A stretch of 64,000 bases of DNA from contig OZ020253.1 in the NCBI GenBank assembly GCA_963971285.1, positions 62,001 to 126,000 on the forward strand, in the 5' to 3' direction. Below, one piece after another: positions 1 to 64,000 of this stretch. Source of the DNA: Astropecten irregularis (Eukaryota; Echinodermata; Asteroidea; Paxillosida; Astropectinidae). Below the pieces are notes generated by a model. That model saw only the letters and a program-made list of their open reading frames with translations. It did not search any database and was not told where the DNA came from. Position 1 is the stretch's first letter, and each line of letters opens with the position of its first letter. A program made the translations under genes and the position numbers.

Positions 1-544
1 AGACAAATGCAATGAAGTTTTAACAAATTTGCTAAGGATAGGCCTATCAATCAGACCAACACTATGACACCAGACAAACAAGACAAAACTGACAATGACA
101 TACCATCTCTTTCATACATAATTTATTTGTACTACATAAAAAATGTAATGTTAAAAACAATTTAACATTAGAAATATGATGATGATTATTATTACATTTA
201 TTGACCAGGGTTTGCCAAACAGTTAATAACTGGTTTTCATTGACGCCCAGCATGTGAAATATTAAACACGTTATTAACCTAGTACAGATCACTAACTTTG
301 ATTAATTGGTAGTAAATGTAAGCAATATATAAAAGCCTTAAATTGTATAAATGCATGTAAATAATTTGGTTTACATACAAGGTCAGACATCTTAACATAA
401 ATATAAAGCAATGCTGATTTACAGGAAGGGCAAAAACAGTGTGAAAAAAAAACCTTAAAAAAGAAATTCCCTTCCGGCTCCGCAATATTAATGACAATAA
501 CAGCATATTCTAATGTAAACAATGAAATATAAATGCAGTGAAAT
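1..544. other. AT-rich sequence, nothing recognised
   Basis: I see no coding exon, RNA gene or clear repeat here. The open frames are short, low in complexity and resemble no protein family I know. Confidence 0.5.
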
Positions 545-1395
545 ACACTGGTCCGCAGACATATACATATATAAAGACAATAAGATCCTGGGGGTGGGTG
601 GGGGAGTATACTCCCCTCCCCCACCCAGGTCTTACTTTATTAAATATATGCATGAATATATACATATTATAAAGACAATAAGATCCTGGGGGTGGGCGGG
701 GGAAATTATACCCCCCCTCCCATGTCTTACTTTATAATATATATGCTCAAATATATACATGTATAAAGACAATAAGATCCTGGGGGTGGGCGGGGGAAGA
801 GTATACCCCTCCCCCACCCAGGTCTTACTTTATAATATATATGCTCAAATACATACATATATAAAGACAATAAGATCCTGGGGGTGGGCGGGGGAAGAGT
901 GTACCCCCCAGGTCTTACTTTATAATATATGCTCAATACATACATATATAAAGACAATAAGATCCTGGGGGTGGGCGGGGGAAGAGTATACCCCTCCCCC
1001 ACCCAGGTCTTACTTATATATGCACAAATACATACATGTATAAAGACAATAGATCCTGGGGGTGGGCGGGGGGAGAGTATACACCCCCCCCCCCCCTCCC
1101 AGGTCTTACTTTATAATATATATGCTCAAATACATACATATATAAAGACAATAAGATCCTGGGGGTGGGCGGGGGAAGAGTATACCCCTCCCCCACCCAG
1201 GTCTTACTTATATATGCACAAATACATACATGTATAAAGACAATAGATCCTGGGGGTGGGCGGGGGGAAGAGTATACACCCCCCCCCCTCCCAGGTCTTA
1301 CTTTATAATATAATTATGCACAAATATATATACATATATAAAGACAAAAAGATCCTGGGGGTGGGCGGGGTAGAGTATACCCCCTCCCCCATGAT
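545..1395. repeat. Tandem array of G-rich/C-rich hairpin units
   Basis: About nine copies of a roughly 85-110 bp unit. The core starts near 574, 671, 766, 866, 951, 1037, 1146, 1236 and 1340. Each unit runs from an AT-rich part (TATATAAAGACAATAAGATC) into a G-run (GGGGGTGGGCGGGGG), then GTATAC, then a matching C-run and GGTCTTACTTTATA. Every unit is therefore an imperfect inverted repeat around GTATAC. The G-runs could also form quadruplexes. The open frames in it are artefacts of the repeat. Confidence 0.9.
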
Positions 1396-1876
1396 TCAAC
1401 AACCAGTACAAACATTACAAAAGCCTAAAAATTTCCAAAAATGGCAGAAAAGAACCACTCCTACTGTCACGTAATTAACTAAATACTTCTTAAACTTAAA
1501 ATAATTAATAAATAAAAGAGTACATGCATGAACAAACAAATACAACAATTATTACATTAACACATTTATTCAAAAATTAAATCTAATATAACTGTGGTTT
1601 GTACAATGATTCATTTAAATTTTGCTTTGCTTAATCCCACACATAGTAACCTGCAATGGACACATTTTCTGTGTTAACAAGGTTAAAGTTTTATTGTTTA
1701 TTGAAGAGGTGAGAGGTTAATGAGTGCAGTTAGTTGAAGTTATAATAAGTGAGACTGGTTAGTGCAGAGAGAAATAAAAGACGAGAATGTGTGTCATTGC
1801 AAGTCAAATTTCTTTTAGACTTTCCCCAGGAATATGCACAAACAACAGTTAATTGCTACGACTATTTAACCCTAGA
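1396..1876. other. Unique AT-rich spacer
   Basis: No feature was recognised between the hairpin array and the next minisatellite. Confidence 0.5.
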
Positions 1877-2095
1877 TGCCGTCCTTGGTGCCGCCCTGGG
1901 TGCCGCCCTGGGTGCCGCCCTGGGTGCCGCCCTGGGTGCCGTCCTGGGTGCCGCCCTGGGTGCCGTCCTGGGTGCCGCCCTGGGTGCCGTCCTGGGTGCC
2001 GTCCTGGGTGCCGTCCTGGGTGCCGTCCTGGGTGCCGCCCTTGGTGCCGCCCTGGGTGCCGCCCTTGGTGCCGCCCTGGGTGCCTTCCTGGGTGA
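1877..2095. repeat. 12-bp GC-rich minisatellite
   Basis: About 18 copies of GTGCCGCCCTGG with a recurring C/T variant (GCC/GTC) and some TTGG variants. Because 12 is a multiple of three, several frames stay open on both strands; one plus frame reads Ala-Leu-Gly-Ala repeats. No splice or start context suggests it is translated. Confidence 0.9.
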
Positions 2096-2190
2096 GGGTG
2101 CAATTATTGAAAAATTGCTTTAATACAGACAGGACAGGCGTGCAACTTAAAAGCTTACAGCGCTCCTCTGAAAAACTAGTGCACAAAGAT

Positions 2191-2918
2191 TATTGCTGTA
2201 GTACTCGTACTTGGTACTCACACTCAAGTACTACTCGAGTACCGAGTACTTGTACTCGTATTCGCACTCGAACGTCCAAATACTCGCAATCGTCATTTGG
2301 TACTTGTACTTGGGCTACAAAATACTCAGAACTCGACATCCAAAAATTTTACTCGAGTATCTACGTACTCGTACTCAAAAAAGAGTACCGGTACTCGAAA
2401 AAAAAAAATGTTCAGTTTAAGTTTGTGGATCTGAGCATTCTAACAACGAATCAAATCTAGCGTATAGAAATTACATGCTTATGAATAGTTGAATCTGGAA
2501 AATAGACTTCGCCATGCCTGGCGTTTACGTTGTTGTAACGTATTACTGTTGCAGCACATAGCCACGTGTGTTGACCACCATTTTTAGATCAGCTGTAGGC
2601 AAAATTATGTCGTCCACATCTACTGTTGTTAAATTTGGGTTCAAAGAATACTGAGAATTTGTGCAGAATGGAGTCAAAAGCTACAGCGCAACTTGTTCAG
2701 GTTTTTTTTCCGGGACATAAGTACTTGTACTCATACTCGTACTCGGAAGATAAGTACTTGTATTCATACTTGTACTTGTACTCGGGTGAACAAGTACTTC
2801 TACTCGGAAACCAGTACTTGTCCTCGAATGGCAAAGTACTCGACCTGTCTTGGTACTCGGCAGTCAAAGTACTCAGCAGTACTTGGTACTCGGAAAAAAG
2901 TACTCGACTACAACACTG
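2191..2918. mobile_element. Non-autonomous hAT-like element, copy 1, TACTCG-rich
   Basis: The element is flanked by a perfect 8-bp direct repeat, ACAAAGAT, at 2183-2190 and 2919-2926, the target duplication size expected of hAT transposons. The right end, read inward, is CAGTGTTGTAGT; the left end TATTGCTGTAGT is a decayed match (9 of 12). Degenerate repeats of GTACTCG/TACTTG fill both subterminal zones (about 2195-2400 and 2715-2910). No transposase frame is visible. It shares ends and subterminal repeats with the copy at 29044-30701. Confidence 0.85.
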
Positions 2919-3055
2919 ACAAAGATATGCCCCTTCAGAAATGACACTTAGTAGCACTGATTCTTTGTAAAGCAAAGATGCGATGTTTGGGCTGTGGTGA
3001 TCACTGATTTACAGGTGGTGCCCACAAGTTAACAAAATTAACAAAGTTATCTCAC

Positions 3056-3153
3056 CTTCAGGGGCAGTGGTAGTCAGCTCATCAGTAGACGTCTTGAAGC
3101 AGCAAGCTCATCCCCCAGCGTTCATCCTCGAGTCCTCCCTCCATCTTCCAGCT
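3056..3153 (-). other. Diverged exon-like segment (98 nt)
   Basis: On the minus strand an acceptor (TTTTCAG at 3159-3154) and a donor (GTGAGATA after 3056) bound 98 nt. The segment is related to those at 3570-3648 and 4538-4606. A shared frame reads GGLEDERWGM, then meets a stop. It is probably a decayed duplicate exon. I recognise no protein family. Confidence 0.4.
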
Positions 3154-3569
3154 CTGAAAATGTGACACAATGGAAGATAAATGTCGCTAAATCAAACATA
3201 ATTCCAAAACATTCGGAAAGTTATAGCAATGACCTAGTAAATGAGAACCTATTCTATTCAACATTTTAGAGTTTTCTTTGTCCATCGCCCTGGTGAGAGA
3301 AGAAGGGCAGGATTTGCGTTTTTCATGAGGCAATTGAACTGGATCAATATGGGGAAAGACTTGGATGCTAGTCATGTCCAACTCATGTCAGCCCAGAACT
3401 TCCAAACAATGGAGCTGTTTAGAATCATGTCATGGGTCACAAGCAAAGAAGATTATTATATCATCCACATTCATGGTTTCCACTGCTACTCTGTGCCAAT
3501 TGAGATGGCATGTAGACAATGGTCATGTAGACAATGGTCGCACAATTAAATAGTTTCTTATCGACTCAC

Positions 3570-3648
3570 CTTCAGGACGGGAAGTGGCAAACTTGTCAAG
3601 CAGGGTCATCAGTTGCCATCTTGTATCCTCCCTGCTTCCATAGAAGTT
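3570..3648 (-). other. Exon-like 79-nt segment, oldest intact copy
   Basis: The minus strand has acceptor TTGTTTTACAG, exactly 79 nt, then donor GTGAGTCG. One frame is open throughout (phase 0 in, phase 1 out) and includes GSREDTRWQLM and TLLDKFA. It aligns residue for residue with the 79-nt units of the large array. The peptide looks helical but matches no family I can name. Whether it is spliced into an mRNA is unknown. Confidence 0.5.
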
Positions 3649-4066
3649 CTGTAAAACAATAGAAAAAGCAAGAGAAAGGTATTCCGTCAGTTAAACAATA
3701 GTCATGTCAGATGTTATTCACAAACAAACTTAACATCAGTCCAAAGATGCAGTGCTTGGGCTGTACTGATCACTGATTTACAGGTGGTGCCCACAAGTTT
3801 ACAGAATTCATCCAATCTGACCTTCATCAGGGGCAATGGTGAAATAAAATTTACTAGAACAATTCTGTAAAAATTGATTTTTCAAGTGTCGAAGGTGGGG
3901 GGCACCAAGGGGTTGGAAATGTCCTACTGAGAGCGCACAATTTAAAGAAGCAATTCCTTTTTGATGTACCAGCCCTATATTGTTGGTATCCCAAATTGTC
4001 ACTTTATCTTTGTTGGTTTGAATTGATTGAATGAATAGTCTCAAAAGTTTAATTACTGTATCTCAC

Positions 4067-4145
4067 CCCGATGTCTGGTAGCGATGTGCTTCTCAAGCAG
4101 TTAGGGTCATCAGCGGGTCATCTATCATCCTTCCTGCTCCCAGAT
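4067..4145 (-). other. Exon-like 79-nt segment, frame broken
   Basis: Acceptor ACGTACAG and donor GTGAGATA again bound exactly 79 nt on the minus strand. The sequence is alignable to the 3570-3648 copy (shared core CTGATGACCCT) but contains in-frame stops, so it is a decayed copy. Confidence 0.4.
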
Positions 4146-4387
4146 CTGTACGTGACAGGGAATACAAGTTACAAGTCACCACAGGTCGCCTCAATAGTCA
4201 ATTCACGTGACTGGTACGTGTTAAACTTTGTAAGATGCTATTCAAACATTCTTATAATAAGGGTTTGAATAGCTTCATACACAGCTTGAGACTAGTTTTG
4301 TACATATTGAATTCTGGTGACTTGAGGTGACTTGTGGTGAGTCTTTCTACAACTCTGTCGGGGGTGAAAAGGAGGTGTCATTCTTAC

Positions 4388-4466
4388 CAGGAGTGAAAAT
4401 CCTGTGATGGTTGGTTCGTCTGTCCTCCAAGCAGCCGCGTTGAGCTTCAAAGTCCTCTTGCACCAT
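4388..4466 (-). other. Exon-like 79-nt segment, open frame
   Basis: Acceptor TTGACTTCTAG and donor GTAAGAAT bound 79 nt on the minus strand. One frame is open (MVQEDFEAQRGCLEDRR...), with the same phase 0 to phase 1 pattern as its neighbours. Its sequence similarity to the others is weak, but length and splice context agree. Confidence 0.35.
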
Positions 4467-4537
4467 CTAGAAGTCAAAATCAAAAAGGAAAGAATGAAAA
4501 CCAGTTCAAGCGCTCTTTCTTCAAACAAACTCTCACC

Positions 4538-4606
4538 TCTGGACATTGAAGCGGCGAGCTCATCCCCCAGCGTCCATCCTTGAGTCCTTCCTCCATCTTC
4601 AAGCTC
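4538..4606 (-). other. Exon-like 69-nt segment related to 3056-3153
   Basis: A minus-strand acceptor (CACACTTTCAG) and donor (GTGAGAGT) bound 69 nt. Two frames are open, one reading SLKMEEGLKDGRWGM. It is close to the 3056-3153 copy at the DNA level. I cannot tell whether it is expressed. Confidence 0.35.
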
Positions 4607-4759
4607 TGAAAGTGTGACAGATTGGAAGACAATTGTTGCTAAATCAAACTTAATTGCAAAACATTCTAAAAGTTATAGCAATGACCAAGTAAATGAGGAT
4701 AAGTATCCTTTGTCATCACCCTGGTGAGAGAAGATGGGCAGGATTTCATACAGTCAAAG

Positions 4760-7700
4760 TTTAGCTTTCATGGTTCCACTAACTAATTTGAATTTAGTGT
4801 AGTTTATGTTTTGATGGTTAAATTCATTCGGTCAAAGTTTGGGTTTCATGGTTCCACTAATTAACTCTCACCTTCAGCAGCAGTAGTAATGTTTTTGTCA
4901 AGCAGGGCCATCAGATGACGTTGTTCCTCCTACCTGCTTCCAGTTCAAGACTCGCATCATCTGTAATCAAAATCTCAAAACATCAGTTTGAATTTAGTGT
5001 TGTTTATGTTTTGATGGTTAAGTTCATACAGTCAAAGTTTGGGTTTCATGGTTCTACTAATTAACTCACCTCCAGGAGCAGTAGTAATGTTTTTGTCAAG
5101 CAGGGCCATCAGATGACGTTGTTCCTCCTCTCTGCTTCCGGTTCCGGACTCGAATCATCTGTAATCAAAATGCCAAAACATCGGTTTGACTTTAGTGTAG
5201 TTTATGTTTTGCTTCCGGTTCCGGACTCGTTTGGGTTCCATGGTTCCACTAATTAACTCTCACCTTCAGCAGCAGTAGTAATGTTCTTGTCAAGCAGGGC
5301 CATCAGATGATGTTGTTCTTCCTCCCTGCTTCCGGTTCCGGACTAGCATCAACTGTAATCAAAATGCCAAAACATCAGTTTGAATTTAGTGTAGTTTATG
5401 TTTTGATGGTAAAGTTCAAACAGTCAAAGTTTGGGTTTCATGGTTCTACTAATTAACTCACCTCCAGGAGCAGGAGTAATGTTTTTGTCAAGCAGGGCCA
5501 TCAGATGACGTTCTTCCTCCCTGCTTCCGGTTCCGGACTCGCATCAACTGTAATCAAAATGCCAAAACATTGGTTTGACTTTAGTGTAGTTTATGTTTTG
5601 CTTCCGGTTCCGGACTCGTTTGGGCTCCATGGTTCCACTAATTAACTCTCACCTTCAGCAGCAGTAGTAATGTTCTTGTCAAGCAGGGCCATCAGATGAC
5701 GTTGTTCTTCCTCCCTGCTTCCGGTTCCGGACTAGCATCAACTGTAATCAAAATGCCAAAACATCGGTTTTGACTTTAGTGTAGTTTATGTTTTGATGGT
5801 TAAGTTTATACAGTCAAAGTTTGGGTTTCGTGGTTCTACTAATTAACTCACCTCCAGGAGCAGTAGCAATGTTTTTGTCAAGCAGGGCCATCAGATGACG
5901 TTGTTCTTCCTCCCTGTTTCCGGTTCCGGACTCAGATCATCTGTAACCAAAATGTCAAAACATCAGTTTGAATTTAGTGTAGTTTATGTTTTGATGGTAA
6001 AGTTCAAACAGTCAAAGTTTGGGTTTCATGGTTCCACTAATTAACTCTCACCTTCAGCAGCAGTAGTAATGTTTTTGTCAAGCAGGGCCATCAGATGACG
6101 TTGTTCTTCCTCCCTGCTTCCGGTTCCGGACTCGCATCATCTGTAATCAAAATGCCAAAACATCAGTTTGAATTTAGTGTAGTTTATGTTTTGATGGTAA
6201 AGTTCAAACAGTCAAAGTTTGGGTTTCATGGTTCTACTAATTTACTCACCTCCAGGAGCAGTAGTAATGTTTTTGTCAAGCAGGGCCATCAGATGACGTT
6301 CTTCCTCCCTGCTTCCGGTTCCGGACTCGCATCATCTGTAATCAAAATGCCAAAACATCAGTTTGAATTTAGTGTACTTTATGTTTTGATGGTAAAGTTC
6401 AAAGAGTCAAAGTTTGGGTTTCATGGTTCTACTTATTAACTCACCTCCAGGAGCAGGAGTAATGTTTTTTGTCAAGCAGGGCCATCAGATGACGTTGTTC
6501 CTCCTCCCTGCTTCCGGTTCCGGACTCGCATCATCTGTAATCAAAATGCCAAAACATCAGTTTGAATTTAGTGTAGTTTATGTTTTGATGGTAAAGTTTA
6601 TACAGTCAAAGTTTGGGTTTCGTGGTTCTACTAATTAACTCACCTCCAGGAGCAGTAGCAATGTTTTTGTCAAGCAGGGCCATCAGATGACGTTGTTCTT
6701 CCTCCCTGTTTCCGGTTCCGGACTAGCATCAACTGTAATCAAAATGCCAAAACATCAGTTTGAATTTAGTGTAGTTTATGTTTTGATGGTAAAGTTCAAA
6801 CAGTCAAAGTTTGGGTTTCATAGTTCCACTAATTAACTCTCACCTTCAGCAGCAGTAGTAATGTTCTTGTCAAGCAGGGCCATCAGATGACGTTGTTCTT
6901 CCTCCCTGCTTCCGGTTCCGGACTAGCATCAACTGTAATCAAAATGCCAAAACATCGGTTTTGACTTTAGTGTAGTTTATGTTTTGATGGTTAAGTCCAT
7001 ATAGTCAAAGTTTTGGTTCCATGGTTCCACTAATTTACTCTCACCTTCAGCAGCAGTAGTAATGTTCTTGTCAAGCAGGGCCATCAGATGACGTCGTTCC
7101 TCCTACCTGCTTCCAGTTCCGGACTCGCATCATCTGTAATCAAAATGCCAAAACATCAGTTTGAATTTAGTGTAGTTTATGTTTTGATGGTAAAGTTCAA
7201 ACAGTCAAAGTTTGGGTTTCATGGTTCTACTAATTAACTCACCTCCAGGAGCAGTAATAATGTTTTGTCAAGCAGGGCCATCAGATGACGTTCTTCCTCC
7301 CTGCTTCCGGTTCCGGACTCGCATCAACTGTAATCAAAATGCCAAAACATCGGTTTGACTTTAGTGTAGTTTATGTTTTGATGGTTAAGTTTATACAGTC
7401 AAAGTTTGGGTTTCATGGCTCCACTAATTATCTCTCACCTTCAGCAGCAGTAGTAATGTTCTTGTCAAGCAGGGCCATCAGATGACGTCGTTCCTCCCTC
7501 TTCTGGTTCCGGACACGCATCATCTGTAATCAAAATGTCAAAACATCAGTTTGAATTTAGTGTAGTTTATGTTTTGATGGTAAAGTTCAAACAGTCAAAG
7601 TTTGGGTTTCATGGTTCTACTAATTTACTCACCTCCAGGAGCAGTAGTAATGTTTTTGTCAAGCAGGGCCATCAGATGACGTTCTTCCTCCCTGCTTCCG

Positions 7701-10700
7701 GTTCCGGACTCGCATCATCTGTAATCAAAATGCCAAAACATCAGTTTGAATTTAGTGTAGTTTATGTTTTGATGGTAAAGTTTATACAGTCAAAGTTTGG
7801 GTTTCGTGGTTCTACTAATTAACTCACCTCCAGGAGCAGTAGCAATGTTTTTGTCAAGCAGGGCCATCAGATGACGTTGTTCTTCCTCCCTGTTTCCGGT
7901 TCCGGACTAGCATCAACTGTAATCAAAATGCCAAAACATCAGTTTGAATTTAGTGTAGTTTATGTTTTGATGGTAAAGTTCAAACAGTCAAAGTTTGGGT
8001 TTCATAGTTCCACTAATTAACTCTCACCTTCAGCAGCAGTAGTAATGTTCTTGTCAAGCAGGGCCATCAGATGACGTTGTTCTTCCTCCCTGCTTCCGGT
8101 TCCGGACTAGCATCAACTGTAATCAAAATGCCAAAACATCGGTTTTGACTTTAGTGTAGTTTATGTTTTGATGGTTAAGTCCATATAGTCAAAGTTTTGG
8201 TTCCATGGTTCCACTAATTTACTCTCACCTTCAGCAGCAGTAGTAATGTTCTTGTCAAGCAGGGCCATCAGATGACGTCGTTCCTCCTACCTGCTTCCAG
8301 TTCCGGACTCGCATCATCTGTAATCAAAATGCCAAAACATCAGTTTGAATTTAGTGTAGTTTATGTTTTGATGGTAAAGTTCAAACAGTCAAAGTTTGGG
8401 TTTCATGGTTCTACTAATTAACTCACCTCCAGGAGCAGTAATAATGTTTTGTCAAGCAGGGCCATCAGATGACGTTCTTCCTCCCTGCTTCCGGTTCCGG
8501 ACTCGCATCAACTGTAATCAAAATGCCAAAACATCGGTTTGACTTTAGTGTAGTTTATGTTTTGATGGTTAAGTTTATACAGTCAAAGTTTGGGTTTCGT
8601 GGTTCTACTAATTAACTCACCTCCAGGAGCAGTAGCAATGTTTTTGTCAAGCAGGGCCATCAGATGACGTCGTTCCTCCCTCCTGCTTCCGGTTCCGGAC
8701 ACGCATCATCTGTAATCAAAATGTCAAAACATCAGTTTGAATTTAGTGTAGTTTATGTTTTGATGGTAAAGTTCAAACAGTCAAAGTTTGGGTTTCATAG
8801 TTCCACTAATTAACTCTCACCTTCAGCAGCAGTAGTAATGTTCTTGTCAAGCAGGGCCATCAGATGACGTTGTTCTTCCTCCCTGCTTCCGGTTCCGGAC
8901 TAGCATCAACTGTAATCAAAATGCCAAAACATCGGTTTTGACTTTAGTGTAGTTTATGTTTTGATGGTTAAGTCCATATAGTCAAAGTTTTGGTTCCATG
9001 GTTCCACTAATTTGCTCTCACCTTCAGCAGCAGTAGTAATGTTCTTGTCAAGCAGGGCCATCAGATGACGTCGTTCCTCCCTCTTCTGGTTCCGGACACG
9101 CATCATCTGTAATCAAAATGTCAAAACATCAGTTTGAATTTAGTGTAGTTTATGTTTTGATGGTAAAGTTCAAACAGTCAAAGTTTGGGTTTCATGGTTC
9201 TACTAATTTACTCACCTCCAGGAGCAGTAGTAATGTTTTTGTCAAGCAGGGCCATCAGATGACGTTCTTCCTCCCTGCTTCCGGTTCCGGACTCGCATCA
9301 TCTGTAATCAAAATGCCAAAACATCAGTTTGAATTTAGTGTAGTTTATGTTTTGATGGTAAAGTTCAAACAGTCAAAGTTTGGGTTTCATGGTTCTACTT
9401 ATTAACTCACCTCCAGGAGCAGGAGTAATGTTTTTGTCAAGCAGGGCCATCAGATGACGTTGTTCCTCCTCCCTGCTTCCGGTTCCGGACTCGCATCATC
9501 TGTAATCAAAATGCCAAAACATCAGTTTGAATTTAGTGTAGTTTATGTTTTGATGGTAAAGTTCAAACAGTCAAAGTTTGGGTTTCATGGTTCCACTAAT
9601 TAACTCTCACCTTCAGCAGCAGTAGTAATGTTCTTGTCAAGCAGGGCCATCAGATGACGTTGTTCTTCCTCCCTGCTTCCGGTTCCGGACTAGCATCAAC
9701 TGTAATCAAAATGCCAAAACATCAGTTTGAATTTAGTGTAGTTTATATTTTGATGGTAAAGTTCAAACAGTCAAAGTTTGGGTTTCATGGTTCTACTAAT
9801 TTACTCACCTCCAGGAGCAGTAGTAATGTTTTTTGTCAAGCAGGGCCATCAGATGACGTTGTTCCTCCTCCCTGCTTCCGGTTCCGGACTCGCATCATCT
9901 GTAATCAAAATGCCAAAACATCAGTTTGAATTTAGTGTTGTTTATGTTTTGATGGTAAAGTTCAAACAGTCAAAGTTTGGGTTTCATGGTTCTACTAATT
10001 AACTCACCTCCAGGAGCAGGAGTAATGTTTTTGTCAAGCAGGGCCATCAGATGACGTTCTTCCTCCCTGCTTCCGGTTCCGGAGTCGCATCAACTGTAAT
10101 CAAAATGCCAAAACATTGGTTTGACTTTAGTGTAGTTTATGTTTTGCTTCCGGTTCCGGACTCTTTTGGGCTCAATGGTTCCACTAATTAACTCTCACCT
10201 TCAGCAGCAGTAGTAATGTTCTTGTCAAGCAGGGCCATCAGATGACGTTGTTCTTCCTCCCTGCTTCCTGTTCCGGACTAGCATCAACTGTAATCAAAAT
10301 GCCAAAACATCGGTTTTGACTTTAGTGTAGTTTATGTTTTGATGGTTAAGTCCATATAGTCAAAGTTTTGGTTCCATGGTTCCACTAATTAACTCTCACC
10401 TTCAGCAGCAGTAGTAATGTTCTTGTCAAGCAGGGCCATCAGATGACGTCGTTCCTCCTACCTGCTTCCAGTTCCGGACTCGCATCATCTGTAATCAAAA
10501 TGCCAAAACATCAGTTTGAATTTAGTGTAGTTTATGTTTTGATGGTAAAGTTCAAACAGTCAAAGTTTGGGTTTCATGGTTCTACTAATTTACTCACCTC
10601 CAGGAGCAGTAATAATGTTTTTGTCAAGCAGGGCCATCAGATGACGTTCTTCCTCCCTGCTTCCGGTTCCGGACTCGCATCATCTGTAATCAAAATGCCA

Positions 10701-12393
10701 AAACATCAGTTTGAATTTAGTGTAGTTTATGTTTTGATGGTAAAGTTCAAACAGTCAAAGTTTGGGTTTCATGGTTCTACTAATTAACTCACCTCCAGGA
10801 GCAGTAGCAATGTTTTTGTCAAGCAGGGCCATCAGATGACGTTGTTCTTCCTCCCTGCTTCCGGTTCCGGACTCAGATCATCTGTAATCAAAATGTCAAA
10901 ACATCAGTTTGAATTTAGTGTAGTTTATGTTTTGATGGTAAAGTTCAAACAGTCAAAGTTTGTTTGTTTGTTTGTTTGTTTGTTTTATTTTCCATTCATA
11001 CAAAGGAAATAATTCACAAAATTATATAAGATACAAAATAATTTAGACAAAATTGTATAAAAAATAAGCTATAAAAAATATCTATATTGTATGAATGGGG
11101 GTGACATCCGAGAGAAGGTTTGGGTTTCATAGTTCCACTAATTAACTCTCACCTTCAGCAGCAGTAGTAATGTTTTTGTCAAGCAGGGCCATCAGATGAC
11201 GTCGTTCCTCCCTCCTGCTTCCAGTTCCGGACTCGCATCATCTGTAATCAAAATGTCAAAACATCAGTTTGAATTTACTGTAGTTTATGTTTTGATGGTT
11301 AAGTTCATTCAGTCAAAGTTTGGGTTTCATGGTCCACTAATTAACTCTCACCTTCAGCAGCAGTAGTAATGTTTTTGTCAAGCAGGGCCATCAGATGACG
11401 TCGTTCCTCCTACCTGCTTCCGGACTCGCATCATCTGTAATCAAAATGCCAAAACATCAGTTTGAATTTAGTGTAGTTTATGTTTTGATTGGTAAGTTCA
11501 TACAGTCAAAGTTTGGGTTTCATGGTTCTACTAATTAACTCACCTCCAGGAGCAGTAGTAATGTTTTTTGTCAAGCAGGGCCATCAGATGACGTTCTTCC
11601 TCCCTGCTTCCGGTTCCGGACTCGCATCATCTGTAATCAAAATGCCAAAACATCAGTTTGAATTTAGTGTAGTTTATGTTTTGATGGTAAAGTTCAAACA
11701 GTCAAAGTTTGGGTTTCATGGTTCTACAAATTAACTCACCTCCAGGAGCAGTAGTAATGTTTTTGTCAAGCAGGGCCATCAGATGACGTTGTTCTTCCTC
11801 CCTGCTTCCGGTTCCTGACTCGCATCAACTGTAATCAAAATGCCAAAACATCGGTTTGACTTTAGTGTAGTTAATGTTTTGCTTCCGGTTCCGGACTCGT
11901 TTGGGTTCCATGGTTCCACTAATTAACTCTCACCTTCAGCAGCAGTAGTAATGTTCTTGTCAAGCAGGGCCATCAGATGACGTTCTTCCTCCCTGCTTCC
12001 GGATCCGGACTCGCATCATCTGTAATCAAAATGCCAAAACATCAGTTTGAATTTAGTGTAGTTTATGTTTTGATTGTTAAGTTTATACAGTCAAAATTTG
12101 GGTTCCATGCATGGTTACACTAATTAACTCTCACCTTCAGCAGCAGTAGTAATGTTCTTGTCAAGCAGGGCCATCAGATGACGTTGTTCTTCCTCCCTGC
12201 TTCCAGTTCCGGACTCGCATCATCTGTAATCAAAATGCCAAATCATCAGCTTGAATTTAGTGTAGTTTATGTTTTGATGGTTAAGTTTATACAGTCAAAG
12301 TTGGGTTTCATGGTTCTACTAATTAACTCACCTCCAGGAGCAGTAGCAATGTTCTTGTCAAGCAGGGCCATCAGATGACGTCGTTCCTCCGCC
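4760..12393 (-). repeat. ~197-bp tandem array, each unit carrying a 79-nt exon-like segment
   Basis: About 38 units were counted by the shared string CAGGGCCATCAGATGACG (first near 4904, last near 12362). On the minus strand each unit has an AT-rich spacer ending in GATTACAG plus GATGCGAG or GATGCTAG, then typically 79 nt, then GTGAGT or GTGAGA. The 79 nt stay open in one frame in most copies, with the core HLMALLDKN and a variable tail (ITTAAEG, IATAPGG, IITAPGG). Common indels are 3 nt, as when CGTTCTTCC replaces CGTTGTTCTTCC, so the frame is kept; a few copies have 1-nt shifts. Some units are short recombinants containing TTTTGCTTCCGGTTCCGGAC (near 5200, 5600, 10140, 11880). The plus-strand frames in the array are by-products of the period. 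No flanking anchor exon was recognised. Confidence 0.9.
10962..11117. mobile_element. Insertion inside the 197-bp array, (TTTG)n-tailed
   Basis: The array is interrupted by about 156 bp of foreign AT-rich DNA and then resumes in the middle of the unit. The insert starts with (TTTG)n and contains a perfect 12-bp inverted repeat, CCATTCATACAA at 10992-11003 and TTGTATGAATGG at 11087-11098. Read on the minus strand it ends in a CAAA-repeat tail, as the 3' end of a SINE or LINE would. Confidence 0.6.
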
Positions 12394-12394
12394 C

Positions 12395-14560
12395 TGTGAA
12401 TCAATTTCTTACACACCTTCGAGTCAAAAATCACTGACAAACATACGCAAGGTACGCCCACTCTTGGACGATTCACAAATTTCGTTGAATCGGAATAGAT
12501 AATGATTAAACAAAGCAATAGGGATACATCATTCGGAGAATGGACAATATTGACTCCAATAAGCACTGTTGCAACCGCGATTCACTTTAGAGTGAATAAA
12601 TTTCTTACACATATACGCAAGGTACGCCCACTCTAGGACGATTTACAAATTTCGTTGAATCGGAATACAGAATGATTAAACAAAGCAATAGGGATACAGT
12701 ATAAATCATTCGGAGAATGGACAATATTGACTCCAATAAGCACTGTTGCAACCGCGATTCACTTTAGAGTGAATAAATTTCTTACACATATACGCAAGGT
12801 ACGCCCACTCTAGGACGATTTATAAATTTTGTTGAATCGGTATACAGAATGATTAAACAAAGCAATAGGGATACAGTATAAATCATTTGGAGAATGGACG
12901 ATATTGACTCCAATAAGCACTGTTGCAACCGCGATTCACTTTAGAGTGAATAAAATTAATTTCTTACAAATACACGTAAGGTACGCCCACTCTTGGACGA
13001 TTCACAAATTTCGTTGAATCGGAATAGATAATGATTAAACAAAGCAATAGGGATACATCATTCGGAGAATGGACAATATTGACTCCAATAAGCACTGTTG
13101 CAACCGCGATTCACTTTAGAGTGAATAAATTTCTTACACATATACGCAAGGTACGCCCACTCTAGGACGATTTATAAATTTCGTTTAATCGGAATACAGA
13201 ATGATTTAACAAAGCAATAGGGATACAGTATAAATCATTTGGAGAATGGACGATATTGACTCCAATAAGCACTGTTGCAACCGCGATTCACTTTAGAGTG
13301 AATAAAATTAATTTCTTACAAATACACGTAAGGTACGCCCACTCTTGGACGATTCACAAATTTCGTTGAATCGGAATAGATAATGATTAAACAAAGCAAT
13401 AGGGATACATCATTCGGAGAATGGACAATATTGACTCCAATAAGCACTGTTGCAACCGCGATTCACTTTAGAGTGAATAAATTTCTTACACATATACGCA
13501 AGGTACGCCCACTCTAGGACGATTTATAAATTTTGTTGAATCGGTATACAGAATGATTAAACAAAGCAATAGGGATACAGTATAAATCATTTGGAGAATG
13601 GACGATATTGACTCCAATAAGCACTGTTGCAACCGCGATTCACTTTAGAGTGAATAAAATTAATTTCTTACAAATACACGTAAGGTACGCCCACTCTTGG
13701 ACGATTCACAAATTTCGTTGAATCGGAATAGATAATGATTAAACAAAGCAATAGGGATACATCATTCGGAGAATGGACAATATTGACTCCAATAAGCACT
13801 GTTGCAACCGCGATTCACTTTAGAGTGAATAAATTTCTTACACATATACGCAAGGTACGCCCACTCTAGGACGATTTATAAATTTCGTTTAATCGGAATA
13901 CAGAATGATTTAACAAAGCAATAGGGATACAGTATAAATCATTTGGAGAATGGACGATATTGACTCCAATAAGCACTGTTGCAACCGCGATTCACTTTAG
14001 AGTGAATAAAATTAATTTCTTACAAATACACGTAAGGTACGCCCACTCTTGGACGATTCACAAATTTCGTTGAATCGGAATAGATAATGATTAAACAAAG
14101 CAATAGGGATACATCATTCGGAGAATGGACAATATTGACTCCAATAAGCACTGTTGCAACCGCGATTCACTTTAGAGTGAATAAAGTTCTTACACACCTT
14201 CGCGTGAGTCAAAAATCACTGACATACATACGCAAGGTGCGCCCATTCTTGGACGATTTACAAAATTTTGTTGAATCGGAATACAGAATGATTGAACAAA
14301 AAAATAGGGAAACAGCACAAATCATTCAGAGAATGGACAATATTGATTCCAATAAGCACTATTGGAATCGCGATTCACTTTAGAGTGAATTAACATTTCT
14401 TACACACCTTCGACGGAGTCAAAATCACTGACATACATACGCAAGGTACGCCCACTCTTGGACGATTTACAAAATTTCGTTGAATCAGAATACAGAATGA
14501 TTCAACAAACTACAAAGCAACGGGGACAGTACAAATCATTCAAGGGATGGACAATATTGA
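12395..14560. repeat. ~178-bp satellite-like array with dimeric and tetrameric higher order
   Basis: About 12 units, each with ACGCAAGGTACGCCCACTC, TTGAATCGGAATA, GGAGAATGGACAATATTGAC and the palindrome TTCACTTTAGAGTGAA. Two unit types alternate (cacATATACGC/CTCTAGG and aaATACACG/CTCTTGG), giving a ~357-bp dimer near 12949, 13306, 13663 and 14019. Rarer variants recur at ~714 bp (12826 and 13540), a tetramer. It begins where the 197-bp array ends. The last two units are divergent. Confidence 0.9.
14087..14383 (+). other. 98-codon open frame across diverged array units
   Basis: The frame starts in one array unit and runs through the diverged unit at 14186-14380, ending at the TAG inside the unit palindrome. 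The second half reads KVRPFLDDLQNFVESEYRM then a Glu/Gln-rich helical stretch. In other units the same frame is broken by TAG in CTCTAGGAC. It may preserve an ancestral coding segment or be fortuitous. No family was recognised. Confidence 0.25.
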
Positions 14561-14579
14561 TTCCCGAAGATCGCAAAGC

Positions 14580-15212
14580 CACTAATTACTTGTAGGATAC
14601 AACTCACAATTCACATGTGAGTAAACAGATTTAAATACCTAGTATGTTGCCTTTTCAGAGTAACAATTTAAGTGCAAAGAACACAAAGATAAAACAACAT
14701 AAAGAAGTACCTTTCTGTGTACAATTTATTACTCAAAATAGAAGGATGTTTATGATCATAGGCCTAAACACAAGGGCGCAAAAAAGACAAAGGAACTCAA
14801 TGTTCAACACTCAAGTCAGACATCTGAAATACGATGGTATACGTCAACTTGACGATTTATTGTCATCGCTACAACCCCCAAAACTAGTGGCTGTTTCTAA
14901 ATATGATAAATATTTACAGAGTAGGGTGACTCCACTCCGTATGACTTAACAAATATAGTTACCAGTACATGTCTGATATAGATGTCCAGTGGTCTGGGTG
15001 CCAGAGCCCGAAGTAATCTCCTCTCAAGGATCGGTTTCCTCCCCTAATTACTGGTGAGGCCACGGATTCAACGTGGGGGTTGTGCCGGCAGGGGTATTCA
15101 ACCCATGGATAGGGCCATCTGTACAACCAAAATAAATTGAATGCAAATTTTGTTGATGGTTAGTCATGCAATAAAGTTGATAACATAAAATTACGCAAAA
15201 ATACCGGGTCAG
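14580..15212. other. Unique sequence without a recognised gene
   Basis: An open frame at 14644-14949 (101 codons) shows no domain, no splice context and no similarity I know. I regard it as chance. Confidence 0.4.
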
Positions 15213-15441
15213 TTTAAAGGTAGTATCATACATTGGTATTAGAAACCACAAGATCAAAGATCAAAAATAAAAGAGAAAAGACTTAAGAAATAGTGTGGCT
15301 GTTTTTCACTGTTTTCTCTAAAAATGGGCACCGTATGGAACTGAAATTTTCACAGATGACTGTTACTGTATCTGTCTTGAAATTTTTGCCCATGAATCTG
15401 TATTTCTTTGATAAAAACCAAAGTATGATATTACCTTTAAA
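15213..15441. mobile_element. MITE family TTTAAAGGTAGTATC, full copy
   Basis: The terminal inverted repeats are about 25 bp: TTTAAAGGTAGTATCATAC at the left and its near-exact complement ending at 15441. Related copies lie at 17950-18126 and 43374-43714, and internal sequence only near 29525-29620. A conserved internal block reads GGGCACCATATGGGACTGAA. No coding capacity is seen. Confidence 0.8.
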
Positions 15442-16179
15442 CACCTTTCCAAATGCGTTTTATTTTTTCCGTTAACACAAAAATAGGATTGGTCCACTGG
15501 CGCGGAATTAGTCATTTATTTTGAGCAGGGTGATGTAACTTTACTGCATGTTTCAATAATGACTTTTATTTAATAAATATGTTGATAAAGTGGATTGGCA
15601 TCTAAAAACCTGACAATGTGAATAATTTTGTGAATAAAAAGAAATTCTTATTCTTAACCTACTTCAAGTCAGAGAACATTTCTTCCAATTTGTGCTGTCC
15701 ATGCACTTGGCCCACAAAGATTACTTCAAGTTCAGTTAATGAGACTTATAACACAGCACTATCCAAAAAAAACTCGAGACGAGCAAGCGAAGTCGGAGTA
15801 TTGTTACAAAGTAAATAAAACGGTATTGACGGTTATTGTGGTCCTTTTCATTGCGTTGGTAACGACCCTCACAACTCTGGAATGATCAGCAGAGGGCGTT
15901 GTTGAGATGTGTATTTGTTGGTATTAAAAAAGAAAGAAAAAAAAAGGCCTTCATGCCTGTGTAGCTGAGGGTCCTAAAAGTACAATTTACTTTTCAGATA
16001 TGCTTCCCCATTAATTATAAAGGCTGAGAATAAAGTTTATCGTGACTTGCAAGTAAATTGCAACTGCATCCAATAAGTTAACTCCGAGGATATAGGGCCT
16101 AATCTTTTTTATACGTAGTGGTCATCAGTGGAATTCTTTCCAAAACCATGGCAACAGGGGAATTGTTGATATTGTAAGT
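15442..16179. other. Intergenic, nothing recognised
   Basis: AT-rich sequence with short open frames only; no exon or clear repeat was identified. Confidence 0.4.
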
Positions 16180-16711
16180 GGGACCTTAAAGTTAAACTAA
16201 GGAAAGGAAAACTACTTTTTTTTAAGAGACTTACCTAAATATACGTTCGTGGTGTCCTCTTCAATATTATTAGCAAGGTAATTATTTTTGTGGAAAGAGG
16301 GCAGGGCTTTTTTTAAAGGAAATTATGGGGTAAAAAGGTATAACGAAAACGTTTTCACAGCCGCAAACACAGACGGCCGCAGACGAGAACGGTAGTCTGG
16401 TTTCCGCTCTCAGTTTGAGGATTCTTGATCTCAGGGGAACCAGACTAAGGGCCTGTTTGTTTCACGCACAGGATCCGATATTTTGGGATCCACCTCCGAT
16501 CCTATGCAGGGTACGCTAAAATGGGATCCGGAACCGGATCCGCAGGATTCGTCCGAAACAAACAGGCCCTTGACGGGTATTTTTACACTGAAAATGTCTT
16601 CAATCTAGGGTTTGGACTCGGGAACATTTGCTGAAAGTCAGCAATACCATGTTGGACTGAGCACGTAGAAGCTATATACTAAAGTATTTTCCTTTCCTAG
16701 TTTTAGGGCCC
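16180..16711. mobile_element. Inverted-repeat transposon, family shared with 28574-30757
   Basis: The left end (GGGACCTTAAAGTTAAACTA) and the right end (complement of GGGCCCTAAAACTAGGAAAG) form imperfect inverted repeats. The interior (ACGTTCGTGGTGTCCTCTTC, GTGGAAAGAGGGCAGGGC, AAATTATGGGGTAAAAA, GGAACATTTGCTGAAAG) is collinear with the outer element in ATPAF1 intron 1. A smaller MITE is inserted at 16447-16571. Confidence 0.65.
16447..16571. mobile_element. MITE with perfect 17-bp inverted repeats (AAGGGCCTGTTTGTTTC)
   Basis: Left end AAGGGCCTGTTTGTTTC and right end GAAACAAACAGGCCCTT are exact complements, about 125 bp in all. The middle is rich in GGATCC-like motifs. A second copy of the family is at 23889-24020. 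Confidence 0.85.
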
Positions 16712-17253
16712 TATAATACTCACAATCCCCACCGAAGGGTTGGGGTGCTGATACGAATTAGCTACCACGGTTATAACAGTATAGTAACTAATATACATGT
16801 ATGATGGCATGCAGCTCTACAAAGGAAAAGAAATTGAACTGATACTTACAGTATACACTGGCTCCTATGCCCACGGTCTTCAAACAGTCTACCTTGGATT
16901 TGCGGGTCTACCTGGCTGAAATTATCTTTTCCAGAAATGCCAAACTGACCAGCAAACTTGATGGCTATACGCCGCGCCTCCCCAAATCAGAGTTCAAAAT
17001 CCGCGCCATATATCTTGCAGCAGTTGAGATTTGGAGCTAGGCCTACACTGCTAGATTGAAGTCGATGACAATGGTGTTTGGGCATGGTTTGGGTTAGACC
17101 AATGGAGGAACCGACACCAGTACAGTACACGTACATGTCTATGCCTCAGTAAGCACAAGAACTGTCATGTAAATAAGACGACTATTCAGGTCAATGTACC
17201 ATACCAATACCAGGTGCATGGACGTTTCTGTTTGGCTAGTGCCTATACATCCA

Positions 17254-17530
17254 CGTACCTACTTTGCATGAAAGAGGTTTCTTCACCCATGCAGTGTAAT
17301 GCGGTTTGATTAGCCTTTTTATGAATAAGGTAGCACGTACGGGACTATATCCCCCCGTACCTACTTTGCATGAAAGAGGTTTCTTCACCCATGCAGTGTA
17401 ATGCGGTTTGATTAGCCTTTTTATGAATACGGAAGCACGTACGGGACTATATTCCCCAGGGAGTTGAGATGGTTTCAGGAATGTAAATTATGGCTCGTTG
17501 ACCAGGGATAATAATAAATTTGTAATGCGC
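17254..17530 (+). mobile_element. SINE body fragment with an internal 102-bp tandem duplication
   Basis: A block starting CGTACCTACTTTGCATG occurs at 17254 and again at 17356, nearly identical. The downstream part (GAGATGGTTTCAGGAAT, AATTATGG, GACCAGGGATAATAA) matches the complement of the SINE at 21197-21545. The tRNA-like head is absent. Confidence 0.6.
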
Positions 17531-17949
17531 AGTGGAGTATATTCATAGGCCTATATATAGTAGCTGCGCAACATAAATGTCCGATATTATTATTATACCA
17601 AACATTATAGCTGCTGTACCGCTTACGGCGCTGCGCGCGGTAATTTAATTGGGTTTATACCATACCAATAACCAGTAGCTGGCGTAAAAATAGCGCACTT
17701 GTGACAGGATTTTTGTAGGATGTTATATGTGCACTTAATGAAGTGCTCATCTAGGTCGGTGAAGGTGAATAAATTATTCACATGATCGTTATATATCCCT
17801 GGATGCCGTACAAGGAAAGGTTGAGCGGGAAATTTCGAAGGTATTTATTGGTTGAATGATTCAGCGCGGGAAAGACACACGTGAATGAAATTAGCATAAT
17901 GATGTGAATAACAGAATAAATGAATAAAAAAGTAGAAGGTGATTCTTGC

Positions 17950-18126
17950 GACGATCTTATCATACTTTAGTTTTTGTCAAATAAATACAGATTTACGGGC
18001 AAAATTATCGAGGAAGATACAGTAACAGTCATCTGTGAAAAATTCAGTCCCATATGGTGCCAACTTTTTGCCAACAGTGAAAAACGGCCACATAAAACGG
18101 CTACCAAAGTATGATACTACCTTTAA
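17950..18126. mobile_element. MITE family TTTAAAGGTAGTATC, second copy
   Basis: The right end CCAAAGTATGATACTACCTT and the internal block (AGATACAGTAA, TCAGTCCCATATGGTGCC) match the 15213-15441 family in inverse orientation. The left end is degraded near 17955. Confidence 0.7.
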
Positions 18127-18739
18127 CAATGTCCGCTGTCGCAAGACTTTACACAAAGTGTTTTTGTCGAATATAAAACACCGTTTAGGCCTATAGCCAT
18201 AAATATTAAAAGTGAAACACACCAGAATTATAGGTATGCAAAAAAAACAACAGCAGAGCACAATCAAACAATAAGCCAAAACACGACCAACATTAATTAC
18301 AACTTAAATGGCTATGATTAAAAGCTCCACAGCTAACTACATCTCCACCAAACCAACACTCATGGAAGCTTTTCTGCCGGGGATATTAGATCCTGACCGG
18401 TGTCCAGTTAATAAATCGACAAGCTTCTTAGCAGGTCTATCTCTTAAATTTAATTTAATGCCTTACAATGAATATCATCTGAGTATTGAAATCCCACATA
18501 ATAGTTGACAAGTTGTATTTCCACATTTTCCAACCTTGAAATGCATTTCTCTCCAGAAACGTTGAAGAGTTTTATGTACTGATTTTGCAACCAAACTTAG
18601 GAACTCCAACATGTTCAGTGAGTGGTTACCTCAGACGAGACATGATCAAGTGCAATACAACCTCAGAAATTCTAATGATTTGTCCAAAGTTCCATGTAAG
18701 ACCAAACGGTACAGGAATAGTCCTATCCCATACTTTGTA

Positions 18740-19000
18740 AGTTTGTTGAACCAATAGTATTTTAATTTGTGCTGTGCAGTGTGAACTGTTAACTGTTGTT
18801 CGTTGTCTGTAACTTTAAACAATTGTTTACGTCTTCACTGTTTTATAACTTATAAGTACACATAATTGTTTTTTAATATATGTAGATGAAATTTTAATGA
18901 TGTCTTATTTTTTTGTTATCTTTAATGTTTCACTTTATTGTAAACATAATGGCAATTTAGCCCTCGGGCTACAATCATAGTGTTTTAATAAACCATAATA
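18740..19000 (+). mobile_element. Possible LINE 3' end
   Basis: A run ending TTTAGCCCTCGGGCTACAAT, then TTTTAATAAACCATAATAATAAT, resembles the 3' end of a non-LTR retrotransposon: a small hairpin AGCCCTCGGGCT followed by a simple AATAAT tail. No reverse transcriptase sequence remains, so this is a tentative reading. Confidence 0.3.
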
Positions 19001-19099
19001 ATAATGATAAGATCATTGAAATTAAAAACACAATCATCAAATAACCACGAGGTAAACTGACTGAATTGAAAGTCATTGCAAAGTAAACAAAGAAAAATT

Positions 19100-19173
19100 G
19101 GCTGGAGCGAGATTCGAACCGGCGACCTCCTGAATACTGTACTGCTGCTTTACCAACTGAGCCATCCAGCCCT
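19100..19173 (-). mobile_element. tRNA-derived SINE head
   Basis: Read on the minus strand it begins GGGCTGGATGGCTCAGTTGG (D-arm/A-box-like) and carries CCGGTTCGAATCTCGC (T-arm/B-box-like) and TCCAGCC, which pairs with the 5' end. The anticodon stem does not pair, and the T stem has mismatches, so it is a SINE head and not a working tRNA gene. Related heads are at 20253-20332, 41555-41635, 53850-53912, 53971-54045 and 62877-62948. Confidence 0.75.
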
Positions 19174-19831
19174 ACGTTGGTGGTGACCCCAATAGTCAAT
19201 CATCTTTCCCGAGAATTCACACGCTGTTATAACACTACCATTAGCATGGAACATTAACTTTCATTTGGGTTTGTAGTTGTACATTATTATGTTTGAGTGA
19301 AATGATGTTTATTGGCCGTTCAAATTGATACATTATGGTCGTTCATCCATGATGTAATTAACAATCATTGTATTTACAATGCCTGCATATATCCCTTATG
19401 CTTCTCATCCTAACCCAATGCGCTCTATAAAAACTGTTGATCATTATTATTATTATCATCAATAATTCAGACCCTTGTTGAGGGCACTTTATTGGGCCAG
19501 TATTGATCATTTCCCAGTTTTACTATCATCAAAAAGCATTGTCAGACTTTCCATTGCTGTGCTCAGTGAGCTGTGAAACTTCCACAAGAAACCCACCATA
19601 AGTGGTTAATACCTAGTCTAGAAGGACTGAGATTCAACTCTCACACATCCCTGCCAAGGACTGGTTTCAGAAAGGCTTTCAAACATAATGGGTTTCAAAT
19701 AAAACTACAGAAACAGAAAAATCATATTTGTAGTTAGGTGTAAGTGCCCTCTTAAAATCTTACTTTTGAAAATTGATACAAAGTTAACTGTACACTGCGA
19801 CTGACATTGTAAGAATGAAGTTTGTGGCCGG

Positions 19832-19837
19832 TTTATT
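19832..19837 (-). terminator. Candidate polyadenylation signal of ATPAF1
   Basis: AATAAA on the minus strand, about 128 nt downstream of the ATPAF1 stop codon. Position and motif fit a poly(A) signal; cleavage is not shown. Confidence 0.4.
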
Positions 19838-19964
19838 CAAATCGTAAGCACATAAACTTGCCTAGAAACAGCAGTTTGGCTAATAGTAAAATAGTGATTA
19901 CCAACCGAAATTCTGTGCAAGGTATACTGCCTACGACTGGTGCCCTTCATTCATTATGCCTCTG

Positions 19965-21196
19965 CTACGAGCCTTTCTTATCGGTGGATGATGATGATGT
20001 AGGCAGCTCAAAGGTGGTGTTTTCCAGCTGAGCAATCACATCCATGTGTTTAAAGTGGTCTTGGTCGTGGTTGAATGCCCAGAGAAGTTTGGTCCTATCA
20101 GGATTGTCTGTGGCATAGTAGAGCTGCAGTTGATTGGCTAAGAATTGCGCATCCTGGACACTCTGTCGAATTTCAATCAGAAAATGGCCAAACAAAAGCA
20201 CTTAAATGGTTGTTTCAGAATGTGGATTTGAAAGGTGAACTAAGAAAATTTGACTGGAGCGGGATTTTAACCTGTGTTCCTAAATAATAATAATATTCTG
20301 GCACTCTAGCAACTGAGCGATCCAGCCCTAAGGCATGTAAGATAGTGATATTTCAAAGAGTCAATCATCTTGGCTCGTTTGCAAGTCACAAGCCATGAAA
20401 CCACTCACATACTGCTATATCCGAACCAACGATCATCTTAAGATATCTTGCGACATTAACAATACTGCAAACATGAGAAATGGTGTATGGGGAAACACTC
20501 AAACACTCAATCAATGATCAGTGATTGCTGAAAACAATTGGTTCAGCAGATAAGTGCCCCCTGATGGACACAAGAGTGGATGGATGAGATGCAATCCGCA
20601 ATGTAAATAATGGTTCCCGTGGACCTACCAATCTGTTGCTACCCCAAAACTTGTACCAGTGAAATTTATGCTGGGCAGTAAAAGTAGATGCTAGCTCAAC
20701 AGTGTTTAATATGTAAATAGATTTTAAGCCAGCCATTTTCTGACTTGGACTAAAAGATGGCCATCGCACACTAGTGCAAATCAGTTGACTTTAACCTCTT
20801 GTTCTGCCAGAACCAGATCTTTTCCCAATAAAGATATTTTCAGAGTTCATGATTTTATTGGAGCCATCCTCAAACTGATGGAAATATCTCACCAAATTGT
20901 CTGTGTCCATTTCTCCACGCATAAGAACAATTCCTGAGAAACAAAAGTTGATAGAAACTATTAGAAGATACAAAAAGTGTTTACCACTGTTTAACTCCAA
21001 AACTGTTTTCAACTTGTTTCCAGCTTATTCCAGCAGGGTTCACATAACATTAATGCACATCCCCACAGCATGGGCGAACATGAACAATTTAAAAAATGTC
21101 CCTGGTTGATTATTTCTGTGTTATTTACTGATTTGGGTTGAGAGAGGTCGCTACAAGAAGCAAGCTTGGTCATGAATAACGCAGAACTTGGTACAC

Positions 21197-21232
<36 letters not shown>

Positions 21233-24200
21233 TAAATAATGAACACTTAAAATGCGCCGGTATCCGCCAAGCATGACGCTCATGATAATAATTTATTATC
21301 CCTGGTCATCGGGCCATAATTTATATTCCTGAAACCATCTCATCTCTATTCAGTGCACTGAGGCTAATCAAACTACAAAGCCATCTCTACCCTCACAGGT
21401 ACCATATACACCTGGGTGAAGAGGAGCGTGAATATGTAACAAAGCGTCTTGCCCAAGGATGCAAGCACCATTAACCCATGGCTGGATTCGAACCCACAAT
21501 CTGTAGACTGAATTCAACACACCAGACCACTAGGCCAAAGCACCCGACATCTCTTCAGCATGTAATTGACACCACTATATTCAATCTGAGGTCATTACTG
21601 GGATGATGTTTATCCTCTGCACTATGCATACCTTTATCCTTCTGCAGTTCAGTATAATGTCTCATGCTCAGATGTATTGGAGAATTCTCCTGGTAAGCCT
21701 GTAGTAATACACCAACAAGATTGCATGGTTACCATGGTTACAGTTAATACAAACACCAGAATGACAGAAGGTATACCAATGAGAAAGCAATCAAATTGAC
21801 AACCAACAAAAGATCATCAAATAAAATGCTTGGAGTTAGGAGGCATGACACATTTTGATCCTTGCATGATCTTTATTGAAGGCTAGAACCTTGGATAAAG
21901 ATCCTGCTAGGAAACAACAAGATGGCCATAGACAGGAGAATACATGAATATTCAGAAATAAAGAGAAATTCACACAACTTTCTTCCAAGTTTTTCATTCT
22001 CAGTTTCTCACCTGGTAGTTGATGAGAGATGTGAAGAAGCAGCAGTGGTCATTATCAAATTGAGCAAAGAAGAATTCATAGCCGGTCTTCCTGGGCAGTG
22101 GGTACAGGAACTACATGTTCAAAAATGAAAATATAACAATTGGTTAGGCAAAAATATGACTAGTTACATGGCAAGTTGATATTTTGTAAGGGAACTGAAA
22201 TGTACAGGGTTCATAAATTACATTCCCTGACAAGACAAGTCAAAACATATAAATGTGACCTAATTATAATTGGAATAGGTCATTGTGTTTTATCAACTGT
22301 AACTAATGTCAAAGTCCAACATACATTTATCCATATATAATGCACTGCAATCAGATTGAGGCCAGGAGGATAAAGGAATTACAATGAAACTATTCCTGTC
22401 CTCAACAGGACTACTTGTGACCAAAATCAGTGCTTAGTGTATGGGACCATGAATATTGATGATTTTGTTCGGGAAATAGATAATATGCAAATTGGGCTTG
22501 CCCTTCACTGACGTGGTAGTCTATGGGAGATAATTAAAGTACAGGGACAATAAAAAAGACAAAGCCCTGTCCTCGGACACAATGTAACTCATGGAAGTGT
22601 GCACAACTAACCATGCTCACTTGGCGTGTGAAACATGCAACAGAAAATGTGCAGTGTGGCAGTGGAGAGTAACACATATATTCACTGCTATGTGTGCAGT
22701 GGGAATGGATGGATTTTGGGAAAAGAAAAAAGCCTTCTCATCTTCCACATGGAAAAGATATCATAGAGGAAAAAACAGACAAGTACTCACCAAAGGGTTC
22801 TCCTGGGCAGTCTTGTAAATGTTGTCATATGCTTTGCTCTGGTAACAGACAAAAAAAAAATACATACAGGTCTGATTACATGGAATTTTGAGATCTACTT
22901 TTTCAATGTTGTTTACCAAAATCACAATTCTTTGTATCAAATATTTGTCCTCTCCTGTTCTAGATTGATGTCCCTATATAAATGATAATATCATTATTAT
23001 TATTATATGTATGACAGAGCTGGGTATACAACAAATAATTGGGTAACAACATTTGGGATAGGGTAAAGCAAGTGCTTATTTGTAATTTGTAACCGATTCA
23101 GTTTGACAGACGAAATGAAAAACCAAGTTATATAAATTATGATGAAGTACAGATGACAGAAGAATGACGCTCTCCTAGTCACAGTTCTCCCTAGTCCCCT
23201 CCACCTAGACCAATAGGTCATCTATACTTTTCTGTTTGAGTATGTTGCAAATCCTGTACTGTACCTTTAAGAGAGCACATAGGACTTGCAAAGATGTGCA
23301 TTTTGGCTGAATTTGGTACTTAAACAGAAGTGAAGGTCTTAAAATTCCTTACAGACATTGTTTCATCTGGATAGGAGACATACGGCCGAAATAATCTTGT
23401 CCCCCTCTGAATCCTTCATGGTTACACCACGCTTTCTAAATGCTACTAAATCGTTTGGACGAACGATCTTTTTAAAAGACACTAAATCTTGATTTTTTCT
23501 TGAAAAGCCCAGCATCTGATGAACCAAAATTTCCCATGGTGACTGTTTGCACTGTTTACGAACTGTTGAGTCCATTTTCTGTCTCAAACTCAATAATGTT
23601 TTTTGGAGGCCTTGCAAATCCTGTACACTGCATTTAAGTTGCAATGAAAGTATTGATGAATCAACTTACTGGTATGACAGCACTAATGCAGTCCTTCTTG
23701 GTGTGGTACTGAGTCCAGATCTGCGTAATATCCACACATTAGAAAATTAGTCATTAGAAACTTGGTGAAGAATCAAGAATGGTTGAAATACATCAAATAC
23801 ATTCAAGTTTACCCCCTTGACATGTTGCATACTTGTTACCTTACCAGGCACCTTGAAAAATAATAACGTTGGTGAAGGGTTAGCCTGTGGGCCGGTTTGT
23901 TTCAGCCTGGTCAGCTGGAATGAGATCAGTGATTTTGCAGATCCACATCCCATGCAGGATACACTAAAATGGGATCCGGATCAGCAGGATCACTAATTGC
24001 ATGCCTGCAACAAACAGGCCATAACTAAAGTAGAATGAAATTGATCTCACATTTCTGTCTTGAAAATGACATCAATGTGTGACAAATAGACAACCAAACC
24101 GACTATAGTTGGGCGGTTTCCACTTTTGATGACTGGTAGTTGGTACAACATCACCCAAACATCACACAATGTTCGGTATTACTGGCAACTTCTAAAAGCA

Positions 24201-27200
24201 CAAATTAAGTCATCTTATCTTTTGATCGGATACCCACAGGAATATTAGTTGTGTGCCATACACACATGAGTGGATAATATTTTGGCCAATCTATAGTTGT
24301 TTTCTGGGTCATATTGGTTTATGAGGATTGCCCGTTTTTCGATATTCTAAAAAGCTCTGGATCGGTTTCACCTGGAGTGACAGACAAAAAGATAGACAAC
24401 GGCAGCCCCACAGCCTGACAGACGGACAAACAACCAAACAGAGAGCCCATCAGACAAAACAGACAGAGCCTTACCTTGTGAATCTCCTCTTTTGACAAGT
24501 CTTGGATCAGGTCAATCTTCATAACAGAATCCAGACCCTGCAACGTGAAAAATATCCAGTAACATATAATATGGAAATATCAAATATCACATATACCAGT
24601 TATGAAATTAAGGATTGTCAGTTTAATACTAGATAACCCATTTGCCACTCTGCCTAGACGCCATTGCACCATCATTCAGATTGTCCATAAACCATTTACC
24701 AATGACAAGTGGTGCATGGGTGAAGTAGTAAATGGGTAAAGTGACTGTAAAATTAAATTACCGGTAACTCGCAAAATGTTTTTTGTTTATAAGAGTTGAA
24801 GGTTTGTACGGTGGATGGACAATAAGTTATGATGTTTGTAAAGACAGCCTTAATAATATCTTTTCCATGTGTGTGGTTCTGCAAAGAACTGGCTACTCGA
24901 TGTTTCTGATGGTGTAGAAGTGGTTAAGACTTGCAGAGACACCATGTATAACACTGTTTCGTCAAGAACTCACTCTCATCGGTCCTTCTCAGGATAACAC
25001 ACCTTCCAAAAGGAGTGTTATTCATGGCGTCTCCGCAAACCTTTCCCAACTCAAGTCTCTCCACCATGCAAAAATGAATGCTACTTTCTGATTGTGTGTT
25101 CTCAATCCATAATCAGGAAGACAAACATGGGGCCTTTTGTAAACCGGAAACCGGGCACGGAATATTAACTCGCCTAGCCTAGGCACTACATACCCATCCG
25201 CCGAGTTGCGATCACACAGGAAGCATTTTAAGCGCCATTGTTGCTATTCAGCATTTAACGTGTTTGTACAGATAAGACGAAACTCAGACCCGTCCTAATA
25301 TTCAGCCGCGTTGCTATGGAAGTTGAGATGTGTTGAATGCGTCTTAACTTGAAATCGATCCTAGGACGCGTCCTGACATAGGACAAGTTAATACCCTTCC
25401 TAAGACATGTCTTGGCGTTTTGTGAAATCGGCCCCTGGGGTCGATTTCACGAATTCCTACGGTCGATCTGCAACTCGAGTTACGAAGGATAACCCATCGA
25501 ATCCCACATAGGGCTGCAACGCATCACAAGTCCTACGATTGATAGTAAGTTACGATGAGTTTAGTGAAATCCGCCTCTGGTCAGATGAAATAAGCATATA
25601 TGACTTACTTGCTGCGATGATTTGTCCTGCACTGCTTTCATCAGCCGTGGTGGCCGTTTTTCCGACTTCTGTCATAGAAATGAAGAAAATAAATGTTGAT
25701 AACTTCATCAGGTCAGAGCATCAGCACGGTTTGTATCAGTTGTGCAGTAGCGTAGATATGTCCCCTGAGGCTCAGACCTGGGGGGATGATCCTGTAGCTT
25801 GGTTGTACTTCCATATACGTTTGTGCACAAATGCATATATAACATAAACAAAATTTATAATCCGCTAATCCGCTAGACCACAAGGATAATTTAAGATGCA
25901 GGTAACATTAGCAATGCTGCAATGCTATATTGATTTTTGTCAGATGGATGGGGTCAAGGTGCTTATAATTGTTTTTGTCAGATGGATGGGGTCAAGGTGC
26001 TTATAATTGTTTTTGTCAGATGGATGGGGTCAAGGTGCTTATAATTGTTTTTTGTCAGATGGATGGGGTCAAGGTGCTTATAATTGTTTTTGTCAGATGG
26101 ATGGGGTCAAGGGGCTTATAATTGTTTTTGTCAGATGGATGGAGTCAAGGGGCTTATAATTGTACAGATCTTAAGGTCATCTCATCGGAACACTCAGCCA
26201 TTGCATTGAACAACACATCCAAAAAAGGCCAATTGACAGGGTATAGATAAATAAGATAATACAGAAGAGATCCGAGAAACATGATGACATATGTAAATCT
26301 GTATCTCACCATAGGTGCAACAGCTGGCTCCTGTTCATCCCTCCAATTCTTGTCCATCTTGGAGGCCTGTAAGTCGTCCAACTTAGACTGAAAATTCTCT
26401 GGATCAGACCTGAAAACCCCAAGATTAGAAACAGTTTAGAAAGGAAATGATTATTCTTTTTGGTAGGTACAGATAAGGACTATACGTCATCAATGTCCTG
26501 CGATGTTGTGTTGCTGGTTACGCGTTTCGCTAGCCTTCATCAGCCAACTGCAGAACTGGATGCTGCAGTGTCCTTTATATCCTTTTGGTCGGCATCCTCC
26601 ATGTTCTGTGGACGTCAAACGGATCACTGTAGCGAACGTTGTATGTTTCACTCTGCATGTGTGTCATCGACGTGGCTATGGTGTTCTCGGGATTCCATTC
26701 GTTGCATGATGATGGTCATGGTGCCAGACAGTGGGAAGCCAGAATCAGGAAATATCGATGCCGCTGTCCTGGTTGATGTTGTTCTCTCAAAGGCGGATGT
26801 GATGTGTCCGGTACACGTACCAATGTTGCTCACTGTTGATACACCGCACATTGTCCCAGTTAGGGTGGTAGCCAGCTCCCCAGGCATGTTCAGCTACTCA
26901 CATCACGTTGATGCTCCTTGATCCTCTCATGGATAGGTGTGTCGATTTCACTGATTTACACCTGGTCTCAGTCACTGCGCGGGATCTCGTAGACAACTCT
27001 TCTGCATCTTCCTGGTGGTATTGGATCCTTCAGATGGACGAGCTGGTTCCTCAATCATGTTCTTATGTTCCACCTACAACAGCCGAAACATCGCTACCAG
27101 CAACATGACAACACATGACATTGATCACCTTTTTTTGTCTTCTATAAGAATTTCTTAGTTTCTGAAATTTTGAACGCTGTTTTCACTGAGTAAATGAGTC

Positions 27201-30200
27201 ACAATCTCTCCCACATTTGTAGTGAGTTGGTAGTTTAGTGCGTGTGCGCGCGCCGTTAGATTTCTGTTATGTATGTGGTGTGTGTCATTCTTCATGACGC
27301 TGACTCCCTCTTGTAAGTTCTCATGAAACCAAAACCCTGCCAATTTCCAAAACCTTCATGACCTTAGCCTAATGACAACAAAATGGATATCAACACAAAC
27401 TGTTTTACCTTTTAGTTTGTAGATAATGTAATTTAGGCCAAGTATTGCAATTTCAGCCTATATTCATAAACCACTTAATTGTAAATTAACTAAGCTATTG
27501 GTGGTGTCATCTTAAATATTAGAGAGGTTAAGCTTTCACAAGTTGACACCAGTCAACCTCGTCTTCACATTCTCTCTTGTTTTGTGCCAGTATAATTAAT
27601 GCGACCATTCCCAGGTCAGGGCAGCTCTGTCAGGCCCGTTAAAGTTAAATGAACACACAATAGTAGTTAGTACTAATTGTTAAGTAGTACTTAACACTTA
27701 AAGTACTTAAGTAGTACTTTACTTGAAAGGTACTTTAACTATATTTAAAAGGAACACCTGTTCCAAAATGATATTTTTGACCTTCAGCTAATGTTCCAGA
27801 GTCCTAAAAACCTTAAATTGGAGACATGTGCAACATTTCAGATACAATTTTCTTACCCGCTTGTTGCCAACAGCCCATCTGTCATTTTGCCTGGTTAGTC
27901 TGGTAACCATGGCAGAAACCAGACTATACTTTTGTCTCGGCCAACCGTGCAGCCATGAAAAGTTGCATCATCGGGTTCATTACCGTTTTACCTCAGTCAT
28001 GATTTCCCTAAGAAATCAAAATTTAATCAAAATCAAATATTTACCTTTGCTAATTGAAGAGGATCCACCACACAAATGTAGGGCCTATATAAAAAGTATA
28101 TATTTTGTTTAAACTTTGCAAAAACTTAAAAAGTTGTTTTCATTTCCTTATTATAGTTATCGTACCTTTCAGCTTCAAGTATAGCTTACCAATACCACCC
28201 TAGCAATGTTGAAAATGTAGCATGCCTAACGCGTACGGTTACCCATGCCCAAATATTGTAGCGCGTGGCGCACGTAGACTGAGCGAGCCCCTAGCCCTAG
28301 GGCCAATTTCATAAAACTGTTAAGCACAAACATTTGCTAAGCATGACATTTCTGTCTTAATAAAAACAGGGTTAACAATCAAATTTCCATGTGTTTTATA
28401 TCACTTGTGATTGTTCTTTGGCTGTTGTTCCGTGAATATCAAATGGAAATTTCAATGGTGGTTTGATTTATTGGGTGCGACATTTTTGTGCTAAGCAAAT
28501 TTGTGTGCTTAACAGTTTTATGAAATTGGCCCCTATGTGCTGGCCATGCTGGCCTAGTAGCCTACTACTAAGGGTAACGGTTTACAAGCAGGTCCGATAC
28601 CTATAAAGGGAATAAAAACAACTTTTTATAAAGAAATTTACCTTTATATATATATGTTCGTGGTGTCCTCTTCAAGAATATTATTATTAGCAAGGTTAAA
28701 TTCGTGGAAAGAGGGCAGGGCTCTGATTTTTGAGGGAAATTATGGGGTAAAAACGGTAATGAACACACGTAACGGCCCCAGACGTGCAGACGAAAATATG
28801 GTCAAGTGTCTGCTCTCATTGTGTGGACTTTCAATATGTTGGTTGTAGGTACCAGACTAAACTTGACTAGCCAGACCAGACAAAATGGCAGACGGGCTGT
28901 TTTGAAGTTTGCAACAAACAGGTAAAAAAATAATATTTTTACTCTGAAATGTTGCACAAAATTCTTCTTTCTGGGGATTTAAGGACTCAGGAACATTTGC
29001 TGAAAGAAAAAAGTATCATTTTGGAACAGTAGAAACTATTAAGCAGTGTTGTAGTACTCATACTCGTACTCGAGTGCAACTCGAGTCCACCAAAGTACTT
29101 GGCCCGTACTAGATTAAAAGTACTCGAAAACAAAATGTACTTGGCCCGTACTCGATCCGATGTACTTGGATTTTGGACGTACTCGACGTTAAGTACTCGG
29201 TACTCGATCCCAGTACTCGACAATTTCTGAAAAAAAAAAAATCGTCGATGACATTGCTCAACCTCGAACATATCGTAAGCTTGGTAGCACGATATCCATT
29301 TAATTATAACGTGTAGAAGCCTAGAGGCTTTCCTTGCCCTGGGTACAGTGTGAGTGCATGTACGTGCAAAGAGCGCAGAGATACATGTACCGATAGTGGA
29401 GTTAGTGGTTAGCGCGGCCCAAATTGGGATGTCTGGCCCAATGCCCAATTATGGTTGGGTCAAAATGATGCACTATATGTACATGTACAGTCCATGGTAC
29501 ATTCTTAATCGGTACATATTAAAATTGTGATTTATGGGCAAAAATATCAAGGAAGATACAGCAAATATCCAGTCCCTTACAGTGCCCACTTTTTTTTAAA
29601 GAAAACATCTGGAGTATTGATCTCACCCTAAGATCCAAAGTGTTTTTGGCTTGTGATTAAGTCCAGAGAGGATAAAGGGCAGTGGTTTTTGTTTCTTTTA
29701 AATTTACCTGCTGACTGTGTTGTGTAATGAAGAGATTTATTACACACGACTGTCATGAACTGCATTTGTTGGTACCGTGCATTGGTTCTGTGCATGTACT
29801 CGGCCCGGGACTCGAACTTTGGTACTCAGACTCGGCCCTGTACTCGGCCTTGAATGTACTCGGACTCGATACTTAGGACTTGGACTTGGCAGCAATGTAC
29901 TCGGCCCAGTACTCGGACCCTGAAGTACTCGGAGCTACACAGCGAAAAATTCCCCATATGCACTGTAACACGGATGGAAACAGTGCCGTGTGTAAAAAGC
30001 GCCGCGCTGATTGGTCAACGCGCGAGGCCGTGCTCGTGACGTCACGGAAACCATGTGCTGGCCCAACTCGTTACGCACGCACGCAGGGCCGTTGCAGACA
30101 CGTACGGGGCACGCATTACGCGATGTGCCTATTCAAACACACGCGGTGTACGACTACGCAACGATCAACAGTCGGCCGTACGACATCTCCGGATGACCAT

Positions 30201-31095
30201 GCAATTCTATGCATATTCATGTGGCGCTCTCAGCATACACAACCAATGGACCCAACACACGTTATATGAATATTCAACGACCCAACAATCACACTCAGAC
30301 GGTGGCGCGGTTTCACGGTAAAATGACAACAAAAATACAGCTCACCAAAGTTCAAATACGATCGCGGTGTCCGTGAGTTCTCGAACGTCGGGTGACACCA
30401 CCAAAAATGGTCAAAAGGTCGAAGAAATGTACAAATTTGTATGTTTTTGGTACCATTCGAAAGATCGTGGCGAGGTCTGTCGAAGTAACTATGGTTAGAG
30501 TGGGCATCGCTGAGTATGTGCCCATGCGCGTCAGTTTCATTCATGAAAACTTCCATTTTTAGTCAGTGCGATGACGTCACATAATGAGATGATCGTGACG
30601 CCCTCTTGCGACCGTTTCGTGCCAATTCGTGTAAGGGATTTTTCGCTGTGAGCTAGTATTCTGTAGGCCTACTCGGATCTGAGGACTCCACTACAACACT
30701 GCTATTAAGTTGTTTTTATTCCCTTTATAGGTATAGGACCTGCTTGTAAACCGTTACACTACTAGTAGTACTAGTAGTAGGCCTACTAGTACTAGGCTAC
30801 TGACTAACGTTAGTACAGTAGCCTAGTACTAGTAGTAGTACTAGTAGGCCTAGTACTAGTAGGCCTACTAACAAAAGTAAGTAGGAGTGCAAGTGGTTAG
30901 GCTTACTACAAACCTTTGTACTTTCTTGATCTTGTCTGCATATTTATCGAAATATACATTCTTCTCGAGTTCCTCCTTTTCCTTCTGCTGTGACTGGTTA
31001 ATCACTGTAGAAAATCCGGTTCTCATTGAAGAAGAAACCGCTAAAGAATTTCTCGCTGCTTGTGCCAAGATCTGTCGAACCGTGGGCGCCGCCAT
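19965..31095 (-). CDS. ATPAF1: ATP synthase F1 complex assembly factor 1 (ATP11 family)
   Basis: ATP11-family chaperones bind the free F1 beta subunit in the mitochondrial matrix during F1-ATPase assembly. Ten coding exons join in frame to 299 residues: 31095-30914, 26409-26310, 25668-25609, 24537-24475, 23720-23670, 22838-22791, 22110-22012, 21689-21632, 20933-20893 and 20162-19965, all GT-AG. The start is ATG in GCCGCCATTTTG (minus strand); the next residues are Arg- and Ser-rich, as in a mitochondrial presequence. Matches to the animal family follow in order: [67 protein letters not shown], and [13 protein letters not shown] near the C-terminus. The least conserved exon is 25668-25609. Intron 1 (4.5 kb) is full of transposons. 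Identity is secure. Confidence 0.96.
20253..20332 (-). mobile_element. tRNA-derived SINE head, decayed
   Basis: The minus strand begins GGGCTGGATCGCTCAGTTGC and ends in GCTCCAGTC. An AATAAT run interrupts it and the B-box is poor. It lies in the last ATPAF1 intron. Confidence 0.6.
21197..21545 (-). mobile_element. Full-length tRNA-derived SINE
   Basis: On the minus strand the head reads GGGTGCTTTGGCCTAGTGG with GTGGGTTCGAATCC. A body follows (GGCAAGACGCTTTGTTACA, TGGTTTCAGGAATATAAATT), then CCGGCGCATTTTAAGTG and a long (ATT)n tail at 21197-21231. It is a different SINE family from the GGGCTGGAT one. It sits in an ATPAF1 intron. Confidence 0.7.
21780..21910. repeat. Interspersed repeat, also at 38640-38745
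   Basis: AATGCTTGGAGTTAGGAGGC and the following GATC-rich stretch recur near 38670 as AATGCTCAGAGTTAGGAGGC. Class unknown; no inverted ends were identified. Confidence 0.4.
23889..24020. mobile_element. MITE family GGGCCTGTTTGTTTC, second copy
   Basis: Left GGGCCGGTTTGTTTC and right GCAACAAACAGGCC are imperfect inverted repeats. The shared interior includes CACTAAAATGGGATCCGGAT. It lies in an ATPAF1 intron. Confidence 0.75.
25128..25437. mobile_element. Probable MITE ending in GAAATCGGCCCC
   Basis: Left GGGGCCTTTTGTAAA and right TTTTGTGAAATCGGCCCC form weak inverted ends. It directly abuts the next MITE. The boundaries are approximate. Confidence 0.4.
25437..25580. mobile_element. MITE with GGGTCGATTTCACGAA ends
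   Basis: Left GGGGTCGATTTCACGAATTC and the right complement GCGGATTTCACTAAAC pair imperfectly. The interior CTCGAGTTACGAAGGATAAC recurs at 46587-46735. It lies in ATPAF1 intron 3. Confidence 0.65.
25935..26165. repeat. 38-bp minisatellite
   Basis: Six near-identical copies of a 38-39 bp unit (TTTTTGTCAGATGGATGGGG then TCAAGGTGCTTATAATTG), in ATPAF1 intron 2. Confidence 0.9.
26466..27110 (-). pseudogene. Decayed Penelope-like element C-terminus (GIY-YIG endonuclease)
   Basis: Conceptual minus-strand reading gives [15 protein letters not shown] at 26944-26900, then after a frameshift [22 protein letters not shown] and [13 protein letters not shown]. This RIKEH...AEH...W...NINxDSG arrangement is typical of the GIY-YIG endonuclease end of Penelope-like retroelements. 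Several stops and at least one frameshift show it is dead. No reverse transcriptase domain is present. It lies in ATPAF1 intron 1, on the same strand as the gene. The plus-strand 153-codon frame is its shadow. Confidence 0.65.
28297..28536. mobile_element. MITE with ~30-bp inverted repeats (GGGCCAATTTCATAAAAC)
   Basis: Left AGGGCCAATTTCATAAAACT (then GTTAAGCACA) and the right end TGTGCTTAACAGTTTTATGA (then AATTGGCCCC) are long, nearly exact complements. It lies in ATPAF1 intron 1. Confidence 0.85.
29044..30701. mobile_element. Non-autonomous hAT-like element, copy 2, TACTCG-rich
   Basis: Both ends read inward CAGTGTTGTAGT. The flanks are a perfect 8-bp duplication CTATTAAG at 29036-29043 and 30702-30709. 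Subterminal TACTCG/TACTTGG repeats occur at 29055-29230 and 29795-29935. CAG ends plus an 8-bp duplication are hAT hallmarks. It is interrupted by another element at 29938-30650. No transposase frame is seen. Confidence 0.9.
29938..30650. mobile_element. Innermost transposon, CACAGCGAAAAAT ends
   Basis: The left end CACAGCGAAAAATTCCC and the inverted right end CACAGCGAAAAATCCC match apart from one base. AGCTA flanks both sides (29933-29937 and 30651-30655), a possible 5-bp target duplication. The interior is GC-richer and CpG-rich, with CGTGACGTCACGG. Its frames (129 and 108 codons) show no transposase signature. Class undetermined. Confidence 0.75.
30758..30875. repeat. ACTAGT/TAGGCCTA low-complexity tract
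   Basis: Repeated overlapping ACTAGTAGTA and TAGGCCTA palindromes lie between the nested transposons and ATPAF1 exon 1. Confidence 0.8.
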
Positions 31096-31869
31096 TTTGT
31101 TGCTTGGAGTCAAAAGAGGGCGCTCGGCATAATTTTTCGTGTTTACATTTTACACGTATGCATTTACCGTATCGTACTTTGGAGTGTAATGTGCTGCTAT
31201 GTGTCCATGTGATTTCAAGGAAAATCGTGTATTTTTCGATCAGAGCATTGAATCTTTTAAATTGGTAAGTGGTTGATTTTGTCTGGTACCCATGGTCGCT
31301 CAAACCCCGTGGATTACCTATTCAATGTGAATGTTGATTGACATTCGTTCCCCAGGCGGCTCGTCGGACCGTGTCATATCATGCATGATGGCATGGCCTT
31401 GACTGAGCTAGTTTTATACTGGCAAGTGGCATAGGGCCTAACTGGCATACTGCTGGCCTGATTAGCCCATGCATTTCTACCTCCATGACCCATGCAAGCC
31501 AGGCATCTATATCTGATCTGCTGAACCAGGCTAAATATCAACAAACACTACAAATAATTATTATAATAAGATGAGTTGCAAGCGTCACCATAGTGATTTG
31601 TAATTGTGTATTGTCAGATTGTGGCATCGGAAAAGAATTCAACTGACTGACTGATGACCATTACGGAAAAGGGGTTAGGCCTAGGCCAATGACCCAAATT
31701 TCACGAATCCTGGCTCTCTGCTTACTCAAGTGCAGATTTGTCACTTCCTTGGGTAATCAATTACAGTCAAGCTGCTAGCTGCTATAATGAACATTTGGCT
31801 ATACCAAACATCATCCTTGAGGCTTGACTAACATTTTTTAGTACAAAATGTCAATACATACCGAATACG

Positions 31870-32062
31870 GTTATTTAATATACAAATAATGAATGTTTCA
31901 CATTCGTAGAATGGAAAAAATAATTTCATGAGGTGACAGATGGACTGTTCCATTTCAAGAGGCGAAGCCGAGTGGAATGGAACAGTCCATCTGTCACCGA
32001 ATGAAATTATTGTTTCCATTCTACGAATGTGAAACATTCATTATTTGTTTTATATAACATCT
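31870..32062. repeat. Large foldback (inverted repeat)
   Basis: The left arm (AATAATGAATGTTTCACATT ... GACAGATGGACTGTTCCATT) and right arm (AATGGAACAGTCCATCTGTC ... AATGTGAAACATTCATTATT) are near-perfect complements about 75 nt long. A short GC-richer loop around 31960-31975 separates them. Confidence 0.9.
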
Positions 32063-32410
32063 AAGTAGATCTTTGTCATTTGATTTTGATTGGAGGATAA
32101 CATTTTAAGAGCGAGACAAAAAAAGCTTAATAAACTATATGCTCTTATTACAGTAACGCGCGTTGCAGACCAACGCGTACGCGCGCACGCGCGCACGCAG
32201 TGACAAATAAATGGAACGCCGCTTGACCAATCACGTATTAGAGTCCCTGTCGTGCAATGGTACAAATCGGATGGAACCAAAAATGCACGGTGGATGGAAC
32301 AAATTTCAACGGTTGTGACGTAAGCCATGAATTGGTCTATTTATCAAATATCACGTGACATACAATCCTCCAATCAAATGACAACCTTGGATCTACTAAG
32401 GTGTTATATA
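32051..32410. mobile_element. Inverted-repeat element TATATAACA...AGTAGATC
   Basis: Left TATATAACATCTAAGTAGAT and right GATCTACTAAGGTGTTATATA (shown in part) are inverted. TCATTTGATT...GATTGGAGGA and TCCTCCAATCAAATGA extend the similarity inward. The interior has a CpG/GC alternating stretch near 32160-32200. It touches the foldback at 31870-32062. Confidence 0.7.
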
Positions 32411-32700
32411 ATTCAATATAACGAATGACTACTATAAGTCAACAGACAATATCTTTGCATCCCACCAACGTGTTCATTACATCGGCATTCTACTGTAGGT
32501 CTTATCGTATTCTTTCACTTCAGTTGCTCAGAACTGATGCTGAATTTTAACAAGTCATGTGGGAGTGGTAAGCCAAAAATTAGTAGTTACCATGGTTTCA
32601 CAAAGTTTCCATTTGAAATTTCTTGCCAATCCTCAAAATGGGACTTGGGAGTAAGCATGATTCATTGCTTATTGGGCTGATGTTGTGTTGACTGAAAACA

Positions 32701-32853
32701 GGGGCCGTTTTTTACTAACGCATTGCGATCATCGCTAAAACCCAAATCCATCTCTAAACGGAAAATCAATCGCTACTTTGCATATAGCAATTTTCTGTTT
32801 AGCGATGGATTTGGGTTTAGCAATGATTGCAAAGTGTTAGTGAAATCAGCCAC
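32701..32853. mobile_element. Foldback MITE with ~64-bp arms
   Basis: The left arm GGGGCCGTTTTTTACTAACG through CTAAACGGAAAAT is complementary to ATTTTCTGTTTAGCGATGG through TTAGTGAAATCAGCCAC. Nearly the whole element folds into one hairpin. Confidence 0.85.
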
Positions 32854-34209
32854 AGGTTGTATTACTATTAAAGTGATTAATGTTAACTTCTTGTTTCTTA
32901 GCCGACGCATTCTCAGGAATCTACATAGCATCACTATATAGCAACTCTTACTAAGCATTGTCAACTTGAACCAGAGTCAACAGCATTTGTAAGTTGTACC
33001 AAGGTCAGTGTGTGAACTAGTTGCACACTTTGGTGTATACAGTATAGTATTATGTATTGGTTGTGGCACATACCGTCATGATCGTACTCATAATACATAA
33101 ATATGCTCAGAGTTCAAGATCCTCTGAAAATCTGGATCCTGGACCTTGGCACAGATGGCTGAAATATCTGCTACATTTTTGAAAGCTGATATTTCACCAG
33201 TATGTGATAAGCCGAGTAGAGGACATGTCATAGTGGTAAACACAAAACAGAGAAAACAGGATTTTTTGTTTGTAAAATCATGGAGGTATTTGCGTCAAGG
33301 TTTAAGGGTAATTCATTGTGTAATATTCCCCCCCCCCCTTTTCCGATTACATGTGCTTCAAGAGACTTGAGACTGAACACAAAGATTTCAGACCTGACCC
33401 AAGGGACTTTGAATAGCTTGACCTACATTAAGATACTTGAATTGAGACGTGACCAAAGGGGCTTGAGACATAACGCACAAAGGACTAGGGACTTGACCCA
33501 TTTTAAGACGTGAGACTTTTTGTACACACTGAAAGCTAAACCCAAATGACTTCAGACTTCATAAAAGTGGGCCTCAAAACTTGACCAAACAAATTCAGGC
33601 TTGATCAAAAAGGGACTTGACTTGGCCACAAATATTTCAGACCTGACCCAAAGAACTTAATAAAGTACCCTAGAAGTTATGCAGTAAACATGTGATACTC
33701 AGACTCAGACCTAAACATTTCCAAACAAGTCACTCATTTGTATCATGAGGTAAAATGTAAAGGATTGGATTTCACCTGGGGAGGCCAAGTCAAAGAGAAA
33801 CATTGCAAAATTTGAAAGATATACGTGTTTCATCTAACTTGAATGGAAATTGTCTTTTAATTTTGCAGGTTTACATCATGCTATAACAGTGTCTTGAACC
33901 ATTTGTGTTAGTGAAACCCAAGGTTGCACAGCTGATTCAGATATCATTATTCAACACCCACGTGGTCTGCCTCTGTGCTGCTCAAGGTACTCATCAGTTC
34001 AGTGAACAAATTAAATTAACAAAGCATATGTTGCCATTTTTTCATGCTCTATTGGTTTTTGCATATTGTTGAATATGTTATTGATTGATAAATTGTGCTT
34101 TACAATTCACATCAGAATAGAAGCATCTATAGTAGCAAACGAGATGATATCTCATTTTGGTATTCGCTGGATGGGATACAGGTAGATAATCCGTAGACCT
34201 GGAAACATT

Positions 34210-34428
34210 ATGGAAACGGAAGCTAATAGTACTAATCATTCCTTAAAAGATTCATCATTGGAGGATATCCAAAATGATGGCATGTTAGTGCCTCCTACAT
34301 CCATATGGCAGAGAATGGTGAATATTATATTCAATTCAATTTTTAAAGCATTCTCTGAAATAACTCGAAGAGCTAGCTCGTTTTGCAATTTGACAGTTTT
34401 GAAATGTGATTTCCTACATGTAGTTAAG
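34210..34428 (+). CDS. Predicted N-terminal exon, possibly of SLC35A3
   Basis: An open frame of 73 codons from ATG ends exactly at AAG|GTAAGA, a strong donor, in phase 0. The SLC35A3 exon at 37292 begins right after an acceptor, also in phase 0, so joining them adds 73 residues. The peptide (METEANSTNHSLKDSSLEDI...) is acidic and Ser-rich, then amphipathic with FNSIFKAFSEITRR and a Cys pair. Known family members start near the Met of exon 37292, so this could be an alternative first exon, part of another transcript, or chance. Not recognised otherwise. Confidence 0.4.
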
Positions 34429-35279
34429 GTAAGAAAAAGTAAGTTTTATATAATAGTAAATTTGTCTTTGTTCAGTTTTCAATTACTTTAATTTCAGTCA
34501 GTTTCCCTTGTGGTTATTTGATGATTAAGTTTTATATAAATTAGGCTTGCCTCTCACCGACATGTATCAACACACAGTGCAGACTCAGTGCTTTTTGAGT
34601 GCACATGATACATGTCATTGAAAACTATGAAAAGCCAGAATAATTCTACTACCCTGGCAAAGGAATCTTAATAATAATAGAAAATTAAATTTTCTATTTA
34701 AAATTCAATTTATTCACAATTTCTTTTATATATACGATAGACATGTTAAGGCCTTCGCACCGATTTGTGGCTGGATTATCCCTGTCTTTATGATGTACAT
34801 TCTCCTGATTGTATGAATCAGGAAATTCAGCTAAATCTCCAGTAATAGCAGATCAGCCGCAGCCCAAGGATGTTTAGGCCTATTTGAGAAAAATGCAGAA
34901 AAGAAAAAAGTGGGCACCTTTTAACCAAATCATTGATTACACTGAATTTGTCAAACCATTTATCCCACCTGTGTCTTAATTGTTTGTTTGCCAAATTTGT
35001 TGCCCTTTTATTTGAGAAAAATCTCAGAGACAAAAATCTTCTGTTTTGTAGAAATGAAGAATTGGGGGCTGTTCCCATATTCATACTAGCCATCACTAGC
35101 CAAAAGTGTGTTTCGTTTGTTTGTTTGTTTGTTTGGGGTTGTTGGGGTGTTTGTTTGTTTTCTTTTCTTTTTTTTTCTTTTTTTTGGAGGCCCACCTTTC
35201 TCATGATTGAATGCAGTTTAGTTCAGTTCAGGTGAATATTATCTTTGTATAAGTTTTTAAGGTTGTTGTTTAATTCTAA

Positions 35280-35425
35280 ATGATTGTTTTTTATTTCTGT
35301 GAAGCGCCTTGAGCGTCAATTTTAACGGATTTGGCGCTATACAAGAATTATAATTATTTATTTTTATTTATTTATTTTATTTTATTTTATTATTTTATTT
35401 ATTTATTTTATTTTATTTATCTTCA
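35280..35425 (+). mobile_element. Retroelement 3' tail
   Basis: GCGCCTTGAGCGTC ... GGCGCTATACAAGAATTATA followed by (ATTT)n is typical of the 3' ends of LINE/SINE copies in marine invertebrates. The 5' part was not found. Confidence 0.45.
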
Positions 35426-37291
35426 ATGTACTTGTAGTTATTGAAATGAATATGACAGAGTTTGTGTAGACAAGAAAATAACTTGTCTACACTACATTTT
35501 TTTTCATATATGTCAGTATATGTATAACCATTGCACAGTTGGTTATTCAAATGTGGTGCTGTATTGAAATTACTGACAATGGCAGTGGCTAGGTTCGCAA
35601 AGGTTCAGTTGATTTCATTGTTGAAGTTTACCTTGAAATCAATAACATACCAACAGACTGGGTTCATGTACAATGTACAAGTTTGCTCTTGCAGCAAGAA
35701 TCTTTGTGCAAAGTTGGCATTCATTTTGTAGTAAACAACATGTTGTCATAGATGTTAATACAATAAATTGGGTGACCCAGAAAAATTGAAACCAAGATTT
35801 ATTAATGTTTAATCATCTTTTAATATGGCTTTTGAATATTAAATGACATATCTTAAAAGCTTAGTTCCTCAGCTTTCATTTGATACCATTTATATGATAC
35901 ATAATTCACACATGGATAAATAAAGACAATATGAAGCAAGGCTATCAAAAAGTTGTTTGCACAGCGATAGCTGAAATTCAAAGAAATTGTCACTTTTGAG
36001 AAAGAACATTCCCTGCCCTTTCAAATGATATCTCAGTCATGAGAGACAAGCGAGGGATTTGACCTAGAAACCTGTATCAACTAATAACCAACTTTATATC
36101 AGATTTATCAGTACTAGAATTATTCAAACAATGGTTGTTTATGATCCTCAAAAATGCTGTACTTTACCTTCAAAGGTTAGATTTGAAATCAGGTTTCAAC
36201 TCTTTTATTTATTTATTTTTTCGTTTGTGTGTGAAGGTTTATTAGCTCAGATGGTTAATCAAAAAGAAGTGAGATTGATGCATGAGTGCAACACTCATAC
36301 ATGTATTAAGGTCTTGGAATTCAGTTTAAAATCTACTGGTCAACTATGTTAGTGGCTCAAACAGTTTACCAGATCTGGTAAATTATGAAAACAATCAAAA
36401 CACCAAAAATGTAAATTATCTGGGGATTGTTTTTTACAGTTTGTTCTTCTGAACATTAAATTGAAAAATTATTTTTGTTTAATGGAATTAAGATGTGCCT
36501 GTGTCATATCATATTACCACCATTGACAGCTTTCTATATGTCAAGGAAACTGTTGGAAAACATTTTTTTATAATGATTTTGGTTATGAGAAATTCCACAA
36601 TTTGCTTTTCAAGTAAAGCATTTAGAACTTGTTAATACTAGGTGAACAGGCCTTGTATTTTGCACAGGTTTGGACTTGCCTGGAATAAACATGTATGTAG
36701 ATATATGCATGTGTACAGTACAGTGTACACCTTGGAGTTGCAATGCAAACAGCTGTACACAGTGGTATTGAGTATACCATACACTGTATTCAACACCTGG
36801 CGGGTCTTCTTGGCCATACATGTGCAAAATATTGATCACCAGGGCAGGACAAATACATCCACTTTATGTAGCAGGCAGACTGCTTTCTAACAGTTAGTAA
36901 TAATATTCAATAATATGCAGCTATCAATTGAATAAATCTGAATAATTCTGAAGTATGACACGTCAGCAGCAATGATTGCTGTGTACAATTGTCTTGCAAA
37001 ACAAGGTCATGTGTTTGGAAAAAATAGGGAGGGGGGGGGGGGGGTTCACATACACTTCATGCCAGTCTGGGGCTTTAATTATTTGGGGTCTTGGGTTCTA
37101 AACTATCAACTTCAAGCTGCTGCTTTTGTCCTGCTGCTGCATATTGATCATGGACTGTATCAAGAAGCCAAGCTTTAGTGATTTGAAATACAGAGTTGTA
37201 AAGGGGAAATTACAGACCTGTCTGCCTTTTCAGTTCCTGGGCCCAATCAGTATTTATGTTTCTCTCCCGTATGATTGTTTGTTTTTCACAG

Positions 37292-40200
37292 ATGCGAGCC
37301 ATCAAGTTCAACCTCAAGTATGTCTCACTAAGCGTCTTGATCCTCCAGACCACCTTGGTTGTCCTGACACTCAGGTACTCACGTACGGTCCAGGGAGAAG
37401 GGCCTAGGTACCTTAGCACCACGGCCATCGTCATGGCAGAGCTGGTCAAGATGTTAACGTGTCTCATCTTGGTACTGGCTGGTGAAGGTAGGGGGCTAAA
37501 CATTGAACAAACTTGGGATCTTTGATTTGCCCAGTCCACCATCCAATGAATGGGGTCCAGTAAAAACATTACAATACCACAATGTCTATCATTCAAATTT
37601 ACCCTCACATGGTATTTCTTCTTCTTACTTCTTACCGGTACTCTGATTGTCTTATGATGAAAAACATCTTGTCTATTCCTACTGGGTCAGCCCAAGCAAA
37701 AAGATTCTAGAAGGTATAGGTTTTGTGGATGTTCTAATCACAGTATCGGTTATTTACTTCCGGTTAGGGGGCTGGAATGTGGCAAGTCTTGTGACTATAA
37801 TCAGGGAGCAGATTATTGGCAAGCCGTTAGACACGTTGAAGTTGGCAGTACCATCAGGCCTGTACACCATACAGAACAACCTTCTATTCTTAGCTCTGTC
37901 TAACCTTGACGCTGCTACCTATCAGGTAAGACCACAAACAATTGACTGCATCTTGTACTTGATCCAGAGGTCTGGGGGTCAATACTTGCTTTTACTCAAT
38001 GTTTCTTTGATTTCTTTAAAATCAGAATAGGCCTTGCCACATTGGAGCACCAACCCCCAGGGGGTAGAGTAACACATCCCAGGGCAACCCAGGGTTGGGT
38101 GTGTACCATTTGTTGTGGGTGTGGCATGGCTTGTTGTTAACTGATGCAGCAGTTAATGGGCTTGATCTTCTGAGCAATCAAAGTTTCAGTACATATTCAC
38201 TGAATGAATCTCAATTTGTCTCTGTAGGTGACTTACCAGCTGAAGATTTTAACGACGGCCATGTTCTCTGTTATCATGCTGAGCAAAAAGCTCAACGCTT
38301 CCAAATGGGTTTCCCTGGTACTTCTCATGGCAGGTGTCGCATTAGTGCAGGTGAGTATGAGGAGTTGGTTACCAGCCCAAAAAGATACAGCAAAGCTTAA
38401 AATACAGGTGTTTTTTTTCAGGAGTTTAAATAGAACACATGAGTGTTCAAATTCAAAAGGCAAGGTCATTTTTTTGTTATATATTTACTCAATATAAAAA
38501 CTTTACAATAGTATGGAAATAAACCTGAAACCTGACACCAGTTCGTAAACTCAGGAATCAAGATGTTTCGAGTGACAATTTTTTTAAAAGTCAATTTAAA
38601 AAGTCAATTAAAGTGACAAACTGCTGCAAAAACTACTCGTGAACCAAAATAATGACCTGAAATACAATGCTCAGAGTTAGGAGGCCTGACAATTCCATCC
38701 TAGCAGGATCTTTCTCAAAGGCTAAATTCTAGTGTCATTAAACTTCTTGCATCCTGAAAAAAAAAAATACCCTTAATACCCTATCTAATAATCATGTCAT
38801 CTAATCATCATCTAATCAAATCACATATCTGTATTATTATCATTATTATTATTCCTACAAAAAACCTCAGATGCCATCAGAGAGTAAAGAACAAGGCAAG
38901 AGCGAGTCAACGTCCAAGAATCAGTTTATAGGTCTGGTAGCTGTACTCTCAGCCTGTTTCTCCAGTGGCTTTGCAGGTGTTTATTTTGAAAAGATCCTGA
39001 AGGGTTCCAAGCAGTCTATTTGGCTTCGCAACATACAGCTTGGTAAGAGCTTACTCGTTTCCTTTGTGACTTCAATCTTCATAATTGGACCTCTTCAACT
39101 TATACTGTTCTAAATCCATCAGAATTGATTTTCAATATTAGGGACAGATTGATTGATTGACTATAATAAAGATTAGGCATCATAGGGCATCACGGCCCAA
39201 TTTGGAGAACATTGAAAGAATTAGTCTTTTAGCCCTGTTTATGGTACAAAAGCACTTGCTTAACCCTAATTGGTACGATGGATAGCATCATCCAGATGTA
39301 GCAATTTAGCATTACAACTAGTCAGTTGGTGAAATTAATGTCTTTGTCTTTTCACTCTCCAGCATTCTTTGGTGTTTTGTTCGGCCTCGGTGGGGTCTTC
39401 ATGAATGACGGTGGAAAGGTTTATTCAGGAGGATTCTTCCAAGGTTACAACAAGCTGACATGGGTTGTCATATTATTCCAGGTGAAGGAATCAACTTATC
39501 ATTTTCTTGACATGGCCCCCAAAAATGTTATCAGAGAAGAAGCAATAGACATCAAAGCTGCAGGAGAAAGTAGTATCCCGTCCAACTCTCCAGCAACCAA
39601 ATTAACACAAGTCATTCTGAACAGGCTTAAGCCTAACCCTCAGTACAGAGGGTTAGGCTTAAGACCACAGGCGCTTATCACACATTACCACAGTCTTTTC
39701 AGAAGGAACTGGATATAAAAACCACACATTGCAACAGCAACACAAGCCCTAGCCCTCTGCACAAGACAAGAGGTGCTTACCACACATTAACATAGTCTTC
39801 ATATCAGGGGAACTGGATCATGATAAATTTATAGGCACAATGCTCTTATTTCTTTGTATTCTTTTGTTTTGTTTGCAGGCCTGTGGAGGTTTAATTATTG
39901 CTGCAGTCATCAAATATGCTGATAATATATTAAAAGGATTTGCTACATCGTTGTCCATTATCCTGTCAACCACGGTCTCCTACTATTTATTGAATGATTT
40001 TGTTCCATCAAGGTACTTACACGTTTTTATTTGTTGTCATTTTTATCTGGAGTTGATAATTTGATCATTATTGATCACTTTTTGAGGTATGGACATGTGA
40101 GAGATTGTGTAGGTAGTCAGGAGCACAGATAAGGAAAGGGGTTATAGAGAAAGGCATCAACAAACGTTTAGAGTGAGAGACGTAGTATTCAATGGAAAGC

Positions 40201-40622
40201 AATACATCTTGAAAAGGAAAAGTGGGAAATAGATTCAATATAAGGTTATCATAGCACAATATTTGAATACCGGACAATCAATGGTTAATCCATTGATGCT
40301 TCTTTTCAGGGTATTTAAGAGCAGCATACTGGTTAATCTGTGTTTCTAACTTGGGTTGGTGCTTTGAGATGGGCAAAACGTTTGCCCATAAATGTAGATT
40401 ATGAAGGCTTTGCAATGATATTTCCCATCAGGAAAAGAGTCTCATCATCCACTGCCTTGGTAATGCAGAGAATCATATGAATCTCACTAGTAGTTTATCT
40501 TCTTATCTTGATTTCTATTCAGCTACTTTTTTATAGGGGCTGGCCTAGTCATTGGTGCGACGTTCTTGTATGGGTACGAGCCAGCAAAGGTCAAGCAGTT
40601 ATCTGTACCCAAGCCGGTCTGA
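37292..40622 (+). CDS. SLC35A3: UDP-N-acetylglucosamine-type nucleotide-sugar transporter (SLC35A family)
   Basis: SLC35A proteins exchange cytosolic nucleotide sugar for luminal UMP across the Golgi membrane. Seven exons join in frame to 333 residues: 37292-37487, 37768-37925, 38228-38350, 38871-39042, 39363-39481, 39879-40012 and 40523-40622. Family blocks in order are NLKYVSL and [14 protein letters not shown], the signature [20 protein letters not shown] with [37 protein letters not shown], and [20 protein letters not shown]. About ten hydrophobic segments are spread through the chain. The block [15 protein letters not shown] and the overall match favour SLC35A3 over A1 or A2; the exact substrate is inferred. 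The first exon starts at its ATG directly after the splice acceptor, so an upstream exon must exist, coding or not. Confidence 0.95.
38640..38745. repeat. Interspersed repeat, also at 21780-21910
   Basis: Shares GAGTTAGGAGGC and flanking sequence with the ATPAF1 intron copy; here it lies in SLC35A3 intron 3. Confidence 0.4.
39626..39663. repeat. Perfect 16-bp inverted repeat with telomere-like CCTAACCCT
   Basis: CTTAAGCCTAACCCTC and GAGGGTTAGGCTTAAG flank a 6-nt loop in SLC35A3 intron 5. Confidence 0.85.
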
Positions 40623-41007
40623 TAACTACCTGGTCACACCAATAGCATTGGCATCACCATCTTGGAAACCTCAACAAGCAAGATAGAGTGGACAGGAATT
40701 ACTAACAGCATTGTCTGTTCGACTTTGAAGCTTACACACCGATCGGTAGAGACATTGTGTATCTAATTATGAAGGCTAGATGGAGAGCCAGTCACCAGTA
40801 AGCCTGGAAACTTAATAGATTCATGGCTATTCTTTGTCTGAAACAATAGCCACTGCTAGTGCTAGATGTGGTGTGACTGTGAATGTATGATCTTTTAGGA
40901 AGCTCCTTTGCAGCTGATATGAAACAAGTATGTGATGTGTGCAGAAAACAATTAGTATATAGTATTATTTTGTTCTGTTCCTTGAGATAAGAATGCTACA
41001 TTATTCA

Positions 41008-41013
41008 AATAAA
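41008..41013 (+). terminator. Candidate polyadenylation signal of SLC35A3
   Basis: AATAAA about 390 nt after the stop codon, in an AT-rich 3' region. The position is plausible; cleavage is not shown. Confidence 0.4.
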
Positions 41014-41554
41014 AATAATTTACAGGGATATAGATGACTCGTATGAGAAAAAGGATAGGTTACTGCAAACTCTGTATAGTGGAATGCCGCTAAAATGAAT
41101 AACTCAACATTGGGCTATATGGAAGACCATACTTGGCTCCCAGTTTTTGTGAGCAAACCATACTGAACAAAAAGCTGTTTGAATATGCACAAAATACGTG
41201 GATCCTGCTGTGCTTCTTATAGCGGCATTCCATTTTAGATTAAAAATGTAATCAGTCACCTTTTGACTTGATCCTAGCAGAATCTTTTTCTTCTTTTTAC
41301 AGACTGTCAAAAGACAATGTATTGTCTTTTCTATTGTTCCTGTATTATATCGTACTCTCATAGACTACGCACAAATGTGTACGTCTTAGGACGACCTTGA
41401 ACATAAGAAGTCCATTGGAGGACAAGAATGGTTTCATTGAAATTCCTTTACCCTATTGTCCTTGATCACACATGCATAATTTATGTATGTTTTACACTAC
41501 GCTGAGCTATGAAATTGGGTTCAACATATTATATTATATTATACACCTATACTT

Positions 41555-41635
41555 ATGGCTCAAATAACTCAATTGGTAAATGCACTAGTGCAATAATCTG
41601 GAGGTTGCAGCTTTTAATCCAGTTTGATTCACTTT
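41555..41635 (+). mobile_element. Decayed tRNA-derived SINE head
   Basis: GGCTCAAATAACTCAATTGG with AGCTTTTAATCCAGTTTGA keeps the spacing of the A- and B-box regions but with many changes. Confidence 0.4.
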
Positions 41636-41639
41636 TTTT

Positions 41640-43370
41640 GTCAGTTAATACTGAAATAATATTTTCTCTTTTCTTTTGGCCAAATCTTTGTACACAACAA
41701 ACGTGATAGGTTGTCTTCCATTGTTAAATATTTATAACTGAATTTTGTCCCCGTTAAACATCTGAAACTTAATACAGTGTAACATGCTAGTGGTCACAAT
41801 TTATTTTCTAGTTTTGTATATTGTTTTCATAAACTGCATGATCTAGTTCTCATGAGAGAAAATTTAATAGAAAGTTAATGTAATTTGAATTTACTTTTGC
41901 ACTTTCAAAACCACTGTGTACAGTTGTTTGTGGTATTTTTGGGTTTACTTTTGCATGTTTGTGTTAGATGTCAAACTGATCAAGCAATATGTTTTTAATT
42001 ACAAAGTAAAAAAAAAAAAAAAAATGAATTTTAAAGTTACAATATAATAATGCATGAAACTGTTCAAGAAAATGATGGATTAGAGATTTTGAAGGTTAAT
42101 TGTTGATGGAGCATTGTGGAAATGTACCAGTGTCCATATTGATCATTTCTTTCCTTACTGACTCCCTTCCCCAAAAAAATATCTATGAATTCCAGAGGCA
42201 ATTTCATGAAATATTATTACGTGAACATTGGTATAAAACTGAAAGGCATACTTAAAGAGAAAAAACTGTTGCAAATTCCCACACCTTTTGATTGAAAAGA
42301 GATTTACCCAAGTACGAAGCATCATGACTGGACTCCACATTAGGGGGGACTTCCACAATAGATTAACCACAATATCTCATCAGTACAACCATACTTCCTA
42401 ACTTCTATGTCCAATGGATTTTATATTTGTGGGAACAGAAGACATGATTGGCCATACAGTGACAAGAATTGGCCTGTGAATAAACCATGCACAAACAAAG
42501 GTCAACATTCTATCAGTAGTGAGCAATAATTATATTTACTATGTACAGGTTTGGGGGCATATTGAAAAACCTTCTAAAAACATGATTTTCATTTTGAATT
42601 TGATTTTGATGATGCATATACCTTGCATGTAAATAGTGAACAGGTTTCAGACAATCAGAAGCATTGTGTCTTGGGTAGCAGCAGCCAAACCAGAAAAGGC
42701 TGCTTTTTTCACTGTGTGCATAATTAATACCAACAACAACATGCTGCAGTTTCACATCACCTTTTTATTATTGTTTGTTGTTAGTTTGTTTTGGTATTTT
42801 GTTGTTCATTTTTCTGAACCAAAGTATAACGTAGTGGTGCCTTATTAACACAATATAGATTCCCTAACAACATGTCTTATATATTGAATATTAAATAGAG
42901 AAAATGTTTGTATTTTACTTTAGGAGAAAATGTTCAGAGGTATATGAAACTACATGTACAGGTATATGTATTTACCACAATATTGGAAGTCTACAAATAA
43001 AGATACTCAATGAGTATGATGAGAGCGGTTTGTATTTGTTCAAGTGATATTCTCAGGCAGCCATATGGTGACAAACATTCAGCTATTTATACACAAATAT
43101 TTGCGGCATGCACTCATTGTTAAATATGATTAAATCTGCAAACAGACATGTGGCTTCAATTATGTCCTTCAAATTAATCATCCATATTAAACAGATGTTC
43201 AGGCAAGGATATGTATTATAATTATTTTAAAACCCTGTCAGGCTTTCCCAGCTGGATTGATTGATACAAAAGAAAACACATCAGGTGCATCACACTAAAT
43301 GATTAATCTGTAAAATTCTTCCCAATTTATGGTATGTCGGCTATCAGAGGTTTTGCTATTAAATTAGCCT
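41640..43370. other. Convergent intergenic DNA, nothing recognised
   Basis: AT-rich with a poly-A run near 42010; no exon, RNA gene or repeat family was recognised. Confidence 0.4.
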
Positions 43371-43373
43371 TGC

Positions 43374-43714
43374 AGGTAGTATCCATACTTTACTTTTTGT
43401 CAAAGAAATACAGATTCGTGGGCACAAATATAAAGGAAGATACAGTAAAACTAATCTGTGAAAATTTCAGTCCCATATGGTGCCCACTTTTTGAGAAAAC
43501 AGTGAAAAACGGCCACAGTATTTCTTAAGTCTTTTAAAAGATCAAAAAGATTTCCGGTCGTTGTTTGACTAATTATTGGATAAATACAGCATTTCAGGCA
43601 GAACAATTTTAACGGTATGTTTTTACCACCACCATCTGCATACCCTGTAAGTTATAGGTAAATCTGTGAACATTTCTGTTTTGGTTTCTTACCAAAGTAT
43701 GATACTACCTTTAA
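43374..43714. mobile_element. MITE family TTTAAAGGTAGTATC, enlarged copy
   Basis: The left end AGGTAGTATCCATACTTTA and right end CCAAAGTATGATACTACCTT are inverted. The interior GTGAAAAACGGCCACA is shared with the copy at 17950-18126. About 170 bp of extra sequence lies before the right end. Confidence 0.75.
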
Positions 43715-43809
43715 AGGTACAGGAAAAAAATCTTCCAAAACTGAATTAACATTTGTCAGTTCTCACGAAACATCCTTACAATGTAACATGGCCAAAGCCA
43801 AACTGGACA

Positions 43810-44130
43810 AGTGTAAGGGTCAAAATCTAGGGCTATTGTTAGGGTCAAAATCTAGGGCAATTGTTAGGGTCAAAATCTAGGGCCATTCGCAGGGTCAAAA
43901 TCTAGGGCCAATGTTAGGGTCAAAATCTAGGGCCAATGTTAGGGTCAAAATCTAGGACACAAATCTTAAGAGAAATGTTAAAACACAATAGTAGGGTCAA
44001 AATCCAGGGGCCAACATGTTATGACCAGAAATCTAGAGCCAAAATTTATAGGAAAAATGCTACAGCCAAATTCTAGGGGCCAATGTAAGAGTCAAAATGT
44101 AGGTCCAAAGTTAGGGTCAAAATCTAGCAA
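43810..44130. repeat. ~25-bp minisatellite (AGGGTCAAAATCTAGGGCC)
   Basis: About a dozen copies, well conserved on the left (43820-43960) and degenerate on the right. Confidence 0.9.
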
Positions 44131-44139
44131 GTCTCTTCA

Positions 44140-46130
44140 TAAATTGAAGCGCAGTACAAATTGTGATAGCATGACAATATCACAAAATGATCACCTGTAT
44201 GACCCCAACAAATTGTTTATTAATAAAATGTTGGTATACAAAATATGTTAATCAGTTTGCTGCTAGCATCAATCACAGCCTATTATGCATGGTAGGAAAT
44301 GGCAACCACAGATCAAGTTTGCGCATTCTCCTACCAAAGTAACTGACCAAATGCAGTATTTTGATTTAGCAAGGGCCGTGTAAGAAAATACATGTCATGC
44401 ATGTACATGACATTGCATTTTAGTGATGTAAAGTCTCTACCCACAAGTAGAGACTTTCCCAGTGTGTCAGGTCCCAGAGTCAGGGTGTCTTTGTGCACAG
44501 GCTAGAAGGACAACAAATACTTTCTTACAGTGGGTTCCTCATGTAATATCTCACAAATTTGTCAATTACAAATTGGAAAGTTTATTTATTCTCTTCATAA
44601 TATCATTGAGACACACATATGACTGCACTAGCTAAGTTAAAATGTTGCTTGAAAAATTCCCTTTTTTATCTTAACACCCTGTGCTGTGTTCAGGCAAAAC
44701 TATAAAAAAAAATATATCTGTACAATCAATATTTTATGACATTCGATTACAAATTCAAACACTAGCACCAAAAGAGTTGCAATATTAGTATGCTCTGGAT
44801 ATAAGGCTACAAGTTCTTATCATTAAAACACACTTGGATATTAAATGCAATGAGAAATATGTACGGACGGAGTGAATTCAATATACATGCATATGCATAG
44901 CTCTTATAGTACTATCCTGTGAGGTAATTAAGTATCATATTCTCAGCAACCAAACTTGTCCATTGTTTTCTGTTTATAAGATTCAGTCATAAATAAGATT
45001 TATGATTTTTAACATCTAATTCCGAAAACTACATGGAATATTAAATCTGAAAGCAGAAATTTAGGATTTTGGCTAAATGGACCTATCTCTCCTTCTGAAC
45101 TATAAACAAAATAAACAAAACAAAATTAACAAATGACAAAACAAAATTAACAAACAACAAAACAAAATAGAATTAAGCCTACATTTACTAGCAATTAATG
45201 GAAACGGGAACATGCTTTACAGGTTTTAACAGTGCTGGAATAAGGAGATTCCACACACTGAAAACTGCCAAAGTATTCTTGGTACCAGACCAAGAGTGTC
45301 TCACTTGAATGATAGTCTGGCGATGCCAATCATAACAATACAACAGCATGGCAAGATTTACAGAACATATTGCTCTATTGGTGGTTACCAAATTAATCTG
45401 AATGTTATATAACATAATATCCTCATCAATCAACTCACTATGCACTGAATGTCTGAGTGAAGATAATCACGGTGAGTACTGTAATGAGCCCTAGTCATGA
45501 TTGAGTATTCTACACGGTATCAGCATGTGTATGGTGGTTTAACCATGGAGGTAGGAAACCATGGTTTAACTATGCAACACCTTCCTTGATTGTAGCTTTT
45601 ACTGTGCGTGTACAGTTTATGTAGCTTCCACTCCTGGTGAGTAAAGGCTATATGGCCTATCACTGGACTGGACAGCTACGATTGCTTAGTTACGATGATC
45701 GTAACCCTTGACAAATAATCATAAAAACTAAGAGGGTAGGAATCTGCCCAAATCGCTAAATTTTGAATTTAAACATGTTATGCCACAAGGCACTTGAAAA
45801 TGGTAGAAATAATATCACGCATACGTTTTAAGTGTACATTTGAATTTCTGAGTTGTCAAAATGGTTGAGGCATGTATAGCGCCCTCATGTGGTGACAACA
45901 CAATGTGAATAATGTGTATATTGATGAAAGTCTGAATTATTTTCTGCAGGTACTGTACATTGCAATCAATTCCATTCTGTTGTAGTTATATACTCAGTAG
46001 TAAATTTGAAACTGTTGGTCTGTACTGAAATTTGGCAAAGCAGACAATGATAACGATCTTCATCAATCCTGAAATCTTCTTTGGGTTTGAAGTAATAGTG
46101 ACAATGCAATCATATACATGTTAATAATCT
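44140..46130. other. Convergent intergenic DNA, nothing firm recognised
   Basis: Contains a perfect short palindrome GTTACGATGATCGTAAC near 45690, related to the large palindrome at 56684-56778, and an AAACAAAAT-rich tract near 45105-45175. Confidence 0.4.
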
Positions 46131-46179
46131 GTATAATTGTCCTATTGTATGTTGTTTGTTGGCAGTGTGGCATGGTACC

Positions 46180-49100
46180 TTAGTCGTCGTCACTGCTACT
46201 GCCTGATCCAGAATGTGAGGAACCAGACTCATTATGTGAGGAACCAGACTCATTATGTGAGGAACCAGACTCATTATCCGATGCATCAGAATTTTCTGCA
46301 AGTTGTAAAGAAACAAAACACATTTTTGTTTTAACATATATGTTTCAAGAGGAATTAATCTGGATATCCAATGTCTGATTCTTAACGTCTTAACTAGACA
46401 ATGGACTGGGGGAGAGACTAGCATTAAAGCCGATTAGACCCAGCCACTGAAAAGCCTGGCCAGGCCTGGGTTTTGCCTGGGGTCTTGGGCTTCTGAAATC
46501 CCTCCTTTGTCCTGGATCATATTTGGCATAAACCCGAATCCAGAAGCCAGGCTTTATTGACTTTAAGCAGCTGTGTTATAAAGATCAGGGATCGATTTCA
46601 CGAAGCCCTGCGATCGATCGTTACTCGAGTTACAAAGGATAACCCATCGTAGGGGACCTATCCCACGTAGGGCTGCAATGCATCAAAAGTCCAATCAAAT
46701 CAAAAGTTATGAAGAGTTTGGTGAAAACAACCCCAGGCTGGTAAGAGGCCAGGGCCTGACCAGGCTTTCCAATAACTGGGCCTAGTCAGGCTTTGCAATA
46801 ACTGGGCCTGGCCAGGCCCAGTTATTAGAAAGCCAAACTGGGCCTGGCCAGGCTTTCCAATAACTGGGCCTAGTCAGGCTTTGCAATAACTGGGCCTGGC
46901 CAGGCCCAGTTATTAGAAAGCCTAACTGGGCCTGGCCAGGCTTTCCAATAACTGGGCCTAGTCAGGCTTTGCAATAACTGGGCCTGACCAGGCTTTCCAA
47001 TACCTGGGCCTAGCCAGGCTTTCCAATAACTGGGCCTAGACAGGCTTTGCAATAACTGGGCCTGACCAGGCTTTGCAATAACTGGGCCTGGCCAGGCTTT
47101 GCAATAACTGGGCCTGACCAGGCTTTGCAATAACTGGGCCTGACCAGGCTTTGCAATAACTGGGCCTAGCCAGGCTTTGCAATAACTGGGCCTGGCCAGG
47201 CTTTGCAATAACTGGGCCTGACCAGGCTTTGCAATAACTGGGCCTGACCAGGCTTTGCAATAACTGGGCCTGGCCAGGCTTTGCAATAACTGGGCCTGAC
47301 CAGGCTTTGCAATAACTGGGCCTGACCAGGCTTTCCGATAACTGGGCCTAGCCAGGCTTTCCAATAACTGGGCCTGGCCAGGCTTTGCAATAACTGGGCC
47401 TGACCAGGCTTTGCAATAACTGGGCCTGACTAGTATTATGTTAATCAGCAGCATGGTTATCATTTAGGCCTAATGTGTCATACCTTGTTCTAGGTCGTCT
47501 GTGGCTGATGATGAGCTAATAGTGCTGTCCTGCAGTGTACCCTCACCATACTGAGGCAGATCGCTGTACAGTACACTATGCAGCAGATCTGATGAAACTT
47601 TCACTGCCAAAAAGTTGGAAGGAGGATCAAGTTAAACAAAGAGTAATAGCAACTACCAACATAAAACACAATATTTAGATAAACAAAAACACGAAGACAG
47701 AGATTATGAGAACAAGAATGTTTTACGTTTTCTGAAAATAGAGACAGAAGGAGCATTCCTGATGTTCAACAAAGTTCCACAGTTTGGGACCAGCTATAGA
47801 AAACAGTCTATTTCTGAAAGATTTTAACCTATGAAGTATAATTACCATGATAATAGTGATTACACTATTGTTTCTTCTTTCCGTATTTCCACTTTGTTCA
47901 GTCGTTAAAACAATGAACAATGTTTTGACCACGCATGTCACTTGTTTAAGATTTATAAGATAAGCTAGTTTACTTACAGGGTTTGCGACTAGATGGATTG
48001 ATTAGTTTGGCTGTCTTGACATCATTGTAATCTGTCTCTTCATTTGTTCCTCCAAATATATACAGCTGTTAATAAATAAGAAAGAAACATCTGTGGAAGT
48101 CTGCAAAATGTCTCAGAATCCTCCATTCCCAATTAATCTTTGAAGCTTTTGGTGCAACAACAACCTGAGCTATCAGTCAGCAGATTCATGCAAACAAGCC
48201 ATTTGTGCTCAGGATCTTTAAAGTTATATAGGCATTCTATACCACAAACTCTCAAGGATACAAGGGGAGGAGGGTAACGAGCATGACGGGAGGAGGGTAA
48301 CGAGCATGACGGGAGGAGGCATGTATGTCAGGGCCTAACCCTCTTGAAAACTGATTTCAAGAATTGCTGTGCCTCCGTGAGCCCCAAGCTTCTGAGATCA
48401 CATCCTAGTTATGCTAATGGTTTAATTGAATCTGCTCTACACCTATGATACAATATCACATAAGCCTAACACAGAACCATTCCTTACAAGACACGACTCT
48501 ATTGTTGTAACTGACATAGAGAGGGTTGCATAATTCATAGCTTGTCAGTTTGAATACTTACAAAGTTGAGATATGTCCAAGCTATGTGACCAAATCGTCT
48601 GGCTGGGGGATTTCCAGAATAAAATGGCCGTTTCCATTTCATCTTAGCTTCAGATACAGATAGTTAGAAAAAGGAAAAGGGACTCTGTTATTTAAATACT
48701 TTCTTTGTAAAATAATGAACCTAATAGCAATATTAACATGAACTGCACAAGGACTGTTTACTGCATAAGTACTTGTCTTAAGTTCAAACACAGGTATAAT
48801 AATGATGAAAGTTTCAATAAATTGCTATTAAGGATTTAATGATTTATTTCTTACCCAAGCTTAGTTTATGGAGATCATCCAGCGTGGTCTTTCCTTTCAA
48901 GCAGTCATTGGATCCACCAAATACATAGATATCCTATATGCAACACAGACAATTCAAAATAACACAATCAACAACACTGAAATATTCACGATGCAGTACC
49001 AATAATTCACGGTCCCACTGACTTTAATCCTATGTTCAAGATTGCGTCAACCGAGCTCAAGAAAAATCTGAGATAATTTCAAATTCTTCACCCAAAATCA

Positions 49101-52100
49101 TTATTGTTTGTGCATCTGTTGAATGACTAACATTGAAAAACATTTTAACCTTCAAAAATCATGTATGAGAAACCTGTCACTGATTTTGGGGGATGCATTT
49201 TGCATGCACATTGTGCAAAAATCAACCTGCCAACTTTACAGGTTCAAATAAAAAATCCTGATTCCACTTCAATACGAAATTCATTTTATACACTGTGGAT
49301 TTTGGATACTATTTCAGAAAGGGCACACAATAAATATGTTTAAAAATAAATCTTTGGAATAATGAAACAAAAAATATTAAATAAAAATTGTTTAATCGAC
49401 AAGCGTCATAAAACAAGGGAGATAAAAACAAAACATATACAAAATTGACACTAAGACAAGCCAAACAAGACAAATTAACAGACAAGTTCTGCTAGTGTAC
49501 ACAAGGACAATTTTCAGACAAACAAACAGAGTGTGAGCACACAAAGGACAAAAGACCAGGGTCAGAAAACAATTAAAAGCAAAACCCCAAATACGGCATA
49601 AAAAGTCCCCAAAAGGCTTGCCTATAAATGATGAATATAATATCTCTAGTGAAGGTGAGGGGCTTTTCAATCATCAACCTACGATCTCATATGTCACATA
49701 CACACACTTTGTACAGGTCTTAATCTGGAAAAAGTAAAGGCTAAAACCTTTCTCAACTTGAATTCAACTGAATATGATCGAAGGTTCTGCATAGCAGAGA
49801 CACAATAACATACTACCGGTATTAACATTACAGTATGTCACTATGCCCTGTGAATAAGATATCGTGAATACAAGATGTTTGTGCTACAACAAGAGGTATT
49901 GACACAAATCTTGCAACTAGCGTTGTATTATTACAACCTCTCCTGAAAAACCTGGTTTAGATGTATCATAACTATGTGGGTCATTACCTGATAAATACTA
50001 AGTATTTAACTTAAAGGAAACCATGCAAGTTTAGCAGGAATTTCACTGAGAATTATAGAGAGAAATATAAAACTGTCTGCTCCATACAATCGACCATCAA
50101 CCTCAGAGAATCCTGACACCACTCTATACATTGCTAAGGGGATTACCTAGACATGGTATTAAGGTTTCTAAAGACGGATTACAGGTAGATTAAATCCAGT
50201 CCACAACAGATACCTCTAAACATCTTTGCAAGATGAGATTAGGCTGAATGAATGATTGTTGGCCACAGGGCACAATTGTCAAAGAATAACGTGATAACAA
50301 GTGCTTGGATACTAAGGTCAATAAATACCAGTACAAGAAGTGGCAGTGATAATTCAATATTCAAAAGGTAATGGATGGATAAACCATCATTACCAATAAT
50401 GCATTCATGATTTGTGCAGGTTATTTGTACACTATCACAAACATTTCTGTTTAGAAGCTACATATGAACAATCTAAGAATATACTAAATGAAGGAAAAAA
50501 TAAACCATTTGATAAACAAACAAACCAAATGCAAATATAATTAGCAATTACAAGAAACCAAACAAAGAAAATGAAACAAACAAAACTAATACACACAGTT
50601 TACGCAGAGACAAACTGTCAAAACCAACAAACAAACAAACAAAGAGCATGGATTTCCACAGACAGACAGAGAGCCTGACAAACTGACCTTATCTGCATGA
50701 AGAGTCAGACTATGACATCCTCTAGCTGGTGGTGGACTGCCTTTCACTGGTGGGCAAGACCACTGTAAACTCTCTGTTGGTCAATCAAAATATAATCATG
50801 TCACAACAAATATGATCAATGTGTGTGGTATTCTACTACTTGCACAATAATTATTGGGTACGAGAATCCAGTTTGTGGCATGCTTGAGGGTTAAGAGATT
50901 CATGTTGATGGTGAACAAATCAAGGTAAGGAAAGTTGTTGAAACAAATTTCTAATACCTAAACAGGATCTGACAGTCTATTCAACAGGGATGTGAGTGGC
51001 CACGCACAAAAATATCTTAAAACACCACAGAAAAAGCCGACATTTAAAAATTCTTAAACTGTTGTACTTTTGACTTATAATCTAAACAAAACAAAATCAG
51101 AATTCAGATTTAAATCTAAAGTTTCACATCCCTGATTCAAGAGTAATCTCTTAGTCTACAACAAGGCTGTAGCCTGTACGAACATGCTTTAGGGTACCAT
51201 ATTTACTGTGGTTTAAGTTAATGACGGCACCTTAATATTTTCCTGCTAAATTCAAGGCAAATATCATGTTGGGAAAGTGCTTGTTGTGAATTTATAAATG
51301 AGAAACAAGCATTGATGACAAACCTGTATGAAGTACATGCAGGTCATTGAACCATTTGTCCTGGCCACCTGTCCCTCCAAACAAGTAGATCTGGTTGCCA
51401 ACGGATACCAACCTGTGGTCACACCTATAGTGAGTTCAAAAACACCCAAATGTTATATTTTGGAGTGTTGACCGTGATGTTGCATGATGCAACGGATGAC
51501 ATTGGTTAGGGGGCCATTCAGGTCAGGCAATTATATCAATAACTATTTATATTTATTTTAGAAAACAAAATATTCAGAATGTTGCTTAAAATCCAAGACT
51601 TAAGATATCGCAACCAATGAAATGACATAGAAAGGATGTTTCCACTGGTACATGTGTATTGGAGGACAGAGAAAAGTGGGTTAGAAGACAAGCATACAGG
51701 CAGTGGCGTCGCCAAGGGGGGGCCAGGGGGGGCACGTGCCCCACCTGGAAAACCTCGTGCCCCCCCGCGTGCCCCCCCATTTGAGATTTGGGTTGGTGAA
51801 AAAAAATATAATATATATTGTAGCGGTGCCCCCCCCCCCCCCAACAATTGCTAGTGCCCCCCTTGTGCCCCCCCAGACTCAGAAGTCTGGTGACGCCACT
51901 GCATACAGGTATATTTTCTGTTTAAAACAGACAACACCTACTACTTCTAAACTATGACAGAAAACCTCTATGTTGGTAATGTTTACTTCCAAAGCTAAGG
52001 TTTTAAAAACGGACCAAAAACAGAGTAAAAAACCTGATAATTGAATAAATGTGTTTGTCTTGTGGTTCTACAAAATAGATTCCCACCGTTGCCACCCTGT

Positions 52101-55100
52101 ACAAGTTCTAAGATTGGTCTCTATAGGCCATAGTTATACATACAGCATTGTGTACACATAATGAGTAATTTTCATGCAATCATTTAGCAACATAAAACTG
52201 ATTGTTTTAGATGTCATACCTTGGTGCTGGTGGCTGGCCTGTTACTGCAAGTTTGGTCCACGTGTTTCCCTCTGTCAAATGAATATCATCATAAAATTGA
52301 TTACATTTCATCATGTGAGGAAGTCAAGTTAGGAAATTATTACTGGTATACATGTAAGAAGTATGCAATGGGATATATAAACTGATTAGAACATGTCCAA
52401 TGTAGGTCGTTTTGTGCATGAAATAATGATTTCTAATCAGGGTATGTATGTTTGCAGCTATAGGAATGAAAAGGCAAATTGGCAGCCCACAACATCAGCA
52501 CACATACAAACACAGTGCACAGTTTAAGATGTTTGTTTTTCAGAGCCAGAGAACCAATGAGAGAACCAACACACAATGCAAAGCTGCTTTTATACTTTGA
52601 GTCTGAGTTATAATCACAATCAAACTGGAATCTAACCAGGGCCATAGCAGTGAACAGCACGGTGCTTTTCACACCTAGACAACTCAACAAAGTCATTCAC
52701 ACGTACAATAATAATAATAATAATTTATTGCACTTATCGTGCGCTCCCTCCAGGATCAACCTGTTCGAGAGCGCATTACATGTACATTAAAACGGACATT
52801 AAAACACCAATCATAAAAGAAAAATAAATAGATAAATACGTACCAACAAAATAAAAAAACAGTTACACAATGACTAAACAGAGAATACAAATAGCACACT
52901 AATGTCTGGACATACCAGTATCTAGTACATCCACGTCACAATGCGCCTCGCCTTTGTGGATACCGCCGATCACAAAAATCTTCTTGTTGACAACCGCCCA
53001 GCCGGGATTCAATGCTCTTGGCTCAACTCCATGCGTCGGTTCATGTCTCCAATTACTAGTTTCTGGAAAATACAAAAAGAGACATTGGGTGCATGGGTAT
53101 ATTCAAGGCAGGGAAGGGGTGCTGCAGGCCAAAGAGCAGGAGAGGGTACCCAGAGCTGAAGGGGATTCCCCAACGCCATCAAGACAAGGAAGAAGGTTAG
53201 GTGGAAGCTGAGAGAATAGGAAGAAGGGGATGTCAAAGGCAGGGTAGAGGGTGCTCATTCCCAGACTAGGATCAAGTGCCCTGGCAGAATGAGTCCCATG
53301 AGAAGAGAGTTCAAAGGATTGGATGCCCACTAGAAGGGATCCATACACTTATGAGTACTTACTTGTATTGAATGAATACAGCCCTGATAAGCTCTCTTCA
53401 GCATTCTGTTCATTCCTTCCCCCAAACACGTACAAAATGTTTCCAACAGCACTGCAAAAAATCCAACACAATTATTAATTTTAATCTTGATAGATTTTGG
53501 ACCTGTGGCCACAAGGTTACTATGATGCACTAGCATTCTCAGGAGGGCATTTCCACCTTCTGTGGCAAATAAGAGAATATAAAACATCAAACATAATTTG
53601 TGCTGAATCAATCACTAGCTGATCAGCCTCCATGTCAAGAGGTGCCTCCAGATCTGCCCCAGACATGAAGCCATCAAAAATCAGTTACTCCTGAACCATT
53701 CAACTCAAATCAGTTCTAACTCAGTCAAATTTGATTTTGCTAATCCCAAGCAGTCAACAATCTTAAACCGCACCAACATTTGGATAAAACCTTTCTTGCA
53801 AAATTGTTTTCTGTATTCAGATTTTTTATGATAAATTATTTGGCAATCATCGAACTGCGACCTCCTGAATACCGTATAGGCGTTCTACCAACTGAGCTAT
53901 CCAGCCCTACACCTATCTTTGTTCGTTTGCAGTCAGAAGCCATGAAACCAGGCACACACAACCAACGCAGGGCTGAATAGCTCAGTTGGTAGAGCACCTG
54001 TATGGTACTCAGAAGGTCACCGGTTCGAATCCTGCTCCAGTAAATTTTCTTTATTCACCTTTCAAGTATTAAATACATCAGTATTATGTATAAGAGGAAT
54101 GCAAGCTTACCATAGGGCGTGGTCATGACGACCTACTGGAGCATTGCCAGCATATCGAACCTTTTCCCATCTTAAGATCCTACCAACTGCAGTCAAATAA
54201 ACAGCAAATACAAACATGGTATGAATTAAAACAATTGGTTACACATCAATCAACTTACTGAAGTGAGGTAATGCCAACAAAATATGATAATAAATCACAT
54301 CAAACTATTCCCTTTAACTGCCACCTCAGTTTACCAAATAATTACCAGTAATCAAAGTATTTCAACTAGAGATTCAAAATGTTTTCAGATGGGAACATAA
54401 TATTATTTGAAGTGTTAAGATATTAATCAATTTGTATTAGTTCATGAGATTGATATCAATTAAGATTCAGAGGCCATTTTAGTGATAATTCAATTTTGAA
54501 ATCTGATTTATCTGAATATTTTTGAAAGACACTTACAGTGAAGCTTGTGTAAGTCTCTGAAGTAAAAGATTCCCTGCATGAAGGAGAAGATAAAGTCGAA
54601 TTCTTGTTAAATAAATTACAGGTAGTTTCATTAGAACATAATGAACTGAGAAAGTCACAAAAAAACCAAAACGAATTACAAAACAGGTTCACAACAATTT
54701 TAAAAATGGCAATTTTCATTACAGAATATTGAAAATAATAGTGGCAAAAAGTTGAGATGAAACATAAATAGCAACATAATTTACTTCAACTCTGGGAAAT
54801 TTGTCTAGCTTCAGCTTTGACATTGAAATCATTTTTTTTTATCAGAAGCCATTTTTCAGCATTAAAATGCATAATTTTCTTGTAATTGTTTGTAAAAGAA
54901 TAATAAATTGTAGGCCTACCCTTTCAGGTTCCTCCACACAGCGTGTTCCACCAAAGATGTAGGCAGTATTATTAATGACAGCAATTGCATGGCCTTGTCT
55001 GTATCACAAAGGAAAAACAAAGGATAGATTTTACTTTTATCTCTGCATTTAAAACAAACCCTATGAAGTATCGATCAGCTGAAAACTGTAAATTTCTCCT

Positions 55101-55557
55101 GAAGAATGTATTCGCATGTTTTTACTGAAATTGATTTTGGCCATAATTGATTAATTAGTTGTAATAAAGAAACTGTACGTGCAGTGTTGGTATTTTGTTA
55201 ATGGAATCTGTTTAGTTTGCTTGAAGTAAACCAAACAAAGCCAAAATAATACAACTCACTTCAGCTACTGACATTCCACACAACAAATCAAAACCAAGTA
55301 GTTTACAGCTACCGGATTAGTTCACAGAGTTTTCTTTGTCACACATTTTCCAAATCAATAAGTTCCATCCAATCAATAGTCGCACGTGCTGGTAGTTTAT
55401 TTCATACATATTTACAAATGGAAAAGTCCAAATAAACTCAACAACTTCGTAAATTTGGGAATTGTAAAAATGAAAGTTGAGCGTACCTTGGTGACGGCGG
55501 CCGACCCGTGAATTCCCTGCTGGCGACCCACTTCAAACTCACCAGGGTTAATGCCAT
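46180..55557 (-). CDS. Six-blade kelch-repeat protein (RABEPK/KLHDC-like)
   Basis: Fourteen exons join in frame to 408 residues: 55557-55487, 54998-54920, 54573-54537, 54186-54111, 53451-53363, 53062-52916, 52271-52220, 51424-51324, 50773-50688, 48933-48855, 48647-48562, 48065-47978, 47603-47484 and 46295-46180. Six kelch Gly-Gly doublets are visible: AYIFGG, LYVFGG, IFVIGG, IYLFGG, IYVFGG and LYIFGG, each preceded by PxxR..H motifs such as PPSPRQGHA and PPARGCHS. This predicts a beta-propeller used for protein binding. There is no BTB, BACK or F-box domain. The acidic Ser-rich tail contains three exact copies of NESGSSH and ends SDDD. Nearest types are Rab9-effector-like or KLHDC proteins; the orthologue is unsettled. 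Exon 3 (37 nt) is the least certain. Confidence 0.9.
46425..46570. mobile_element. Fragment of the CCCAGCCACTGAAAAG MITE family
   Basis: GACCCAGCCACTGAAAAGCC and CTTGGGCTTCTGAAATCCC resemble the element at 58745-59022 in YIPF1. It lies in the last intron of the kelch gene. Confidence 0.5.
46587..46735. mobile_element. MITE with ATCGATTTCACGAA end, second copy
   Basis: ATCGATTTCACGAAGCCCTG and CTCGAGTTACAAAGGATAAC match the copy at 25437-25580. Confidence 0.6.
46740..47432. repeat. 26-bp minisatellite in the last intron of the kelch gene
   Basis: More than 20 copies of TGGGCCTGACCAGGCTTTGC plus AATAAC, with GACC/GGCC/AGCC variants. Because 26 is not a multiple of three, the frame cycles every three units, which explains the 197-codon minus-strand frame. 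The first part includes longer inverted variants (GGCCAGGCCCAGTTATTAGA). Confidence 0.9.
49000..50640. other. Kelch gene intron, nothing recognised
   Basis: AT-rich intron sequence with AAACAAACAAAC tracts near 50510-50640 and no clear mobile element. Confidence 0.4.
51701..51901. mobile_element. hAT-type MITE, CAGTGGCGTC ends
   Basis: Left CAGTGGCGTCGCCAAG and inverted right CAGTGGCGTCACCAGA. A perfect 8-bp duplication CATACAGG flanks it at 51693-51700 and 51902-51909. The interior carries repeated GTGCCCCCC runs. It lies in a kelch gene intron. Confidence 0.9.
52700..52800. mobile_element. Probable SINE/LINE 3' end
   Basis: (AATAAT)n followed by TTATTGCACTTATCGTGCGC and TTCGAGAGCGCATTACATG looks like a retroelement tail read in reverse. 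The body was not resolved. Confidence 0.35.
53850..53912 (-). mobile_element. tRNA-derived SINE head, truncated
   Basis: The minus strand begins GGGCTGGATAGCTCAGTTGG; the B-box side is truncated. It is head-to-head with the next SINE. Confidence 0.65.
53971..54045 (+). mobile_element. tRNA-derived SINE head
   Basis: AGGGCTGAATAGCTCAGTTG, CACCGGTTCGAATCCTGC and CTCCAGTAAATTTTCTTT match the family. The anticodon stem does not pair well, so it is not a tRNA gene. It lies in a kelch gene intron. Confidence 0.75.
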
Positions 55558-56430
55558 TGATATAACAGAGTCCTTCACACGCCTTTCAGTTCATAAGTCG
55601 TTCGTGAAGGACTTTTCAGATTTTCGAGTGTCAAACAGCGAAGTTGTTTTCCTGCCGTATAGTTATATGCACGTACAGGCCAGGCACACGTTAACCATGC
55701 ACCATGAAGGTGTGTAAACTACTGTATAGCTCTTCAGTGTCCAAATTCCTTGCCAACCGCAAACTCAGTTTTGTAGAATTCGACAACAATTCATGGTATT
55801 GACCGAAGCAACTGGCTGGATGATACAAACACCCCTATGGAAAACAAGCAAATTCCAATTTATTCCATTCAGATTTGACAACAATTACACGACACAGTAG
55901 GATTAGTTGCCAAGGAAGCAACCAATTACCTCCAGCGATAGAGCCTGCTAGTGCTACAGCATGCAGACGTAGACGTATACGACGTACGCGCGCGCGCGTG
56001 TAATAGCTAGATAAGACCACCTGTCTCGCATAACATGCTGTACGGCTGAACAATCAATTATAAACAAGCTGAATATTCATAAGGTCGAAAATATAGATAT
56101 TTCATTTCATTTGAAAGCGATTTTATTTAGGTTTTAATTATAAGGTGTTTGAAAAATATTTCAAACAAATTATTAATTTACTTTTAATGTTGCATGGCGA
56201 ATAAAATGTATTTTTTATTTAGCAAAGTTTATTTCTAAAATAAAATACGTTGAACAAGGCTAAACATGGCAGTGTTTTGATCGTAGTAATCGTCCAACGC
56301 GGCAGAAAATTACTTCGAAAATTACGTTTTGCAGCTGATAACTGCAACATAATTTGTTCGATCGTCTACCGGAGCAAAGCGGCCGTGTTGATAAATGTAC
56401 ATTCTTTGTTTCATTCTGTGATTTTACGTC
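55558..56430. promoter_or_regulatory. Candidate bidirectional promoter region, kelch gene and YIPF1
   Basis: The two start codons face away from each other across 873 bp. The stretch contains GACGTACGCGCGCGCGCGTG (55981-56000), an alternating CG tract able to adopt Z-DNA, and no recognised repeat or TATA box. Shared promoter function is inferred from layout only. Confidence 0.35.
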
Positions 56431-59861
<3,431 letters not shown>

Positions 59862-61884
59862 ACATGTTATTGACGGGACAGCACTGTGGTCAGTTTCCAA
59901 GGAGCCGCCTTTTAGAAAATCTTGTCCCTGCAAACACAAACTATGAAATATCTTGTACTGCCTCAGTGCAACATACACATCCTAGCAGTTTGTAGCAACA
60001 GTATAAAAAACAGCAGCACTACCATTTGACTGCCTAAGATTTCTGCACTTATATCTTGGATAATCCGCTGTCTATTATTAAAGAGGCCATTACAACAAGC
60101 TGGCCTGTGTTTAACAGAGTCTTGATTCTGTAAATTATCCTGCTATTAAGCAGAATTATACCTGTTTTCCTTGTAGCATAGTGTTATGTCAACGAAGCCA
60201 CAAGCTTTTTCATGCCTGAATTTAAGAAATTATCCTTCTTACAATACAGTGGAACACTGCTATAAAAAACACAGCGGGATACAAATAAATTGTCAGTTAT
60301 TGCGGTCGTTCATTATACCAATTTCAACAACAATGTTCGGTATGTTTTGTAAACAAAAATTGGGAGCCATGGATGATGTTCGGTATAGCCAAATGTTTGG
60401 TGTAGAACTATTGGTTATATTGGTGTTCCACTGTAATAATTAATACAAATTAAAAAGCGGCCTTTAGCAACTTTGGAATGAACCATCTCTTGTCTAAAGT
60501 TGTGTACACTATTTTGTGTTTGAGTCACCATTGGGTTCTCAAACCGTTGTACCAGTATTTATAGTTGATCTGCATATTTTGTGAAGGGATTTATGGGGCC
60601 ATTTTAGCTAGTTTGCTTTGAATTGGGTAACCTTTATATTACGTTGGTTAAATTATTAACTAATTATTAATCATATTAAGTTGGGTGAAGATCTACCCGT
60701 TGCTATGGGTATAGTGCTTTAGGGGTCAAGAGGAAAATATAACTTGCTTTGTTCAATGTAACATGTTCTTGTCCAGTCACAACACAGAATTAACAGAATT
60801 TAGTAACAACTCAGTACTTTTCCCTTATCACACCATTTCAACTGTTTTGTCCTGTTAACATACACATGTTGGCCCAGTGATTACATTGATATTGAGTATA
60901 AGTTAATAACATTGCTGGACGACTAATTTGACATTGCACTGCTGTATAGGACTGGACAGAAACATACATGTACATCCATACATCAGTATACTGAAGCTTA
61001 ATTTAGTTATGTACATTACTAGGGCTTTAATTAATATTTTTATGTTAATGTCACTTCTTTATTCTTTCACCTTTTTGACAGAAAGGTTGTATGGTTTATT
61101 TCGTCTTGTATCATGTTTCAGTTCTGAGATTACTGTGCAATTAAAAGTATTGGATTTGGAAATATTGTCTTCAGTTTCAGCATTAATTCTAAAATATAGG
61201 GAATACCACAGAGCAGGCTAGTATGTACAATACAGTTCAAAGACTCTTCTCATAGATTTTGCAAGTTTTAAAAATTTTGTATTCCATGCATATTTGAAGT
61301 TATACAAGATATGTTAAAAGGTCAATGAAACAAACAAAGTTCCCATACACAACTTCCCAAAATATTATTTCCTCTAAAAGCTAAACACTAAATAATGTTT
61401 TGCCAGAGAAAAATTGATTTTACACAACTGCCTCCAAGCAAAAACTAAATGGCTACGGTATTAAAGTATTTACGTTCCTTATCCTGTACTCAAAAGTGGT
61501 CTGATTTTGAAGTTTTACAGGACGTGACCTTAATTTGTTTAAGTCACTGGATGAAACAGTCTTGGTGCTTCTGGTCATTGACCCCATACTCAGGGCGTGA
61601 ACTTCAGGGAGACAACTGCCATTGTGCCCCGGTTTTTGCCTTGGTAATTACGAGGGTCATCTCACCATTGTGTACATTCATATTTCACTTGTAGAAGTGA
61701 GCAACAATTTCCCGTTGTTTCTGTTATGTATGGTGATCAAAGCCTGTAGCTTGACCACTAAAAATGCTGTCATAAATACTGAAAAAAGATTGAAACCTAA
61801 GACTCGGCATCTAGGCATGTCAGGCTGTTATGCAATGCCTAAGCAGCCCACAACATCACCGTAGATATTAACACTTACTGAACT
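59862..61884. other. 3' regions of YIPF1 and FARSA, convergent
   Basis: AATAAA at 60284-60289 is a possible YIPF1 poly(A) signal. The short open frames here have no coding character, and I see no further gene. Confidence 0.4.
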
Positions 61885-64000
61885 TCACTTGTCCAAGCGA
61901 CATATAGGATTATCGTAGACCATCTGAAGATTGACTCGTGGACCAAACAGCTCCCGGATGTTATCAATGCCATACTTGATCATAGTGGGTCTAGAGAATG
62001 AATGCAATACAAACAGATGAAATTATTAGGTGCGGTGTAGTCAATGATGAATAACATGGGAGGTTAGTCATCCTTACTGCCAGATGAAAGGTATTGAGGG
62101 CACTGCGGCGACCACCCGGTTCTTAAATGAAATGAACAGTGAATGATGTGGTTACAACGTGTATGACCTGCAACATACAAGAGAGCTGAAGCACCCTAAC
62201 ACAAGATTTGTTTTAAGTCGGGAAAAAATTACTTTCAGCAGAAAAACTCTCAATGACATGGGAGAGAACCAATGCACAATTCTACTCACATGTGACCAAG
62301 GCTGGGATCCAACCTGGACCACAGCAGTGAAAGGCACTAGCTACCTGCACCGAATGAGAAAGTCAACCTGTAGTGCTTATGAGTAAACCGCTGTAAACTT
62401 CATTCGACTGTGCATGGACCCCTTTACAGATAGGCCGAAAGTATGCAGTGATCAAGGTATGAGAAACGCAATGTGGGATAGTTTGAACTCAAATATTGTA
62501 CACAAAATCCCATAGACCTGCTTCCTGTGAAATGGTCTAGGAATCAGTTGCGCGATGCAATCGTGGGTTTGTTTCATACCTCTCTAATGACAGACCCCAG
62601 GCGATGACGACAACATCCTCAGGAAGACCCATGGGCAGTAACATCTCAGGTCTGAACACTCCTGAATTGCCAACCTCCACCCACTTCTTCAGTCCCTCAT
62701 GGTAGCTGAATACCTCCATGCTGGGCTCAGTGTACGGGTTGTAGGCTGGCTTGAAGCGTAGTTTCTTGATGCCTGATGGGGCAGTTCAAAGGAGGGTCAA
62801 TATATAATATCCATGTTTTTAAGATTCTATTTTAAACAGAAACAAATCTTAGATAATTGACACCGCAAACATAGGGCTGAATAACTCAGTTGGTAGAGCT
62901 CTCGTACAGTATTCTGGGGTCTGAGGTTCAAATCCTACTTCAGTAAATTTTGTCCTTTGTTCAATAAGAACGAAAACTTCATTGAGAAACAACAGAATGC
63001 CAGAGACACAGGAGGGTACCAAGACATAATCTTACTCTTACATGACTCAGGCTGGGATCAAAATTTTACAAAACACAACCCGTATTTTCACCATTTGTAT
63101 GATGGGGATGAGACAGAACCTCAGTCGGAGCTCTGCATTTGGGGAATGGGCTAAGGTTTTGACATATCCCTACTCACCAAGCTTTTTAAAGAATGCGTGT
63201 AAGATCCCAATGAGGTCAGCCAAGGTCAGATTGTAGTCAGCTACAACGCCCTCTATCTGATGAAACTCAGCCAGATGTGTGGCATCCAGCGACTCGTTAC
63301 GGAACACTCGGTCAATGGAGAAGTATTTCACAGGTGCGAATTTATCCTAGGAGACAAAGCATATCACTTACATTCAAAACAGGGCTAATCCCACCTGGGG
63401 CCGATTTCATAAAACTTACGACGTGTCGCAGAGTTTAGATGCATCCTTACTCTATGGATTCATCGCAGAGCTTTATGAAATCGGCCCCTGATGTGCAACT
63501 ACTAACATTGTTTACTGCTTACCAACTGACAGGGAACCAGTGGGTACAATGTTCTATAATATCTTTAAGGGCTATTCACACAGGTCTGACCTTTGTAAAA
63601 GTGACTAAACTGTTCACGCTGCAAGATTTCAACAAGGCGTCCACCCATGTAAAGCACTCAACCCATGTTAAAACTAACCCTGCTCGGAAGGTGGGTTGAG
63701 AGCGGTCGACCCATGTTGTAATTTTTTACGTGTATTGAAAGCGGTAGTGTTAACACCTCCTTCTTACATTTCAACCAAGGTAAGCATGTATCCTGTTGAC
63801 GTGATGTGGGTAAAGTTGAGCATGTGTTTTGTGCATTGAACAGGCACATTTTGTAACGTTTTCCCACAACACCTCAGCATCAAGCATCCAAATTGCACAC
63901 TGTGCAAATTACTTAATTACTTAATAATAATTGTTATTTTCTTGCTGTTAATGTGTTTATATCTACCTGTTGGGCCAGTTTATACAGCATCCTTGCACTG
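61885..64000 (-). CDS. FARSA: Phenylalanine-tRNA ligase alpha subunit, C-terminal part (runs off the window)
   Basis: This cytosolic class II synthetase subunit charges tRNA-Phe as an alpha2-beta2 tetramer with FARSB. Four exons are in the window: 63967 upward (partial, ending [10 protein letters not shown]), 63346-63178, 62772-62580 and 61990-61885, with the stop at 61887-61885. They splice in frame. The catalytic core is clear: motif 2 region [11 protein letters not shown], then [43 protein letters not shown]; and motif 3 region [15 protein letters not shown]. The end [11 protein letters not shown] is at the family's usual place. The 5' exons, including the N-terminal tRNA-binding part, lie beyond 64000. 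Introns carry a SINE and a MITE. Confidence 0.96.
62877..62948 (+). mobile_element. tRNA-derived SINE head
   Basis: GGGCTGAATAACTCAGTTGG and GAGGTTCAAATCCTACTTC then CAGTAAATTTTGTCC match the same family as 53971-54045. It lies in a FARSA intron, antisense to it. Confidence 0.7.
63397..63488. mobile_element. Short MITE with 17-bp perfect inverted repeats
   Basis: GGGGCCGATTTCATAAA and TTTATGAAATCGGCCCC bound 92 bp in a FARSA intron. The ends are related to the GGCCAATTTCATAAA element at 28297-28536. Confidence 0.85.

Follow-up and report, generated by a model that had tools for sequence, protein, structure and literature searches.

The window analysed here is a 64,000-nucleotide stretch of the Astropecten irregularis genome (C17:62001-126000), in which a short exon-like segment, hereafter exon A, is repeated in tandem together with its intron and adjoins another satellite. 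The features of this part of the window are as follows.

4787..12393, minus strand: array of 38 tandem ~197-bp units, each an exon A with its intron
6052..6140, minus strand: typical exon A (copy 32), 89 nt, with TTACAG acceptor and GTGAG donor
10961..11110, minus strand: ~150-bp insertion with an (AAAC)n tail, at the boundary of copies 7 and 8
12443..14564, strand not given: 177/352/209-bp satellite adjoining the array

The first-pass annotation had proposed 38 tandem copies of a ~197-bp minus-strand unit, and we found exactly this: 38 exon copies lie head-to-tail from 12393 to 4872, and an HMM of the unit recovered all of them (38/38) plus weak relatives beyond the array. Copies are spaced 191-201 bp apart, apart from a single spacing of 360 bp that is due to the ~150-bp insertion, and copy 1 is truncated close to the junction with the neighbouring satellite. 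Mean pairwise identity among 37 units is 89%. Identical units occur six or eight units apart, indicating higher-order repeats, and the longest invariant run covers 24 columns over 36 units (permutation p 0.0009). The array thus shows the head-to-tail copies and concerted, higher-order homogenisation of satellite DNA; arrays of this one unit at many loci were not found. Among the matches listed, the 197-bp tandem occurs on C17 (38 copies) and C10 (2 adjacent copies), and elsewhere exon A sits in larger units.

We then examined the boundaries and reading frame of exon A. A GTGAG donor directly follows every copy (38/38), and the strong acceptor is of the TTACAG type (TTTTGATTACAG). Measured from this acceptor the exon is 83-90 nt long, with 89 nt in 22 of 38 copies (the length of truncated copy 1 is not meaningful). 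The 79-nt segment annotated earlier needs for its start a weaker AG ~10 nt further in, which is present in 33/38 copies (GCGAG, 21; GCTAG, 9; CTGAG, 2; TCGAG, 1) and absent from 4, copy 1 being left unassigned. From the 79-nt start to the donor, the HLMALLDKN frame is open in most copies, as had been claimed (33/38; the other 5 carry an in-frame TAG), and in five copies other than these the gain or loss of one nucleotide within a run of A shifts the donor phase. From the strong acceptor, stops fall in all three frames in 34 of 36 aligned copies (the alignment omits copies 1 and 8). Codon-position rates agreed with an exon-derived satellite: variable sites showed no codon pattern (7/27, 6/26 and 5/26 at positions 1, 2 and 3). 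Exon and intron were similarly variable within the array once four converted units were dropped (22/89 versus 32/109 columns, p 0.52); with all 36 units compared, the exon had fewer variable columns (24/89 versus 45/109, p 0.037).

Downstream of the array, further exon-like segments (X1-X5) and a terminal exon (T) span 4605-1872. No upstream anchor exon for the array was found.

4537..4605, minus strand: exon X1, 69 nt
4388..4466, minus strand: exon X2, 79 nt in the window, mostly 80, 87 or 88 nt in other members
4067..4145, minus strand: exon X3, 79 nt in the window, 75 nt in 20/24; core in common with A
3570..3648, minus strand: exon X4, 79 nt; core in common with A, introns unalike
3056..3153, minus strand: exon X5, 98 nt; first part X1-like
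1872..2087, minus strand: terminal exon T, with a 12-bp repeat; a CAG acceptor gives its presumed 5' bound
1690..1702, minus strand: two AATAAA poly(A)-signal-like sites past T
563..1391, minus strand: 98-bp G-rich tandem repeat downstream of T, also matched past T on C10, C20 and C24

In the window, X3 and X4 resemble A in the exon alone. A, X3 and X4 have a 15-nt core in common, and GATG[AG]CCCTGCTTGA is identical across A0, A, X3, X4 and the array consensus. X1 and X5 of the window differ by four synonymous and two non-synonymous codons in one frame.

Searching the 476-Mb genome, we recognised the array unit as one exon (A) in a family of multi-exon units (A, X4, X1, X2, X3, X5 and terminal T) located near eight ends of large contigs, with relatives of the array unit near the ends of C10, C16, C19, C20, C24, C27 and C28 in addition to C17 itself. 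The exon-derived satellite favoured in the first-pass annotation is supported as far as it went, and was incomplete in lacking X1-X5, T and this eight-locus subtelomeric family. Across the eight loci, 221 elements were placed in telomere-pointing orientation, the only orientation that this placement retained; a reverse-orientation control, run with five of the seven seed types, gave 0 hits. In the stretches fetched, an HMM search of both strands placed relatives at contig starts always on the minus strand and those at contig ends always on the plus strand, such that homologous units near all eight ends point telomere-ward. Telomere tracts were present at four of the eight loci (C17, C19, C27 and C28) and were not seen in the fetched stretches of the other four; on C19, C27 and C28 the TTAGGG tracts lie 2.4-4.5 kb past the last T. 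The starts of C11, C18, C21, C22 and C23, which carry telomere tracts, had no family hit among the matches listed. On C10, two A units stand in tandem 197 bp apart, with 82% identity to the array over 384 nt.

Splice-like sites were strong throughout the family. Class medians fell in the 96-100th (donors) and 92-100th (acceptors) percentiles of minus-strand GT/AG sites in the window, values biased upward because the exon-finding script preferred good sites and taken against a background that contains the array's own sites. They resemble those of six exons of the neighbouring ATPAF1 (donors 97-99, acceptors 71-100). We then aligned exon A across members using 37 of 81 copies (34/43 from other members and 3/38 from the window; 9 low scorers were dropped). 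Donor GTGA was invariant, AG was intact in 34/37, and invariant columns were more frequent in the exon (33/89) than in intron stretches (14/114, p 4.5e-5). Mean consensus match was 0.902 in the exon, 0.892 in the upstream intron and 0.739 in the downstream intron. In 24 X1-X3 segments, exon variation equalled that of the intron, at about 5%. An AATAAA lay within 500 nt of all T ends (15/15), which are related copies.

Together, these features suggest that the array probably arose by amplification of one exon plus its intron inside a subtelomeric, telomere-directed, non-coding multi-exon unit. From the sequence we infer that such units are, or recently were, transcribed telomere-ward into a spliced, polyadenylated non-coding RNA. 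The family unit has the form A0-A-X4-(X1-X2-X3-A[-X4])n-X5-T. In it the internal exon A, along with its intron, would have been amplified in tandem like a satellite, most simply via unequal crossing-over, yielding a tandem pair in the C10 member and 38 copies in the C17 member. Most of the extra A copies may be neutral, and in the RNA they would appear as further repeats. Weighing against this reading are the like variation of exon and intron in the X1-X3 segments and in the array, the long joins obtained once A, or A and X4, are omitted, the mostly synonymous X1-X5 differences, the shared orientation that plain exchange between ends would give as well, and the five tract-bearing contig starts with no listed hit.

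The closest contender, plausible if somewhat short of an even chance, is a dead subtelomeric satellite, in which exon-like relics of an old gene were spread by end-to-end exchange and are now untranscribed; it coincides with the amplification reading except on present transcription. Plain exchange between chromosome ends can by itself produce the shared orientation, and the stops and frameshifts in the exons, as well as the equal short-range divergence of exon and intron in the X1-X3 segments, are as such a relic would have them. Against it stand the invariant donors, largely intact acceptors and excess of invariant exon columns among the 37 A copies, the strong splice sites across all exon types and the AATAAA near every T end, related copies though these ends are.

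We regard as improbable a protein-coding repeat gene with a 77-residue unit (X1+X2+X3), A and X4 being skipped or poison exons. X3 is open in one frame (23/24), X1 (69 nt), X2 (87 nt) and X3 (75 nt) could all be phase 1-1, and the X1-X5 differences are mostly synonymous. Joins omitting A, or A and X4, were in some cases longer than mononucleotide shuffles (C20, 225 aa, 0/100; C28, 146 aa, 0/100; C24, 166 aa, 2-3/100; C19, 148 aa, 5/100), the first three counting in favour of a coding gene, whereas joining every exon but T in each of 13 units gave lengths inside the shuffled range except for one C28 unit (2/100 shuffles equally long). Exon lengths modulo 3 vary within each class, and X1 is 70 nt in 12/30 and X2 80 nt in 17/30 and 88 nt in 3, different lengths occurring inside single loci. 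No third-position excess is seen in the open frames of X3 and X4 (4/4/5 and 2/6/2), and X5 is closed in all frames in 17/18. Although some joins exceed shuffles, no reading frame is conserved across members. A coding exon or protein family was rejected: none of the peptides searched matched Pfam, and the two compared with PDB had no match there either. Plus-strand ORFs within the array reach 132 aa; plus-strand coding was rejected because the length of the unit does not divide by three. Structured RNA was also rejected, Rfam matches lying elsewhere or being weak: two tRNA hits at gathering score fall elsewhere in the window, both within a dispersed SINE-like repeat, and two weak, implausible matches fall in 2900-5500.

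Dscam-type mutually exclusive clusters line up exons in tandem whose similar lengths are not multiples of three, and the array resembles them in this. Yet a true mutually exclusive array, the earlier second choice, is very unlikely: an open frame from the 79-nt start with donor phase 1 retained occurs in 28/38 copies, X2, X3 and X4 of the window are likewise 79 nt and its X1 can be read through in the frame passed on by that phase, but X2 has a stop in it, the 79-nt acceptor is missing from 4 copies, other members have 75, 80 or 87 nt, the array copies are not diversified and are untranslatable from the strong acceptor, A is closed in all frames in 71/80 exons over all members, and the copies share neither one open frame nor a constant phase.

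Exon amplification within a telomere-directed non-coding unit has partial counterparts elsewhere. Tetrahymena exon arrays are also tandem exon/intron units expanded through unequal exchange, and the young ones are enriched in pericentromeric and subtelomeric regions; their coding exons measure exactly 90 bp and are in phase 2, whereas those of our array (83-90 nt) keep neither an exact length, a single phase nor the frame. As described in PMC3218844, lncRNA-TARE of Plasmodium falciparum comprises homologous non-coding units at 22/28 chromosome ends, similar between ends and transcribed telomere-ward. The putative units of the starfish family differ in having many short exons with strong splice sites, near eight ends. 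DDX11L of primates, a spliced family with copies on many subtelomeres that are all oriented alike, runs telomere-to-centromere with three exons and no exon array (PMC2705379); the family here is likewise spliced-looking, multi-copy and of single orientation, and runs centromere-to-telomere. Like TERRA, a family transcript would run from subtelomere to telomere, and would contain UUAGGG if read on. Unlike TERRA, the units stop at T, and poly(A)-like signals lie ahead of the TTAGGG tract (T with AATAAA lies 2.4-4.5 kb ahead of it on C19, C27 and C28). Among the papers listed on tandem exons, on satellites derived from exons and on subtelomeric RNA that is spliced, none described this family, which is no proof of its absence from the literature.

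A bolder and rather unlikely extension is that several ends carry a dedicated telomere-directed, many-exon ncRNA gene whose exons repeat the 15-nt core, with copy number as a fast-evolving dial (38 on C17) giving a repeat-valent, TERRA- or TARE-like spliced RNA by the telomere. In amplification from a non-coding unit, the passage from exon to satellite would be preserved with its intermediates, from single copies in large units through the C10 pair to the 38 copies of C17. The sequence also points to an animal subtelomeric family with good splicing signals directed at the telomere; if transcribed, it would yield a spliced RNA from chromosome ends, with a number of exons that differs from end to end.

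A repeat search and an HMM recovered the tandem array that had been described on the minus strand from the sequence, and the surrounding window holds the following features.

12393-4787, minus strand: tandem array, 38 copies of a ~197-bp unit arranged head to tail
Ending at 19965, same strand as the array: ATPAF1 (Pfam ATP11, 1.1e-52)
19099-19171, minus strand: tRNA match (Rfam)
53971-54043, plus strand: tRNA match (Rfam)
20228-20330 and 62860-62963: further copies, by sequence similarity, of the SINE-like repeat with tRNA matches
46752-47433: 26-bp tandem repeat (~20 copies) whose minus strand has long frames free of stops

The genes neighboring the array, which also include a nucleotide-sugar transporter gene, are ordinary, and the tRNA matches sit in a dispersed SINE-like repeat, as the similarity extends past the tRNA. 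Array units share 89% mean identity, and identical copies recur at higher-order spacing. Each copy carries the acceptor TTTTGATTACAG, except for one with ggttacag and the truncated copy 1, then an 83-90-nt exon-like segment (89 nt in 22/38), and then the GTGAG donor claimed by the first-pass annotation (38 of 38 copies). The 79-nt segment proposed there does start at an AG in 33 of the 38 copies, but this AG is absent in 4 and lies 10 nt inside the strong acceptor. A 177/352-bp satellite adjoins the array on its 5′ side, truncating copy 1, and on its 3′ side the array passes into the intron preceding exon X1. An exon fragment was also found inside the intron of four units (4, 12, 35 and 37; e.g., 11940-11860), where GAGTCCGGAACCGGAAGC replaces part of the intron by an identical change in all four.

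We then examined the reading frame of the array. The open HLMALLDKN frame is present in most copies, as had been noted, but 5/38 contain an internal TAG and 5 others a frame-shifting indel. A comparison by codon position found variable sites at 7/27, 6/26 and 5/26 of positions 1, 2 and 3, with 7 synonymous, 12 non-synonymous and 2 stop changes (possible, 55:171:8). From the strong acceptor, all three frames meet a stop in 34 of the 36 copies aligned (all but copies 1 and 8), which argues against the mutually exclusive, translatable exons that had been ranked second. In favor of coding, X1 of the window is open in the frame handed on by the array's donor phase 1; X2, the next exon, has a stop in that frame. 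Read from the strong acceptor, the array is not translatable.

The 475.7-Mb assembly was searched with the array DNA and a 1.5-kb unit from contig C20, giving counts that are lower bounds. Members of the exon family lie near at least eight large-contig ends, on C10, C16, C17, whose positions 62001-126000 are the window, C19, C20, C24, C27 and C28. Among the matches listed for the C20 unit, one stretch of it also hit repeats dispersed through chromosome interiors; a piece of intron (query 806-971) matched in both orientations. In ~173 kb (158.5 kb of genome stretches and 14.6 kb of the window), we placed 221 elements, assigned to seven types with A0 treated as A, taking in the contig-end-pointing orientation only. 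A two-strand HMM search found a single orientation per end, pointing to the contig end, and a reverse-orientation control with five of seven seeds gave 0 matches. Elements follow the order A0-A-X4-(X1-X2-X3-A[-X4])n-X5-T, with local variation, T being a terminal exon with a 12-bp repeat; 5/8 ends carry two T-ended units, and AATAAA follows within 500 nt of the T end in 15/15 cases. A piece of upstream flank is common to C10, C16, C20 and window 14747-14859. TTAGGG tracts are present at C17, C19, C27 and C28, lying 62 kb from the last T on C17 and 2.4-4.5 kb on the other three. Recurring short TTAGGG blocks (4-8 repeats) at C17:6241-19365, opposite in orientation to the terminal CCCTAA tract, are a telomere-repeat-containing subtelomeric satellite. 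Telomere tracts were also found at 5/20 other contig starts sampled (C11, C18, C21, C22 and C23), and neither search gave a family match at these five starts among the matches listed; the family is therefore not on every end.

Exon lengths, as placed by the exon-finding script, vary modulo 3 in each class across the family (A, 89, 86, 85, 90 and others; X1, 69 or 70; X2, 80, 87, 88 and others). No frame is open in 71/80 A exons or 17/18 X5 exons; 23/24 X3 exons have one open frame. Variation at codon positions 1/2/3 is 22/18/20 in A, 4/4/5 and 2/6/2 in the open frames of X3 and X4, and 4/4/7 in the 80-nt X2, whose frame is closed. With all exons except T joined (13 units), the longest stop-free stretch stayed inside the mononucleotide-shuffle range; one C28 unit came closest to an exception (2/100 shuffles as long). 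Joins without A, or without A and X4, lay at or past the shuffle edge on C20 (225 aa, 0/100 shuffles), C28 (146 aa, 0/100), C24 (166 aa, 2-3/100) and C19 (148 aa, 5/100). From the varying lengths, closed frames, codon-position variation and shuffle results, we therefore call the family non-coding, a verdict on the family as a whole and not on each member.

Class medians fell at the 96-100th percentile of window minus-strand GT sites for donors and the 92-100th of AG sites for acceptors, with weights from general knowledge, an exon finder biased toward good sites and a background including the array's own sites; six ATPAF1 exons scored likewise reached 97-99 and 71-100. An alignment of 37 A copies combined 34 of the 43 in other members, after 9 low scorers were removed, with 3 of the window's 38; all 37 have the donor GTGA, and 34 retain the acceptor AG. 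Of the alignment columns, 33/89 in the exon and 14/114 in intron stretches are invariant, and mean consensus match in the exon (0.902) barely exceeds that of the upstream intron (0.892) but is higher than that of the downstream intron (0.739). In 24 X1-X3 segments, exon divergence equals intron divergence (~5%). A0, A, X3, X4 and the array consensus share an identical GATG[AG]CCCTGCTTGA, and a 24-column invariant run covers the core, the 15-nt stretch common to A, X3 and X4, in 36 array units (p 0.0009). Just before the core, 21/32 non-window A exons examined (e.g., C24:15136292) have the full TGACGTCA palindrome, which we take to be CRE-like; the window array has only its CGTCA half. Exons joining an A 5′ half to an X4-like 3′ half, the intron between absent, occur on C20 (at 9651 and 8199) and C24 (15136292-15140611) and appear to be products of recombination within the shared core.

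Within the window, the array HMM gave weak matches at 3640-3557, 4152-4059 and 3093-3045. Exon similarity of X3-X4, X3-A and X4-A was matched by 0/1000 shuffles, whereas in shuffle tests the 90-nt flanks of X3-A and X4-A were similar only at chance level and the X3-X4 upstream flanks gave p 0.012. Exon similarity beyond shuffles, with chance-level flanks against A, indicates that exons X3, X4 and A were conserved, at least temporarily, as their introns diverged. X1 and X5 form a pair of duplicates, alignable in their upstream introns as well, and X2 showed no similarity to other exons in the within-window comparison.

None of the papers listed by the literature searches described this A. irregularis family. 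lncRNA-TARE of Plasmodium comprises telomere-ward non-coding units on many chromosome ends (PMC3218844), and DDX11L of primates is a spliced subtelomeric family (PMC2705379) whose direction is opposite to the telomere-ward orientation of the sea star family. Tetrahymena LRR genes have exon arrays expanded by unequal exchange, but those exons are coding and exactly 90 bp, unlike the array exons here, which vary in length and do not keep the frame.

The window member comprises A ×38, followed by X1-X2-X3-X4-X5-T. Exon A is spaced at ~1.4-3.6 kb in other members, and C10 has two A units 197 bp apart (82% identity to the array). Consistent with the exon-derived satellite favored at first pass, and with the higher-order spacing of copies, the simplest reading of these sequences is that exon A and its intron would have been amplified inside a pre-existing family member on C17, giving rise to the array.
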